This document shows positions 1 to 49,225 of a stretch of DNA of 49,225 nucleotides, piece by piece. Source of the DNA: an uncultured Roseibacillus sp. (GTDB lineage Bacteria; Verrucomicrobiota; Verrucomicrobiia; Verrucomicrobiales; Akkermansiaceae); the NCBI GenBank assembly GCA_937949965.1, contig CALFBF010000082.1, forward strand, positions 1-49,225, in the 5' to 3' direction. The translations under genes were made by a program, and so were the position numbers. The notes beneath the pieces were generated by a model, which made no database searches, was not told where the DNA came from, and saw nothing but the letters and a program-made list of their open reading frames with translations. How positions within the stretch are numbered: the stretch's first letter is position 1; each line of letters begins with the position of its first letter.

Positions 1-776
1 GCCCTCTGTTTTCCAATTTCTATGGCGGGGCTTTGATTCCTCAATCAGATTACGAGGGTGTTCGGGACAGGCTTTTACAATGCAAGAGCCGACTCGGCTT
101 CCAAGGAGATGAGCTGAAGTGGCAGAAGGTGACCGCACGCGACCTGGCTTCCTACAAGTTTTTGGTCTCATGCTTTTTCCAAGAAATGCGAGAAGGGCGC
201 GTTAGGATGCGGGTGATGTTTCGCAACAATCGTGACCAATACACAGGCAATGTTCCCAAGAACGAGCGTTACCTGCGCCTCTACTACCAATTCATTAAGC
301 ACTCCTTCGGCTTTGCCTATCGCCCGCCTGAAGTATCCCCGTTTCGGCTTCGTCTTTTCCTCGACCGTCTGCCCGACACCAAAGTCCAGATTGCTGCCTT
401 CAAGGATTACCTCTGCCGTCTCAATCGGACTGAGGAACTTCGTCAAAGCGGTATCCTGATCGAATCGCAGACCATCGCGGAAATCGACTCCAAGGATTAC
501 CTCGTCCTTCAATGTGTGGATATCGTTCTTGGTTCGATGGCTTTTCGAATGAAAGATATGCATCTCGTGAAGCCACCGGGAAAGAAAAACCGAGGCAAGC
601 GAACTATTGCTAAACATAGACTCTACCTCCATATTCTGGATGAAATTCGAACGCTATACGCGACTAAGGGAGTCCATAACTACGACCCGAAGAACGGCAA
701 ACACTACACCAACTATCCGCACGACCGCTGGACCGATGCCTATCGCAACTGGCTCTTCAAGCCGAGGGAGCGATAA
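1..776 (+). CDS. DUF3800 domain protein, 5' end cut off by the window
   Basis: The frame is open from the first base (codons in phase with position 3) to the TAA at 774-776, so the gene begins outside the window. The visible 257 or so residues start in a small-residue stretch (FYGGALIPQSDY) and include GDELKWQKV near the start and LVLQCVDIVLGSMAFRM near the C-terminus. These match the DUF3800 family, whose N-terminal DESGD-type motif would lie upstream of position 1. DUF3800 proteins are often found in phages, islands and defence-rich regions; a nuclease-like role has been suggested but the function is not established. The TTG at 33 is an internal leucine codon, not the likely start. The neighbours to the right are decayed toxin-antitoxin genes, which fits an accessory region. 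Family call fairly sure, function unknown. Confidence 0.75.
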   Translation, partial: PLFSNFYGGALIPQSDYEGVRDRLLQCKSRLGFQGDELKWQKVTARDLASYKFLVSCFFQEMREGRVRMRVMFRNNRDQYTGNVPKNERYLRLYYQFIKHSFGFAYRPPEVSPFRLRLFLDRLPDTKVQIAAFKDYLCRLNRTEELRQSGILIESQTIAEIDSKDYLVLQCVDIVLGSMAFRMKDMHLVKPPGKKNRGKRTIAKHRLYLHILDEIRTLYATKGVHNYDPKNGKHYTNYPHDRWTDAYRNWLFKPRER

Positions 777-929
777 AAAAAGCACTCATGAGGACCTACA
801 TCAGAATCCGACGTAAACGTTGGACTTCGACCCCCTTGAGTGCACTGGAAGAATAAGCTACCGAGTCCACTCAGGTCAACTTGGATTCTTGCTTCTTGTC
901 ATCCGCTTTGAGGATGTCGAGGAGAGGTT

Positions 930-1142
930 TTGGGCTGCTCGCGCCCTTATTTGGTGAAGCTTCTCGATATGGGCGAGATTGATTTTCACTATGTGGGTAA
1001 TCACCGCCGGGTGACGTTTCAGAATTTGCTGGAGTATCGCAAGAAGCGCGACAACGAGCGCAAGGAGGTTCTAGCTAATTTGACTCAAATTGCCGACGAG
1101 AAGGACTATGAGGAAGATTGTATGGGGGAAGATGAGGACTGA
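930..1142 (+). pseudogene. Truncated excisionase-family antitoxin of a PIN toxin-antitoxin pair
   Basis: The frame reads CSRPYLVKLLDMGEIDFHYV followed by GNHRRVTFQNLLEYRKKRD, the helix-turn-helix core of excisionase-type antitoxins that accompany PIN toxins. Intact relatives carry TTQEAADLL-like residues just before the SRP motif and usually a longer N-terminal domain. Here an in-frame TGA at 909-911 closes the frame 21 bases before the first usable TTG, so the start of the recognition domain is missing. Frame 1 upstream reads VIRFEDVEE, which could be leftover N-terminal sequence joined out of frame, but that is a guess. The C-terminus is acidic and its TGA overlaps the ATG of the toxin remnant by one base (1142), as in a working operon. 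Most likely a decayed antitoxin; it could still make a short DNA-binding peptide. Confidence 0.7.
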
Positions 1143-1433
1143 TGAAGGGGGATTTTATCGTTTGTTTGGACGCTTGCGTTCTTTGTCCGCCCGCTCTCTG
1201 CGATATTTTCTTGCGATTAGCTGAGCATCTTCGGCTTGCATCCCCAAAGCTATCTTTTGACTCTGTTTGAACACTCGCCTGAGAGGGTGACCGATTGTCT
1301 CCGAAAAATAACCAACGATAGAAGCGCGAAGGGGAGAGAAACCACGCCCGAGAAAGTGCTCTCAACCCTCAGCTCAACCGTTCCGCTATTCGCCAAAGAA
1401 GTCGCCGATGACCTTGGCTGGGAGTTGGAGTAA
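1142..1433 (+). pseudogene. PIN-domain toxin remnant with the middle deleted
   Basis: From the ATG at 1142 the frame encodes a PIN-toxin N-terminus (VCLDACVLCPPALCDIFLRL, containing the first catalytic aspartate) and then hits TGA at 1268-1270 after 42 residues. A second frame, open from about 1236 to the TAA at 1431-1433, encodes what looks like the C-terminal part of the same family (SYLLTLFEHSPERVTDCLRK and then LSSTVPLFAKEVADDLGWEL). Intact toxins of this type are roughly 180-190 residues. Here about 30 N-terminal and 60 C-terminal residues remain, joined out of frame near 1236-1250, so the middle with the other acidic active-site residues is gone. The translational overlap with the antitoxin gene is preserved. 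A dead toxin is the simplest reading; it matches the damaged antitoxin next to it. Confidence 0.7.
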
Positions 1434-1642
1434 TCGACTGTTTGGGGTGAACTTAGATGAATCCAGAACCTGTTCGTAGAAGAAGGTTTTTCGAAAGATG
1501 GACCGGATTATTTAAGGACCATCGCCTAATTCTTCTCACTTCATACGCGTAGTTGTGCGTGCTCGTTCTTTGAAGCATTTTGCTTATAAAGTCGAAAGTG
1601 ATTTTTCGTAACTAAAGCCAAACCTTCAGTCCTGAGACGATA

Positions 1643-1675
1643 AAACCCGCTGAGTGTTTAAACTTCAGCGGGTTT
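1643..1675 (-). terminator. Terminator after tRNA-Lys
   Basis: A perfect 11-bp inverted repeat (AAACCCGCTGA at 1643-1653 pairing with TCAGCGGGTTT at 1665-1675, 11-nt loop). Read on the minus strand it lies just downstream of the tRNA and ends in GGGTTTTAT, giving a short U tract. Fits a Rho-independent terminator for the tRNA transcript. Confidence 0.75.
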
Positions 1676-1682
1676 CGGAGAA

Positions 1683-1758
1683 TGGTACGTGGACTGGGAT
1701 TCGAACCCAGGACCAATTGGTTAAAAGCCAACTGCTCTACCAACTGAGCTACCCACGC
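1683..1758 (-). tRNA. tRNA-Lys (anticodon TTT)
   Basis: The minus strand folds as a 76-nt tRNA with an encoded CCA end (TGG at 1683-1685 on the plus strand). The acceptor arm GCGTGGG pairs with TCCACGT using G-U pairs at both ends, the D arm is AGCTCAGTTGGTAGAGC, the anticodon loop is CTTTTAA giving TTT, and the T arm contains GGTTCGAATCC. Its 3' end points at the accessory segment 1-1433, a common arrangement for islands inserted at tRNA genes. Confidence 0.95.
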
Positions 1759-1951
1759 ATGTTGGTTATCTGTTTGTTCCGCTCGGTGAGGAGCGGGCGG
1801 GAGGGTTAAGGTCTTCAGAGCGCGGATGCAAGGGAATTTTGATGTGATTTTGTGGAAAATTCATTTTTTTGGCGGTCATGCCTGAGAGGGCAGTGACTTC
1901 GTGCGGAGCTGGCTTGACGGATTCGAGGCAAGGGGGGATTCTCCCGCCCTC

Positions 1952-3655
1952 ATGAGCGATAAGGATAAGCGCAAGTTTTCTTCGGAAGTATTGGATGGAG
2001 CTGATCGGGCACCCTCGCGGGCGATGTTGTATCCCGTGGGATTCACGAAGGAGGATTTCACGAAACCTAAGGTGGGAGTGGCTTCGACTTGGAGCCAGGT
2101 GACCCCTTGTAACTTCCATATCGATAAGCTCGCTAAAGAGTCTGCCAAGGGGGTGGATGCGGCCAATGGCAAGTCGGTTATTTTTAATACCATCACTATT
2201 TCCGATGGCATCTCGATGGGCACGGAGGGGATGAAGTATTCTCTCGTCAGCCGCGAGGTGATTGCCGATTCCATTGAGACCGTCGTTGGTTGCGAAGGGA
2301 TGGATGGTTATGTCGCCATCGGGGGGTGTGATAAGAATATGCCCGGTTGCGTGATTGCGATGGCGCGTATGAACCGTCCGTCGGTCTTTGTCTACGGAGG
2401 AACAATTTTACCCGGTTGCGCGAGCGTTAAGGGGGAGGAAAAGGAACTCGATATCGTTTCGGTTTTCGAAGCGGTTGGTAAGCATGCTAGCGGTGAGTAT
2501 TCCGATGAAGAACTGCAAGCGGTGGAGGAAGCGGCTATCCCAGGGCCGGGTTCGTGCGGAGGCATGTATACTGCGAATACGATGGCGAGTGCGATTGAGG
2601 CTCTCGGGATGAGCTTGCCTAACAGCTCCGCGCAAGCAGCGATTAGCGATGATAAGATGCGCGATTCCTTTGACGCAGGAGCTGCGGTTTTGAATTTGTT
2701 AGAAAAGGGAATTAAGCCTCGCGACATCATGACCCGGAAGGCTTTCGAGAATGCCATCACGGTGGTGATTGCGCTGGGTGGATCGACTAATGCGGTCTTG
2801 CATCTCCTGGCCATGGCGCACGCGGCGGAAGTCGAGCTTCACATTGATGATTTTACTGAAATCGGTAAGCGCGTGCCAGTGATCGCGGACCTCAAGCCAT
2901 CGGGTAAATACGTGATGGCGGAGCTGGTGAAAATCGGGGGCACTATTCCTTTGATGAAGATGTTGTTAGAAGCTGGCCTTCTTCACGGTGACTGTATGAC
3001 GGTCACGGGCAAGACGGTTGCCGAGAACTTGGCTAACTCGCCACTGGAGTATCCCGAGGGACAGGATGTAGTGCGTCCGCTGGACAATCCGATCAAGAAG
3101 GACAGCCACTTGCGTATCCTCTATGGCAACCTTGCTCCGGGAGGAGCGGTGGCCAAGATTTCAGGGAAAGAGGGTCAGTCCTTTACGGGACGGGCGCGGG
3201 TCTTTGATTGTGAGGAGGATGGTATGACTGCGATTCTCGATGGCTCCATTGTCGCTGGTGATGTCGTCGTTATCCGGCGTGAGGGTCCCAAGGGCGGACC
3301 GGGGATGCGGGAGATGTTAGGGCCCACTGCGGCAGTGATGGGCCGAGGTCTCGGGGATAGCGTGGCGCTGATCACCGATGGTCGTTTCTCAGGTGGTAGT
3401 CACGGTTTTGTGGCCGGTCACATCACTCCCGAAGCTTACGATGGGGGGCCGATTGGTCTTTTGAAAGAAGGTGATCAAATCACGATTGATGCGACCGAGA
3501 ATCGTATCGATATGGATGTCACTGAGGAAGAGATGGCAGCCCGCCGAGCAGAGTGGGTGAAGCCGGAGCCACGCTACCGTCGTGGAGTCTTGGCCAAGTT
3601 CGCCAGGCTCACTTCCACTGCCAGCGAAGGTGCGGTCACCGACGCAGGGCTTTAA
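1952..3655 (+). CDS. ilvD: Dihydroxy-acid dehydratase
   Basis: Encodes 567 residues of IlvD, which dehydrates 2,3-dihydroxy acids to 2-keto acids in valine, leucine and isoleucine synthesis (cytoplasmic). The family iron-sulfur motifs are present: TPCN (Cys53), GGCDKNMPG (Cys126) and [14 protein letters not shown] (Cys202). The C-terminal domain has [18 protein letters not shown] and [17 protein letters not shown]. The frame is open further upstream, but the ATG at 1952 gives the usual family N-terminus and length. The gene stands alone between tRNA-Lys and a convergent L,D-transpeptidase gene. A small hairpin (CCGCTC/GAGCGG, about 1779-1796) lies in the leader; I see no leader peptide with branched-chain codons. 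Very sure. Confidence 0.96.
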
Positions 3656-3687
3656 GAAAAGTTTGAGGAATCTTTGAGTGAAATTGA

Positions 3688-3711
3688 ATCCGCCGTCATT
3701 GGGCGGCGGAT
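3688..3711. terminator. Hairpin between convergent ilvD and L,D-transpeptidase genes
   Basis: Perfect 8-bp stem ATCCGCCG (3688-3695) with CGGCGGAT (3704-3711), 8-nt loop, in the 72-bp gap between two genes that converge. The plus-strand side is followed by a moderately T-rich tail (CTTACTTTCGTTT), so it probably ends the ilvD transcript and may work in both directions. Confidence 0.6.
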
Positions 3712-3727
3712 CTTACTTTCGTTTACT

Positions 3728-4408
3728 CTAAAACTCCACGATGGAGACAGGGGTGCCGACTTTCACCCGAGAGAAGATCTCTGGAAGGGTGCTGCTTTTG
3801 CCTCGAATGCAACCGTGTGAGGCTGGGTAACGAGGGACGTTGCCGACGTGGTGACCGATGCCCGTCCAGGTGAAGCGCATCCAGTAGGGCATTTTGGCGC
3901 CGAGAAACTTTCCCCCGGAAGGGACTTTGTCCTTGGTGGAGTCCGCGTCGCTAATTACGACGTTACCACTCGCATCGAGGATTTTTCCGTAAAGGTTGGA
4001 GCGCTTATCCTTCTTTTTCTCAAGAATGGTGTATTCACCAGGAGGGGTGGGGTGAGATGATTTACCTGTTGCAATGGGGTAATCCATCGCCACTTGGCCG
4101 TTGTGTAGGAGCTGAGCGCGCTGAGTAGCAAGGTTAATGCTTAAGCTGGAAGTATCTGGTGTGATTTCAGAGAGAAGGGAATGATCTCGGTAGATGTTAT
4201 AGGTCTTCTTGTAGTTCGGCTCGGTCTTGAAGTGTTCGTGGGTGTTGGGAGGAAAAGGGTTTACGAAGCCTGTCTCAGAAGAAGGGGACGGAAGAGCCGC
4301 AGTGCTAGCAGATGAGGCACCGCCAAGAGAACCAATGAATGGGACGTAGGCGCAATTCGCCAATAGGAGGGGGAGGAAAAGGTAGCAAGAGAAGTGCGGG
4401 ATTTTCAT
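3728..4408 (-). CDS. L,D-transpeptidase (YkuD family), exported
   Basis: Encodes 226 residues. The N-terminus is a signal peptide with a hydrophobic core and a possible lipobox ending at Cys19 (LLLANC; Asn before Cys is unusual). A low-complexity Ser/Thr/Pro stretch follows to about residue 50. The C-terminal half is a YkuD domain with HVGNVPRYPASHGCIRGK, the family active-site signature, with Cys200 as the nucleophile. Such enzymes make 3-3 peptidoglycan cross-links or attach proteins to the cell wall in the periplasm; which applies cannot be told. It lies 83 bp downstream of mutM on the same strand and could be read through from that operon, although it is functionally unrelated. Confidence 0.85.
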   Translation of the reverse strand: MKIPHFSCYLFLPLLLANCAYVPFIGSLGGASSASTAALPSPSSETGFVNPFPPNTHEHFKTEPNYKKTYNIYRDHSLLSEITPDTSSLSINLATQRAQLLHNGQVAMDYPIATGKSSHPTPPGEYTILEKKKDKRSNLYGKILDASGNVVISDADSTKDKVPSGGKFLGAKMPYWMRFTWTGIGHHVGNVPRYPASHGCIRGKSSTLPEIFSRVKVGTPVSIVEF

Positions 4409-4491
4409 AGCAAAGTGGGGCTTACGGGGAATGTGCTCTGAGGTTTCGATAATTCAAGTCGCAACCGAACTCAAGTTCAGCCTTGTGCATT

Positions 4492-5340
4492 TCACGCCTT
4501 CGCCTTTTGGCATTGAGGGCACCAAGCTGTCGTCCGGGTTGCGATGGTGGCGCGATCGAGTTCACTTTGGCAGTGAGGGCAATGGCCACCCTTTTTCCAG
4601 CGATGCTGAAAGAGCCAGTTCGAGGGGGGCACTCGGGCGACGTAGCCCCCGGCGCTGAAGCCTTCGCTGGGGTCTTTGAGTTGCCCTTCGTTTTTGTCCG
4701 CAATATACTTGAGCGCCCCGCGAGTGACGAACTGAGTCTCCTTGCGCAGGCTTGCGGCATCGAGCTCGCCAGTGACGGTGGCGGGGTGGAGGCCCATTCG
4801 CCAACAGATTTCGTCAGCCATCCAGTTGCCGATGCCGGGGAAGCAGCTTTGATCGAGGATGAGGGCCTTGAGGGTGGTGCGTGGACGGCGAGCAAGGAGC
4901 CCTTGGACGTGAGCGAGAGTGAAGCGACGGTCGAGGACTTCGGGGGGGAGTTCGGCCCAGGGATTGGGGTCCTCATGCAGATGGGCACGGCCAAATTGGC
5001 GGTAGTCATTGAAGACGAGAGCACATTCTTTGAAACGGAGGATGAGATGGTCGTGCTTATGTGGGACGTGATCTTGGAGAGCGAGGGCAAGCCGTCCCGA
5101 CATCCCGAGGTGGACTTCGAGAGGGAGGATTTCTTCGTCCTTACGGAAAACAAAGAGGAGACGTTTGCCGTGAGAGTGGCTGTCTCGGAAGGTGGCGTTG
5201 GTGAGGGCTGCCTCAATGGCTCGCGCGGGGGTGTCACGGTAGACCCGGGTTTTGGGATGAGTCTCCACGGCGGCAACTTTTCCCCCAATGGCTGGGGCCC
5301 AGATACGGCGAGCGAGTTCGACTTCGGCAAGTTCAGGCAT
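4492..5340 (-). CDS. mutM: Formamidopyrimidine-DNA glycosylase
   Basis: Encodes 282 residues of Fpg/MutM, a base-excision repair glycosylase/AP lyase that removes oxidised purines such as 8-oxoguanine. It starts MPELAEVE, keeping the catalytic N-terminal Pro (exposed after Met removal) and Glu; position 5 is Ala where PELPEVE is more usual. The helix-two-turn-helix region has PGIGNWMADEICWRMGLHP, and the C-terminus has a zinc finger CPHC (Cys254, Cys257) ... CPQC (Cys274, Cys277). It is the last gene of a tight minus-strand operon thiH-thiS-mutM with a 5-bp gap to thiS. A 299-codon frame on the opposite strand is a shadow. Sure of the call. Confidence 0.93.
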   Translation of the reverse strand: MPELAEVELARRIWAPAIGGKVAAVETHPKTRVYRDTPARAIEAALTNATFRDSHSHGKRLLFVFRKDEEILPLEVHLGMSGRLALALQDHVPHKHDHLILRFKECALVFNDYRQFGRAHLHEDPNPWAELPPEVLDRRFTLAHVQGLLARRPRTTLKALILDQSCFPGIGNWMADEICWRMGLHPATVTGELDAASLRKETQFVTRGALKYIADKNEGQLKDPSEGFSAGGYVARVPPSNWLFQHRWKKGGHCPHCQSELDRATIATRTTAWCPQCQKAKA

Positions 5341-5345
5341 CTGCG

Positions 5346-5543
5346 CTATCCTCCGGCTGCTAGGGTGATTACTTCGAGCTGATCTCCCTCGTGGAGAGAG
5401 GTTGCTCCATGCTCGCTTTTCAAAAGCGCATTTTGATTATGCTCAATGACCACGGGTTTTTCCGCGAGGCCCAACTCTTGTAGCAGTTGTGCTACGGTAT
5501 TTACCGTAGTTTCAGTTTTGGTTCCGTTGAGCTGTATCGTCAT
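5346..5543 (-). CDS. thiS: Sulfur carrier protein ThiS
   Basis: Encodes 65 residues with the ubiquitin-like ThiS pattern: MTIQLNGTKTE at the start, ALLKSEHGATSLHEGDQLEV in the middle and the required C-terminal Gly-Gly (ITLAAGG). ThiS carries sulfur as a C-terminal thiocarboxylate for thiazole formation in thiamine synthesis. It sits 5 bp after thiH and 5 bp before mutM, so all three are surely cotranscribed. The thiazole synthase gene thiG, which often follows thiS, is not here. Very sure of family. Confidence 0.93.
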   Translation of the reverse strand: MTIQLNGTKTETTVNTVAQLLQELGLAEKPVVIEHNQNALLKSEHGATSLHEGDQLEVITLAAGG

Positions 5544-5548
5544 CAGTT

Positions 5549-6688
5549 CTATTCTTTCAGAATTGCCTCGTCCCAGTCTTTCCAGACCGGTTCTAGTCCA
5601 GTTTGTTCAATCTGTTTCGCAAAGTCGGCAGGGGTGCGTTGGTCGTCGATGGTGAATTGCTCGGTGGCACGAGTCGCAGTCGGCTTTTCGTCTTCTTCGA
5701 TTTCGATACGGCGTCCTTTGCGCGTGCGGTGGAGGTCGTCGCAGCCTGCTCCGGTGTAGCCGCCGGGGTCGGTAGCGCTGCCGGCAGACATGTGGGTCGG
5801 TCCCAGCGTCATCACGTTGTCGCGGAGGGGGCCAGGCTCGCGGGTGGAAACTACGATTCCAGTAGTAGGAAAGCAGAGCCGAGTGGCAGCGATGAGTTGG
5901 ACGAGCTGGCGGTCGGTGAGGTAGCGATTGGGGTCGGGGGTGTATTGGTAGTTCCCGGCGTAGGGACGCATGCGGGGGAAGGCGACGGTGAACTGGGCCT
6001 TCCAGCAATGCTTGTGCAGGTATTCGAGATGGGCCGCGAGGGCGAGGGCCTCAGTGCGCCAATCGGCGAGGCCAAAGAGAGCGCCGATGCCGATGCGTCG
6101 GAAGCCGCCTCGATAAGCGCGTTCGGGGCATTCCAGTCGCCAGTCGAAGTTTTTCTTAGGGCCGGCGGTGTGGAGCGTCTGGTAAGTCTCGCGGTGGTAG
6201 GTTTCTTGGTAGACGATGAGGCCTTCGGAGCCCGCCTTTACGAGTTCGGCATACTGGTCGTCTTCCATGGGGCCGACCTCGATTCCGATGGTGGGGAAGA
6301 GAGGGGCGAGCTGGCGCACGATGTCTTGCAGGTAGCCTTCGGAGACAAACTTGGGATGCTCCCCGGCAACGAGGAGGAGATTGCGAAAACCTTGTGCATG
6401 CAGGTGACGGGCTTCGCGGAGCACTTGTTCTGCGGTGAGGGTGGTGCGCAGGATGGGATTGTCGCGCGAGAAACCGCAGTAAGAGCAGTTGTTCACACAT
6501 TCGTTGGAGAGGTAGAGCGGTGCGAAAAGGCGGATCGTTTTTCCGAAGTGGCGGCGGGTGACTTGCGCCGATTGCCGAGCGAGAGACTCCAAGCGAGCAT
6601 CATCAGCAGGAGCGATTAAGTTCTCGAAACGTCGAAGAAGAGGCGAGCGCTTTTCGGGAAGCTCGTTGAAAACAGGCACGAAAGACAT
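5549..6688 (-). CDS. thiH: 2-iminoacetate synthase (radical SAM, ThiH)
   Basis: Encodes 379 residues of ThiH, a radical SAM enzyme that cleaves tyrosine to 2-iminoacetate (dehydroglycine) for the thiamine thiazole ring. The cluster motif is CVNNCSYCGF (Cys64, Cys68, Cys71). Other family stretches are LLVAGEHPKFV, YQETYHRETY and PRMRPYAG, with LGPTHMSAGS towards the C-terminus. First gene of the thiH-thiS-mutM operon. I looked upstream (6689-6939) for a TPP riboswitch and saw no recognisable conserved core. A 338-codon frame on the plus strand across the gene is a shadow. Very sure. Confidence 0.95.
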   Translation of the reverse strand: MSFVPVFNELPEKRSPLLRRFENLIAPADDARLESLARQSAQVTRRHFGKTIRLFAPLYLSNECVNNCSYCGFSRDNPILRTTLTAEQVLREARHLHAQGFRNLLLVAGEHPKFVSEGYLQDIVRQLAPLFPTIGIEVGPMEDDQYAELVKAGSEGLIVYQETYHRETYQTLHTAGPKKNFDWRLECPERAYRGGFRRIGIGALFGLADWRTEALALAAHLEYLHKHCWKAQFTVAFPRMRPYAGNYQYTPDPNRYLTDRQLVQLIAATRLCFPTTGIVVSTREPGPLRDNVMTLGPTHMSAGSATDPGGYTGAGCDDLHRTRKGRRIEIEEDEKPTATRATEQFTIDDQRTPADFAKQIEQTGLEPVWKDWDEAILKE

Positions 6689-6939
6689 GGCAGACGGGGC
6701 GGCACTCTAGCGTTGGAATAAGGGCTGTAAACCTTTTCGTGTCGTCAACTCACTTTACCGCGAAAGGTATTTTCCGAGAATGGCGGTGAAGCTCCACAGG
6801 AAAATAAGAAGATTTAGCTGGAGAAGTTTGGGGAAAATTTGGCAAGCAGATTGAGCGGTGGTGACGAGCTGGAGTTTTGACCTTCGGTTTGATCTAGCGC
6901 TAGCCTTTTCCTCTTTCCCAAAAGTCTAAAAGCAATCTG

Positions 6940-7578
6940 ATGACAAAGTGCCCCCGATGCGTTCAGCGAATCCACCGTTCAGCGGTGGCGTGCCCGCATT
7001 GTGGCTTCGATATGAAGGATGTGGACCAATTATTCGGCTCCGACGATGTCCGAGTGGCAGCTCTCTCGGATGCGGCCGGTGCTTTGCGGGCAAAGGAACG
7101 CAAAGAGATGCGCCTGATGATGAACGACTTCGAGCGGGCTTTTCCTCAGCTTTTTTTCTCGGTTTACATCGCAGCCTTCGATGAGGTGTCTCATCTCCGA
7201 CAGTTCGGCTTCTGGCTATTGAATCGGGGTGCTTTCGTTGACGTTGAGGTCTCACGTCCCAATGCTTGTGGGATTTTACTCACGATCGACGTGTCGGGTA
7301 AGGCCGCGGGCCTGACGTATGGCTACGCTCTACATCCTTTTTTGGATGAAGATGACACCTTCGCAGCCCTGTCCGTGGGGCATCCTCTCTTTTTACAAGG
7401 TCAATATCTTAAGGGGACGGAGATGGTTATGCGCAAGCTACGGAGCACCCTGATTCGACGTTCTAAGTGGGCGAATAAAGACCCTTCTCGCTACCAAGAA
7501 GAACAGTCGAGTGAAGGAACTGGTGAGCTGTTAGAACGTATTCGGTCACGCCACAGACAGAAAGAGAGGCGGCTCTGA
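6940..7578 (+). CDS. Zinc-ribbon protein with a TPM-like domain
   Basis: Encodes 212 residues. The first 20 residues form a zinc ribbon (CPRC ... CPHC). From about residue 40 the sequence looks like a TPM (TLP18.3/Psb32/MOLO-1) fold: LSDAAGALRAKERKEMRLMM opens the domain, and GILLTIDVSGKAAGLTYGY is the typical strand pair. The C-terminus is basic. No signal peptide, so it is probably cytoplasmic. The stop codon TGA overlaps the ATG of the next gene (7576-7580), and that protein also seems to hold a TPM-like domain, so the two probably act together. Function unknown; domain assignment by eye. Confidence 0.6.
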   Translation: MTKCPRCVQRIHRSAVACPHCGFDMKDVDQLFGSDDVRVAALSDAAGALRAKERKEMRLMMNDFERAFPQLFFSVYIAAFDEVSHLRQFGFWLLNRGAFVDVEVSRPNACGILLTIDVSGKAAGLTYGYALHPFLDEDDTFAALSVGHPLFLQGQYLKGTEMVMRKLRSTLIRRSKWANKDPSRYQEEQSSEGTGELLERIRSRHRQKERRL

Positions 7579-8687
7579 TGGGCTATTCTTCTCTAAATAA
7601 AAGGGTGAGAGTGGTATTCCTGCTCACGGCTTATTGGTGGGGAAGCTTTATCTCCGCCCAAGAGCCTCCCCCCATTCCCAGAGTGGATGAGGATGGTGAA
7701 GTTATCCCCGATTTGTCGAATTGGCCGGCGCTGCCCTCATGGACGATTGAGGAGTTAGAACTCATTCGTAATGGCGAGATCGAACTTGGAACCACGCTTT
7801 TCCAAGAGGATGTTGGAGGAGTGAGCTACAAGGACCTATTCGAGCCTTTGGAGCTCCCCGAGGAGGTTTTGGAGCTTCCTCTGGAGGAAGACTACCCGAG
7901 TGAAATCGGAGAAGAGTTTTTAGCCACTTACTTTGCCGGGCGTCCTGCTGGTTATCTTGTTGATCCGCAGGGGATGCTCTCGCGTCAGGAGCAGGAGGAT
8001 CGCTTGCGCTTTCTTGAGTATCACGCTGGAGACTCTGAAATCGATCTCTACATCTACCTCTATGATGAACAGCAACAGGTGCCGCCGGAGGGGGAAATTA
8101 AGTCCATCTTCAAGCGTCACTTCTCACGAGGACAGGGCCTGAGTGCGCTCGTCTATTATCATGTCGGAGATCCGAGCCGTTCTACGATGGTGATGAGTCC
8201 AGAGATCTACTCTGTGATATCCGCCACCGCAGTGAAGGGGGCGCTCATCTATGCGAAACAACAAGCGCAGACCAAGAGTGAACCCGCCTCCCAGCTTGAG
8301 AGCTTTTCCACCAGTCTTTCTATTCGTCTCTATTGGATGGAGAGAGAGCTGAGAGAAACCACTGACGAGGGGCCGTTTGTGAGTGAAGAAGAGGAAGAGC
8401 TCCGCGTCGTGAAGGCCGAAGAAGAACCGGTTCGTGAGAGAGCAGGAGAGTCCAAGGTGATGCTCGTTTTTGGCTTGGTCTCCTTGGCGCTGTTAGCTGC
8501 AGGTTTCTGGTTTTACTGGCTGTCTATACAGCGGAAAAAGACTTACCTCTTCCCCGAGTTAGAAGTGAAGCCTCTCTTGGCCGCGCCTCATGCCGCTGGG
8601 GTAGGGGCGGTGGTCCACTTTTCCAATGCAACCCTCCCTCCCTCAGTGCAGAAGGATCAAGTTCCTGATTATTTACGAAAGATGTAG
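7578..8687 (+). CDS. Exported, membrane-anchored protein with a TPM-like domain
   Basis: Encodes 369 residues. An N-terminal signal peptide (hydrophobic VVFLLTAYWWGSFISA, cut probably after SAQ) leads to an acidic, Pro/Glu/Leu-rich region. A TPM-like domain follows from about residue 125 (YLVDPQGMLSRQEQEDRLRF). A very acidic linker (SEEEEELRVVKAEEEP) precedes a single membrane segment near residue 300 (VMLVFGLVSLALLAAGFWFYW) and a cytoplasmic tail of about 55 residues. It is translationally coupled to the upstream zinc-ribbon TPM gene. The layout suggests an extracytoplasmic sensor or assembly factor anchored by its C-terminus, paired with a cytoplasmic partner, but no function is known to me. 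Confidence 0.55.
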   Translation: MGYSSLNKRVRVVFLLTAYWWGSFISAQEPPPIPRVDEDGEVIPDLSNWPALPSWTIEELELIRNGEIELGTTLFQEDVGGVSYKDLFEPLELPEEVLELPLEEDYPSEIGEEFLATYFAGRPAGYLVDPQGMLSRQEQEDRLRFLEYHAGDSEIDLYIYLYDEQQQVPPEGEIKSIFKRHFSRGQGLSALVYYHVGDPSRSTMVMSPEIYSVISATAVKGALIYAKQQAQTKSEPASQLESFSTSLSIRLYWMERELRETTDEGPFVSEEEEELRVVKAEEEPVRERAGESKVMLVFGLVSLALLAAGFWFYWLSIQRKKTYLFPELEVKPLLAAPHAAGVGAVVHFSNATLPPSVQKDQVPDYLRKM

Positions 8688-8699
8688 TAGTTAGTCGTG

Positions 8700-9281
8700 A
8701 TGGATTGGAACAGTCGTTATGAAAAAGAGGATATTCCTTGGGAGAAGGGAAGTCATGCTCCTCCTCTAGAAGAAATTGCCCGAAAACTAGGTGACGCATT
8801 TTGGGCGAAGCGCTCTGTGCTCGTGCCTGGTTGTGGCTTTGGTCACGATGCTCGCTGGCTCGCTCGTCATGGAGCAGAGGTAACAGGGCTCGATGTTTCT
8901 GGTCTCGCGATCGAGGGAGCACAGGCGAGAACTGAAGGCGAGAACCCAACCTTCCAAGTGGGCGACTTTTTTAAGCCTGAGTCTGCTAGATATTCCGTAG
9001 TTTTTGAGCACACTTGCTTCTGTGCCATTGATCCGAGTGATCGAGCAACCTATGCCTCTGCTGTTAGGCGATGGCTTACGCCAGGTGGCTATCTAGTCGC
9101 GATTTTCTTTCTTAATCCTGACCACAAGGGTGGCCCTCCTTTTGGATGCACTCTCGAAGAGTTAGATCATCTCTTTGGTGCTGACTTTGAGGTTGAAGCC
9201 GAGTGGGAGCCCCAGTTGACCTACCCCGGGCGAGAGGGACGCGAGTGGATTCGTATTTTGCGAAAAAGGGATGCTCCGTAA
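8700..9281 (+). CDS. SAM-dependent methyltransferase, thiopurine methyltransferase type
   Basis: Encodes about 193 residues of a TPMT-type class I methyltransferase. The N-terminal motif WNSRYEKEDIPWEKG is followed by VLVPGCGFGHDARWLARHG, the SAM-binding motif I of this family, then VTGLDVS (motif II) and VFEHTCFCAIDP (motif IV). Substrates vary widely: bacterial members act on thiols, selenium or tellurium compounds, or halides, and the sequence alone does not say which. I chose the ATG at 8700 over the GTG directly before it. It lies 12 bp after the TPM-like gene and may be cotranscribed; prfA converges on it. Confidence 0.85.
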   Translation: MDWNSRYEKEDIPWEKGSHAPPLEEIARKLGDAFWAKRSVLVPGCGFGHDARWLARHGAEVTGLDVSGLAIEGAQARTEGENPTFQVGDFFKPESARYSVVFEHTCFCAIDPSDRATYASAVRRWLTPGGYLVAIFFLNPDHKGGPPFGCTLEELDHLFGADFEVEAEWEPQLTYPGREGREWIRILRKRDAP

Positions 9282-9302
9282 CGATGGATGGTGCGCGGTC
9301 TG

Positions 9303-10388
9303 TTAGACGCTTTCGTTCTCGGCTTCTGCATCTGCTAATTTTTGCTCCATCTCAGCTTTTTGGAGCGCTTCGGTAAACTCGTTGATCTGTCCCTGCATGA
9401 TGCCTTCGATATTGTGCGAAGTGTGATTCACGCGATGGTCAGTGACCCGTGATTGCGGGAAGTTGTAAGTACGGATTTTCTCGGAACGATCGCCCGAGCC
9501 GATGAGTGCACGACGGTGCGAAGCGTGCTTTTCAGCCTCTTCTTGCACCTTCTTTTCATAGAGCTTGGAGCGTAGGATCTCCAAGCCGCGTTCTTTGTTC
9601 TGGGTCTGGGAACGACCATCCTGGCACTTCACCTGCAGGCCCGTGGGTAGGTGAGTAATCTGCACCGCCGAGTCGGTCGTGTTGACGTGCTGTCCGCCAG
9701 GTCCACCTGAGCGCGTGGCTTGGATGTGGAGCTCGTCTGGCTTGAGCACGATATCGACTTCTTGCGCTTCCGGCATCACCGCCACTGTGCAAGTGGAGGT
9801 GTGGATGCGACCCTGGGTCTCCGTGGCTGGCACCCGTTGGACACGGTGCACGCCAGACTCATATTTGAGATAGCGGAAGACCTCTTCTCCGGTGACCTTG
9901 ATGACTACTTCCTTAAAGCCTCCCACATCGGATGGGGAAGAGTCGAGGTGCTGAGTTTTCCATCCTCGCGTGGTAGCATAGGTCTCGTAGAGTCGTAGCA
10001 GTTCGTTGGCAAAGAGGGAGGCTTCATCACCACCCGCACCGGCTCGGATTTCCACGAGCGCGTTTCGTTCCTCGGACTCGTCGCGAGGGAGGAGGGCGTA
10101 TTGTACTTCAGAGGAGAGGCGTTCATGTTGAACTTCTAGTTCCGGAATTTCCTCTTCGGCCATCTCGGCTAATTCATCACCGCCTTTGGCCAGTTCGCGG
10201 TTGTCTTGTAATTCACTAGTGACGCGTTCGAATTCGTCCCAGAGCGTGATCACTTTTTTGATTGATTGATGTTCGCGCGACAACTGAGTGGAACGTTCCT
10301 GATCGGAGAAAAAGTCCGGTTCGGACATTGCCTTTTCGATTTCGTCGAAACGTGCGCGCCGCTTGGCGATGAGAGAGCCGTAATCCAT
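9303..10388 (-). CDS. prfA: Peptide chain release factor 1
   Basis: Encodes 361 residues of RF1, which releases peptides at UAA and UAG. The codon-recognition tripeptide is of RF1 type (PAT in RVPATETQGRIHTS), and the peptidyl-hydrolysis loop is SGGPGGQHVNTTDSAVQ with the invariant GGQ. Length and C-terminus match the family. It matters here because RF1 does not read UGA, so the in-frame UGA codons at 24092-24202 would depend on RF2, which is not in the window. The gene stands alone, convergent with the methyltransferase and divergent from tRNA-Gln. Confidence 0.96.
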   Translation of the reverse strand: MDYGSLIAKRRARFDEIEKAMSEPDFFSDQERSTQLSREHQSIKKVITLWDEFERVTSELQDNRELAKGGDELAEMAEEEIPELEVQHERLSSEVQYALLPRDESEERNALVEIRAGAGGDEASLFANELLRLYETYATTRGWKTQHLDSSPSDVGGFKEVVIKVTGEEVFRYLKYESGVHRVQRVPATETQGRIHTSTCTVAVMPEAQEVDIVLKPDELHIQATRSGGPGGQHVNTTDSAVQITHLPTGLQVKCQDGRSQTQNKERGLEILRSKLYEKKVQEEAEKHASHRRALIGSGDRSEKIRTYNFPQSRVTDHRVNHTSHNIEGIMQGQINEFTEALQKAEMEQKLADAEAENESV

Positions 10389-10554
10389 GATTTGCGAAGG
10401 AGGTTCTGGCGTTCACGCCCTTTGGTCAAGGGTGCGCTGTGGGAAAAGCAAATCATTACTGGCACACGAAATTTAAAGAGAAGGCATTTCGTAGTTGATT
10501 CTGGCTGTGGATCAGGTAAATCCCTCGCCCCGCGAATGTTTTCGCCAATTTAAC

Positions 10555-10626
10555 AGCCCTATAGTGTAATTGGTAACACACCGGATTTTGATTCCGTATT
10601 TCCAGGTTCGAGTCCTGGTAGGGCTA
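10555..10626 (+). tRNA. tRNA-Gln (anticodon TTG)
   Basis: A 72-nt tRNA without an encoded CCA. The acceptor stem AGCCCTA pairs perfectly with TAGGGCT, the D arm is GTGTAATTGGTAACAC, the anticodon loop TTTTGAT gives TTG, and the T arm is CCAGGTTCGAGTCCTGG. The outermost anticodon-stem pair is a mismatch (C-T). A weak hairpin (CTCTC/GAGAG, 10627-10646) followed by ATTTT could end the transcript. Confidence 0.93.
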
Positions 10627-10776
10627 CTCTCTTCCGCATTTGAGAGATTTTAGTGGCTTTTTAACAACTCTTTGTTGGATGGAAGTCCGATGAATTCGTT
10701 CAATAGGCTTTCAAAGCTCCTCGATTTGAGAAAATTTGAAATTACTTTTTCTCGAAAGTGAGTTACTGGGGCGGCC

Positions 10777-12249
10777 CTATTGGGGATGAGTGGGCTCAAG
10801 GGTGAAAGTCTTGTCGTAGAAGGGAAGTTCTTGATCGTGCCAGCGCTTTTCTTGGGCAGGATCGTCAAACCATTGTGGTGTGGAGTGAGTTTGGGCCCAT
10901 TCACTCATCTCGGTAACCAATTGTTGTAGAATTTTGGGATGCTTCTCAGCGAGGTTGTTCTTTTCCCCTGGATCAATTTGCACATTGTAGAGCTTCCAGC
11001 CATCGAGGTCATAGTAGCTTTTCCATTGGTCTCGACGTCCTCCAACTTGATGATGGGAGCGATCTCCTTTGCTCATGCGGTGACGTAACGTGTAGATCAT
11101 TTCTCCCGGGCGAGCGTTTTTACCACTTTCGAGAAAGGGGAGCAGATTTTTACCAGCAAGTTTCTTGTCGGCAGGGATTTCTCCTCCAGCTAAGGCAGCG
11201 AAAGTAGGGTAAAAATCGAGAGAAGAAACGGGGTGAGGGTACTTGCGTGCTTGAGAGAATCCCGCTGGCCAGTGGAAAAAGAAGGGCACTCGGTAGCCTC
11301 CCTCTAGGGTGTCTCCCTTGGAGCCTCGTAAGGGATGATTGTTGCTCCCATACTCAACCTTACCGCCGTTGTCGCTTAAGAAGACGATGAGGGTGTTGTC
11401 GGCCTTCTTAGTTTTTTCGAGAGTATCAACGATACGTCCCACTCCACGGTCTACGGCGAAAATCATCCCCGCAATTGTGCGGCGATTTTCGTCGGTAATG
11501 TTAAGAAATTGAGCTTTATCTTCTTCCTTTGCTTCTAGAGGACTATGCGGCGCGTTGTAGGCGAGGAATAGGAAGAAGGGGTCCTCTTTCTGCGAAGCCT
11601 CCTTGATAAAGCGACAGGCTTCACGAGAGAGTCCGTCGGTTAGGTATTCTGTTTCTTGAACTTGTTCGCCATTGTGTTCGAGGGGGAGAAGGTAGTCGAA
11701 AATTTTCTTAGTTCCTCGCGCTTTCGCAGCATTATACTTCGCTTGATAGACTTTAGGAAAGTAACTGTGGCCGCCTCCTAGAAAACCATAGAAGTCGTCA
11801 AAACCCCTCACATTGGGATGGTAGTCTGGGGTCACTCCGAGATGCCACTTGCCGACTAGGCCGGTGTAGTAGCCGTTGTTTTGGAGCATCTTGCTGAGAA
11901 GTACCTCGTTCGTGGGAATACCGAGTTTATTATACTTTTTATATCCGCGGCTAGCAGCCGGGAGGTTGAAAGGAGTTCCGAAGCTGTGGGGATAACGTCC
12001 AGTCATCATTCCCATCCGGCTGGGACCGCAGAAGGGGTGTGGCACATAACCAGAGGTGCAATGAATTCCCTCCTCCGCTAACTTATCGAGGTGAGGAGTG
12101 CGAATATCTGAGGAGCCATTGAATCCCACATCCGCATACCCGAGATCGTCACACATAATAATGATGATGTTCGGACGAGTGGCTTCTTCATTCGTGGCGA
12201 AGAGAGAGCCGATGGCTAGTAAGGAGAGAGCGCTAAAGAGTTTTCTCAT
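10777..12249 (-). CDS. Secreted sulfatase (formylglycine type I)
   Basis: Encodes 490 residues. A short signal peptide (MRKLFSALSLLAIGSLFA) is followed by the sulfatase metal site PNIIIIMCDDLGYADVG and the modification motif FCGPSRMGMMTGRYP, in which Cys74 would become formylglycine. Further conserved parts are GKWHLG, PHSPLEA and LSDNGG. It hydrolyses sulfate esters, probably on polysaccharide fragments in the periplasm. It follows a second sulfatase (25 bp gap) on the same strand, and both are divergent from an MFS sugar porter and a GH127 enzyme, so the set probably handles one sulfated glycan. Substrate cannot be read from the sequence. Confidence 0.92.
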   Translation of the reverse strand: MRKLFSALSLLAIGSLFATNEEATRPNIIIIMCDDLGYADVGFNGSSDIRTPHLDKLAEEGIHCTSGYVPHPFCGPSRMGMMTGRYPHSFGTPFNLPAASRGYKKYNKLGIPTNEVLLSKMLQNNGYYTGLVGKWHLGVTPDYHPNVRGFDDFYGFLGGGHSYFPKVYQAKYNAAKARGTKKIFDYLLPLEHNGEQVQETEYLTDGLSREACRFIKEASQKEDPFFLFLAYNAPHSPLEAKEEDKAQFLNITDENRRTIAGMIFAVDRGVGRIVDTLEKTKKADNTLIVFLSDNGGKVEYGSNNHPLRGSKGDTLEGGYRVPFFFHWPAGFSQARKYPHPVSSLDFYPTFAALAGGEIPADKKLAGKNLLPFLESGKNARPGEMIYTLRHRMSKGDRSHHQVGGRRDQWKSYYDLDGWKLYNVQIDPGEKNNLAEKHPKILQQLVTEMSEWAQTHSTPQWFDDPAQEKRWHDQELPFYDKTFTLEPTHPQ

Positions 12250-12273
12250 TTAAGAAGGAGTTGAGTTTTTAGT

Positions 12274-13896
12274 CTAGTTGTTGTTTGGAAGAGAGCCCTG
12301 CCATCCTGCCCGGAATTGCTTTAAAAGTCGTGCAGTCAGCTCGGGTTGATCTTGAGCAATGTTCTTAGTCTCATACTTACTATTCGCGTAGTCGTAGAGT
12401 TCAACGAAGGTTGGTTCTCCTTCGGGTTGGCGCATATCCTGCCACACCATAAGGCGGTGTTGATCTGTGCGCATGGAGTAACCCATGAGATGATTTTCGA
12501 AGAGTTCTCGATCCCAAGCCTCTCCTTGCTGAGCGACGATGCCGTCTTCGACCTCTTTGATGAGTGGACCAAAGAAGGTTTCCTTCATGCCATCAGAGAG
12601 TGGAGCCGCCGCCCATTCCCGTAAGGCAGGGTTGGGGAACTGGGTGAAAGCTGCTTTTTTCCACGGAAGTTCGGGATTGGTTAGAATAGGGCGTAAGCTT
12701 GTTCCTTCGACGTGATCGGGAATCTCGATTCCTGTTAGGTCGCATACAGTGGGGTAGAGATCGACGAGTTCAGTAAGGGCATTTGTTTTCGCATTTTTAG
12801 CCCCTTTGTAGTGTTCGGGAAGCGAGATGATGAGGGGGACGCGAGCCGAGATTTCATAGTTGGTAGCTTTTCCCCAGACTCCCATTTCACCGAGGTGCCA
12901 ACCGTGGTCTCCCCAGAGGATGATGATGGTGTTTTCCCGGAGTCCATTCTCTTCGAGGGCTTCGAGAATCAATCCGACCTGAGTATCAATGTAACTCGCA
13001 CAGGCCAAGTAAGCGTGCTTCAAGGTGCGAGCTAGATCCGGCTCGATGTCTCCTTTTTTAGGGATGCCATCCCGGACTCGGAGTTCAAAGGAAGCGTGGA
13101 GACCCATAGTAGCACCACCTTCGGGAGCTGTTGGGTTCTCAGCGGCAGGAATGTCCTCTGGATCGTAGAGATCCCAGTATCTTTTGGGAGCCACAAACTC
13201 GAGATGCGGTTTGTAAAAACCCATCCCGAGGAAAAAAGGTTTTCCTTCTTCCTTGAGCTCTTTCAGCGTAGCAATGGCTACTTGGGCATTTCTACCATCT
13301 CGGTAGGTAGTATCTGGCACGTCTGCGCTCTCGTAAGCGGGGCCTTGGATGAGACCCGATCGTGCGATGCTTGTCCCATATTTTGCTTCCAACGCAATTT
13401 TGTTTTTTGCCTCGATGGCACGGTTTTCCTCAAGGGCATAAGCCACTGGAGGAGGGAGATTTACCTTCGCCTCTTTTCGGTTCCAAGAATGCTTGGGATC
13501 GGATTGTCCTTTACTATGATAAATTTTTCCCACTTGAACGGCCTCGTAACCGTGATTGATGAGATGCTGACTAAGAGTGATGATGTCGGGGTTGAGTTCG
13601 CGGAAATAGTCGGCATTTTTCACAAGGCCCAAGGTGTCCGTTCGTGCTCCACACATCAGGCTCGCCCGCGAGGGTGCGCAAATAGGTTGTTGGCAATAAG
13701 CTCGCTCAAAGAGGACTCCTTGTTTAGCTAAGGCGTCAATGTGTGGAGTGACTGCTATTTCCGAACCGTAGCAACCTAGCTCTGGGCGCAAGTCATCTAT
13801 CGCGAGGAAGAGGATGTTGGGCTTACTTGGGCTTTCTGCGTATGCTAACGAGCTGAGAAGGAAGCTACTTACGAGGCGAGTGAAAATACGAGTCAT
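12274..13896 (-). CDS. Secreted sulfatase, iduronate-2-sulfatase-like
   Basis: Encodes 540 residues when started at the ATG at 13896, which gives a good signal peptide (MTRIFTRLVSSFLLSSLAYA). The frame stays open for 152 more codons upstream, but those lie under the opposite-strand porter gene and its leader and do not look like protein. The metal site is PNILFLAIDDLRPELGCYG and the modification motif ICAPSRASLMCG (Cys73). FYKPHLEFVAPKRYWDLYD and [16 protein letters not shown] are typical of iduronate-2-sulfatase-like enzymes. First gene of a two-sulfatase operon and divergent from the MFS porter at 14105, so the 208-bp gap between them holds both promoters. Confidence 0.92.
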   Translation of the reverse strand: MTRIFTRLVSSFLLSSLAYAESPSKPNILFLAIDDLRPELGCYGSEIAVTPHIDALAKQGVLFERAYCQQPICAPSRASLMCGARTDTLGLVKNADYFRELNPDIITLSQHLINHGYEAVQVGKIYHSKGQSDPKHSWNRKEAKVNLPPPVAYALEENRAIEAKNKIALEAKYGTSIARSGLIQGPAYESADVPDTTYRDGRNAQVAIATLKELKEEGKPFFLGMGFYKPHLEFVAPKRYWDLYDPEDIPAAENPTAPEGGATMGLHASFELRVRDGIPKKGDIEPDLARTLKHAYLACASYIDTQVGLILEALEENGLRENTIIILWGDHGWHLGEMGVWGKATNYEISARVPLIISLPEHYKGAKNAKTNALTELVDLYPTVCDLTGIEIPDHVEGTSLRPILTNPELPWKKAAFTQFPNPALREWAAAPLSDGMKETFFGPLIKEVEDGIVAQQGEAWDRELFENHLMGYSMRTDQHRLMVWQDMRQPEGEPTFVELYDYANSKYETKNIAQDQPELTARLLKQFRAGWQGSLPNNN

Positions 13897-14104
13897 GGTG
13901 AGAGGAGTAAATGGCGAGTAATCCAAGAAAGCGATCATTTCTAAGAACTGCATTTTGCGAGAGGAACTGCAAGGTAGAATGTGTTTTCCTCTGGGTATCA
14001 GGGAGGTAATTGTTGCAGACTTGCTCATTACTTTAGCGCTGACTGTTCTTGAGAGTCTGATTTTCGCTATTGGGTGGTAGCAAGTAACGAGGAAGATAAT
14101 CGAG

Positions 14105-15697
14105 ATGAGTAGCCAAAATAAGAGTGCCTTTTTCTTCGCCACCATAGTGGCTATGGGTGGCTTTTTATTTGGGCTCGATGCCGTTCTGATTTCGGGAACA
14201 TTGGATTTTCTCAAAGAGAAGTTTACTCTTTCTGCAATTGAGGTCGGTACCGCAGCCAGCGCCCCTGCTCTCGGCGTGCTCGTTGCTCTCCCCTTTGCCG
14301 GCTTCATTAGCGATTGCTTCGGTCGTAAAAAGGCGGTGATGTTAGTTGCCATTCTCTACTTGGTATCTGCCTTAGGGTCCGCCTTTGCCCCGACCTTCGA
14401 GATGCTTGTCGCTTTTCGATTTTTAGGAGGCTTAGCCTTTAGTTCGATCACGTTAGCTTCGATATATATTGGCGAAATTTCACCTCCCTCTTGGCGAGGA
14501 AAGATGGTTTCCATGATCCAGATTAATATCGTGGTCGGCCTTTCCGGGGCTTATTTCGCGAATTACTACATACTGCAGGTTGCGAAATCTGATGCGACTT
14601 GGGTGGAACAATTCGCCCTCGATAGCGAGACTTGGCGCTGGATGTTAGGGATGGAAGTTCCATTCGCTCTCTTATGGCTTTTCCTCCTATTCCGCATTCC
14701 AGAGAGCCCTTACTGGCTCGTAATTCAGAATCGAGTTGAAGAGGCCAAAGAAGTGTTAGGTAAGATTTTGCCAGAGGAGAAAGTCTCCCGGCAGCTCGCC
14801 GAAATGCAGACAAGTTTCGCTAACAGTGGAGGTTCAGAAGGTAAAAGAATCGCTTCCCAAGTGAAGGAAATCTTTAGCAAGCCGATGCGGTTTACGCTCA
14901 TCATCGCGTTGACCATTGCCACCGTACAACAAGCGACCGGAATCAATGCCATCCTAGTCTATGCTCCAACTGTCTTCCAACAACTTGGAGGCGGGGAAGA
15001 TGCCGCCTTTTCGCAGGCTGTGTGGGTGGGGTTGACCGCTCTGGGTTTCACCATTTTTGGTCTTCTGTTAGTGGATAAGATCGGGCGTCGTCCGCTCGTT
15101 ATTGGGGGGCTGATCTGGATTGTATTGAGCTTAGGGCTCAGTTCCTACGCTTTCAAGCAGGCGCGTTACACTTTGAGTGCGGAGGCCTTTACCGAACTTA
15201 CGGAGTCTGTCGCTTCGGGAGATCTCGAGTTCGATGGCGTTGAAAAGCTACAATCTCTCGTCACTTTTGAGCACGGGAGTGACATTCAGTTCAAGCAGGC
15301 GCTCAAGAAACTCCTTGGCAAAAAAGAGGCGGCGAAACATCAGAACATGTTAGTGGAGAAGTCGCTGAATATGAACGCGACTTTGGTCCTCGTTTGTATC
15401 CTCAGTGTGGTGGCAGCATTCCACATCTCCATTGGGCCATTGATGTGGGTCCTCTTCTCCGAAATTTTCCCAATTTCAGTGCGTGGATTGGCAATTCCCT
15501 TCTGCGCGATTGTGAGCAGTGTTGTGAACTTTCTCGTGCAGCAGTTCTTTCCTTGGCAAGTGGAGAACCTGGGGATGAGTTCCATTTTCTTAACTTACGG
15601 TATCGTAGTGGGTCTTGGCTTGCTCGTTCTCATTTTTACCCTCAAGGAAACTAAAAACATGAGCATCGAAGAAATCGAATCTGCTCTGCGTTCCTAG
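14105..15697 (+). CDS. MFS sugar porter
   Basis: Encodes 530 residues of the sugar-porter branch of the major facilitator superfamily, with about 12 membrane segments. Landmarks are GGFLFGLDAVLISGTLDF in TM1, DCFGRKKAVM in the loop 2-3, IPESPYWLV after TM6, QQATGINAILVYAPTVFQQ in TM7 and VDKIGRRPLVI in loop 8-9. An insertion of about 75 soluble residues between TM9 and TM10 makes it longer than the usual 460-480. It is followed 27 bp later by the GH127 gene, so the pair probably imports and processes one sugar, perhaps L-arabinose or an arabinoside. Confidence 0.9.
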   Translation: MSSQNKSAFFFATIVAMGGFLFGLDAVLISGTLDFLKEKFTLSAIEVGTAASAPALGVLVALPFAGFISDCFGRKKAVMLVAILYLVSALGSAFAPTFEMLVAFRFLGGLAFSSITLASIYIGEISPPSWRGKMVSMIQINIVVGLSGAYFANYYILQVAKSDATWVEQFALDSETWRWMLGMEVPFALLWLFLLFRIPESPYWLVIQNRVEEAKEVLGKILPEEKVSRQLAEMQTSFANSGGSEGKRIASQVKEIFSKPMRFTLIIALTIATVQQATGINAILVYAPTVFQQLGGGEDAAFSQAVWVGLTALGFTIFGLLLVDKIGRRPLVIGGLIWIVLSLGLSSYAFKQARYTLSAEAFTELTESVASGDLEFDGVEKLQSLVTFEHGSDIQFKQALKKLLGKKEAAKHQNMLVEKSLNMNATLVLVCILSVVAAFHISIGPLMWVLFSEIFPISVRGLAIPFCAIVSSVVNFLVQQFFPWQVENLGMSSIFLTYGIVVGLGLLVLIFTLKETKNMSIEEIESALRS

Positions 15698-15724
15698 AGT
15701 AAAAATTCTTTTCTGTTAGATAAA

Positions 15725-17716
15725 ATGATGGTGACCCCTACCAAAGAGAACCGTTCGCGGGCTGAGATGGATCATTCCGCTAGTCCTTTTGTGAAGTTGA
15801 GATCGCTCGATATTGGCGATTGTCAGTGGACGGATGGTTTTTGGGCTGAAAAGACCAAACAATGTGCCGAAGTAATGGTGCCTTATATGGGGAGCTTGCT
15901 CAAAGGGGACATTGGACACGGGTTGAATAACTTCAAAATCGCTGCTGGGCTTAAAGGGGGAGATCATCAGGGCGAGTTCTGGCACGATGCTGATTTTTTC
16001 AAGTGGATGGAGTCGGCTTGTTACATCTACGGTCTTAATCAGGACGAAAAGATTCTCGTAGAGTTGGATGATATTATTGCGGTTATCGCTCAAGCGCAGG
16101 AGGAAGATGGTTACCTCCATGCTTACATTCAGTCCCACGGCATCGAGCACTTCTCGAATCGGAAGTATCACGAGATGTATAATTGCGGACACCTATACAC
16201 CGCTGCCTGTATCCATCATCGCCTCACCGGACAGTCCAACTTTCTCAAAATTGCGCTTAAGAATGCAAATTTGTTAGAAAAAACCTTCAACCCGTGCCCC
16301 CCGAAGTTGAAGCGCTTTGGTTTTAATCAGACGCAGATTATGGGCTTAGTGGAGCTTTATCGTCTGGTCGGTGATAAGCGTTATCTCAAGCTGGCCGAAG
16401 TCTTTATTAACAATCGCGGCCAGTCCGAAATGGTGCATGACTCCACGACTATTGGCTATCCCATCGGGGACATGGTGCAGGAACGAGTGCCCTTACGCGA
16501 GGAGACTGAGGCGGTCGGTCACGCCGTCTTAGCCCTTTATTACTACGCGGGTGCTGCTGATGTCTATGCCGAGACAGGTGAGCAGGCTCTCATCGATGCC
16601 CTCGACCGTTTATGGGAGAATGTGACCCAGCGGAAGATGTATGTCACTGGTGCGGTGGGGCAATCGCATTGGGGTGCTTCATCGCGACGTGACCCTATTG
16701 AGGAGGGATTCATTGACGGATATATGATGCCCAACATGACGGCCTACAACGAGACTTGTGCCAATATTTGTAACGCCATGTTTAGTCACCGCATGTTGGG
16801 GATTAAGGGGGAATCCAAGTATGCAGACGTCATGGAGCTGGTTCTGTACAATAGTAGTCTCTCGGGGATTAGCCTGTGTGGGAAAAAGTATTACTATGCG
16901 AATCCTCTGCGAAAGGTGCGCGGGGCGCGAGATTACGAGAGTATGAATACGGAGTCTCCTGATCGGGAGCCTTATCTTTACTGCTTCTGCTGCCCACCCA
17001 ATATCGTGCGCACTGTAGCCAAGGTTTCCGGTTGGGCTTATAGCCGTGCCGAGAATGGCATCAGTGTGAATCTCTATGGCAGTAATAAACTTACGACAAA
17101 ATTAGTAGATGGAACAACTCTCCGGTTGACTCAATCTACTCACTACCCGTGGGATGGCGCGGTGGCTCTGACCGTCGAGGAATGCAAGGCCGAGGCGTTT
17201 GAGATTCTTCTTCGAATCCCAGAATGGGCGACTGAGAGCGCCGTGACGATAAACGGCGAAGACCTCGGTATCGAAGCTGTCCCGGGACAGTTTGTTAGAA
17301 TCGAGCGACAGTGGGTTGCCGGCGATACCATCGCCCTCGCTATGCCCATGCCGGTGCGCTTCATTGAGGGACATCCTCGCATTGAGGAGGTTCGTAATCA
17401 GGTTGCGGTCAAGCGAGGCCCAGTCGTCTATTGTATCGAGTCACCCGACCTTCCCGCAGAGGCGAGTATTCTTGATGTTTACCTAGACGGAGACGCTCAG
17501 CTGACGTTTGTCGAAGACTCTAAGTCCTTACCAGGTATCCCAGCCATTCAGGCTGAATTACAGCTTCGCACCGATGCGCATCGGAGCGAGGGCATGTATC
17601 AAGCCCTGACCAAACCTAGCTGGCGACCGTATGCTTCACAATTCGTTCCCTACTATGCATGGAGTAATAGGGGAGATTGTGAAATGACCGTCTTCCTGCC
17701 CATTAGGTGGAAGTAG
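15725..17716 (+). CDS. GH127-type beta-L-arabinofuranosidase
   Basis: Encodes 663 residues of the GH127 (former DUF1680) family, which removes beta-L-arabinofuranose. An (alpha/alpha)6-barrel starts with GDCQWTDGFWAEK, and HDADFFKWMESACY follows. The zinc/thiolate centre is visible: YNETCANICN (Glu343, Cys345) and YCFCCPPN (Cys420, Cys422, Cys423), matching the Glu-Cys-Cys-Cys set of the characterised enzyme, with Cys of the CCPP motif as nucleophile. No signal peptide, so probably cytoplasmic, acting on imported oligosaccharides. Start is uncertain: ATG at 15725, the next ATG at 15728, or ATG 15767 at residue 15. Some GH127-like enzymes act on other sugars. Confidence 0.88.
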   Translation: MMVTPTKENRSRAEMDHSASPFVKLRSLDIGDCQWTDGFWAEKTKQCAEVMVPYMGSLLKGDIGHGLNNFKIAAGLKGGDHQGEFWHDADFFKWMESACYIYGLNQDEKILVELDDIIAVIAQAQEEDGYLHAYIQSHGIEHFSNRKYHEMYNCGHLYTAACIHHRLTGQSNFLKIALKNANLLEKTFNPCPPKLKRFGFNQTQIMGLVELYRLVGDKRYLKLAEVFINNRGQSEMVHDSTTIGYPIGDMVQERVPLREETEAVGHAVLALYYYAGAADVYAETGEQALIDALDRLWENVTQRKMYVTGAVGQSHWGASSRRDPIEEGFIDGYMMPNMTAYNETCANICNAMFSHRMLGIKGESKYADVMELVLYNSSLSGISLCGKKYYYANPLRKVRGARDYESMNTESPDREPYLYCFCCPPNIVRTVAKVSGWAYSRAENGISVNLYGSNKLTTKLVDGTTLRLTQSTHYPWDGAVALTVEECKAEAFEILLRIPEWATESAVTINGEDLGIEAVPGQFVRIERQWVAGDTIALAMPMPVRFIEGHPRIEEVRNQVAVKRGPVVYCIESPDLPAEASILDVYLDGDAQLTFVEDSKSLPGIPAIQAELQLRTDAHRSEGMYQALTKPSWRPYASQFVPYYAWSNRGDCEMTVFLPIRWK

Positions 17717-17755
17717 TTTGAGAGACGAAGTAGGCTAGGCGTTGTTCTTCGAGGA

Positions 17756-18307
17756 TTATTTAAACTCGTTTGCAAAATCGCCATAAGAGATGTCATCACT
17801 GTTCCACATGATCTGGTCTGGCCCAGCGGATCGGATGGCGATTTCCGAATTTTCAACGGAATGGAAGAAGAAAGGAGTGCCCCAGCGGTCGATCAGTTCC
17901 CCGTTAGTGTTGAGGTAAGGTTTGGATGGATCAAGAAAGCGGAGTTGGCGTGGATTTTTCCCGAAAAGAACGTAAGAGAGTTCACGGTTTGATCCCATCG
18001 GGATGGAACCATTGTGCTTCAAGGTATTGTTGAATGACTCTACTAACAGCCAGACACTTTCGAGATCTTGCTGGATGTTAGAATGGGGTTGGTTCAAATC
18101 CTGAAGATATTGTTTCGACCGATCCTCACTTACTGGGGGTAAATTTTCGAGATAGTGAGATCGGCTCCTCGTCTCCTGGATATTGGTTTTTTCTACCTGA
18201 GGAGAGGTTATTTTGGAGTCATCCTTTTTTTTAGATTTTAAGAGAAAGAGGAGAAGGAGGAAGCCTGCTAAGCCGAGTAGGGTGAAGAGGAGCTTGGGAG
18301 ATTTCAT
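17756..18307 (-). CDS. Membrane-anchored protein with a GspG-like C-terminus
   Basis: Encodes 183 residues. One N-terminal membrane segment (LLFTLLGLAGFLLLLFLL) is followed by a basic charged linker. The C-terminus reads PYLNTNGELIDRWGTPFFFH and ends IRSAGPDQIMWNSDDI, resembling the calcium-binding end of type II secretion pseudopilins (GspG). Proteins of this kind without a pilin-type N-terminus occur next to DUF1501/DUF1800 genes, as here: it begins 2 bp after the DUF1501 stop and is the last gene of that operon. It may help present or export the surface proteins; function not established. Confidence 0.6.
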   Translation of the reverse strand: MKSPKLLFTLLGLAGFLLLLFLLKSKKKDDSKITSPQVEKTNIQETRSRSHYLENLPPVSEDRSKQYLQDLNQPHSNIQQDLESVWLLVESFNNTLKHNGSIPMGSNRELSYVLFGKNPRQLRFLDPSKPYLNTNGELIDRWGTPFFFHSVENSEIAIRSAGPDQIMWNSDDISYGDFANEFK

Positions 18308-18309
18308 CC

Positions 18310-19719
18310 CTAGAGAAGGAAGCCGAGTGGTGGAGTGGTTGGAGAATGGGTGTAGAAGTTCCCAAGGTTTGGAAGAACGGTATCGAAGTCGCTTGGAGAA
18401 AGTCCGAACCAGAGCGCAAGCTCGGCAAAGTATTCGTCACAAGAGGTGGTGGGAACGAGGCGACCATTGAAGCCGACATCGAGACCGGAGCCGATACCGA
18501 GCTCGGACTCATCGGGATAGGAACCGAAGATTTTACCCCCATCGACGCAACCTCCCATAACAAAAGCATTGCCACCCCACGCATGGTCTGTGCCTTGGCC
18601 ATTGGAACGTAGGGTGCGAGCAAAGTCGGAACAGCTGAAGAGCGTTACTTCATTCTGCATCCCCAGGGCATTGATTTCGTCCCAGAACGCCTTGAGGTCT
18701 GCGTCGAGGTTGGACATGAGATTATCGTGGTTGTTAAGGAGTTCAGAGTGGTTATCGAAACCTCCGAATTCGACAAAAAAGATTTGTCGGTTGTGCCCCA
18801 GAGTCGATCGAGATGCGATCGTTCTGGTCACGGAACGTAGATTTTGAGCCGTCGTGCGAGCAGGGAATGAGGTTGCCGTGGTTGCGGAACTAAAGGCATT
18901 GGAAAACTCTTCCGCACTATTAAAGCCGCGACTTGCTTCTTCTGCAAAGGCTCGGCGCAAGACGTCCCGGTAGTTTTGTTCCGCTAGAGAGCGTGCTCCA
19001 CCGACCCGGTTGAGAGCAGCTGGGATTCCACTGGTTGAGCCGTCGAGTAGTTCAGCCCCGTTTTGGTCAATGGCGTAAGAGAAAGCGGATTCTCCGGTGA
19101 GGAAGAGATTAGTTCCCGCCAATGAGATGTTCATGGAGACATTGTTAGAGGGATTAAGATCCATGAGTAGATCAGCCATACGCCCGGCCCATCCGGTTCT
19201 GAAATTGGCCTGCGGAACAGAAGTTTGCCACTCTCGTTGCTGATCGTTATGGGAAAAGAGTGAGCGAGGTAAGACTACACCACCGTTTTGAAATTGGTCC
19301 ACAGTTGTCGGTTCAACAAGCGTTCCAATGTTAGAAATAAAGGAAAGATTTCCGTTATTGAACAGTGACTGCATTTGTTCTAGGGCGGGGTGCAGACCAA
19401 AGGTTCGTCCTCCTGTGTTCGTGGCATTGATAGGACGGATAGTTGAATCCGGGTTCAGAGGATCGTGCGCTGGAAGTGCGAGGTTGGAGCGCAAAGATTG
19501 GTAATTAGAGAATTCCGACGCGTCAGTAGGAATCAGCATATTATAGGAGTCGTTACCTCCACTGAGAAACAAACAGACAAGAGCTCGATAGTCGTCTGGC
19601 CCTGGGAGAGGAGCGGCAGTGGCATTCCCTAGCATCCGTAGATTTGCGAGGGTGTTGAGGATGCCGACGGAACTGAGAGCAGCACAATTGGCAGATCCGA
19701 TGAATTTACGACGGTTCAT
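18310..19719 (-). CDS. DUF1501 protein with a Tat-like signal
   Basis: Encodes 469 residues. The N-terminus MNRRKFIGSANCAALSSVG has a twin-arginine type signal. The body is a DUF1501 domain (alkaline-phosphatase-like fold): ALVCLFLSGGNDSYNMLIPT at the start, FFVEFGGFDNHSELLNNHDN in the middle, and FSCSDFARTLRSNGQGTDHA then WGGNAFVMGG near the end. DUF1501 proteins are abundant in Verrucomicrobiota and Planctomycetota and are nearly always paired with DUF1800 proteins, as here (43-bp gap). They are presumed exported, with unknown substrate. Very sure of family, function unknown. Confidence 0.9.
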   Translation of the reverse strand: MNRRKFIGSANCAALSSVGILNTLANLRMLGNATAAPLPGPDDYRALVCLFLSGGNDSYNMLIPTDASEFSNYQSLRSNLALPAHDPLNPDSTIRPINATNTGGRTFGLHPALEQMQSLFNNGNLSFISNIGTLVEPTTVDQFQNGGVVLPRSLFSHNDQQREWQTSVPQANFRTGWAGRMADLLMDLNPSNNVSMNISLAGTNLFLTGESAFSYAIDQNGAELLDGSTSGIPAALNRVGGARSLAEQNYRDVLRRAFAEEASRGFNSAEEFSNAFSSATTATSFPARTTAQNLRSVTRTIASRSTLGHNRQIFFVEFGGFDNHSELLNNHDNLMSNLDADLKAFWDEINALGMQNEVTLFSCSDFARTLRSNGQGTDHAWGGNAFVMGGCVDGGKIFGSYPDESELGIGSGLDVGFNGRLVPTTSCDEYFAELALWFGLSPSDFDTVLPNLGNFYTHSPTTPPLGFLL

Positions 19720-19762
19720 GATAAGTCAGATTTTGTTAGAGTTTTGTAAGCTTCGCAGAGAG

Positions 19763-22700
19763 TTATTTCAGGACACTGCCTTCCGCGGAAATAATGGAGA
19801 GAAAGAGAGCAAGCTCTGCTCGCTCGTCCGCGTTGGCGGCAGTGTTTGCATGGAAGTTGATACGTTCGATTAACTCTGTTCGTGCGCCTGAACTCACAAA
19901 TCCGTGCGCGAAGATGAGGTTTAAATGATCAACGAGCTCTTCTGCTCCTGTGCTAGATAATGCTTCCAATGGTCCCGTTTGTAGTTCGAAGTTAGGTGTC
20001 ACGCCGGGGAAGCTGGTATCGATGTGCATTCCGTTTTCGATAAAAGATAGCAGGCGGTTCGGGATGGTTGTGGTGGTGAGAGTGTTCATGATCTGAAACT
20101 CGGGACTCAAAAGATTATTGTCACGAATTTCGCCAGGACGACTAAAGCCCGGTTCGTAGAAGTTGAAAACCGAGGGTGCTTCAAACGGATATTCTAGGTA
20201 GTCAGAAAATACCCTTTCCTTTGCGGGGGACCAAAATTGAATTCCTGTATCATCAGCGAGGGCAGGAGTACTAGCGCCTGCATCCGTCGCACGAGCCATG
20301 TGGACGGTACGAAGCATAGGGCCTTTGAGACGACCTGAAGAAGTGTCGAGAGCGAAAGATAAATTTCTGGCTTCAGGATCGAGGAGGATCGCTTTGACGA
20401 CTGCTGCGAGGTTGCCCCGAGTGCCGGTACCATCGTCGACAAAAACATTCGAAACCCTCTCGAGATAGGCTGGAGTGGGGTTGGAAGTGACTAAGTGCTG
20501 GATGAGGTTTTTACAAATGAAAGGAGGACAGCTGGGATGGTTGAACAAGATGTCAACGGCATCGTCAACATCATCGAGCCCAGTTCGTCCAGGCTCATCG
20601 ACGAAGCGCGGCAACTCGTGACCGAGGAAGCGCTTTCTGCCCGCTTCAGCGAGAGGTTCGAGGACGCCATTAACTTCTCTTTGGTAGACAGAGGCCAAGA
20701 AGTCGTTGCCGTCATCGTGGAAGCTTTCCACCATGTTCATGGGGGCGGTGGAATAGATGGCCCGTCCTCTGACCCCAGGTTGAGCATTCAAGCCAGTGAA
20801 GACGCGAGCGACTTGAGTGATGTCCTCATTGGTGTAAGTGGGAATGGGTTCTCCGTCTGCGTCTAGCCTTTGCGTTCCATCTAAGTTGAGTTCCCAGAGG
20901 CCAATGGAGAATAACTGCATAATCTCGCGGGCGAAGTTCTCGTCAGGCATCTGGAGAATAGGCTCTCCGCCGGGGGCTGTTCCTACTTGGACTGCTCTTT
21001 CGTTCCCGATGTGAGAAAGCCAGAAGCCCATCCAAGGGTGAACGGCAATATCGTAGAGCAGGTCGCGGTAGTTGCCGAGGGAGTGCTCAATGACGGTGTC
21101 ATACCAATCTGCGGCTGCGAGAGCGAAGCTGTTACAGCGAGGTCCGATGACCACAATTTGACTTAGAGCCCAAGCCATACGTTGGCGAAGCTGGTCATCA
21201 CCAAAGAGCATAATCCGCATCCAACCGGTGTTAAGATTCTCTCGGAAGAAGGCGAAGCTACTGTTGTTCGAGATGAAGTGGGGGAGACTGTTCCTATTAA
21301 GCGTGATATCATTAGCACGACGAGATGCGAGGTAATCCATGTAGGTTCGCGTGAAGTTGGCAGGAATGGCGATTTGTTGATCGATCCACTGCTCATAGGC
21401 ATCATCTCCAAGTGCTTGCAGCGACGCGATAGAGGTAGTGGTTGGTCCCCATGTTGCTTGCGCTAGGAAGCGGCTAGCATTCTCGCTTGAAGGAACCCCT
21501 GCGGTACTTGTTCCAAAGAATCCTCCTTGAGGATTTCCCCCAGCGACGAGATTGGTGAACTGTTGCAGATCTCCTCCAGAGCCGAAGCTTCTGACACTGG
21601 CGGGATTATTAATATCGTAGCCTAAATATTGTTCCAACAGATCTTCGAGGCCATCATTATCGGTATCAATATCTGGTAGGACTTTAATCCGGAAAAATTT
21701 GGTGTCGGGGGAGGAAATGCTGTCTACCGAATAAGTCATGGCCGAGGTGTCTGCCGAAGCGGTGATGACGGGGCCGAGGTCTTCCCAAGAATCGGGTTCT
21801 AAGGTCTCGGATGTTTCTGCTTGGTAACGCTTACCTGCTAGCGAAGAGAATGCGATCGTGAACTCGGTTGGAGGATTGGCGTCGGAGTCAAAGTTGACGA
21901 TTTTCAGTAACGAGCTTGCATCAAAGGGGTTGGTTCCCGCAATGGCTTCACTTTGATTACTAACTCCGTCTCCATCGGAGTCTGTATTGAATGGAAGAGA
22001 GGAAAGACCTGGGAAAAGGAGTTCCGCATAGTCAGGAGTCCCATTAGCGTTGATGTCGGCTTGTCCGAATGAAGGGGGGATGACGATCGGCAACCCAGTG
22101 ATGTTGGCAAATGCAGCTTCTTCCCGGGGGTCGGTGCTAATAAGAAAATTATCGAAGCTGACATTATAACCGTCGATTCCAGTATTGACTGCGCCAACCC
22201 CGATGTGATCTACGGAAGAATGGGTAGTTGTCGCGGTGAGATTGGGCACACCGAGTGAGGGGATGTCAGAAAGGGAGGGATTTATCCAGATTGCGACATT
22301 ATCGGAGTCAAGATCGAGGTCAATGCGAACTACAAGAAGAACGGTTTGGCCCGAAAAATCATCGGAGAGCGTCGCGCTTTGGTTTGCCGTTAGATCCCCA
22401 AGGTCATCTGACCAGAATAGTTCGGTGCTTCCCGCAGTGGAGTCAGGGCGGATTCCAAAACCAGGACGGGTTTCTAGAGTGAATATACCATCAGCAGTGG
22501 CACCATCGAGAGTGGCTGCCGCAGCGGATTGGCTGTCAGCTTGGAGTAAGATAGAAGCCCAAATCACTCCGGCATTGATTGGGGAAACTTCGTGGAATTG
22601 AGCACGGAACGCGTTATCTGCGCGAGTAATATTGACGCTTCTGGGAGTTGTGACCGTCGACGTGAAGGAGTAATTCGTTCCTAAAGGAGCGCTTAAATCG

Positions 22701-22882
22701 TTGGAGACAACGTCAGCCACGCTGGAACCAAGGGACCAACTACCAATGCTGTTTGGAGAATCGTCAGTTTGTTCGCGGAGGTTTCCGGCATTTAAGGAGT
22801 TAAAATCGAACTCGTATTCAGGATTCGCTAAAGCGAAACCGCCGATGGTAAACGAGGCAATTAAAATTAGATAAACTCTCAT
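19763..22882 (-). CDS. Large secreted DUF1800 protein with thrombospondin-3-like repeats
   Basis: Encodes 1039 residues. Signal peptide to about residue 19 (MRVYLILIASFTIGGFALA). Residues 20-250 look like a concanavalin/LamG-type beta sandwich. Calcium-type repeats follow at about 300-320 (DSDGDGVSNQSEAIAGTNPF) and about 405-423 (DTDNDGLEDLLEQYLGYD). The DUF1800 domain runs from about 468 (ENASRFLAQATWGPT) to the end, with RMAWALSQIVVIG and DENFAREIMQLFSIGLWELN. First gene of an operon with DUF1501 and the GspG-tail protein. Likely a cell-surface or secreted protein; the role of the DUF1800/DUF1501 pair is unknown. The leader (22883-23150) holds an inverted repeat CAATAATC/GATTATTG at 22937-22969. 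Confidence 0.9.
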   Translation of the reverse strand: MRVYLILIASFTIGGFALANPEYEFDFNSLNAGNLREQTDDSPNSIGSWSLGSSVADVVSNDLSAPLGTNYSFTSTVTTPRSVNITRADNAFRAQFHEVSPINAGVIWASILLQADSQSAAAATLDGATADGIFTLETRPGFGIRPDSTAGSTELFWSDDLGDLTANQSATLSDDFSGQTVLLVVRIDLDLDSDNVAIWINPSLSDIPSLGVPNLTATTTHSSVDHIGVGAVNTGIDGYNVSFDNFLISTDPREEAAFANITGLPIVIPPSFGQADINANGTPDYAELLFPGLSSLPFNTDSDGDGVSNQSEAIAGTNPFDASSLLKIVNFDSDANPPTEFTIAFSSLAGKRYQAETSETLEPDSWEDLGPVITASADTSAMTYSVDSISSPDTKFFRIKVLPDIDTDNDGLEDLLEQYLGYDINNPASVRSFGSGGDLQQFTNLVAGGNPQGGFFGTSTAGVPSSENASRFLAQATWGPTTTSIASLQALGDDAYEQWIDQQIAIPANFTRTYMDYLASRRANDITLNRNSLPHFISNNSSFAFFRENLNTGWMRIMLFGDDQLRQRMAWALSQIVVIGPRCNSFALAAADWYDTVIEHSLGNYRDLLYDIAVHPWMGFWLSHIGNERAVQVGTAPGGEPILQMPDENFAREIMQLFSIGLWELNLDGTQRLDADGEPIPTYTNEDITQVARVFTGLNAQPGVRGRAIYSTAPMNMVESFHDDGNDFLASVYQREVNGVLEPLAEAGRKRFLGHELPRFVDEPGRTGLDDVDDAVDILFNHPSCPPFICKNLIQHLVTSNPTPAYLERVSNVFVDDGTGTRGNLAAVVKAILLDPEARNLSFALDTSSGRLKGPMLRTVHMARATDAGASTPALADDTGIQFWSPAKERVFSDYLEYPFEAPSVFNFYEPGFSRPGEIRDNNLLSPEFQIMNTLTTTTIPNRLLSFIENGMHIDTSFPGVTPNFELQTGPLEALSSTGAEELVDHLNLIFAHGFVSSGARTELIERINFHANTAANADERAELALFLSIISAEGSVLK

Positions 22883-23150
22883 AAAGATTATGGAGTGTAT
22901 CTTAAGTCTTCTTTAAGAAGAACGGATTTAACTTACCAATAATCTTCTTTCTGAAAAATTGGATTATTGTCTAAGCGTCACAAGATAAATGAGTTAGCTG
23001 ATTTCAGAAGGAGGTTTTCTGGACCCGTTGACGTGGTCGCTTAATATTGTTTTTTAGGGCACGTCCTTAATTTACTTTTGAGAGAAAAGGGTTCTAAATT
23101 TTCTCTAATTGAGGAGCATTTCCTTGGAATAAGGTTATCAGAGATGCGGT

Positions 23151-23840
23151 TTAGCTTTTTATGATCTTAAGTTCGGATTGGTGTAATTGGGGCTTTTTAG
23201 TTAGATTAAGAAATTCTTCCAAATAGTTCCAATGGAGGGTGTCTCCCGAGATTGAAAGATGGCTCCGTGACCAAGTCTGTGCGTCTGGCCGATTCATGCG
23301 CACCGTATAGGCAGAGGCAGTTTGATTACATCCATTTTGGTAAGCTGCTAGATCGCTTGTAGTCTCGAAGGCAGCGACGCGAGCAGCTTTAACTTCCTCG
23401 AAGTGATAAGAGGAGCTGGTCATCGGGAGCTGAGGCGAAAAGCTTTTAAGCTGATTGTCTTGCCAGCTGAAACCTTGCCGTGTGCCTTCTGCAAAAGCGA
23501 TTAGATCGAAGGGTCGGCAACCTGAGCAAAGGAGGGGAATTTGTTTGGAGAGCGCGGCGAGGCTGGTCACGTCACAAAGCTGATTCACCACTTTTCCACG
23601 GCTCTTAGTAGCAGTCGTCTGTGAAGTCTCGTGCCATCTGTTCAAGAGACAGATGATGAGTCCATGTTCATTAGCGAGCATCCAAGTGCCGCCGGCGTCG
23701 GGGTCGATGGGGCTAAGGTAGTTCGTGCCTTGGGGGCTACGGTGAAGGGAAGGAGGAAGCGCACGTCCTCGTGTTTTCAGTTCATCACGGTTGAAGAAGA
23801 TCTCTAGTTGATGGTCTTGTTGCCAAGTCAGGGTACACAT
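23151..23840 (-). CDS. NRDE/TANGO2-family protein
   Basis: Encodes 229 residues from the ATG at 23840. The frame is open 32 codons further up, but the family begins MC-T with Cys at position 2, and MCTLTW plus the NRDE motif (IFFNRDELKTRGRAL) fit exactly. DPDAGGTWMLANEHGLIICL is the next conserved stretch. TANGO2-like proteins have an Ntn-hydrolase-like fold with an N-terminal Cys; their cellular role is debated (haem handling and lipid links have been proposed in eukaryotes). It lies downstream of the terminator at 23931-23983 and is thus probably a separate transcription unit from the UGA-containing gene before it. Confidence 0.8.
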   Translation of the reverse strand: MCTLTWQQDHQLEIFFNRDELKTRGRALPPSLHRSPQGTNYLSPIDPDAGGTWMLANEHGLIICLLNRWHETSQTTATKSRGKVVNQLCDVTSLAALSKQIPLLCSGCRPFDLIAFAEGTRQGFSWQDNQLKSFSPQLPMTSSSYHFEEVKAARVAAFETTSDLAAYQNGCNQTASAYTVRMNRPDAQTWSRSHLSISGDTLHWNYLEEFLNLTKKPQLHQSELKIIKS

Positions 23841-23930
23841 CGTCTTGGGGATGGATTTCAAAAAGGAACAACGAGTTCCCGCGGTTAGAGCGCAGTGGGT
23901 TGCGCTTGAAGTACGAAAAAGGGTGTAAAA

Positions 23931-23983
23931 AAACATCTAGCCTAGAGGTCTCCCTTACTTGGGAAACTCTGGTCTAGATGTTT
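23931..23983 (-). terminator. Strong terminator after the UGA-rich gene
   Basis: Outer stem AAACATCTAG (23931-23940) pairs perfectly with CTAGATGTTT (23974-23983); an inner imperfect stem (GGTCTCCC with GGGAAACTC region) closes on a short loop. On the minus strand the hairpin is followed by TTTTTTT (complement of the A run at 23927-23933). This fits a Rho-independent terminator for the gene at 24014-24319, showing that the UGA-containing frame lies inside one transcription unit. Confidence 0.8.
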
Positions 23984-24013
23984 AAAAAAGGGGCTGAAGT
24001 TTCGAAATTTTCC

Positions 24014-24319
24014 TTAAGAAGGAGAATCCGTTCCGGCAGCGTCTTCGTCGGTAGTCGTTTCCTCACCGACCGGTGAGGTGGATTTGCTGTTTCATGTGCT
24101 CCCAGACTGGGAGTTGGTAGTTGAGCCTCACGTGCTCCCAGACTGGGAAGGGCTCGCAGATCCTCATGTGCTCCCAGACTGAGAGCTACCGCCAGACATT
24201 CATGTCGCGACTCCCATGGAAGGGAGAATCCACATTTGTGCTGCGAGGTAGACCCCTACCACTGCAACCACAGTTAGGATGCCACCGGTGGCACTCCCGT
24301 TTTGATTGTTCATCTTCAT
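24014..24319 (-). CDS. Putative small membrane protein with four in-frame UGA codons (candidate multi-selenocysteine protein)
   Basis: From the ATG at 24319 one frame runs 101 codons to TAA at 24016-24014, broken only by UGA at codons 40, 52, 64 and 76 (24202-24200, 24166-24164, 24130-24128, 24094-24092). Residues 1-39 are MKMNNQNGSATGG, a membrane segment (ILTVVAVVGVYLAAQMWIL) and PSMGVAT. Then come 12-codon units UMSGGSSQSGST, UGSASPSQSGST, UGSTTNSQSGST and a diverged fourth unit, and an acidic tail (TTTDEDAAGTDSPS). Shared residues differ between units mostly at third positions (GGA/GGC, TCT/TCA, TCT/TCC, ACA/ACG), which favours this frame over the other two. Each UGA has a hairpin 13-14 nt downstream. 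It lies 70 bp after a DoxX-type gene and ends at a strong terminator. If UGA is not decoded, the product is a 39-residue membrane peptide. No selenocysteine machinery is in the window, so decoding is inference. Confidence 0.55.
24061..24078 (-). promoter_or_regulatory. SECIS-like hairpin after the fourth UGA
   Basis: On the minus strand CCTCACC pairs with GGTGAGG (7 bp, all Watson-Crick) around a GGUC loop. It begins 13 nt after the UGA at 24094-24092. The stem sequence differs from the hairpins of units 1-3 while position and loop are kept, as expected if the structure is what is selected. Confidence 0.5.
24099..24113 (-). promoter_or_regulatory. SECIS-like hairpin after the third UGA
   Basis: Minus strand CTCCCA-GUC-TGGGAG: perfect 6-bp stem, GUC loop, beginning 14 nt after the UGA at 24130-24128. 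Confidence 0.5.
24135..24149 (-). promoter_or_regulatory. SECIS-like hairpin after the second UGA
   Basis: Minus strand TTCCCA-GUC-TGGGAG: 6-bp stem with one G-U pair, GUC loop, beginning 14 nt after the UGA at 24166-24164. The loop GU lies at positions 21-22 after the UGA, close to the position known for the E. coli fdhF SECIS. Confidence 0.5.
24170..24186 (-). promoter_or_regulatory. SECIS-like hairpin after the first UGA
   Basis: Minus strand GCTCTCA-GUC-TGGGAGC: 7-bp stem with one U-G pair, GUC loop, beginning 13 nt after the UGA at 24202-24200. Confidence 0.5.
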
Positions 24320-24389
24320 CGGCGGGAGATTACCATCAAAATACGAGAATTCCTACAAAAAGTAGGTCCGCAATGTGTGTGGCGTGCTC

Positions 24390-24806
24390 TTAAGCCTCCT
24401 TCTTGGCTTGGCACTTGAGATCAAAGCTCCAAGAACCAGCCCCTTTCCAGAGAATGAAAAGAGAAAGGAGAATAAGTATGATAGGGAGAGGCAGGGGAGG
24501 CTCGTCGGCCCAATCGTGCACCAGGTGTGTGTAGATTGCCATGCTCATTGCGGGAATGGTTAAAGCCGCTCCGATCCGAGCAAAGTAACCAGAAATCAAG
24601 AGTGCTCCAGCAAGAACCTGCATTACTGGCCCCACAATGGCATTGAGCTCTGGGAGAGGAATACCCGCTCCTCGCAGAATAGGTTCCAAAGGTGCCACCC
24701 CAACGAGATGCTGAATACCGATTCCTAAAAGTGGGAGTGCGATTAAAATTCGTGCGATTCCAGCTGATTTCAGGTTTGTAGTTTGTGTGATCAGTTTCAT
24801 GTTCAT
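24390..24806 (-). CDS. DoxX-family membrane protein
   Basis: Encodes 138 residues from the ATG at 24806 (TTG at 24812 is an alternative). It has four probable membrane segments: IARILIALPLLGIGIQHLV, then around AIVGPVMQVLAGALLISGY, ARIGAALTIPAMSMAIYTHL and PLPIILILLSLFILW. The pattern matches the small DoxX/DoxD-like family; related proteins join redox or thiol/sulfur chemistry at the membrane, but most are uncharacterised. The C-terminus KCQAKKEA is cytoplasmic-looking. It is 70 bp upstream of the UGA-containing gene on the same strand, with only a small CCTAC/GTAGG hairpin in between, so the two may be cotranscribed. It is divergent from rseP. Confidence 0.75.
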   Translation of the reverse strand: MNMKLITQTTNLKSAGIARILIALPLLGIGIQHLVGVAPLEPILRGAGIPLPELNAIVGPVMQVLAGALLISGYFARIGAALTIPAMSMAIYTHLVHDWADEPPLPLPIILILLSLFILWKGAGSWSFDLKCQAKKEA

Positions 24807-24901
24807 GGTCAAGACGCTCTAGTGGTTTATCTTATTCCACTTCTCGACTACAGCCTTGCGGAAAGCAATAAAATCGGGCACAGTCCCAAAGTTAAACAAC
24901 T

Positions 24902-26377
24902 ATGGAAATTTTAGTAAACTTAACTGCCATTGTGGTGGTTGTTCTTCTCTTCAACTTCATGATCTTCTTTCATGAACTGGGGCACTTTCTCGCTGCTAAA
25001 TGGAGGGGGCTTGAGGTCGAAAAATTCTACATCTGGTTCGGAAAACCAATCTGGAAGAAAACGTTCGGTGGTGTTGAATACGGGATTGGCAGTATTCCCG
25101 CCGGAGGGTTTGTTGCTCTCCCGCAAATGGCTCCCATGGAAGCGATTGAAGGTGGCGACTCTGAGCGCCGCAAAGAGCTTCCTCCCATATCGCCTTTAGA
25201 TAAAATCATCGTCGCCTTTGCAGGGCCTCTTTTTAGTTTTCTGCTCGCCTTTGCCGCTGCGTGTGCAGTTTGGATTTTTGGTAAGCCTGCCGATACCGTC
25301 CACTCTACCACTATTGGCTACATCGAGAAGGATAGCCCTGCGGAGAGGGCGGGACTACAGCTAGGAGATAAGATCGTTGCCGTTGATGGCGAGCAGGTCA
25401 GCCGATTCTTTGGAGGCCTCGATGGGGTGCAGGAGAAAATCATGCTGAGCAAAAACAAGTCGGTGGACCTGACCTATGAGCGTGATGGAGTGGAGCAGGT
25501 TGCCACTTCAGAATTTTTGATTGATGAGACTTCGTGGTTTCAGCGTCGAGCGATGCGTCGGGTAGGGATCTCTTACGCCGGGCCAATGATCATTAATGAT
25601 ATTGAGAAGGAAAGTCCCGCCGAACGAGCCGGCCTCCAAGCAGGCGATGTCGTAAAAACCTTCAATGGAATTTCCCTGCACAGCGTACCGCAGCTTAGCG
25701 ATCTCTTAAAAGGGGAAGTTGGCAAACAGGTAGAATTGGTCGTTGATAGAGAAGGGACGACTCAGACTTTCCAAGTTGATGCCATCATTCCCAATGATAA
25801 GTTAACGGGTAAACCAGAGCCAGATGGGCGTGCTTTGATCGGTGCTCGTTTTGACACCTCGATTGATTTATCCCTCGTGAATCCGAGTCCTGCAGAGCAA
25901 GTTAAAGAAGGCCTCCTTCTTATGTTGACGACCGTGCAAGCCATTACTGCCAAGAACTCCAACGTAGGCATTCAGCATCTCAGTGGACCGGTAGGAATCG
26001 GGCACGCCATGTTTGGCTTCATCCGCACCGACGAGGCTCTGCGCCGTATTCTCTGGTTCATGGTGGTGCTCAATATCAATCTCGCCATCATGAATATGAT
26101 GCCCTTGCCCGTGTTAGATGGGGGACACATCGTGCTTGCGCTCGGAGAGTGGATTGCCGGTAAACCGGTGAAGTTGCGTGTCCTAGAAGTGATTCAGACC
26201 GGGTTCGTGCTCGTTCTTTTCAGCTTGTTCATTTACATCACTACTAAGGATCTAGGAGCACTCGTTCCTGGTGGTAAGAAAGAACAACCGTGGGGAAGGG
26301 GAGGTTATGTCTGGCCCTTGAACGAAGCGGCTGAACCTGCTTTGCAACCGGCTGGAGAAGCGCTCGGAGTTGAGTAG
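24902..26377 (+). CDS. rseP: Site-2 protease RseP-type zinc metalloprotease
   Basis: Encodes 491 residues of the M50 site-2 protease family. TM1 carries HELGH (His24, Glu25, His28), and the third zinc ligand lies in MNMMPLPVLDGGH near residue 410. Two PDZ domains sit between (ESPAERAGLQAGDVV is the clearest of the pair of AERAGLQ motifs). RseP-type proteases cut membrane-bound anti-sigma factors and remnant signal peptides inside the membrane. The C-terminal tail of about 40 residues is Gly/Pro-rich and beyond the usual family end. Its neighbours (PIN-TRAM, comM) on the same strand are 27 and 73 bp apart and need not be functionally linked; the usual dxr/cdsA neighbours are absent. Confidence 0.92.
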   Translation: MEILVNLTAIVVVVLLFNFMIFFHELGHFLAAKWRGLEVEKFYIWFGKPIWKKTFGGVEYGIGSIPAGGFVALPQMAPMEAIEGGDSERRKELPPISPLDKIIVAFAGPLFSFLLAFAAACAVWIFGKPADTVHSTTIGYIEKDSPAERAGLQLGDKIVAVDGEQVSRFFGGLDGVQEKIMLSKNKSVDLTYERDGVEQVATSEFLIDETSWFQRRAMRRVGISYAGPMIINDIEKESPAERAGLQAGDVVKTFNGISLHSVPQLSDLLKGEVGKQVELVVDREGTTQTFQVDAIIPNDKLTGKPEPDGRALIGARFDTSIDLSLVNPSPAEQVKEGLLLMLTTVQAITAKNSNVGIQHLSGPVGIGHAMFGFIRTDEALRRILWFMVVLNINLAIMNMMPLPVLDGGHIVLALGEWIAGKPVKLRVLEVIQTGFVLVLFSLFIYITTKDLGALVPGGKKEQPWGRGGYVWPLNEAAEPALQPAGEALGVE

Positions 26378-26404
26378 AACAATCCCCCTTCCTCAGCTTG
26401 TTTT

Positions 26405-27505
26405 ATGAAACCTATTTCTTTTCTTCGTTCCCCCTCATCGGTCAATGTCGCCAGGCTCGGCTTTCTTTTATTGTGTCTTCTGACTGCAGTCGGGCTTCAC
26501 TTCGGATTTGGCACCGACCGTGCAGGCAACCGTGATCTCCTGCCAATTAGTAGTGCCATTGGAGGTGCGCTTCTCGTCGCGGGCTCTTTGATTTGGGTCG
26601 AAAGCCTTATTCGGGATGTTTCTTTACGCGAATTTTCTACCGGAACGTTCGGCCTTGCGGTTGGTGTCTTCTGCGGGTGGTTGCTCACTCAGTTGAAAGT
26701 GGAAGAAGTCCTCTTTAAGCTGATTGAGGTAAATGCCGGGGAGGATTCCCCCTTTATGGATCCGAGTGCTCAGGACCTCATCACCTTAGCCTTCCGCGTT
26801 GTGTTTATCGGCGGTATGGGTTTTGTGGCCTCTACACTCGCTCTTCGCAGTGGTAAGGAAGACTTCGCGTTCGTGGTACCGTATGTCCGCTTCCGTCAAG
26901 ATGGCACCTCGGGAGCCCCCATCATCGTTGATCGAGATGCGGTGTTAGATGGTCGCATTGAGGCGGTGATGAACTCAGGTTTCCTCGCCGGGCGTATTGT
27001 CATTCCCCGCATGGTTCTCGATGACCTCCAAGCTATGGTCGACTCTCAAGAGGCCAATGATAAGCAGCGAGCACAGCGAGCTCTCGATACCCTTGCGCGG
27101 ATGAAGTCTGACGGTCAACATCGTCTCACCGTTCACGAGCACCCAGCCAATACCTCAACCGATGATCCCAAGAGTCAGCTCGTCCGTATTTCACAGATGC
27201 TCGCCGGTCGTGTGCTGACTGTGAGTGATGAAATCGCTAAAATTGCCGAGGTGCAGGGAGTCGACGTCTTGAACCTGCATGAACTTGTCGAAGCCCTGAA
27301 GCCCAAGGTCGTCGTTGGTCAAAAAGTTCGCCTCGCACTCGTACGCAGTGGTCGTGACGAACATCAGGCCGTCGGTTACCTCGCTGATGGAACTATGATT
27401 GTGGTTAATAATGCCGCCTCACGAATGGGCTCTACCCAAGATGTTGTTGTGATTTCCAAGCTAGAAACGACCAGTGGCGAAATGGTCTTTGCAGAGTTGG
27501 TATAA
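26405..27505 (+). CDS. PIN-TRAM membrane protein (YacL-like)
   Basis: Encodes 366 residues. The first 145 or so hold four membrane segments (LGFLLLCLLTAVGLHFGFG and AIGGALLVAGSLIWVE are the first two). A PIN domain follows (IIVDRDAVLDGRIEAV, then VIPRMVLDDLQAMVDS and VLTVSDEIAKIAEVQGVDVL) with its acidic residues in place. A C-terminal TRAM domain spans about 300-366 (VVVGQKVRLALVRSGRDEHQ). This is the YacL family of membrane-bound PIN-TRAM proteins, presumed RNases, probably cytoplasmic-facing; the target RNA is unknown. Confidence 0.87.
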   Translation: MKPISFLRSPSSVNVARLGFLLLCLLTAVGLHFGFGTDRAGNRDLLPISSAIGGALLVAGSLIWVESLIRDVSLREFSTGTFGLAVGVFCGWLLTQLKVEEVLFKLIEVNAGEDSPFMDPSAQDLITLAFRVVFIGGMGFVASTLALRSGKEDFAFVVPYVRFRQDGTSGAPIIVDRDAVLDGRIEAVMNSGFLAGRIVIPRMVLDDLQAMVDSQEANDKQRAQRALDTLARMKSDGQHRLTVHEHPANTSTDDPKSQLVRISQMLAGRVLTVSDEIAKIAEVQGVDVLNLHELVEALKPKVVVGQKVRLALVRSGRDEHQAVGYLADGTMIVVNNAASRMGSTQDVVVISKLETTSGEMVFAELV

Positions 27506-27578
27506 GCTATTTTTTACTGTTAGATAGCTGTTCAAAAAAACACTTTCTTTTTGAAGGTTCGCTTCTAGTCTCAGGGGC

Positions 27579-29114
27579 GTGATCACTCGTTTATTCTCTG
27601 CTGCACTTCATGGGGTTGATGCTATCGAGGTTGAGGTCGAGGTCCATGGCCGCGATGGTGAAAAGCCCGGTACCATCGTAGTAGGCCTACCAGACACTGC
27701 CGTGCGAGAGTCCGCCATGCGGGTTGGCTCTGCGGTGACCTCCTCGGGCCTCTGCGGCTGCAAGGTCAATATCGTCAACCTTGCTCCTGCTGATTTGAAG
27801 AAAGAGGGACCGTCCTTCGACCTCCCGATTGCCCTCGCGATGGCTGCTAACGGGATGGATACTACTTTTCCTAATGAAGAGGACTATGCCATCGTGGGTG
27901 AGCTGTCCTTGGATGGTAATGTGCGGGCGGTCAAGGGAGTGCTTCCGATCGCCATCGAGGCCAAGAAGAGAGGTCGCAAGAAGCTCTTAGTGCCCGTAGA
28001 TAACGCCGCGGAAGCCGCAATTACAGAAGGGATCGAGGTGATCCCGATCGCGAATCTAAACGAGGCTTTTCATTACCTCACGGGGGAACGTCCAGTAGCG
28101 CCATTTCAGCTCGATCGGCAGAAATTTTTTCAAGCCCAGCGGAGTTACGAGGTCGATTTTGAAGATGTCAAAGGCCAGCTCCACGTAAAGCGTGCTCTAG
28201 AAGTCGCGGTTGCGGGAGGGCACAATATTCTGATGGTCGGGCCTCCCGGCACTGGGAAGTCGATGCTAGCGAAACGGCTCCCGACCATCATGCCGGATAT
28301 GAGCGAGGAGGAAGCAATCGAGACCACCAAGGTTCATTCCATTGCGGGGCTGCTCGATGCCAAGAATTCCTTTCTCATTACCCGGCCCTTTCGTGCTCCC
28401 CATCATACCATCTCGGATGCCGGTCTCCTGGGAGGAGGCTCTAACCCCGGCCCAGGCGAACTCTCGCTAGCGAATAATGGGGTCCTTTTCCTCGATGAGT
28501 TACCTGAGTTCCGCCGCTCCACTCTCGAAGTCCTCCGGCAACCCCTTGAGGATGGGGAAGTGACCATTACACGCGCAGCGGGTTCGCTGTCTTTTCCTGC
28601 CAAATGTGTTCTCGTTGCAGCGCTCAATCCTTGTCCTTGTGGTTTTTTCGGCGACTCCAAGCGTGAATGTCGTTGTAATCCACGCCAGGTTGAGAATTAC
28701 CGCCAACGGATTTCGGGGCCTCTATTAGACCGTATCGATATACATGTCGAAGTGCCTTTGGTGGAATACAAAGAACTGGCGAGTTCGGAAAAGGGGGAGA
28801 AGTCAGCGCAAATTCGGGAACGAGTCATCGCGGCGCGTGCAGTGCAGGCCACACGCCTCAAGGGCGTTTCCGGTCAACCGCTCAATGCGGGCATGCCTTC
28901 GAGACAAGTGCGTGAGCATTGTCAGCTCGATCAACATTCTTCTGATCTATTGGAACAAGCGATGGAGCAGCTTAATTTCTCTGCGCGTGCTCACGACCGA
29001 ATTCTCAAGGTTGCGCGGACCTTAGCCGATCTAGCTGGAGAAGAGCGTATTGGTCCGACCCAGATTATGGAGGCGATTCAGTACCGCAGTCTCGACCGAC
29101 GACTCGCGTTTTAG
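27579..29114 (+). CDS. comM: ComM/YifB-type AAA+ ATPase
   Basis: Encodes 511 residues from a GTG start. An N-terminal Lon-protease-like domain (VVGLPDTAVRESAMRV, FDLPIALAMAANG) is followed by an Mg-chelatase-type AAA+ module: Walker A GPPGTGKS at 221-228, RAPHHTISDAGLLGGG, and FLDELPEFRRSTLEVLRQP. NPCPCGFFGD and the C-terminal YRSLDRRL are typical. In naturally competent bacteria ComM is a branch-migration helicase used in transformation; orthologues are also widespread in bacteria not known to be competent. Sure of family. Confidence 0.92.
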   Translation: MITRLFSAALHGVDAIEVEVEVHGRDGEKPGTIVVGLPDTAVRESAMRVGSAVTSSGLCGCKVNIVNLAPADLKKEGPSFDLPIALAMAANGMDTTFPNEEDYAIVGELSLDGNVRAVKGVLPIAIEAKKRGRKKLLVPVDNAAEAAITEGIEVIPIANLNEAFHYLTGERPVAPFQLDRQKFFQAQRSYEVDFEDVKGQLHVKRALEVAVAGGHNILMVGPPGTGKSMLAKRLPTIMPDMSEEEAIETTKVHSIAGLLDAKNSFLITRPFRAPHHTISDAGLLGGGSNPGPGELSLANNGVLFLDELPEFRRSTLEVLRQPLEDGEVTITRAAGSLSFPAKCVLVAALNPCPCGFFGDSKRECRCNPRQVENYRQRISGPLLDRIDIHVEVPLVEYKELASSEKGEKSAQIRERVIAARAVQATRLKGVSGQPLNAGMPSRQVREHCQLDQHSSDLLEQAMEQLNFSARAHDRILKVARTLADLAGEERIGPTQIMEAIQYRSLDRRLAF

Positions 29115-29212
29115 AAACCTTTGATGATCTTAGGAGAGAAAATTGAATGAACTGGCCGGAGCGAAGCGTTGACTAAAATTGAATCGCGAAGAAGCTCTTG
29201 GGACCCTCTCTG

Positions 29213-31459
29213 GTGCAATTTCAAATCGACCAACTTCATTTTGCCGCTCCCAGCCTCTTTCTTTGGTTGGGTGTTCTCCTCGTGCTCGCGATCGGCTTCT
29301 TTTCTTGGACCGCCTTCCGGAGAGCGACTCGACCCGTGCGGACTGGTTTGTTGGAATTACTTCGCTTCTTGATTGCTGCTCTCGTACTCGTCCTTCTTTT
29401 GCAACCCGAGTATCATCGAGTGCTCGATCCGACTCAGGAACCAGAGGTGGTGATTCTTGCTGATTCCTCGGGCTCGATGGCGACGGTAGATACCGCAGAA
29501 GATCCGGAAGATAGTCGCTCCAAAATTGTGGCTCGTTCTGCCGTGGCGCAGAAAATCCTGGAATCGGAGTTCTATCTCCCTCTGTTGGAGGATGGCAAAA
29601 CGACCGTCAATATCGAGACCTTCGGAACGGCTTCGAGCGAAACTGAAGAGGACTCGGCAGCTGTCCAAACGGGAACAAATCTGGGTGAGGCTCTTTCCGG
29701 CTTACTGGAAAACCGTCCCAACCTCCGCTCAGTAGTTTTGCTCAGTGATGGGGACTGGAATGAAGGTAACCCACCAGTCACCGCCGCACAGAAGTACCGC
29801 TTGCGGGATATCCCCATCTTCTCGGTTCCTCTCGGTTCGGAAATCCGTCTGCCCGATCTCGAGCTGGTCTCCGTCTCCGCACCGACTTATGGCATCGTGG
29901 GCGAGAATGTGCAGATTCCCTTCACGGTGCGCTCTTCACTCGATCGCGACCTGCGCACCATCATCCGTTTGCGTGATTCTGAAGGACGGGAGGTGACCAA
30001 AGAGCTGACGATTCCTGCTCGCAGCACAGTTTACGAGTCGGTTCTTTATCGTCTGCAGGAGGAGGGATCGAGCACCTTGACCCTGACGCTCCCGCCTGCC
30101 AATGGAGAGCTTTTACCGGATAATAACAGCCGTAGTTTTACCCTGTCTGGTAAACCTGAGGATATTCGAGTCTTGGTCATCGAAACTCTGCCACGATGGG
30201 AGTATCGTTTCATCCGGAATGCCCTTTCTCGGGATCCGGGTGTTAAGGTGGACTGTCTCTTACTTCATCCCAAATTGGGTGTGGGGGATGGGCCGAATTA
30301 CATTTCGGAGTTCCCTGAAGAGACCGAAAAGTTACAGAAGTATGATGTTGTTTTTCTAGGTGATATTGGCATCGGGGATGATCAGTTGACTTTGGAACAA
30401 GCGGAATTGCTCAAGGGCTTAGTTGAGAATTTGGCTTCGGGCCTTGTTTTTATTCCTGGCAGTCAGGGGAATTGGCAGAGCCTGTTAGATTCTCCTCTCG
30501 GTGATCTGATGCCTGTTCTGTTAGATGATAAGCAGCCTAGCGGGCATGCGGAGGGCACGGCTTCGCCTTTGGAGTTAACAAGCGAGGGGCGTTCTTCCTT
30601 GTTAACGATGCTCGCCGATAGCGAAGACCAGAATCCACAAGTGTGGTCCTCTCTTCCAGGCTTCTTTTGGCATGCCCCCGTGGTTCGGGCAAAGTCGGGG
30701 ACAGAAGTGCTCGCGGTTCATTCTAACAGACGGAATGATTATGGCCGTATTCCTTTACTAGTGACCAATCGGGTGGGAAGCGGGAAGGTGCTTTTCCTCG
30801 GTCATGATTCGGCTTGGCGTTGGCGGCGAGGAGTCGAGGACCTTTATCATTATCGGTTCTGGGGCCAAGTGGCGCGTTGGATGTCCTACCAGCGTAATAT
30901 TGCCACGGACCAACGCATTCGTCTCTACTTCTCTCCCGAGCGTCCCAAACCTGGTGATCGAGTGACTGTAGTGGCGAATGTCTTCGATGCTAATGGCGCT
31001 CCTGTGCGAGAGGGGCCGATTCCCTTGGAGCTGACCGAACCCTCAGGTAAGACGACTCGCATCGAGTTGGAGGCTGCAGAAGAGAACAATCAGTGGGGAA
31101 CCTTCAGCGCACGTTTCAAGGTGACTCAGGCAGGAGAGTGGGCCTTGAATGCTTTTCTCCCAGATGAAGAGGGAAGCAGTCCACAATTGACGACGACTCT
31201 CCTCGCGCAAGATGAATTGTTAGAAAAAGTGGGGCAGCCTGCTAAATTAGATGTTCTTGATGAAATCGCTACTATTTCGCGAGGGAAAGTGACGAGGGGC
31301 GGGGACCTGTCTCAGCTTTTGCGTGAGTTGCAATTGCTCCCGACCCCGACTCCACAAGTGATTCCCTTCCGCCTCTGGGCTCATCCGGTGGCAGCGATTC
31401 TGTTAGTGATTTTGTTGGGGCTCTTTTGGACCGGGCGCAAGCTCAACGGCACGTTTTGA
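29213..31459 (+). CDS. Membrane protein with a von Willebrand A domain and a glutamine-amidotransferase-like segment
   Basis: Encodes 748 residues from the GTG at 29213 (a TTG at 29198 would add five). Two membrane segments near the N-terminus (LFLWLGVLLVLAIGFFSW, LLRFLIAALVLVLLLQPEY) lead to a VWA domain with a near-perfect metal site DSSGSM and LLSDGDWNEG. A segment from about residue 320 (VLVIETLPRWEYRFIRNAL) is of the class I glutamine-amidotransferase-like type found in such proteins. Ig-like beta strands follow, and a last membrane segment (HPVAAILLVILLGLFW) precedes the C-terminus. Such proteins accompany BatA-like and MoxR systems, which are not in this window. Function unknown. Confidence 0.78.
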   Translation: MQFQIDQLHFAAPSLFLWLGVLLVLAIGFFSWTAFRRATRPVRTGLLELLRFLIAALVLVLLLQPEYHRVLDPTQEPEVVILADSSGSMATVDTAEDPEDSRSKIVARSAVAQKILESEFYLPLLEDGKTTVNIETFGTASSETEEDSAAVQTGTNLGEALSGLLENRPNLRSVVLLSDGDWNEGNPPVTAAQKYRLRDIPIFSVPLGSEIRLPDLELVSVSAPTYGIVGENVQIPFTVRSSLDRDLRTIIRLRDSEGREVTKELTIPARSTVYESVLYRLQEEGSSTLTLTLPPANGELLPDNNSRSFTLSGKPEDIRVLVIETLPRWEYRFIRNALSRDPGVKVDCLLLHPKLGVGDGPNYISEFPEETEKLQKYDVVFLGDIGIGDDQLTLEQAELLKGLVENLASGLVFIPGSQGNWQSLLDSPLGDLMPVLLDDKQPSGHAEGTASPLELTSEGRSSLLTMLADSEDQNPQVWSSLPGFFWHAPVVRAKSGTEVLAVHSNRRNDYGRIPLLVTNRVGSGKVLFLGHDSAWRWRRGVEDLYHYRFWGQVARWMSYQRNIATDQRIRLYFSPERPKPGDRVTVVANVFDANGAPVREGPIPLELTEPSGKTTRIELEAAEENNQWGTFSARFKVTQAGEWALNAFLPDEEGSSPQLTTTLLAQDELLEKVGQPAKLDVLDEIATISRGKVTRGGDLSQLLRELQLLPTPTPQVIPFRLWAHPVAAILLVILLGLFWTGRKLNGTF

Positions 31460-31537
31460 CGAGAGGTCCGTTCTTCCATCAGCTTTTTTCTTCGCACTGG
31501 CTTCTTTTCTGGGAGCTGCTTAACGTGCCGCCCCTCT

Positions 31538-33376
31538 ATGCGTCATCTCCACAGTATTTTGATTTCATTGGGTTCTGCTTTGATGAGTGCAGTAGCAGCG
31601 CCGAATATTCTTTGGATTATTACCGACGACCAGCGAGCGGACTCGGTGGCCGCCTATAACCGAGCGATGACGGGGCAGGACGAGAGCGCTTTGGGTTATG
31701 TGGAATCTCCCTTTGCCGATCAGTTAGCGGCAGAAGGGGTTCTTTTTACACATGCGAACTCGAACTCACCGGCCTGCGGTCCTTCCCGCGGTTCCATGTT
31801 TTCGGGCCGTTACCCTTTCCGCAATGGGCATTACGCTTTTGAGGTCACTCACCAAAGCCCCGACTTTGTGAGACCGATGATTCAGAGAACCCTGCAGACT
31901 AAGGGATATACCACGGCGAGCTTTGGTAAGTCGGACCACTATATTTATCGTTGGGGGCCGGGGCAGGGGTTTCATCTCGTGGGAGACTTTGATCACCGAG
32001 TGCACTTCAAGAGCGATTTGCAAAAGAATGGTTGGGGGGACCTCTTTGTCGCTCCTAAGTATGGGAAGAAGGCGGATGGCACTTCGGGTATCGTTGGGCA
32101 GCAAGAGACGGTCGTTTTTCCAGACGGACGTCAGGAAAGTTACTTTATTAAGAAAACGGGAGAAACCGTTTCAGAGAAAGACAAGAAGCGACGCGCGCAC
32201 TTTGACCAAAAGTTTGATCTTCTCCGTGCTCATTCGCGTTCGAATGCTGACCTCATCATCGGAGGACGTAACCCTAAGCCCGCAGGTGAGACGGTGGATG
32301 CTTACATCGTGAAGGAGATGACGAATTATCTCTCTTCTGCTAACAAAAAATTTCAGACTTTAGCTGGAGAATCCAGCAAGGGTCCGAGTAGTAAGCAGCC
32401 TTTGTTTGTTCAGCTGGGCTTCCACCTTCCACACACTCCCGTCCTGCCGCCACAGTCGTTTCGTGCTCGCTTCCATGAGAAAGATTACACCCTTCCGGCC
32501 TTTGATGAGGCGGAGCTGGAGCGTTTTCCTCCTCAATTGCAGCATCTCTACCGGGCGATGAAGATTGCCGAACTCAGTGAGGAGGAGAAGCAGACCGCGA
32601 TCCGGGATTATTATGCTTTTTGTGCCTATGGGGATTCTTTGTTAGGTGAGTCGGTTCAAGCCTTTAAGGACTACTGCGAGCGCCACCAGCAAGAGTATCT
32701 CATCGTCTACACCATCGGCGATCACGGCTGGCATCTTGGCGAACAGGGAATCATGGCTAAGTTTGGGCCATGGAAGCAATCGGTTGCTAATGCTGCTATT
32801 CTTGTTTCTTCCGATAAGGAAAAGGTGCCCCCCGGAAAGGTGGTTTCTGAAATGGTAGAGTTCGTCGACTTTGCTCCCACCTTTTTACAAGCCGCTGGAG
32901 CTAATCTGGAGGTTGAGAAATACGATTACCTCGATGGTTACAGCCTTTTTGATGTGTTAGAAGGCAAGCAAGAAAGCCGAGACTACGTATTAGGGGAGTG
33001 CAGCTTGGTCTGCGGACATCGGGCCTACCTTCATAGTGAACGTTTTCGATTCTCGATGCGGACGCGGCAGGGAGGGGCATTGAAGCCGGCGAATGTGGGG
33101 AAAAAGTTGACTTGGGCAGTAGATGTTCCCTTGGAGGAAGTCGATCCGGCTCTCTTCGATCTCGAAAGTGATCCCCTAGAGCAAAAGAATGTAGCCCTTG
33201 ACCCAAAGTATCGAGAACTCAGCGAATTTTTACGAGCAAAGTTAGCGCGTATCGTCTTGGGTGATCGTCGAGTCGAGTGTGATTGGGCCCAGGCCAACTC
33301 TTATCATGTGAGCGAATTTGCACTCGGTGCTGACGATAAAAAATTGCGGATTCCTGAGGGGGTTCTCCCACGCTAA
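31538..33376 (+). CDS. Secreted sulfatase
   Basis: Encodes 612 residues. Signal peptide MRHLHSILISLGSALMSAVA, then the metal site PNILWIITDDQRADSV and the formylglycine motif SPACGPSRGSMFSGRYP (Cys80). [20 protein letters not shown] is the distal metal and substrate region. It is longer than average because of an insertion of about 90 residues (around residues 165-255) with many Lys and Asp. It starts 78 bp after the VWA-protein gene and stands 47 bp upstream of a sulfatase pseudogene. The substrate is unknown; the match to sulfatase is certain. Confidence 0.92.
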   Translation: MRHLHSILISLGSALMSAVAAPNILWIITDDQRADSVAAYNRAMTGQDESALGYVESPFADQLAAEGVLFTHANSNSPACGPSRGSMFSGRYPFRNGHYAFEVTHQSPDFVRPMIQRTLQTKGYTTASFGKSDHYIYRWGPGQGFHLVGDFDHRVHFKSDLQKNGWGDLFVAPKYGKKADGTSGIVGQQETVVFPDGRQESYFIKKTGETVSEKDKKRRAHFDQKFDLLRAHSRSNADLIIGGRNPKPAGETVDAYIVKEMTNYLSSANKKFQTLAGESSKGPSSKQPLFVQLGFHLPHTPVLPPQSFRARFHEKDYTLPAFDEAELERFPPQLQHLYRAMKIAELSEEEKQTAIRDYYAFCAYGDSLLGESVQAFKDYCERHQQEYLIVYTIGDHGWHLGEQGIMAKFGPWKQSVANAAILVSSDKEKVPPGKVVSEMVEFVDFAPTFLQAAGANLEVEKYDYLDGYSLFDVLEGKQESRDYVLGECSLVCGHRAYLHSERFRFSMRTRQGGALKPANVGKKLTWAVDVPLEEVDPALFDLESDPLEQKNVALDPKYRELSEFLRAKLARIVLGDRRVECDWAQANSYHVSEFALGADDKKLRIPEGVLPR

Positions 33377-33423
33377 TCGAGATATTCGCAAAATAATAGG
33401 TGACCGGAGAACGTAATTCGGAA

Positions 33424-33802
33424 GTGCTGAAATTTTTTTCAGCCTTATTCGTTACCCAAGTTCTTCTCTCCGCATTAGTTTTCGCGGGCAAGTCCCCAAT
33501 GTGCTCCTGCGCTACGTCGACGATTTTCGATATGGGGATTTAGATTATTACTATGAGTATAGTAAATTTCCCACGCCAGCTCTGGATGCCTTAGCGTGCG
33601 ATGGCATGCTTTTTACTGACGAGCACTCGTCTTCGGGCAGGATCTAGTCCAACGGTTTGATGATGTGGGAGAGCGTCCAGAGCTGATGGCTGAGCTCCAA
33701 AAGCTGTTGCAGAGACCGCATACGGGCGGAAAGGAACTTTCTCTTCCCGTTTGGAGAATGAATGAGCTCGCAGAAGCCTCCACACCTCCTCTGAGGGGGT
33801 AA
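33424..33802 (+). pseudogene. Sulfatase remnant with frameshift and large internal deletion
   Basis: Three pieces of a sulfatase are visible in order. A signal peptide starts at GTG 33424 ([20 protein letters not shown]). After a one-base loss in the CCCC run at 33494-33497 the frame shifts and reads [20 protein letters not shown], then [20 protein letters not shown], the classic sulfatase N-terminus, ending at TAG 33645-33647 just before the place where the Cys-x-Pro-Ser-Arg motif should be. From 33650 a third frame reads RFDDVGERPELMAELQKLLQ to TAA 33800-33802, like the sulfatase C-terminus. About 400 residues in between, including the formylglycine site, are missing. This fills most of the 460-bp gap between the sulfatase and CNNM genes. 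Confidence 0.75.
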
Positions 33803-33893
33803 TCTTGTTTGATTTCGTAGAAAATTAGCCCTGCGCTTGCAGAGTTTCTTGAGTTTACCGATTGTTAAGGTTTTTCTAGGGCTCTACTTATTC

Positions 33894-34928
33894 ATGCATG
33901 ACCTCCTTACCTGGGTGCTGATCGCACTCTGTCTTTCTCAGTCCGCCATGTTTTCAGGGCTGAATTTGGCGCTCTTTTCGCTTTCCAAGCTCCAGCTGGA
34001 AACTGAGGTCAAGCAGGGAACCCCAGGCGCAGTTGAGGTGGCTCGTCTTCGTGGTGATGCCAATCTACTTCTCTGCACCATTTTGTGGGGTAACGTCTCG
34101 GTCAATGTCTTGCTCACGATTTTAGCAGACTCGGTCTCTACAGGGGTGCTGGCCTTCTTGTTTTCCACAGTGGGAATCACGATTGTGGGGGAGATTATGC
34201 CTCAAGCTTACTTCTCGCGGCATGCTCTCAAGATGGGAGCTCGTCTCTCGCCCCTGATTCGGATGTATCGCGGCCTGCTTTTTCCGGTCGCCAAGCCAAG
34301 TGCGATTTTACTCGATCGTTGGATTGGCCCTGAAGGAACCCGTTTTTTTAAGGAAGACGAGTTTGAGGTGATGCTCGATCAACACATTCGCGAACCTTCG
34401 TCAGACATCTCTTATGCCGAGGGCAGGGGAGCTCTCAATTTCTTACGCTTAGATGATCTACGGGTTTCGGGCGAAGGTTCTCCCCTTGATCCTGATACGA
34501 TCATCGCGCTGCCTCAGAAGGATGGCCGTGCTTTTATGCCCGAGTCTGGAAGCATCGAAGAGGAGGAGATCTCGCGTGTGATCACCAAGACTTCACATAC
34601 TTGGGTTATTTTCACCGATGAAAAAGATTATCCGCTGCAGTCCCTGAATGTGGATGATTACTTACGCGGTCGCTATTCTGGTAAGATGAATGCTCCCCTC
34701 CTAGAGTATTGCCAAAAACCCATCGTTACTACGGACTCAGATCTAACGCTTGATCGAGTATTACCACAGTTGGACGTTGAGTCAGAGCACCACGGTGATC
34801 GCGCCTTGGACCGGGAAGTCGTTCTTTATTGGGGAGAGAAGCGAAAGCGGATTATCACCGGAGCAGACCTATTAGGACGACTTTTGCATGGGATTGTGAC
34901 TCGTCGGACCGCGGAGACTGCGAGTTAA
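33894..34928 (+). CDS. CNNM/DUF21-type membrane protein
   Basis: Encodes 344 residues from the ATG at 33894. A TTG at 33837 would add 19 hydrophobic residues and cannot be excluded. The N-terminal DUF21 (CNNM transmembrane) domain has three or four membrane segments, with SAMFSGLNLALFSLSKLQLE and FSTVGITIVGEIMPQAYFSR, including the conserved Gly-Glu-Ile-Met-Pro helix break. The rest resembles a divergent CBS-pair region (residues from about 225 on), without the usual C-terminal transporter-associated domain. CNNM/CorC proteins export or regulate magnesium and similar ions. No obvious partner nearby. Confidence 0.82.
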   Translation: MHDLLTWVLIALCLSQSAMFSGLNLALFSLSKLQLETEVKQGTPGAVEVARLRGDANLLLCTILWGNVSVNVLLTILADSVSTGVLAFLFSTVGITIVGEIMPQAYFSRHALKMGARLSPLIRMYRGLLFPVAKPSAILLDRWIGPEGTRFFKEDEFEVMLDQHIREPSSDISYAEGRGALNFLRLDDLRVSGEGSPLDPDTIIALPQKDGRAFMPESGSIEEEEISRVITKTSHTWVIFTDEKDYPLQSLNVDDYLRGRYSGKMNAPLLEYCQKPIVTTDSDLTLDRVLPQLDVESEHHGDRALDREVVLYWGEKRKRIITGADLLGRLLHGIVTRRTAETAS

Positions 34929-35084
34929 CTTACTAGTTGAGCGCCGCGCCTACTTCCCAGTTTTGAATGTGTTGCGTGTGGACTCAAAGTGAGCAGAAAT
35001 ACGAGAAAAAATCTCTGGAAAGTCTACAAAACTGTCGTAATTTCCGTTTAAGATAATAATAATACGTAATTTTAGACGTGAAAA

Positions 35085-35444
35085 ATGGATCGTCCTTTTT
35101 GCAAAATGAATGATGTAGAGAAATCTCCTCACAAAGTGGGAGTCGTACCAGATCGATCCGCCTATGGTGAGAAATTCTCGGGTTGGACGTTTTTAACCAA
35201 TCATACTCATGTGATTGTCTGCTTGACTCGTGATTCTGCGGTAACGGTCCGTAGCCTCGCTCTCCAGATCGGTATTACAGAGCGTTCGGTTCAGCGTATT
35301 CTTGCGGAACTCGAAGAAGGAGGAGTGATCAAAAGAACCAAAAAAGGGCGTTGTAATCTCTATGAAATTAATTCGGATTTTGAGCTCCGTCATCCGCTTG
35401 AGGCTCACCACACCATCGGCGATTTAATGCGCACTCTTGCCTAA
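35085..35444 (+). CDS. Winged-helix DNA-binding regulator
   Basis: Encodes 119 residues. A MarR-like winged helix runs from about residue 35 to 100: WTFLTNHTHVIVCLTRDSAV, then VRSLALQIGITERSVQRILA (helix-turn-helix) and ELEEGGVIKRTKKGRCNLYE (wing). No effector domain is visible, so it is a minimal DNA-binding protein of the type that regulates a nearby gene or itself. It stands 100 bp upstream of a sulfatase gene on the same strand and could control it. An alternative start is ATG 35106. The leader (34929-35084) is A/T-rich, with TAATAATAAT at about 35052 that could be part of a promoter. Confidence 0.75.
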   Translation: MDRPFCKMNDVEKSPHKVGVVPDRSAYGEKFSGWTFLTNHTHVIVCLTRDSAVTVRSLALQIGITERSVQRILAELEEGGVIKRTKKGRCNLYEINSDFELRHPLEAHHTIGDLMRTLA

Positions 35445-35544
35445 TTGGCTCTTGAGATTGCGGGAGATGCCCTTGAAGAGAACATACTGGAAGAAAGTGA
35501 AAGCGTTTTGCGAGAATTGAGGCTAACTGTCAGTAGTAAAAACC

Positions 35545-36951
35545 ATGAAACGTCCCTTGCTTGCTTGGTGCTCTCTTGTTCTTTCCATTTGGGCGGAGAA
35601 GCCAAATGTTCTCTTAATTTGTGTTGATGACTTGAGGCCCGAGTTGGCTTGTTATGGGCAGGAGTATATTAAGTCTCCTCATATTGATGCCTTAGCAGAG
35701 CGAGGAGTGCTATTTGAGCATCACTTTGTGCAAGCACCTACTTGTGGTGCCTCTCGTTACGCTCTTCTAACAGGGCAATATGGACTTACTGGTAATCAGG
35801 CTTTGTTCAAGCGTGCGCAGAAGATGGTGGAGGGAGAAAAAGTAGCTCCGGTCTTTCCTGAATGGTTTCGCGAAGCAGGTTATACTACAGTAGCCGTAGG
35901 CAAGGTATCTCATCATCCAGGAGGTCTAGGTGGTGAGGATTGGGTTGATGAGTCCGCTGTGGAGATGCCTGGTGCTTGGGATCGCAATCTTCTCCCCGCA
36001 GGGCCATGGCAGCACCCTCGTGGGTGGATGCATGGACTTGCCAATGGGGAGATGCGAGTGAAACTTAATACGCGCTTAGATGTCTACCAAGCCCTTGAAG
36101 GTGATGATTCGATTTATCCTGATGGAGTTGTGATTCCAACTGCAGTGGAAGAGTTAGAGACTTTAGCGGCAGCAGAAGAGCCCTTCTTCTTGGCGGTAGG
36201 GATTTTGCGCCCCCACTTACCCTTTGGTGCTCCCAAGAAGTATCTTGACCTGTATGAGGGCGTTGACTTACCCGCTATTCCTCATCCTGAGAAGCCTACT
36301 GGAAAGACTACATGGCATCGTTCAGGTGAGTTTCGTCGTTACAATCTCTGGGATAAAGATCCAAACACTGATCGTGAATTTGCAGATGAGGTGCGCCGTC
36401 ACTATGCTGCTTGTGTGAGCTATGCGGATGCTATGGTGGGGAAGATTCTTGCTGCTTTAGAAAAATCGGGCGAGAAGGATAATACCATCATCGTTCTCTG
36501 GGGAGATCATGGTTGGCATCTTGGAGAGCATGCCGTTTGGGGGAAGCATACTCTTTTTGAGGAGTCCCTTCACTCACCGTTGATTATCGTTGATCCAGAG
36601 TCGGCGGTGGGTAAACAACGAGTGGCGGCTGTGGTCCAGACTGTCGATATCTTCCCCACGCTAGTAGAGTTGGCAGGCCTTTCTGGAGAGGGTAAATGGC
36701 ATGGGAGCTCCTTAGTGCCATTTCTCAAAGACAGCGCGACCCAGGATACGGGACACCGCTACGCATACAGTTATCATGGTGGGAGTACTACCATCCGGAG
36801 TGCCGATCATCGCCTTGTGAAGCATCGTGATGGTTCTTTCGAACTCTACGACCGAAAGAGCGACGAAAGTGAGACCAAAAATATCGCAGTGGAAAATCCC
36901 GAAATTGTCGCGGCTCTCTTGAAGGCTATGGCTGAACTCAAAAAGCTTTAA
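35545..36951 (+). CDS. Secreted sulfatase, iduronate-2-sulfatase-like, with a CxAxR motif
   Basis: Encodes 468 residues. Short signal peptide ([17 protein letters not shown]), metal site [19 protein letters not shown], and modification motif [16 protein letters not shown] (Cys67). The motif has Ala in place of the common Pro (Cys-Gly-Ala-Ser-Arg), which the formylglycine-generating pathway also accepts. [20 protein letters not shown] and [20 protein letters not shown] match iduronate-2-sulfatase-like enzymes, as does the sulfatase at 12274-13896. It follows the winged-helix regulator at 35085. Call certain, substrate unknown. Confidence 0.92.
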
Positions 36952-37021
36952 TCAAAAAAGGGGAAATTACTTTCCAAGCAATTTTCTGGTATCAGCCAGT
37001 GGTTTCGGCTTCGGTCTCGGC

Positions 37022-37801
37022 ATGAGCCGACCCGATGGACGCCAAGCTGATCAGATGCGTGAATTGACCTTCACTCCCAACGTCGCCCCCCATGCCTCTG
37101 GGTCGGTGCTCGTTTCCTTTGGAAATACCCGCGTGATCTGCGCTGCTACTATCGAGGAATCGGTGCCAGGTTGGATGCGTTATCAAAAGGTGGAGGGGGG
37201 TTGGATGACGGCTGAGTATTCGATGTTACCTTACTCTACTCATGATCGGAAACGTCGCGATATTTCGAGCGGGCGTCTTGATGGACGTTCTTCTGAGATT
37301 CAACGCTTAATCGGTCGTTCTCTGCGCGCAGTCGTTGACCTCAAGAAGTTAGGAGCGCGCACCATTTGGTTGGACTGTGATGTCTTGCAAGCTGATGGCG
37401 GAACCAGAACTGCATCCATCACTGGAGGATGTGTAGCGGTTTCGATTGCTCTCAACAAATTGATGGCGGAGGGGAAGCTCAACGATTTCCCGATGAAGAG
37501 TCTAATCTCAGCAATTTCTTGTGGAGTCTATCAGGATGAGGTTGTCCTAGATTTGAATTATCTCGAAGATAAGGCAGCCACAGTAGATTCCAATCTAGTG
37601 ATGACCGAAGGGCTTTCTTTTGTCGAAATGCAAATGTCAGGTGAGGAGGCAACTTTCACCGATGAACAAATGGCGCAGATGGTAACTTTAGGTAAAAAGG
37701 GTTGTTCTGAGATCGTGGCTAAACAGCGTGAAGCGATTTTGGCAGCAGATAAGGTCGGCCCAGTAGACTTGGCCAGCTTAGCCGCAGCCTTCGGTCGTTA
37801 A
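37022..37801 (+). CDS. rph: Ribonuclease PH
   Basis: Encodes 259 residues of RNase PH, a phosphorolytic 3'-5' exoribonuclease that trims tRNA precursors. It starts MSRPDGRQADQMRELTF, with GSVLVSFGNTRVICAAT, and contains DVLQADGGTRTASITGG, the phosphate-binding signature. Length is slightly above the family norm. Its TAA (37799-37801) interlocks with the stop codon of the convergent argH gene (TTAA shared, 4-bp overlap), leaving no room for a terminator between them. Confidence 0.95.
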   Translation: MSRPDGRQADQMRELTFTPNVAPHASGSVLVSFGNTRVICAATIEESVPGWMRYQKVEGGWMTAEYSMLPYSTHDRKRRDISSGRLDGRSSEIQRLIGRSLRAVVDLKKLGARTIWLDCDVLQADGGTRTASITGGCVAVSIALNKLMAEGKLNDFPMKSLISAISCGVYQDEVVLDLNYLEDKAATVDSNLVMTEGLSFVEMQMSGEEATFTDEQMAQMVTLGKKGCSEIVAKQREAILAADKVGPVDLASLAAAFGR

Positions 37802-39156
37802 TCGCCCAGCTCGGCACGCCAACGCGCAACCTCTCGCTCCACATTAACGGGTGAGGGGGCGCCGGGATTAGTCCTTACGCGCAGTGCCTTTGCGAGGTTA
37901 AAGACTTCGTTAGCTTCGGGCTTAAAAGCGGGATCGACGGCAGGGAGGTCAAGCTTATCCAATGGCGTTTGGCTCGCTAGGGATTCGGCAACAGCTTTGC
38001 CAACGAGTTCGTGTGCTTGGCGGAAGGGGACTCCTTCGCGGACTAGCCAGTCTGCTAGATCGGTCGCAAGTAACATCGGATCACTTGCCGCCGCTTCACA
38101 ATGATCGGTGTGAACGGTCATTGCGGTAATCATTTCGCTGTTGACCCGGAGGGTGAGGAGGATGGTGTCGACGGAGTCGAAGAGTGGTTCTTTATCTTCC
38201 TGTAAATCGCGATTGTAGGTGAGAGGAAGACCCTTCACGGCGGTAAGAAGAGCGATTAAATTTCCGAAAAGGCGACCCGTCTTGCCTCGCGTGATTTCAG
38301 ATACGTCAGGATTTTTCTTCTGGGGCATGAGGGATGAACCCGTGGTATGAGCATCCGAGAGCGTCACAAAGTGGAACTCGGCCGAAGACCAGAGAATGAG
38401 ATCCTCCGAGAGACGTGAGAGATGAGCTCCGATGAGTGAGAGGTTGAAGAGGAGTTCTGCAAGGTAATCTCGGTCTGAAATAGCGTCCATAGAGTTGGTC
38501 GTCACTCCGTCGAAACCAAGTTCTTGCGCTATTACTTCTCGATCGAGATTAATGGTCGAACCAGCCAATGCACCTGAGCCGAGAGGGCAGACATTGAGGC
38601 GCTGTCGGGTATCAGCAAGACGGCTGAGGTCTCGTGAGAACATCTCGACATAGGCGAGAAGGTGATGTCCGACGGTAACGGGCTGTCCGCGTTGCAGATG
38701 GGTGTAGCCCGGGATGGGTGCCGCAGGATGCTTTTCTGCCTGGTCGAGAAGGGCTTTCTGTAGCTCCTTAAGACACAGGGTGATGTTATCAATTTCTTCC
38801 CGGCAGTAGAGGCGAGTGTCGGTTGCCACTTGATCATTGCGGGAGCGAGCAGTGTGGAGCTTGGCTCCGGTGGGACCGATGTCTGCGGTGAGCGCGGACT
38901 CGATATTGAGGTGGACGTCTTCTAAGGTGGTGGAGAATTCGAATTCGCCCGCTTCGATTCGTTTTTCAATCGCTTTCAGACCGTTCTCAATCGCGGAAAA
39001 CTCATCTGGAGTGAGAATACCTGCCGCTACTTGTGCGCGAGCATGAGCAATAGAGCCACGGATATCGTGACGATAGAGTCGCCAGTCAAAGGAAATAGAT
39101 TCTCCAAATTGCTGTACGAGATCGGCGGTTTGTTGGGCGAAGCGGCCTGTCCACAT
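37798..39156 (-). CDS. argH: Argininosuccinate lyase
   Basis: Encodes 452 residues of ArgH, which splits argininosuccinate into arginine and fumarate, the last step of arginine synthesis. It begins MWTGRFAQQTADLVQQFGES when started at ATG 39156 (a TTG at 39183 would add nine residues). HTARSRNDQVATDTRLYCRE and the fumarase-superfamily signature GSSLMPQKKNPD are present. It overlaps rph by four bases at the 3' ends. No other arginine gene is nearby. Confidence 0.95.
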   Translation of the reverse strand: MWTGRFAQQTADLVQQFGESISFDWRLYRHDIRGSIAHARAQVAAGILTPDEFSAIENGLKAIEKRIEAGEFEFSTTLEDVHLNIESALTADIGPTGAKLHTARSRNDQVATDTRLYCREEIDNITLCLKELQKALLDQAEKHPAAPIPGYTHLQRGQPVTVGHHLLAYVEMFSRDLSRLADTRQRLNVCPLGSGALAGSTINLDREVIAQELGFDGVTTNSMDAISDRDYLAELLFNLSLIGAHLSRLSEDLILWSSAEFHFVTLSDAHTTGSSLMPQKKNPDVSEITRGKTGRLFGNLIALLTAVKGLPLTYNRDLQEDKEPLFDSVDTILLTLRVNSEMITAMTVHTDHCEAAASDPMLLATDLADWLVREGVPFRQAHELVGKAVAESLASQTPLDKLDLPAVDPAFKPEANEVFNLAKALRVRTNPGAPSPVNVEREVARWRAELGD

Positions 39157-39227
39157 GCCGAGAGGGTGAATGCCAAGAGACAAAGGTCCAACCTCTAACG
39201 TAAAAAATCTGTCAAAAAAAGGATCGT

Positions 39228-39671
39228 CTACCCAAAGGAGTAGGCAGGATCAAGGCAACGCGCTTGCTCGCTTTTTGTCCAAGCCGTAATCGTCATTCCG
39301 TAGAACAACTTCACCTCACGGGCGAGATGAGTGTAGTGAGAAAAGCCCAGTAGAGAGACGATCTGGTCTGCTCCATAGCCCATCCGAAGGTAGCGTTGCG
39401 CAAGGATGATGCGGTGGCGACGGAAGTATTCCTTGGGGCCTGAGCCTGTCGCTTTTTTAATGGCGTTTTCCAGTTCTTGGACTTGGGCATCAATAGCAGA
39501 GGCCACTGCTGCCACCTTAAACTGGTTTTGCTCGGCTAGAGTCATGATGTCTTGACCATCTTCAGTCATCAAACGATGCCCTTCGCGGCTGAGTTTGAGA
39601 GCTGCCTTTCGTTGTCCCTTTTTTTGCATTGTGCATATAGACTGCGCAATGGTTTGGACCTTGTCCATCAT
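39228..39671 (-). CDS. Small AraC-type DNA-binding protein
   Basis: Encodes 147 residues. Residues 1-75 are an alpha-helical region of unknown family, rich in Lys/Gln (TMQKKGQRKAALKLSREGHR). The C-terminal 65 form the AraC/XylS helix-turn-helix half (EYFRRHRIILAQRYLRMGYG, then LLGFSHYTHLAREVKLFYGM), with the second HTH clearly visible. It lacks the sugar-binding domain of classic AraC proteins. It is divergent from the PhcB-like operon (243-bp A/T-rich gap), so it may be its regulator or its output. That link is only positional. Confidence 0.75.
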   Translation of the reverse strand: MMDKVQTIAQSICTMQKKGQRKAALKLSREGHRLMTEDGQDIMTLAEQNQFKVAAVASAIDAQVQELENAIKKATGSGPKEYFRRHRIILAQRYLRMGYGADQIVSLLGFSHYTHLAREVKLFYGMTITAWTKSEQARCLDPAYSFG

Positions 39672-39697
39672 AATATTACGCTTTTTCTAATTGTCCG

Positions 39698-39711
39698 GAT
39701 TCTCAAGAATC
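39698..39711. promoter_or_regulatory. Inverted repeat between the AraC-type gene and the quorum-sensing-like operon
   Basis: GATTCT-CA-AGAATC, a 6-bp perfect inverted repeat, 27 bp upstream of the AraC-type gene in the divergent promoter region. It could be an operator; nothing else supports it. The rest of 39672-39914 is A/T-rich with no gene. Confidence 0.3.
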
Positions 39712-39914
39712 TTCCCGTTTTTTAGAAGAAGGGCTTCAATCTTCCGAAGATAGTAAAAAATTTTGAACTTTCTGTGTCTTTAGATTTCGAAGCGTATTGA
39801 GATGATAATTCAAAAAGATGAGAAAATTTGAGTTTTAAGATAGAATTCAAGATCAGGATCTTTGCGAATTTTTTATCAAGAAGTTAGCGAATTAACATAA
39901 GAAAAAATAAAACA

Positions 39915-41447
39915 ATGTCACTTACACGCACGGGAAAAAGTATAAACCAAAGTTCGATTAAGTTAATTACGGGAAGAGGGAAGCGTATTCAAGCTCAGGT
40001 GAAGGAGATTCGGGTAGACTCAGTTACCTTTGAAGTACTAGGTTTGGACAGTGTTCTTCAAATTTCGGAGATTTTGAGGGATGTTGAAATTGAGATTGAA
40101 GGAAAACTGGCCTATCGAGGTGAACTATCGGTTTCAGGACTTGTTCCTCTTGGAGTTATGGTTGTGTGCGAAGCACGCCTTTCAGGCCCTTGGTTACTCG
40201 ACTCATTTGGATCAGAAGAGTTTTTAGAAAACATAGCGAAGGATCTTGAAGAGCATACGGTTCAGTGGGCAGAGAGTCAGGAAATTCGACCACTTTTCCG
40301 CTCAGTAGTAGCAGATTTGGAGACTTATTTATCTGGGCTCGAAAGTTGGTGTGACCGAGTGGAATGCGGGGCTTTGTCCAATCGTGAGGATAGCTCCGAA
40401 AGAGAGCGTAGAATCTTGGCGGAATTAGGGCCTATTGTCAGTTTGGAGATCAAATCGCATTTTGCTGATTATGAACGAGTGGTTTCGAAATTAGATGCCG
40501 AAAATAGGCATATACACCGAAATCATCTTATGAAGGCAGCGCATCGTTTTATCTTACAGTCACCCTTCAGTTATCGCTGTTTTACTAAACCTCTGGGCTA
40601 TGCTGGAGATTATGGAATGGTGAATTTGATGCTTGGTAGCCCTTACCAAGGAGCCACTTTGTTTGGAAAATTGTTGAACTACGCGTTTATGCAGACTGGG
40701 CCTGTAGTAGCGCATCGGAACCGAATCGATTATTTGGTGGGCACCTTGGGTGATGTTGCAAAGAAACGAGCTGATCGTGGATTGCGGACCCGAATTCTAA
40801 ACCTTGGTTGTGGACCTGCTGAGGAAGTGCAGCGGTTTATTGAATCGAATTCAGTGAGTGAGTTCTGTGATTTTGAACTCCTGGACTTTAATCCTGAAAC
40901 ATTACGTTATACCGCTGGGCAGTTAGATTTAGCGAAGCAGAAAGGGGAGCGAGAAGTGAATACAAAATTAATCGAAGAATCGGTTCAGAATTTCCTCAAG
41001 CAAGCTTCACGTGGTGAGAGTTACCCTAAAGAAAGCTATGATTTAGTCTATTGTGCAGGGTTATTCGATTATTTACAGCAACGTTTTTGCGCTAAATTGA
41101 CTGCGGTCATGTTTGATCTGGTTAAGAATGGGGGCAAGGCAGTTGTTACCAATGTGTCACGTGACAACACCATTCCAGCCGTGATGTCTGACTTTCTTGA
41201 ATGGACTCTCATTGAGCGAACACAAGAAGAAATGATGGATCTCGTTCCCAAAAATCATTTAAGTGTTCTTAAAGAATTGAAATCTGATTCGACTCATATT
41301 AATCTCTTTTTAGAGCTTACTAAATCAGAGGCTCTTCATCGTGATGTGGAACCGACTCACCAAAGTGATACAGCCGAAGGCCATCGACCCGAAGTTTTTG
41401 GAACGCTTCGAGGCCGAAGAGGCTATCGCGAGAGTTCCCAATTATAA
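39915..41447 (+). CDS. PilZ-like domain plus SAM methyltransferase (PhcB-like)
   Basis: Encodes 510 residues. Residues 15-95 look like a PilZ-type barrel (RGKRIQAQVKEIRVDSVTFE, GLDSVLQISEIL). A helical linker follows, then a class I methyltransferase from about residue 205: GYAGDYGMVNLM, THE SAM motif ILNLGCGPAEEVQ (294-306), and YDLVYCAGLFDYL. This arrangement is seen in proteins annotated as 3-hydroxypalmitic acid methyl ester biosynthesis (PhcB family), which methylate 3-hydroxy fatty acids into quorum signals. The next two genes (kinase, receiver) fit the phc operon. The last 35 or so residues are read in a second frame over the start of the kinase gene and do not look like family sequence. 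The signal molecule itself is inferred only. Confidence 0.65.
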   Translation: MSLTRTGKSINQSSIKLITGRGKRIQAQVKEIRVDSVTFEVLGLDSVLQISEILRDVEIEIEGKLAYRGELSVSGLVPLGVMVVCEARLSGPWLLDSFGSEEFLENIAKDLEEHTVQWAESQEIRPLFRSVVADLETYLSGLESWCDRVECGALSNREDSSERERRILAELGPIVSLEIKSHFADYERVVSKLDAENRHIHRNHLMKAAHRFILQSPFSYRCFTKPLGYAGDYGMVNLMLGSPYQGATLFGKLLNYAFMQTGPVVAHRNRIDYLVGTLGDVAKKRADRGLRTRILNLGCGPAEEVQRFIESNSVSEFCDFELLDFNPETLRYTAGQLDLAKQKGEREVNTKLIEESVQNFLKQASRGESYPKESYDLVYCAGLFDYLQQRFCAKLTAVMFDLVKNGGKAVVTNVSRDNTIPAVMSDFLEWTLIERTQEEMMDLVPKNHLSVLKELKSDSTHINLFLELTKSEALHRDVEPTHQSDTAEGHRPEVFGTLRGRRGYRESSQL

Positions 41448-44058
41448 GATCGCAAGCGGATTAGGAGCTATCTTTATTGCTGCAGGTTCAGTAATGGACC
41501 GGCTAGCATTTCCAGAGGACTGGAAGATTTTGGTCCTTTTACGGGCCGAGTGCGCTTTCACCTTATTGTTACTTTACGCGCTTTTGTGCACGAAGTGGGG
41601 TGAAAAACGACATCTTCTCATCGGACATTTCATCGAGGGCTCGCTTATTCTGAGTATTCTGGCCATGATCGGTAATACGGGGGGGGCGACCTCTCCCTAT
41701 TACGCTGGACTGTGTTTGGTCATGGTTGGAGCGAGTCTTTTATTGAGGTGGTCTCTTTGGCACGGAGTCTTTAATGTCGCGTTTTGTTGCGGGTGTTACA
41801 GTCTTTTGATTTTCATGATTCCTACGGAACCTTCTAGCGAAGTGGGGAATCCTGTCGCGGTATCGAGTTTCTTTTTGTATGTTACGGGATTTTTCACGGC
41901 GGCGGGTACTTATTTCTTGTACGAACTCCGTCTTAATGAATTCAGTCTGCGAGAGAAGTTGACTGCAGAGCGGAAGAGGCTCGAAAAGATCAATCGTAAG
42001 TTGCAAGCAACTGATCAAACGAAAACGAATTTCTTCGCCAATGTGAGCCACGAATTGAGAACTCCGCTTACCTTAATTTTAGGTCCGTTAGATCAACTGG
42101 CGTCTTACGAGCCTATTCAGGGAAATGCGAAGTTTCGTTCGTTAGTTTCTTCGATGGAAGATAACGGACTTCGCTTGCTCAGGCTGATTAATGAGCTTCT
42201 TGATCTCATCCGGCTCGATAGTGGTGAGCAAATTGTTAAAACCGAATTAACTCGTATTGATGATATTGTCTCTTCCATTCATCGTTCTTTGCTGCCAACT
42301 GCAGAGGAGAAAGGGCTCAAGCTCGAGCTGAAGGTCGCAGAGGCTCCTAAGGGGACTTACACCGTAGATCGGATGAAGTTTGAGAAAATTCTCATTAACT
42401 TAGCGACTAATGCTCTTAAATTCACTCCTCCAGGCGGGCGGGTTTGTTTAGCGGTTCGGGAGACGAGTGAGGGTTTTGCGGAGTTCATGGTCTCTGACAC
42501 GGGAGAGGGAATGTCTAAGGACGAGCGTGATAATGTTTTCCGACGTTTTTGGCAGGCTGATACGAGTAGCAAACGGAAGCATCGTGGAGCGGGAATCGGC
42601 CTTTCTCTGGTGAAGAGTTTGGTTGATTTGTTAGATGGTAATGTCTCGGTTAACAGCACTTTAGGAAAAGGAACTACTTTTCTAGTAAATCTCCCTGTTG
42701 GGAAGGCTGCCGCAGAAGGCTCGCTCAAGAAGGTAAAGGTCAATAAGCTTGACGTGATTGAAGAACTCAATCGCAAAGCACAGCTGAGCGGAGACCGGAT
42801 CGTCTCTCGCAAAGTGCCTAAGGTGCGCCCTGATGAGGTAGCTCTGAATAAAGGGAAAAAACCGGTGGTTCTGGTCGCTGAGGATGAGCCTGATGTGCGC
42901 AACTTGATCGTATCTCAGTTAGGAGGTTATCAATTACTGGTTGCTGAAGATGGAGAGCAGGCTTTTCAACTAGCGGCGCAGTATCAACCTGATCTTATTT
43001 TATTAGACTGGATGATGCCGGTTCGTGATGGTCTCGAAGTTTGTCGAATGATTCGCGCTACTGCTTCCTTGAACCGTGTCCCTATCATCATGCTTACTGC
43101 TAGAATTGATGAGCGTTCCAAGATTCTGGCTTTGGAAGCTGGGGCCAATGACTTTCTCACTAAGCCTTTCGTGCCGACAGAACTGCGCCTGCGAATCTCA
43201 CACTTGCTTAATGCGGGTCGGTTCGAGCGTGAAGTGGTTCAGAAATCCGAAGAGTTAGGAGCTGCTTTGGAAGAGCTCAAGGAGTCTGAGTCTATGCTCG
43301 TACAGGCCGAGAAGCTTTCTTCCTTAGGCCAGATGAGCGCGGGGATCATTCATGAGATCAATAATCCTCTCAACTACGCTAAGACTAATCTTTATTCTTT
43401 ACGCACCTTTTCCAAGTTACTCCCTGGCGAAGAGAAGGATGATTTCCTTGAAGTGACTTCGGATGTGGAAGAAGGGCTCGAAAGGGTCGTCCAAATTGTG
43501 AAAGACCTCCGTAGTTTTGCGGTTAAGGATAAGACCCAGTATAATGATGTGAATCTTGCAAGCGTTGTGGCAGCTAGTTCTCGATTGCTCGGCAACCGAT
43601 TAACGAACGTCAACTTTGATGCAGCGGTACCAGACCATGTTCACATCAGTGGTAATTCTAATCAGCTCTGCCAAGTTTTCGTGAACTTCCTCCAGAACTC
43701 TTTGGATGCTTTGAAGGACGCGGATCGTGAAAACGAGAAAGGTCGTATCAAAGTTGATTTGACCCAGGATGACGAGTGGATCTCGCTGCACTTCCGTGAC
43801 AATGGTTGCGGAATTTCCAAAGAGGCTCAGCAAAAAATATTCGACCCTTTTTATAGTAGTAAAGAGGTTGGTCAAGGGATGGGTCTTGGGTTAAGTATTT
43901 GTTATCGCATTTTGGAGCAGCATGGAGTCAAGATAGAACTCGAAAGTGAAGTGGGGAAAGGAACTCACTTCACTCTTAATTTTCCAATCATTCTAGACGA
44001 CCGGGAGTTCGAAAAATCTCTTAAAACTAATTTCGCTAAAAAATCTTTAAAACATTAA
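41344..44058 (+). CDS. Hybrid sensor kinase: TM region, kinase, receiver, second kinase (PhcS-PhcR fusion-like)
   Basis: Encodes 904 residues from ATG 41344. About six membrane segments fill residues 35-195. A first kinase has HisKA FFANVSHELRTP (His near 236) and HATPase NALKFTPPGGRV, DTGEGMS and RGAGIGLSLVKSLVDLLDG. A receiver domain follows (VLVAEDEPDVRNL; Asp near 555 in LILLDWMMPVRDG; Lys in FLTKPF). Then a second kinase: HisKA LGQMSAGIIHEINNPLNYAK (His near 670) and HATPase FRDNGCGISKEAQQ, GLGLSI. In Ralstonia the membrane kinase PhcS and the receiver-kinase PhcR are separate; here the order matches both joined. The start overlaps the methyltransferase gene by 104 bp, and the stop is 1 bp from the next gene. 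Confidence 0.85.
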   Translation: MWNRLTKVIQPKAIDPKFLERFEAEEAIARVPNYKIASGLGAIFIAAGSVMDRLAFPEDWKILVLLRAECAFTLLLLYALLCTKWGEKRHLLIGHFIEGSLILSILAMIGNTGGATSPYYAGLCLVMVGASLLLRWSLWHGVFNVAFCCGCYSLLIFMIPTEPSSEVGNPVAVSSFFLYVTGFFTAAGTYFLYELRLNEFSLREKLTAERKRLEKINRKLQATDQTKTNFFANVSHELRTPLTLILGPLDQLASYEPIQGNAKFRSLVSSMEDNGLRLLRLINELLDLIRLDSGEQIVKTELTRIDDIVSSIHRSLLPTAEEKGLKLELKVAEAPKGTYTVDRMKFEKILINLATNALKFTPPGGRVCLAVRETSEGFAEFMVSDTGEGMSKDERDNVFRRFWQADTSSKRKHRGAGIGLSLVKSLVDLLDGNVSVNSTLGKGTTFLVNLPVGKAAAEGSLKKVKVNKLDVIEELNRKAQLSGDRIVSRKVPKVRPDEVALNKGKKPVVLVAEDEPDVRNLIVSQLGGYQLLVAEDGEQAFQLAAQYQPDLILLDWMMPVRDGLEVCRMIRATASLNRVPIIMLTARIDERSKILALEAGANDFLTKPFVPTELRLRISHLLNAGRFEREVVQKSEELGAALEELKESESMLVQAEKLSSLGQMSAGIIHEINNPLNYAKTNLYSLRTFSKLLPGEEKDDFLEVTSDVEEGLERVVQIVKDLRSFAVKDKTQYNDVNLASVVAASSRLLGNRLTNVNFDAAVPDHVHISGNSNQLCQVFVNFLQNSLDALKDADRENEKGRIKVDLTQDDEWISLHFRDNGCGISKEAQQKIFDPFYSSKEVGQGMGLGLSICYRILEQHGVKIELESEVGKGTHFTLNFPIILDDREFEKSLKTNFAKKSLKH

Positions 44059-44059
44059 C

Positions 44060-45208
44060 ATGAGTGACAACAACGTAGTCCCACCAGCAGGTAATAACTA
44101 TTACATTCTCTTTGTCGATGATGAGGAGAAAACACGGAAAGCCTTCCTTCGACTTTTCCAAGATGAATTCAAGATTCTCTTGGCTGGAGATGGAATGGAA
44201 GGCTTTGAAATCTTTCAGGAGAGAAAGGACGAGATCGGAGTCATTGTTACCGATCAGAAGATGCCTCGTGAGACTGGTGTTAAGTTTCTCTCTAGAGTTG
44301 CAGAGGTTGATAGTGACATTGTGCGCATCCTCTCCACTGCTTATGCGGAATTAGACGCTGCTGTTGCAGGAGTGAACGAGGGTGGTATTTATCGCTACGT
44401 GACCAAGCCATGGGATGTGCCTGAGCTAGAGATTACTCTTCGACGTGCGATGGAGCTGTTCACCTTGCGCAAACAATCTGTTAGCGAAAGTAATTCAGGT
44501 GGTCTTGATGTTGATCAATTGCTTCTGAATCAAAACGTTACGAACTTGGCCTTCTCGCAAGCAATTGCCACCGATGGGATGCCAGTCTTTATGCGTGCAG
44601 GGAGTGTCTTCCTAGGAATGTTAGGACGCAAGGGTCTTGGCCGTGAAGAAGGGGTGAATTGGACCACGCGCTATCTGGCGCAGAGCCAGTTCTTTAAAGA
44701 TGCCTTCCGAGAGTCCAAGGAAATATTAAGTGGGCAAGGTGAGCTTGACTGGTCGCGGACAGCTCCGCCGGCTGCAGTGATTCAAGCAGCGGTGATTGGT
44801 TGCCAGAGGATTGAACTCCAATCGAGTGGAAGTGAGTCTAGTATCTGGCCTGGTCCTGCCCCTTCTCTTTCTGAGATTCTGCGTCCGCTGATGGTGGCCT
44901 TTTCGGCCATGGTCGTGCAGATTCCGGGAGGGACTTGTAGAGTTGTTAGTAACTTTAATACCGTCGATTTTCAGTTTTCAGGTTATCCCCTCGAGAACGG
45001 TCAACACCAGTTGGCGGTGAGTCCAGATACAAATATGGTCTTAGGTGAGTTGTTACGCGCTTGTATCCTTATCGAAGCCAGCGGGGGTCGTTTGAGTTTG
45101 TTCAAGAGGGATGAAGGTCTCACCATTCGACTCGGTTTTGAGAAGGATGCTCCCTCTGATGATGCCGGTCTGGCTGCGGTAGAACAGCTCACTTCTGCAA
45201 ATAGCTAG
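44060..45208 (+). CDS. Response regulator with a long C-terminal domain (PhcQ-like)
   Basis: Encodes 382 residues. Residues 14-125 are a full receiver domain: acidic pair Asp20/Asp21, phosphoacceptor Asp65 (VTDQKMP), Thr93 and Lys116 (VTKPW). The remaining 250 residues have no DNA-binding motif; their last part (NMVLGELLRACILIEASGGR, then LSLFKRDEGLTIRLGF) resembles a degenerate histidine-kinase ATPase domain. A receiver protein of this size without DNA-binding output, next to a PhcB-like methyltransferase and a PhcS/R-like kinase, fits PhcQ. It starts 1 bp after the kinase stop, so translation is coupled. Confidence 0.75.
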   Translation: MSDNNVVPPAGNNYYILFVDDEEKTRKAFLRLFQDEFKILLAGDGMEGFEIFQERKDEIGVIVTDQKMPRETGVKFLSRVAEVDSDIVRILSTAYAELDAAVAGVNEGGIYRYVTKPWDVPELEITLRRAMELFTLRKQSVSESNSGGLDVDQLLLNQNVTNLAFSQAIATDGMPVFMRAGSVFLGMLGRKGLGREEGVNWTTRYLAQSQFFKDAFRESKEILSGQGELDWSRTAPPAAVIQAAVIGCQRIELQSSGSESSIWPGPAPSLSEILRPLMVAFSAMVVQIPGGTCRVVSNFNTVDFQFSGYPLENGQHQLAVSPDTNMVLGELLRACILIEASGGRLSLFKRDEGLTIRLGFEKDAPSDDAGLAAVEQLTSANS

Positions 45209-45238
45209 GTTTTACAATTACCAAATCCCGAGTGTGCT

Positions 45239-45622
45239 ATGATTAAGTTCGTCTATTGTGTGCGGAAGAAAGAAGGTGCGTCGGAGGAGGAGTTTTATCG
45301 TTACTGGAAAGAAAATCACGGCCCATTAGTGAAGAGTTTCTCGGAAACAATGGGTTCGTTGAAATACGTCCAAAGCCACACCATCGACACTGTGATGAAC
45401 GATGTCGGGCGCGAAGTGCGTGGTATGAGACCGGCTTACGACGGAATTACAGAAGTCTGGTTTGAGTCCGAAGAGGCGCTCAACGCGATGTTGCAAACCG
45501 ACAAGGGCAAAGCCGCGAACAAGGCTCTCATCGAGGACGAGGCCCGTTTTTGCCATTTTGCGGAGTGCTCGGTTTTTCTAACAAAGGAACACGTGATCTT
45601 TGATCATATTGAGCATCGATGA
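45239..45622 (+). CDS. EthD-domain protein
   Basis: Encodes 127 residues. MIKFVYCVRKKEGASEEEFYR followed at once by WKENHGPLVKSF is the EthD/dimeric alpha-beta barrel pattern, with ITEVWFESEEAL in the later strand. Such small ferredoxin-like proteins occur as components of degradation or oxidase systems; some are polyketide- or fatty-acid-modifying, most are uncharacterised. It lies 30 bp after the PhcQ-like gene and may be in the same operon, which would make it a candidate for signal processing or degradation. That is inference from position alone. Confidence 0.75.
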   Translation: MIKFVYCVRKKEGASEEEFYRYWKENHGPLVKSFSETMGSLKYVQSHTIDTVMNDVGREVRGMRPAYDGITEVWFESEEALNAMLQTDKGKAANKALIEDEARFCHFAECSVFLTKEHVIFDHIEHR

Positions 45623-45711
45623 TGCTAGTGCATAGCGTGTGTGGAGGAGCAATTTAATACCCGTTTTCTTAGACAACGGTTGTTGAGATTGATCTCGTCC
45701 CGTAATGACCT

Positions 45712-46011
45712 TCAAGAGTCAGGGAGGATTGCGTCTGGATTTGAATCGGGACGGTAAAAAGTGGGGAGGTAGGCTGATTCCGGGATTTTGTGTGGTCCGT
45801 CAAGATAGTCGGGCAGTAACTCAGGGAATCGCTCATAGAGAGGAGTCATCGCGTTTAAGAACAGATCTGCCATGAGTTTACCAATTACTCTTTTGTATTC
45901 GGAGAAGTTCTCAATTGAATCATGATCCTGAACGAATGCAGTGCTCTGGTCTAAATAGGCTCCGATTCGGGCTAACAGATGGCTGAGTTCTTCTGCTTCA
46001 CTAGATTTCAT
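45712..46011 (-). CDS. Conserved-looking small protein, unknown
   Basis: Encodes 99 residues from the ATG at 46011 (TTG at 46026 would add five). It is mostly helical and acidic: EAEELSHLLARIGAYLDQST at the start, a proline-rich C-terminal end (LLPDYLDGPHKIPESAYLPT). No signal peptide, membrane segment or known motif. It converges with the EthD gene and precedes the ychF stop by 56 bp on the same strand, being downstream of ychF. The start is not clear and the family is not recognised by me. Confidence 0.5.
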   Translation of the reverse strand: MKSSEAEELSHLLARIGAYLDQSTAFVQDHDSIENFSEYKRVIGKLMADLFLNAMTPLYERFPELLPDYLDGPHKIPESAYLPTFYRPDSNPDAILPDS

Positions 46012-46067
46012 ATTAATTTGAACCAAGTAAGAGAGCGTTTTTATCAGCGATTTTCAATAGGCTAAAT

Positions 46068-47183
46068 TTAGACGTTGAAGCGGAATTCGATCACGTCGCC
46101 GTCCTTTACTTCGTAGTCTTTGCCTTCGATTCGGTATTTACCGGCATCTCGGGCGGCTGCTTTGGAACCCAGAGTTGTTAGGTCGTCGTAGTGGACCACT
46201 TCAGCAGCAATGAAGCCGCGCTCAAAGTCGGTGTGTATCACCCCTGCAGCAGCAGGAGCCTTATCTCCTGCGATGATGGTCCAAGCACGTGTTTCCTTTT
46301 CACCAGTAGTGAGATAGGTGCGTAGACCGAGGAGATGATAGACCCCTTTGATGAGGGTGGAGACGCCTGAGTCCGAGACGTTCATATCGGTGAGGAATTC
46401 GCTGGCTTCCTCGGGAGAGAGATCAATGAGTTCTTCTTCGATTCGAGCGGAGATGACGATCGCTTCTGCGCCATGTGCTTCTGCCGCGTAGGCGCGCACT
46501 TTTTGGACCATGGGGTGGTTATCGGGATTAGCAACGGCATCGCCAAGTTCGTCCTCCGTTACGTTACAGGCGAAGATGGTTCTCTTGGAAGTGAGGAGAG
46601 GGAACTCTCGGTTGAGGAGGGTGCGTTCGTCGTCGTCTAGGTCGGCTGTAATGGCAGGTTTACCAGAGTCGAGGTGGGGGATGAGCTTTTCGCACAAAGC
46701 GACTTCGGCAGCGGCTTCCTTATCGCTGCGTGCTTTTTTGGCCCGAGATTCCTTCCGTTTTTCCAGTGCTGCGATGTCGGCAAGAATGAGCTCGGAGTTG
46801 ATGATCTCGATATCGCGTGTGGGGTCGACCGAACCGAGTTCGTGAATGATGTCGTCGTTCTCAAAGCAGCGTACGACTTGAACGATGGCGTCTACTTCGC
46901 GAATGTTAGCGAGGAACTTGTTTCCGAGTCCTTCTCCCTTCGAGGCTCCTTCCACGAGACCAGCGATGTCAACAAACTCGATCGCTGTCGGAATGAGCTC
47001 CTTGGAGCCCGAGAGCTTGGAAAGAGCGTCTAGGCGTTCGTCTGGTACGGTGACCACGCCGACATTGGGATCGATGGTGCAGAAGGGGTAGTTGGCCGCC
47101 TCGGCTTTGCGAGTACGAGTGAGGGCATTAAAGAGGGTCGATTTTCCCACATTCGGCATTCCAACAATTCCGGCTTTGAGCAT
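46068..47183 (-). CDS. ychF: Redox-regulated ATPase YchF
   Basis: Encodes 371 residues from the ATG at 47183 (a TTG nine codons earlier is less likely). P-loop [12 protein letters not shown] at residues 5-16; [20 protein letters not shown] is switch II; NVTEDEL replaces the NKxD guanine motif, as usual in this Obg-like family that binds ATP; the TGS domain ends [20 protein letters not shown] and [18 protein letters not shown]. YchF associates with ribosomes and is implicated in stress responses. Divergent from trpA. Confidence 0.94.
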
Positions 47184-47322
47184 GTGGTGGGAATGCGGGA
47201 ATTTGGGCAAAAGAGAAAGGGAAAAATCACCCTTTGTTCTTTCGAGGCTGTCTTGAGACCCGGTGACAGAATTCTCGAATCAAGACTTTCTCTTAGTTCA
47301 CAAACAAGAGAGATTACGCCCA

Positions 47323-48117
47323 GTGAATCGACTGGATACGACGTTTGAGAGCCTGCGGGCAGAGGGTAAGAAGGCCTTTGTAGCTTATGTGGCAGGAGGG
47401 GACCCGGACTTTGACCGTTCCTTGAATATTCTTTGCGAACTCGCAGAGGCTGGGGCAGATGTAATCGAGCTAGGCCTGCCTTTTTCCGACCCTTTGGCGG
47501 ATGGTATTGTGAACCAGATGGCCGCTGACCGCTCTCTCAAAGCGGGCGGTTCGACCCGAGGTTGTTTGGAGCTGATTCGTGAGTTTCGGAAAGATTATCA
47601 GACCCCGTTAGTCCTGTTCACTTATCTCAATCCCGTTTTCAGCTACGGTTATGAGCAGTTTCATCACGATGCCGCTGCGGCAGGGGCAGATGGGATTCTC
47701 TTGCTCGATCTCCCTCCTGATGAGGCCGAGAAGAATGCAGACTTGGCTAGTGGAAGAGGTCTGCACCATATCCAGCTTATTGCCCCGACGACTCCCGAGG
47801 AACGTGTTGCTCGTCTCGCAGATAGTGCGGAGGGATTCATCTACGCCCTTTCACGCACGGGGGTGACCGGTGCTCACGGTGCTCCTTCCGAAGGTATCGG
47901 GGAGACTGTGGCTCGGATTAAGGCCCATACTCAGGTCCCAGTATGCGTCGGCTTTGGGATCAACACTCCTGAGCAGGCCGCTCTTGTCGCCAGCGTCTCC
48001 GATGGCGTAGTAGTGGGTTCCGCGATTGTTAAAATTATTGAGAACAATGCTAAAGACCCAATGGTCGCCAAAAAGGTGGGAACTTTTGTGAAGACCTTAG
48101 TGGAGGCAATTCGCTGA
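47323..48117 (+). CDS. trpA: Tryptophan synthase alpha subunit
   Basis: Encodes 264 residues from the GTG at 47323 (the frame is open 20 codons further up, but the family starts MNRxDxxFxxLR, matching VNRLDTTFESLRAEGKKAFV). Catalytic Glu49 (VIELGLPFSDPLADG) and Asp60 are at the standard positions. It makes indole and glyceraldehyde-3-phosphate from indole-3-glycerol phosphate for the beta subunit. trpB is not in the window. Convergent with efp. Confidence 0.94.
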   Translation: MNRLDTTFESLRAEGKKAFVAYVAGGDPDFDRSLNILCELAEAGADVIELGLPFSDPLADGIVNQMAADRSLKAGGSTRGCLELIREFRKDYQTPLVLFTYLNPVFSYGYEQFHHDAAAAGADGILLLDLPPDEAEKNADLASGRGLHHIQLIAPTTPEERVARLADSAEGFIYALSRTGVTGAHGAPSEGIGETVARIKAHTQVPVCVGFGINTPEQAALVASVSDGVVVGSAIVKIIENNAKDPMVAKKVGTFVKTLVEAIR

Positions 48118-48171
48118 AGGTATCTGTTACGTTCGCTCGCGCAAGTTGCCGAACCACTGAGATACTCTCTT

Positions 48172-48732
48172 TTAGGCACGGCCCACGTAGGAGCCGTCTG
48201 CGGTGCTGATTTTGAGCACGTCGCCTTCTTTGACGAAGAGGGGAACTTGCACCGTGATCCCGGTTTCTAGCTTAGCTGGCTTGGTTGGGTTGTTTGCGGT
48301 ATCACCCTTAATTCCTTCTGAGGATTCGGTAACAGTTAATTCGACATTAGAGGGTAAGTCGATTGATACTGCTTCGCCTTCGAGGAAGAGGATTTCGGCT
48401 TCGAGGCCTTCTTTCAAAAAGTCCTTGGCGTCGCCGATGAGTGTTTCGTCAAAAGTAACGGTCTCGTAGGTGCTCAAATCCATAAAGTGGAAACCAGTCG
48501 GGTCTGAGTACGAGAACTCTAACTTCTGGCGATCAGTTTCAACGATTTCCACTTTGTCAGAAGAGGCGAAGCGGATCGTTTTCTTGTTTCCATTATTGAA
48601 GGAACGGATGGTCGCCGCAATGAGGGCGTTGCCTTTACCGGGAGTCCGGTGCTCGAGTCCGAGAACGATTCCACGATCTCCTTCATATTTGATACACTGT
48701 CCTTTTTTAAGATTAGTTGCAACAACTGCCAT
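48172..48732 (-). CDS. efp: Elongation factor P
   Basis: Encodes 186 residues from the ATG at 48732 (MAVVATNLKKGQCIKYEG). The loop HRTPGKGNALIAA carries the conserved lysine (Lys33) that is modified in many bacteria. The three beta domains are recognisable (FSYSDPTGFHFMDLSTYET, then TVTESSEGIKGDTANNPTKP). EF-P rescues ribosomes stalled at polyproline. The frame is open upstream but without a better start. Downstream of partial ptsI with a 90-bp gap. Confidence 0.95.
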   Translation of the reverse strand: MAVVATNLKKGQCIKYEGDRGIVLGLEHRTPGKGNALIAATIRSFNNGNKKTIRFASSDKVEIVETDRQKLEFSYSDPTGFHFMDLSTYETVTFDETLIGDAKDFLKEGLEAEILFLEGEAVSIDLPSNVELTVTESSEGIKGDTANNPTKPAKLETGITVQVPLFVKEGDVLKISTADGSYVGRA

Positions 48733-48822
48733 GATGACAAGGGTTGAAGGCGGAAATGAGCCATGTGAAAAGCACAAAGTGAGGAATGGAAGAGTTTGTC
48801 CTCCATCACGTCCCTCTAATCG

Positions 48823-49225
48823 TTAGAGGAGTTCGGGGTAGCATTCCATCGCCATGCGACGAGAGGCTTGCATGATCAGCCGCGATTCAGAGAGCGTTAG
48901 AACTTCCTCCGCGAGAGCCTGACAATCGGAGTAGCTTAAGGCCCGGATGGCGTGCTTAACGGCGGGGAGACGGGGAGTACCAACTGATAATTCATCGATT
49001 CCTAGTCCGACTAGGATGGGGAGGAGAATGAGGTCTCCTGCCATTTCTCCACAGATCCCAGTCCAGATCCCATGTTCGCGACCACCCGCAATTGTCATTT
49101 TGATGAGGCGTATGACTGCGGGGTGAGCGGGTTTGTAAAGTTGGGATACCCGTGGATTTACGCGATCAACCGCAACGGTGTATTGGATGAGGTCGTTAGT
49201 ACCTAAGGAGAGGAAGTCAACGTGA
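48823..49225 (-). CDS. ptsI: PTS enzyme I (phosphoenolpyruvate-protein phosphotransferase), N-terminal part outside the window
   Basis: The window holds the last 133 codons, ending MECYPELL. The readable part has VDFLSLGTNDLIQYTVAVDR (the PEP-enzyme signature) and GIWTGICGEMAGDLILLPIL, with the active-site Cys in CGEMA, followed by LVGLGIDELSVGTPRLPAVK. Enzyme I phosphorylates HPr at the expense of PEP. The frame continues past position 49225. The gene order ptsI then efp is probably incidental. Confidence 0.9.
   Translation of the reverse strand, partial: HVDFLSLGTNDLIQYTVAVDRVNPRVSQLYKPAHPAVIRLIKMTIAGGREHGIWTGICGEMAGDLILLPILVGLGIDELSVGTPRLPAVKHAIRALSYSDCQALAEEVLTLSESRLIMQASRRMAMECYPELL

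Follow-up and report, generated by a model that had tools for sequence, protein, structure and literature searches.

Four in-frame UGA codons, each followed by a SECIS-like hairpin, in a small membrane protein gene of a Roseibacillus-like bacterium: a probable member of a bacterial selenoprotein family

How is a reading frame to be understood that is intact from start to stop except for four evenly spaced UGA codons? This question is raised by a locus in the window, i.e. the whole stretch of 49,225 nucleotides that we analysed, which comes from a Roseibacillus-like MAG of the Akkermansiaceae (Verrucomicrobiota; 2.73 Mb in 166 contigs, 90.6% complete). A first-pass annotation had described here a minus-strand frame from ATG 24319 to TAA 24014, broken only by UGA at codons 40, 52, 64 and 76, and had considered selenocysteine (Sec) or programmed readthrough as explanations. 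Translation bears out this description: TGA at these four codons is the only kind of break, the frame closes with the TAA and, with UGA read as Sec, the product (window:24014-24319:-) comprises 101 residues, MKMNNQNGSATGGILTVVAVVGVYLAAQMWILPSMGVAT*MSGGSSQSGST*GSASPSQSGST*GSTTNSQSGST*NSKSTSPVGEETTTDEDAAGTDSPS*, in the order hydrophobic segment (mean hydropathy 2.21 over 19 residues), LPSMGVAT-U, Ser/Gly/Thr-rich tail and acidic end. The features of the gene are as follows:

24014..24319, minus strand: predicted four-Sec selenoprotein gene (frame open bar four TGA; family conservation; purifying selection after the UGA among homologues)
24224..24280, minus strand: single transmembrane segment ILTVVAVVGVYLAAQMWIL, leading into the conserved LPxxGxxT-Sec motif (hydropathy, conserved core)
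24200..24202, minus strand: predicted Sec UGA 1, codon 40, the family-wide conserved position (61 homologues with UGA, one from a Sec-less genome with Cys)
24164..24166, minus strand: predicted Sec UGA 2, codon 52 (translation)
24128..24130, minus strand: predicted Sec UGA 3, codon 64 (translation)
24092..24094, minus strand: predicted Sec UGA 4, codon 76, counterpart of the second UGA in two-Sec relatives (translation, homologue comparison)
24092..24185, minus strand: tandem array of 36-nt cassettes of UGA plus SECIS-like hairpin (TRF: 36 bp, 2.6 copies, 79% matches)

Repeats may be misassembled and the MAG is a draft, so that a pseudogene or a tandem-repeat assembly artefact has to be considered, and the copy number of four does come from one assembly. 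Such an origin is nevertheless exceedingly unlikely, because the repeat copies differ from each other (79% matches) by mostly synonymous changes, the TAA stop and the terminator behind it are intact, and relatives, including type-strain genomes, carry the same gene with one or two UGA.

These relatives were collected by searching, at the protein level, 60 genomes of the taxonomic family, which found a frame with in-frame TGA in 25 of them (most with E below 1e-5) and a conserved core, YxxLQLWILPAxGxxT-U, and then by a profile of this core (YxxLQLWILPAxGxxT-site) run over all 260 genomes of the family. The profile gave 63 matches, 62 of them true members; the remaining one (G516, without TGA) was dropped, as it does not show the motif. 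In 61 of the 62 members the first site is TGA. The exception, MSDSKTKKSNSFLKQFGFVISIVAVYLLLTHWVLPALGVPTCASGACAVPTETVPPANLPITTGE from genome G015, has Cys (codon TGT) instead and runs 24 residues beyond the site; this genome possesses neither SelB nor SelD, and DoxX and TANGO2 flank the gene here just as they do in the window. Replacement of Sec by Cys where a genome lacks the machinery is a classical sign of a selenoprotein. All homologues, moreover, remain open in frame past the UGA. A scan of genomes of named species yielded 41 loci, most of them in MAGs of Akkermansiaceae / Verrucomicrobiales, plus two type strains with two-UGA versions, Roseibacillus persicicus KCTC 12988 and R. ishigakijimensis KCTC 12986. 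In both type strains, SelB has exactly the coordinates that it has in G024 and G034, two genus mates of the window, which places the window in their genus. Three loci (L128, L135, L158) belong to Obscuribacterales / Melainabacteria and have UGA at the same site in the motif U-M-S-R-x-C, the form U-M-S-R/G-x-C being common to the two phyla. SelB scores above the cut-off in two of these three Obscuribacterales genomes, the third having a second, partial match of 172 bits only. A search of 388 Verrucomicrobiota genomes across the phylum revealed no convincing member outside the taxonomic family; the only other match (G381, E 0.0015) was rejected, as it lies inside a 515-residue frame.

The members of the family are small (~55-125 residues), have one membrane helix and mostly contain one or two Sec; with four, the window gene has the most among the homologues examined. 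The first-pass annotation had known of no family with a Thr-Sec-Gly-Ser dodecapeptide repeat. A family of homologues does exist, whose conserved motif at the first site is Thr-Sec-(Met/Leu)-Ser-Gly; the Thr-Sec-Gly-Ser repeat of the window is a local expansion.

If the UGA codons are passed by the ribosome, the sequence behind them should bear the marks of coding. Close homologues, compared in six groups, have pN/pS values of 0.42-0.71 in this frame over the codons behind the first UGA. The other frames give higher values in nearly all comparisons, most of them around 1 or above, the exceptions being one group without contrast to the +1 frame and one small group with little contrast to the +2 frame. 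By this measure, purifying selection acts on this frame beyond the UGA. The end of the transcript points in the same direction:

23933..23983, minus strand: intrinsic-terminator hairpin with U tract, just past the TAA (-28.3 kcal/mol, z -6.1)

Since this element lies 3' of the TAA, transcription seems to run through the long frame and not to stop after the first UGA. The inverted repeat has T/A runs on both sides and is perhaps a terminator on both strands, before TANGO2. The true product could alternatively be a membrane peptide of 39 residues that ends at the first UGA, with the remainder untranslated and the hairpins serving otherwise; a single-pass peptide of that size is a plausible small protein, and most ribosomes may indeed stop at UGA 1. 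We consider this very unlikely in view of the selection on the downstream codons, the open frames of all homologues past the UGA, the 24 residues by which the Cys homologue extends beyond the site and the sharing of U-M-S-R/G-x-C between two phyla. In a few loci (L022, L026, L042, L020), the selenoprotein gene itself seems to be closed by a UGA that lies within, or immediately ahead of, the start of TANGO2 (ATGTGCACCCTGA) and has no SECIS hairpin; a Sec-UGA and a stop-UGA would then stand side by side in one gene in some Roseibacillus loci.

A Sec codon in bacteria is accompanied by a hairpin of the bSECIS type. A published model sets its loop size at 3-9 nt and its stem length at 4-16 bp, and requires G within the first two positions of the loop, a distance of 16-37 nt between UGA and loop, and an energy of -7.5 kcal/mol or lower (PMC13188914). 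Each of the four UGAs of the window is followed by such a candidate:

24170..24186, minus strand: SECIS-like hairpin 1, GCUCUCA-GUC-UGGGAGC, loop 20 nt past the UGA
24135..24149, minus strand: SECIS-like hairpin 2, UUCCCA-GUC-UGGGAG
24099..24113, minus strand: SECIS-like hairpin 3, CUCCCA-GUC-UGGGAG
24061..24078, minus strand: SECIS-like hairpin 4, CCUCACC-GGUC-GGUGAGG, of the family-wide GGUC-loop class (fold, class covariation)

In all four units the spacing from UGA to loop is 20 nt, the loop has 3-4 nt with G first and the stem has 6-7 pairs, which agrees with the model in loop, stem, G and spacing. Units 1-3 share (U/C)UCCCA-GUC-UGGGAG or a G-U variant of it, and unit 4 is no copy of these but a different hairpin at the same distance from its UGA. 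Taken as isolated stems, units 1-4 have energies of -7.7, -5.3, -7.3 and -11.3 kcal/mol, so that units 1 and 4 lie within the limit of -7.5 kcal/mol, unit 3 narrowly misses it and unit 2 clearly does. Whole folds of 41-47 nt range from -9.2 to -12.4 kcal/mol, not all on the same pairs; that of unit 4 (-12.4 kcal/mol) has a z of -2.44, and the 41-nt single-sequence folds of units 1-3 are not below those of shuffled sequences. Hairpins as good as units 1-3 follow 2-7% of all TGAs in the window, and one as good as unit 4 follows 0.3%. A search of the region with Rfam returned only sub-threshold chance matches to unrelated families.

As far as sequence comparison goes, it is conservation across genomes, and not the window hairpins alone, that raises the pattern far above chance. 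Among the homologues, hairpins of two loop classes, GGUC and CGGGN/AGGUG, lie 17-24 nt after nearly every Sec UGA. In the GGUC class (33 distinct sequences), 92.4% of cells are paired, and two-sided changes number 54 against 18.2 +/- 3.6 in shuffles, a count reached in 0 of 500 shuffles; with the partner slid by one base, pairing falls to 60.6% or less. The CGGGN/AGGUG class (26 sequences) is similar, with 95.5% paired and 32 two-sided changes against 10.6 when shuffled (0 of 500). The loop thus stays constant across homologues while the stems covary; as loop motif and position served to choose the segments, the choice is biased towards the loop but not towards the pairs of the variable stem. 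In Obscuribacterales, the same loop is likewise combined with new stems (CUGUUC-GGUC-GAACAG, CUGCUC-GGUC-GAGCAG). A few Roseibacillus homologues have interrupted stems and no perfect-stem hairpin.

The Sec reading also presupposes a host able to make and insert Sec. In the MAG, SelB (340.9 bits, above the curated cut-off), SelA (460 bits) and a tRNA-Sec (63.9 bits against a gathering score of 47) were found, the last with a UCA anticodon that can be read as TCA in the sequence. No SelD was detected in the MAG, which is 90.6% complete; the best matches were rejected as ThiL-like and PurM-like proteins. Most simply, this gap reflects incompleteness, since all three genus mates sampled possess SelD (365-374 bits), itself with an in-frame UGA. 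Within the family sample, SelD occurs in 29 of 60 genomes, and 28 of these 29 have one in-frame TGA in it, which indicates that Sec is in use in the clade. The SelD of these Akkermansiaceae (loci L111-L122) is itself a selenoprotein, with CGG-U-ASKL where inspected. In the same 60 genomes, SelB is present in 24 of 25 that carry the gene and in 6 of 35 that do not, G015 with its Cys being counted among the latter (Fisher p 7e-10, ignoring phylogeny). The sole gene-positive genome without SelB, G041, has a UGA-containing SelD and on that account probably also uses Sec. SelB without a family member in either search was noted in G014, G020, G022, G032, G049 and G057.

Several in-frame UGAs would also be compatible with a recoded genome, in which UGA means an ordinary amino acid (Trp or Cys), be it through a suppressor tRNA or a genome-wide change of code. 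The first-pass annotation had thought a code change unlikely, since UGA ends three intact neighbouring frames (7576, 31457, 48115), and this holds: UGA is the stop in all three, and the frame ending at 48115 is a clear trpA. Since the Sec-less relative, moreover, uses Cys, and such a decoding would leave both the hairpins and the co-occurrence with SelB without a reason, its probability is practically negligible.

Taken together, the Sec machinery genes, the UGA/Cys pattern of the homologues and the covarying SECIS hairpins support the reading of the four UGAs as Sec, and the window gene very probably encodes a bacterial selenoprotein with four selenocysteines. Of the conditions that the first-pass annotation had set as refuting, those accessible to computation did not overturn this reading. 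From established bacterial Sec biology, we would expect SelB to bind each hairpin and deliver Sec-tRNA, each UGA having its own predicted bSECIS within the next ~33 nt, and the ribosome to pass all four UGAs and terminate at TAA 24016-24014. Efficiency over four successive UGAs could be low, and truncated products may dominate. As to the origin of the array, genus mates have two UGAs, the first cassette with a CGGG(C/U/A) loop and the second with GGUC; in the window, units 1-3 are nearly copies of each other and the last unit falls into the GGUC class. The window gene may have grown out of an ancestor with two UGAs, like the gene of the genus mates, through tandem duplication of the first cassette of 36 nt. 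The period of 12 codons would follow from the addition of one cassette of UGA plus SECIS per duplication, as a bSECIS has to follow its UGA directly.

What the protein does has to be approached through its own motifs and through its neighbours, two of which flank it in the window:

23151..23840, minus strand: downstream gene of the TANGO2 (NRDE) family, probably starting with MCTLTW at 23840 (PF05742, 6e-11)
24390..24812, minus strand: DoxX family membrane protein, upstream (PF07681, 7.4e-10)

The gene immediately downstream is TANGO2 in the window, in R. persicicus, at the Cys locus of G015 and at many other loci, and DoxX lies upstream in the first three of these. At the loci of genus g12, a truncated globin (PF01152, 7e-25) is directly upstream on the same strand; among those tested (L036, L037, L040, L043, L126 and others), it was present in all but L033. 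The neighbours thus vary by clade (TANGO2, globin or neither), and a TANGO2 operon as universal partner was rejected, adjacency being confined to part of the loci and a terminator separating the genes in the window. Several other genes were noted in passing. In g9 loci, TANGO2 is followed by an ORF of ~354 residues that has no Pfam match and by eye resembles ATP-grasp (L138:3896-4957); in L109 such an ORF, joined to a VTT (DedA-like) domain, comes immediately after the selenoprotein gene. Also encoded in the window, at 19763-22882 on the minus strand, is a protein of 1039 residues that combines DUF1800 with a bacterial TSP3 repeat.

Within the protein, single-Sec members nearly always have Cys at +5 (U-x4-C), the Cys homologue is C-x4-C, and members without the +5 Cys mostly have a second hairpinned UGA instead (+5 Cys versus second Sec, 24:3 versus 6:28; Fisher p 1.9e-8, ignoring phylogeny). 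This pattern suggests a redox pair at the membrane surface in which a second Sec can replace Cys: the core Sec at the helix end would pair with the Cys five residues on or, where that is missing, with a further Sec. A membrane-tethered selenol redox protein is, as a statement of function, a guess that we make with considerable doubt. Judged by charge, the tail would preferably be exported in Roseibacillus-type members, whereas Lys-tailed members favour the opposite orientation.

Such a protein may supply electrons to, or accept them from, heme-handling partners encoded next door (TANGO2 or truncated globin). Bacterial TANGO2 (HtpA) has been reported to act in heme trafficking, touching cytochrome c maturation (PMC10470608), and a crystal structure of human TANGO2 points to a Cys Ntn hydrolase that binds heme nonspecifically (PMC13044924). 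With two unrelated heme-linked neighbours, a role in heme handling or oxidative stress is our best guess, albeit a rather uncertain one; the heme link is circumstantial, given that neighbour genes vary and that a terminator separates the gene from TANGO2 in the window. More broadly, and tentatively, these genes could represent a class of membrane-anchored multi-Sec redox peptides in Verrucomicrobiota and Obscuribacterales, whose cassettes multiply in tandem, one Sec each, and whose selenols serve as partner of TANGO2 or globin.

A different role would also be compatible with a selenoprotein. Animal selenoprotein P has a Sec-rich tail, of which four Sec in a low-complexity tail are reminiscent, and soft metals are bound tightly by selenolates, so that the multi-Sec tail could be a selenium store or carrier, or a trap for metals (Hg, Cu, As), rather than a redox relay. 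We hold this to be unlikely: most members have only one or two Sec, and the +5 Cys that single-Sec members nearly always possess fits redox better. In the loci examined, no selenium-transport gene adjoins the selenoprotein gene, and a copper protein lies nearby in one clade only, on the opposite strand.

The family appears, from profile and literature comparison, to be a previously uncatalogued bacterial selenoprotein family. Six members gave no Pfam or NCBIfam match near any curated cut-off; weak matches to VlpA, FEA1 and IL12p40 were compositional, due to the low-complexity tail, and far below cut-off. No matching entry was seen in Table 1 of the 2026 inventory of 119 families (PMC13188914), and the families of Haft and co-workers were compared through its listing and the NCBIfam search. 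Gene finders would easily miss such a family, because much of the peptide lies past a UGA. The window gene offers a natural system for studying how the bacterial ribosome gets past UGAs that follow one another at minimal spacing, and a probable selenoprotein here stands beside TANGO2, whose function is disputed (heme carrier, acyl-CoA binder or Cys hydrolase). The two-UGA versions in two cultured type strains bring tests within reach.

Among known systems, the SelB-decoded bSECIS selenoproteins, such as FdhF and SelD, are alike in combining a UGA with a stem-loop whose small loop opens with G/GU and lies 16-37 nt away, and in having SelA, SelB and tRNA-Sec in the genome, but they are redox enzyme domains, whereas the window protein is a small single-pass peptide. 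Animal selenoprotein P, a secreted protein with SECIS elements in the 3' UTR, is alike in having several Sec per chain; here, by contrast, each UGA has its own predicted SECIS within the coding region, and no sequence relation was seen (no Pfam match). TANGO2/HtpA is a frequent direct downstream neighbour and a separate protein, and the window selenoprotein is not a TANGO2. The YeeE/YedE thiosulfate transporter selenoproteins (GUxSG; PMC13188914) share Sec-x-Ser-Gly in a membrane protein, but they form the transporter family PF04143, and six members of the window family gave no Pfam match. Finally, nearly all prokaryotic families of the 2026 inventory have one Sec and a small subset two or three (PMC13188914), a maximum exceeded by the window gene, which has four predicted UGA plus SECIS cassettes end to end in one frame, 36 nt apart.

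What the first reader, a model, noticed from the sequence alone, without database searches (positions are those of the whole stretch)
24061..24186. Every UGA is followed by a hairpin with a GUC/GGUC loop at SECIS distance, and the fourth hairpin is rebuilt from different bases
Hairpins begin 13, 14, 14 and 13 nt after UGAs 1-4. Stems of units 1-3 share CCCA/TGGG; unit 4 has an unrelated stem (CCTCACC/GGTGAGG) at the same place. Bacterial SECIS elements are stem-loops just downstream of UGA with G and U in the loop; in E. coli fdhF the loop region reads AGGUCU, compared with AGUCU and GGUC here, and the GU falls at nearly the same distance from UGA (about 20-23 nt). Conservation of structure with change of sequence suggests selection on the RNA fold.
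Basis: partly seen in the sequence, partly recalled or inferred. Interest (0 to 1): 0.8.

Follow-up and report, generated by a model that had tools for sequence, protein, structure and literature searches.

The report
Four-selenocysteine protein built by repeat duplication
A marine bacterium of the Roseibacillus group carries a small membrane-protein gene with four in-frame UGA codons, each followed by its own selenocysteine-insertion hairpin; it belongs to a selenoprotein family found in several phyla that I could not find described, and it appears to have gained two of its selenocysteines by duplicating a 36-base UGA-plus-hairpin cassette.

Summary
In detail: on the minus strand four in-frame UGAs (first bases 24202, 24166, 24130, 24094) are followed after 13, 14, 14 and 13 nt by hairpins with GUC, GUC, GUC and GGUC loops. 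The SECIS reading is strongly supported. The genome encodes SelA, SelB and tRNA-Sec(UCA). About 60 homologues in the same family (Akkermansiaceae), plus others in Vampirovibrionia, Myxococcota, Deltaproteobacteria and further Verrucomicrobiota, have UGA at the first site; three have Cys. Across 70 distinct homologous hairpins the stem covaries (96% paired; 138 double-change cells versus 50 in shuffles) and the loop is invariant GGUC. Models trained without this genome rank hairpin 4 first, and hairpins 1 to 3 first, fifth and second, among 98,000 window positions. One correction: hairpin 4 is not a rebuilt copy. It matches the last SECIS of two-Sec relatives, whereas units 2 and 3 come from tandem duplication of a 36-nt UGA+SECIS cassette. 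The family has no Pfam, NCBIfam, PHROG or PDB match and is absent from a 2026 catalogue of 119 prokaryotic selenoprotein families (maximum 3 Sec). Function is inferred: a membrane-anchored selenol/thiol redox protein. Decoding of all four UGAs and the repeat number rest on one MAG.

The parts
24014..24319 (-). Selenoprotein ORF, 101 residues plus TAA, four Sec (U40, U52, U64, U76): MKMNNQNGSATGGILTVVAVVGVYLAAQMWILPSMGVATUMSGGSSQSGSTUGSASPSQSGSTUGSTTNSQSGSTUNSKSTSPVGEETTTDEDAAGTDSPS
   Evidence: homologues. The start codon is not proven (ATG at 24319 or 24313).
24224..24280 (-). hydrophobic segment ILTVVAVVGVYLAAQMWIL, predicted single membrane anchor, followed by the family signature LPxxGxxTU
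   Evidence: sequence; Y24, W30, L32, P33, G36, T39 and Sec40 invariant in alignment A1
24200..24202 (-). UGA1 (Sec40), ancestral first site
   Evidence: aligned with TGA in about 60 Akkermansiaceae homologues and with Cys in L064, L188, L190
24170..24186 (-). SECIS 1: GCTCTCA-GTC-TGGGAGC
   Evidence: rank 1 of 98,410 with a model trained on other genomes
24164..24166 (-). UGA2 (Sec52), in the duplicated cassette
24135..24149 (-). SECIS 2: TTCCCA-GTC-TGGGAG
   Evidence: rank 5 of 98,410
24128..24130 (-). UGA3 (Sec64), in the duplicated cassette
24099..24113 (-). SECIS 3: CTCCCA-GTC-TGGGAG
   Evidence: rank 2 of 98,410
24092..24094 (-). UGA4 (Sec76), corresponds to the last Sec of two-Sec relatives
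24061..24078 (-). SECIS 4: CCTCACC-GGTC-GGTGAGG, coding for the conserved Pro-Val-Gly
   Evidence: rank 1 of 98,408 at 20.6 bits, next best 10.6; covariation of the class
24092..24185 (-). 36-nt tandem repeat array carrying the duplicated SECIS+Sec cassettes
   Evidence: Tandem Repeats Finder, period 36, 2.6 copies; hairpins differ at 1-2 of 15 positions while linkers differ at 7-11 of 14
23151..23843 (-). TANGO2/NRDE-family gene, true start probably MCTL, conserved neighbour downstream
   Evidence: Pfam PF05742; found next to the homologues across Akkermansiaceae

Best explanation
The gene encodes a small single-span membrane protein with four selenocysteines. Each UGA is decoded by tRNA-Sec and SelB, recruited by the hairpin that starts 13-14 nt downstream, so each Sec codon has its own SECIS inside the coding sequence. 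It belongs to a selenoprotein family that I could not find catalogued (signature LQLWILPxxGxxTU), whose usual forms carry one Sec with a Cys five residues on, or two Sec. Because a bacterial SECIS lies just after its UGA, a 36-nt tandem duplication copied codon and signal together and kept the frame; two rounds took this lineage from two to four Sec. The protein most likely works as a membrane-bound selenol/thiol redox protein or chalcogen ligand. Shown by sequence: family, Sec/Cys exchange, SECIS covariation, Sec machinery, duplication. Inferred: decoding of all four UGAs in the cell, and the redox role.
For: The genome has tRNA-Sec with anticodon UCA, SelB at 340.9 bits and SelA at 460 bits. 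61 of 260 family genomes have a UGA homologue and 69 have SelB, 55 have both and 185 neither, Fisher p 5e-36, not corrected for relatedness. Homologues with UGA at the same site occur in other Verrucomicrobiota families, Vampirovibrionia, Myxococcota, Deltaproteobacteria and CSSED10-310. Cys forms L064, L188 and L190; L189, in the same family as the last two, has UGA. SECIS covariation over 70 distinct sequences: 96.0% of cells paired (shuffles 66.7%), 138 cells changed on both sides (49.8), covariation score 0.846 (0.269), none of 500 shuffles as high, and slid structures all far lower. Models without this genome rank the four hairpins 1, 5, 2 and 1 among about 98,400 positions. SelD, an established selenoprotein, has a UGA in three congeners and uses the same A-GUC-U/A-GUU-U type of apical loop there. 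In two-Sec relatives pN/pS is 0.22 before UGA1, 0.34 between the UGAs and 0.44 after UGA2, and pS drops from 0.60 to 0.30-0.43 where the hairpins lie. One homologue (L168) is fused to a thioredoxin domain, E 3.2e-27.
Against: No SelD in this 90.6%-complete MAG, although three congeners have it. UGA2 and UGA3 hairpins miss the -7.5 kcal/mol cut-off as isolated hairpins, and a whole-message fold pairs unit 2 with unit 3. The four-copy array is seen in one MAG only, so the repeat number could be an assembly error. Reading four UGAs in series would be costly if insertion were as inefficient as in E. coli reporters (general knowledge, not tested). No protein-level evidence.
Confidence: 0.85

Rival explanations
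1. Only UGA1 and perhaps UGA4 matter as Sec in practice; the duplicated UGA2 and UGA3 mainly act as selenium-dependent stop points, giving a ladder of truncated products.
For: Hairpins 2 and 3 are the weakest in isolation and pair with each other in the whole-message fold. The linkers have diverged freely.
Against: The stem differences among units 1-3 are C-to-T changes that keep G-U pairs, while linkers differ at 7-11 of 14 positions. UGA4 with its conserved SECIS lies beyond them and can be reached only if UGA2 and UGA3 are read through.
Confidence: 0.12
2. The repeat number is an assembly or strain artefact and the real gene has two or three Sec; the SECIS reading still holds.
For: One MAG in 166 contigs; the three congeners have two Sec.
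Against: The three units are not identical, so the array was not made by stuttering of identical copies, and it spans only about 110 nt, within a short read.
Confidence: 0.08
3. The hairpins are a by-product of coding for conserved peptides (SQSGST, PVG) and the UGAs are stops or mark a pseudogene.
For: The peptide motifs are conserved; dinucleotide-shuffle z-scores for units 1-3 are weak.
Against: Stem covariation with invariant wobble bases in CCG-GTC-GG and TCG-GTC-GAG; an unrelated stem GCGGAA-GGTC-TTCCGC in L168 coding for a different peptide; UGA/Cys exchange; co-occurrence with SelB.
Confidence: 0.02
4. UGA is reassigned to another amino acid genome-wide rather than recoded as Sec.
For: None specific.
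Against: tRNA-Sec, SelA and SelB are present. Every UGA here carries a SECIS-type hairpin. Relatives use UGA as a normal stop, for example where the stop overlaps the TANGO2 start codon.
Confidence: 0.01

Closest known systems
Bacterial SECIS (bSECIS) consensus model as given in PMC13188914
   Different: Four in series in one 101-residue ORF; UGA2 and UGA3 apical hairpins alone fall short of the -7.5 kcal/mol cut-off.
E. coli fdhF SECIS
   Same: Apical loop with GGUC/AGUC-type sequence at a similar distance from UGA (fdhF details from general knowledge).
   Different: No conserved lower stem reaching back towards the UGA was seen; the linker varies freely. SelB binding not tested.
SelD (selenophosphate synthase) SECIS of Roseibacillus relatives
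   Same: Same type of apical loop, A-GUC-U / A-GUU-U, in the same genus.
   Different: Loop about 33 nt from UGA instead of 20; unrelated protein.
Multi-Sec prokaryotic selenoproteins (for example NF041537 with 3 Sec, MbdU, UXX-star, selenobacteriocin) in PMC13188914
   Same: More than one Sec per chain.
   Different: Maximum listed is 3 Sec; none has this signature, and no tandem SECIS+Sec cassette is described in the parts read.
Animal selenoprotein P
   Same: Many Sec in one protein.
   Different: Shared SECIS elements in the 3' UTR (abstract of PMC5133445); here each UGA has its own signal. No homology.

Membership tests
Bacterial selenoproteins | in-frame UGA aligned with UGA or Cys in homologues | tested here: met
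   UGA in about 60 family homologues and in other phyla; Cys in L064, L188, L190
Bacterial selenoproteins | SelA, SelB and tRNA-Sec in the genome | tested here: met
Bacterial selenoproteins | SelD in the genome | tested here: inconclusive
   not found in this MAG (the best partial match reads as ThiL, by inspection); present with one UGA in three congeners
Bacterial selenoproteins | bSECIS hairpin of the published geometry after each UGA | tested here: met
   geometry met for all four; the energy cut-off for the isolated hairpin met only for UGA1 and UGA4
Bacterial selenoproteins | SECIS conserved as structure (covariation) | tested here: met
   independent model ranks
Bacterial selenoproteins | Sec incorporated in the protein | not testable with these tools
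   needs 75Se labelling or mass spectrometry
Catalogued prokaryotic selenoprotein families (119, PMC13188914) | match to a listed family or its NCBIfam/Pfam model | tested here: not met
   no meaningful Pfam, NCBIfam or PHROG match; no matching entry or motif in Table 1
E. coli fdhF-type SECIS | extended lower stem with bulged U, SelB binding | tested here: inconclusive
   no conserved lower stem seen; SelB binding not testable
Thioredoxin-fold selenoproteins | Trx-like fold with UxxC | tested here: not met
   about 40 conserved residues, one hydrophobic span, no Trx match; only L168 has a fused Trx domain

The most novel reading that the evidence does not exclude
A multi-phylum membrane selenoprotein family, missed by annotation because its UGA follows only about 25-60 codons, in which a self-contained UGA+SECIS cassette is duplicated in tandem; in this lineage it yields a bacterial protein with four selenocysteines, above the maximum of three in the 2026 catalogue, serving as a membrane selenol redox or ligand array.
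Probability: 0.75. Interest if true: 0.8.

Novelty: new variant of a known kind. Interest (0 to 1): 0.72.

Why it matters
It adds a selenoprotein family spread over several phyla to the catalogue and suggests why gene finders miss it: the UGA comes early and the gene is short. It shows that a bacterial SECIS can act as a portable cassette, so Sec number can rise by simple tandem duplication, and it gives a natural construct for asking how SelB serves four closely spaced UGAs. It also explains a protein motif by an RNA signal: the conserved P-V-G and S-V-E-Q residues are what the SECIS loop GGUC and its stem spell in that frame.

Tried and rejected
Rfam scan of the region found nothing relevant. 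The first pattern-based search with the window protein alone found nothing in named genomes; the alignment A2 found 70 loci. Apparent second UGAs of the 'CAPU' type in one genus (L015, L031, L044, L050, L051, L071) were rejected as Sec: the UGA is the stop and overlaps the ATGTGCACCCTGA-type start of the TANGO2 gene (read). Later UGAs with no hairpin at the right distance (L035, L045, L061 and others) were left out. Weak matches G087, G110, G116, G248, G054 and G202:C209 lack the signature and were discarded. L192 was rejected as SelD; it reads as ThiL. A genome-wide pattern search for further copies was mis-spaced by one base and is uninformative. A search of Vampirovibrionia genomes could not be centred there. 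Structure prediction was not run: one span plus a low-complexity tail would not be informative.

Full report
What is there. The feature lies on the minus strand. An ORF from ATG 24319 to TAA 24014 contains four in-frame TGA codons and translates as a 101-residue protein if TGA is read as Sec. It has one hydrophobic span, then VATU, then three copies of a GSTU unit 12 residues apart, then an acidic tail. The UGAs begin at 24202, 24166, 24130 and 24094. Hairpins start 13, 14, 14 and 13 nt after them, with loops GUC, GUC, GUC and GGUC 20 nt from each UGA.

Does single-sequence evidence suffice? Not quite. The hairpins are in the MFE of each 46-nt segment, but shuffles of the same dinucleotide content fold nearly as well for units 1-3. 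Only 2.6% of TGAs in the window meet a strict bSECIS model; UGA1 and UGA4 do, and UGA2 and UGA3 fall short on energy alone. Random synonymous recodings give as good a hairpin in 28, 46, 2 and 82 of 2000 trials.

Sec machinery. The genome holds a tRNA-Sec with anticodon UCA, SelB and SelA. SelD was not found, but the three congeners all have it, each with an in-frame UGA, so its absence is probably MAG incompleteness.

Homologues. A search of 260 genomes of the same family found about 60 relatives with TGA at the first Sec position. Presence of a UGA homologue tracks SelB: 55 both, 6 homologue only, 14 SelB only, 185 neither. The order-, class- and named-genome searches extend the family to other Verrucomicrobiota, Vampirovibrionia (Obscuribacter and related MAGs), Myxococcota, Deltaproteobacteria and CSSED10-310, nearly all with UGA. 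Cys replaces Sec in L064 and in L188 and L190, while L189 in the same family as the last two has UGA. That Sec/Cys exchange is the usual comparative mark of a selenoprotein.

Forms. Single-Sec members read TUMSGKCSPG or TUMSRSCSVEQ, with a Cys five residues after Sec. A large genus has two Sec (TUASKGMSSGGGU). The window's congeners have two (TUMSSGNSPGGSTU or similar). L043 shows a separate gain of a second UGA with its own hairpin. Only the window has four; relative to L013 it has a 24-residue insertion, exactly two 12-residue units.

SECIS covariation. Hairpins were anchored by the Val codon of the peptide motif, not by structure. Across 70 distinct sequences the six-pair stem is 96.0% paired against 66.7% in shuffles, 138 cells change on both sides against 49.8, and the covariation score is 0.846 against 0.269, with no shuffle reaching it; sliding the partner by 1-3 columns destroys the signal. 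The shuffles do not correct for relatedness, but the stems come from several phyla and from two different Sec sites, and L168 has a wholly different stem (GCGGAA/TTCCGC) around the same GGUC. CGGTCG is invariant, including codon third positions. Hairpin models trained on other genomes rank hairpin 4 first of 98,408 positions (20.6 bits, next 10.6) and hairpins 1, 2 and 3 at ranks 1, 5 and 2; leaving out the whole genus, they rank 2, 5 and 4. Some of the remaining top ranks are the opposite strand of the same hairpins. The SelD SECIS of the same genus has the same A-GUC-U type loop.

How the four arose. UGA1 with its SECIS and UGA4 with its GGUC SECIS correspond to the two sites of the congeners. 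UGA2 and UGA3 are extra copies from a 36-nt tandem duplication. Among units 1-3 the hairpins differ at 1-2 of 15 positions, by C-to-T changes that keep a U-G pair, whereas the linkers differ at 7-11 of 14. So hairpin 4 was not rebuilt; it is the older last SECIS.

Translation past the UGAs. In the two-Sec genus pN/pS is 0.22 before UGA1, 0.34 between the UGAs and 0.44 after UGA2. Synonymous change is lower in the two SECIS-bearing stretches (0.30, 0.43) than before them (0.60). This fits a protein and an RNA constraint on the same bases.

Function. This part is inference. The conserved core is a membrane span ending in LPxxGxxTU, with a second chalcogen (Cys or Sec) near by in most forms. L168 is fused to a thioredoxin domain. 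In Akkermansiaceae a TANGO2/NRDE gene follows, sometimes overlapping. In Vampirovibrionia the neighbours include CoA-disulfide reductase-rhodanese fusions, an MBL-rhodanese protein, a DsbD N-terminal domain and ArsA. I favour a membrane-anchored selenol/thiol redox protein, with a metal or metalloid ligand role as the alternative. Which side of the membrane the selenols face is unresolved.

Known or new. No Pfam, NCBIfam, PHROG or PDB match. A 2026 review (PMC13188914) lists 119 prokaryotic families with at most 3 Sec, and none fits. Paper searches for the genus or for bacterial four-Sec proteins found nothing, within an open-licence library only. It works by a known mechanism; what is new is the family and the tandem cassette expansion.

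Limits. One MAG for the four-copy form; no protein data; the SECIS function of each unit is inferred.

Noticed in passing
L168:2956-3450: In a CSSED10-310 MAG the selenoprotein span and UGA run in frame into a canonical thioredoxin domain (WCAPC), Pfam E 3.2e-27: a natural fusion pointing to a redox role.
   Followed up: partly
L015, L031, L044, L050, L051, L071: In one Akkermansiaceae genus the selenoprotein's stop UGA overlaps the start of the downstream TANGO2 gene (ATGTGCACCCTGA), suggesting translational coupling; a naive reading would count this UGA as a second Sec.
   Followed up: partly
L124, L128, L142, L160: In Vampirovibrionia the gene sits beside CoA-disulfide reductase-rhodanese or MBL-rhodanese genes, DsbD-N and ArsA: a sulfur/arsenic redox neighbourhood.
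   Followed up: partly
L144:3159-3560 and L170:3150-3575: DUF302 genes lie directly downstream of the homologue in a deltaproteobacterial and a myxococcal MAG.
   Followed up: no
L188, L190 versus L189: In one Verrucomicrobiota family two genomes have a Cys form with a run of Cys (TCMSCCCKLEQ) and one has the UGA form.
   Followed up: no
L174:3001-3069: A truncated homologue with Arg at the Sec site (TRMSDGCK-stop), possibly UGA mutated to an Arg codon.
   Followed up: no
window 23931-23983: Perfect 10-bp inverted repeat (AAACATCTAG...CTAGATGTTT) followed by a T-run on the minus strand between the selenoprotein and the TANGO2 gene; looks like a terminator, so the two genes may not be co-transcribed here.
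   Followed up: no
genome G000: No SelD found in this MAG although three congeners have a Sec-containing SelD; probably a missing contig.
   Followed up: partly
window 24390-24812 (-): A DoxX gene lies just upstream; it is conserved next to the homologue in L013 and beside the Cys form L064.
   Followed up: partly

Follow-up and report, generated by a model that had tools for sequence, protein, structure and literature searches.

A probable Phc-like cell-density signalling operon in Roseibacillus and other Verrucomicrobiota

Genes at the locus

The window analysed here is a 49,225-nucleotide stretch of DNA from an uncultured Roseibacillus sp. (contig CALFBF010000082.1 of assembly GCA_937949965.1), in which genes for a methyltransferase, a hybrid membrane histidine kinase and a receiver protein follow one another on the forward strand (Table 1). 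The original prediction had placed these genes in tight packing, and open reading frames were found at exactly those coordinates: the kinase gene overlaps the methyltransferase gene by about 104 bp, and 1 bp separates the kinase stop from the start of the receiver-protein gene.

Table 1. Features of the operon and its flanks, in window coordinates
Feature	Position	Strand	Description
Small AraC-type HTH protein	39228-39671	-	147 aa, PF12833 E 4e-12, divergent from the operon
Conserved non-coding block	39758-39771	+	AAATTTTGAACTTT (consensus AWATTTTGAACTTT), between the AraC-type gene and the methyltransferase gene; candidate regulatory site
Methyltransferase	39915-41447	+	PhcB-like class I SAM methyltransferase, 510 aa, proposed signal synthase
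Kinase	41341-44058	+	hybrid membrane histidine kinase; GTG 41341 or ATG 41344 start
Kinase domains	sensor aa 1-215, HK1 (H237), receiver aa 510-619, HK2 (H671)		from Pfam, catalytic boxes and ortholog alignment
Multi-helix membrane sensor domain	41341-41985	+	common to PhcS-like kinases; proposed signal receptor
HK2, HEINNP type	43258-43995	+	counterpart of the PhcS kinase domain
Receiver protein	44060-45208	+	PhcQ-like: receiver plus C-terminal domain
EthD-family protein	45239-45622	+	accessory, PF07110 E 1e-19

The methyltransferase, matched by Methyltransf_31 of Pfam (E 9.5e-7), consists of an N-terminal domain (~aa 1-190), a catalytic domain (~aa 200-470) and a genus-specific C-terminal tail, which is the part that overlaps the kinase gene. 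The two motifs named in the original prediction, GYAGDY and LGCGPAEE, lie at aa 228 and, as LNLGCGPAEE, at aa 295, and the motifs GYAGDY, LGCGPA, LLDF and YCAGLFDYL are invariant across 22 aligned relatives. Six predicted strands raised the suspicion that the N-terminus may be a PilZ domain, but no member matches Pfam PilZ at E 1. No close solved structure was found, and AlphaFold2, supplied with two-sequence alignments, modelled both this enzyme and the receiver protein poorly (pLDDT 38 and 41).

The kinase has the predicted composition, with HisKA and HATPase each matched twice by Pfam and a receiver in between; the catalytic boxes of both kinase cores and the Asp of the receiver are intact. 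The third protein, likewise as expected, is a receiver with an intact D65 followed by about 240 aa for which a Pfam search returned no match; it combines a receiver and a C-terminal part with no DNA-binding domain, as PhcQ does. The gene on the opposite strand encodes an AraC-type protein, in agreement with the prediction, and the protein carries no sensor domain. The downstream EthD-like gene is confined to operon-bearing genomes: it was detected in 6 of 58 relatives, in each case within ~6 kb of the operon on the same contig.

Elsewhere in the window, positions 10777-17716, 31538-33376 and 35545-36951 hold sulfatases, a sugar transporter and a GH127 beta-L-arabinofuranosidase (sulfatases at 10777-14352 and 31538-33376, with 35545-36951 recognised as a sulfatase by sight), which fits a degrader of sulfated polysaccharides.

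Conservation and variant architectures

The nearest named relative is Roseibacillus persicicus KCTC 12988, a cultured member of Verrucomicrobiota whose enzyme is 62% identical; it was the sole match when genome contigs were scanned with one protein. The methyltransferase was present in 22 of the 58 relatives and, phylum-wide, in 22 of 387 genomes. Both within the order and phylum-wide, most genomes with the methyltransferase have the genes arranged as methyltransferase, sensor-HK1-REC-HK2 kinase and receiver protein, indicating that the layout is not due to chance; it is kept in about 30 genomes, across families.

Several genomes depart from this arrangement. G336 (L085) shows the layout of PhcB-PhcS-PhcR: besides the methyltransferase, it has a sensor-HK2 kinase that is unfused (464 aa) and a REC-HK protein encoded by an open frame of 423 aa. 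Genomes of f7, f9 and f17 carry two receiver proteins 3' of the kinase. PhcR-like REC-HK genes adjoin unfused sensor kinases in seven loci (L085, L093-L096, L099 and L100). A single in-frame stop in G175 (L079, 7562-10303) divides the hybrid kinase into sensor-HK1 and REC-HK2, representing either a real split or a broken gene. In G046 and G049 (L093 and L094), the neighbours of a short divergent methyltransferase (323 aa) are a REC-HK protein and a PhcS-like kinase that is unfused and has the same sensor as the operon kinase; these loci may represent a second signalling channel within these genomes.

Outside the phylum, the Rhizobium and Roseateles relatives are short, distantly related enzymes with no kinase linked to them, and none was found among the viral contigs searched. 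A distant methyltransferase on a Pseudanabaena plasmid (L049, 6013-8632) lies beside a histidine kinase and an opposite-strand receiver gene, which may point to a broader association of such enzymes with kinases among cyanobacteria.

Relationship to Phc systems

In the plasmid collection searched, the only full-length relative of the methyltransferase was encoded by Paraburkholderia graminis PHS1, whose plasmid carries the nearest operon found beyond Verrucomicrobiota (CUJ91_RS33675-33690, L048, in the order MT-HK-REC-RR). This operon differs from the window operon in that its kinase contains the sensor and one kinase only and in having two receiver proteins (134 and 344 aa). Its phc-like nature is suggested by landmarks published for Ralstonia, namely PhcB Arg22, PhcQ Arg154 and PhcS Leu161 (PMC6989110) and PhcS His230 (PMC11960443). 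The P. graminis proteins have R22 for PhcB Arg22, R157 for PhcQ R154 and H233 for PhcS His230, with no leucine in the kinase at the index of Leu161, and the starts of phcB and phcS are ~1417 bp apart in Ralstonia (computed from the mutation coordinates in Table 1 of PMC6989110) versus 1408 bp in P. graminis.

The window methyltransferase is homologous over nearly its full length to this R22-bearing, PhcB-like enzyme, the comparison being with Paraburkholderia only. The two share 33.6% identity over 89% of the query, within the range of 31-44% for the verrucomicrobial enzymes, and similarity is stronger in the catalytic domain (43%, E 8e-71) than in the N-terminal domain (E 4e-12). The sensor aligned with the N-terminus of the P. 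graminis kinase at E 6e-7 in pairwise comparison and at E 4e-35 with a verrucomicrobial profile, for which the best of 2000 shuffles reached E 0.1. In BLASTP searches, the P. graminis PhcS-like kinase matched HK2 (E 9e-45) far better than HK1 (E 4e-9), and the kinase-core tree also paired HK2 with that kinase. Sensor and HK2 are thus those of a PhcS-type membrane kinase, the inserted HK1 and receiver being the difference. As HK2 rather than HK1 is of the PhcS type, the hybrid kinase is best described as PhcS-like with an HK1-REC insertion rather than as PhcS joined to PhcR; either HK1-REC was inserted behind the sensor or it was lost from the unfused forms.

The receiver of the third protein is 39% identical to the P. 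graminis RR (E 5e-29). PhcQ has been described as a receiver plus an uncharacterised C-terminus (PMC6989110), and the C-terminal profile of the verrucomicrobial family aligned along its entire length with the kinase portion of REC-HK relatives (hhalign probability 97.3, E 2e-11). These REC-HK relatives themselves align with HK2 (E 7e-34), and unrelated controls gave no match to the C-terminal profile. Since the C-terminus of the window group alone gave no significant match to REC-HK, the signal needing the wider alignment, the C-terminus is regarded only as a probable degenerate histidine kinase (pseudokinase). The strand-helix-hairpin-helix-hairpin order of the weak AlphaFold model is compatible with an ATPase domain without lid, which is only suggestive.

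In trees of the methyltransferase, HK2 and the receiver, the P. graminis proteins consistently grouped with the same verrucomicrobial families (support 99/97, 98/91 and 94/86, respectively, the last being moderate and below the starred level). The congruence of the three trees suggests exchange between Verrucomicrobiota and betaproteobacteria, which could have proceeded in either direction and is a lead drawn from one sampled betaproteobacterial operon.

These results also bear on the idea that a generic methyltransferase stands by chance beside an unrelated two-component system. Receiver and kinase domains are common, and the best NCBIfam matches are unrelated hybrid kinases. Neither Pfam nor NCBIfam contains a Phc model, which weighs against the Phc-like reading. 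Chance is nevertheless contradicted by the recurring order, the PhcS-like sensor beside the enzyme and the congruent trees, and is considered extremely improbable.

Homology with Phc-type signalling is well supported, as compared through one P. graminis plasmid operon and not with the Ralstonia proteins directly. Like the phcBSRQ and phcA system of Ralstonia and Cupriavidus, the verrucomicrobial operon unites a methyltransferase, a membrane sensor kinase and a DNA-binding-free receiver protein in the same order. In contrast, its sensor kinase has an extra HK1-receiver part with no separate PhcR, and its cluster has an AraC-type HTH gene with no linked LysR-type PhcA. The original assignment as the gene set of phcBSRQ holds in so far as methyltransferase, sensor, terminal kinase and receiver are homologous to those of the betaproteobacterial phc-like operon; it fails in that the window operon has no separate PhcR (receiver plus kinase) gene and that the hybrid kinase is no simple PhcS-PhcR fusion. 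The predicted absence of a linked phcA was confirmed for the window, with four LysR matches elsewhere in the genome. The system likely works like Phc, but it is not a member of the canonical phcBSRQ-PhcA system, since searches for a separate PhcR and for a linked PhcA found neither. The Lqs/Cqs systems (LqsA-LqsS-LqsR) resemble it in joining a lipid-type signal, a membrane kinase and a receiver protein in one cluster, but LqsA is a pyridoxal-phosphate enzyme making hydroxyketones and is unrelated to methyltransferases (PMC10653808).

Co-occurrence of synthase and sensor

All 22 methyltransferase-positive relatives carry the sensor, which was found in 25 relatives altogether (hypergeometric P 4e-13, uncorrected for kinship). 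Sensor and receiver protein occur without the methyltransferase in G002, G035 and G036. In G002, which belongs to the same genus, AraC-type gene, kinase and receiver protein are kept on one contig (L088, G002:C170:60000-73000, 1520-6160) with argH still adjoining, and the same three genes persist on one contig in G035 (L089, G035:C8:206000-219000, 1845-6384); the methyltransferase was found neither in the locus nor in the genome of either. In G036, the genes are a sensor kinase and REC-HK only. Such a one-way dependence, with the enzyme never lacking the sensor but some sensors lacking the enzyme, is what would be expected of signal makers and listeners.

The same genomes weigh on an intracellular sensory module, in which the methyltransferase would modify a protein or the kinase itself, as in CheR-like adaptation, with no diffusible signal. 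Weak matches to CheR were also obtained for 17 of 22 members (best E 2e-4), and no export or signal-turnover gene is obvious. However, kinase, receiver and AraC-type genes persisting without the enzyme in G002 and G035 would be odd if the enzyme tuned that kinase and natural for a receiver of a foreign signal, and the role known for the betaproteobacterial homologues involves a secreted ester (PMC8578825), making an intracellular role rather unlikely.

Proposed signalling route and output

The operon is thus read, with reasonable though not full confidence, as a Phc-like cell-density signalling system working as follows. The methyltransferase would produce a diffusible, probably fatty-acid-derived methyl ester, which would be detected by the membrane sensor of the hybrid kinase. 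Phosphate would pass from HK1 to the internal receiver, on to HK2 and finally to the receiver of the PhcQ-like protein. Having no DNA-binding domain, this protein would contact a transcription factor, for which the small AraC-type HTH protein is the most likely candidate; there is precedent for PhcQ acting by contact with a transcription factor (PMC13320629). The AraC-type protein would then control the operon, perhaps via the block at 39758-39771, together with other genes.

The AraC-type gene was found in the cluster, divergent or directly downstream and with one profile match each, in 17 of 17 testable same-family operon loci, the contig of G030 being too short to tell. No profile match was obtained in the operon clusters of the other families examined. 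When whole relatives were searched, homologues were nearly confined to operon clusters, with G023 carrying the gene without the operon. The suggestion that this protein provides the output is thereby strengthened in its linkage to the operon, its regulatory role being a putative one. In G000, G001 and G003, all belonging to the genus, the 14-base block had a single exact match, always in the same intergenic region, and there was no exact match in G002, a genome without the methyltransferase. Promoter and terminator scans performed no better than shuffles.

The chemistry of the signal leaves room for a second reading, a minority one that deserves serious attention, in which the same kind of operon uses a signal other than a 3-hydroxy fatty acid methyl ester, made by esterifying another acid or methylating another small molecule and still sensed by the linked kinase. 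The modest identity to the P. graminis enzyme noted above allows for this, and Cupriavidus metallidurans has phcBSRQ with no extractable 3-OH PAME, suggesting a structural variant (PMC2864759). The invariance of the catalytic-domain motifs across the family and the co-evolution of sensor and enzyme argue against it.

Implications

The one survey of phc gene clusters found in the literature was limited to Proteobacteria and described their distribution as restricted and betaproteobacterial (PMC10653808); neither Phc-type nor other described quorum sensing in Verrucomicrobiota was found in the open-access literature. The Phc-like operon described here suggests that the chemical language of Phc reaches well beyond the bacteria where it was first described. 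A broader evolutionary account can be offered as a tentative proposal that falls short of even odds: Phc-type signalling would be old and diverse in Verrucomicrobiota, with several architectures and receiver-only genomes; the betaproteobacterial phc operon would have been exchanged horizontally from or with Verrucomicrobiota; the C-terminus of PhcQ would be a degenerate kinase derived from a PhcR-like protein; and the output would have been swapped between LysR and AraC types. If so, receiver-only genomes could listen without speaking. Natural genomes with the receptor and without the synthase make cheating or eavesdropping testable, and a homologous, architecturally varied family in a second phylum provides a comparative handle on Phc, through which the roles of PhcR and PhcQ, the way in which the sensor reads the ester and the replacement of the output factor may be addressed.
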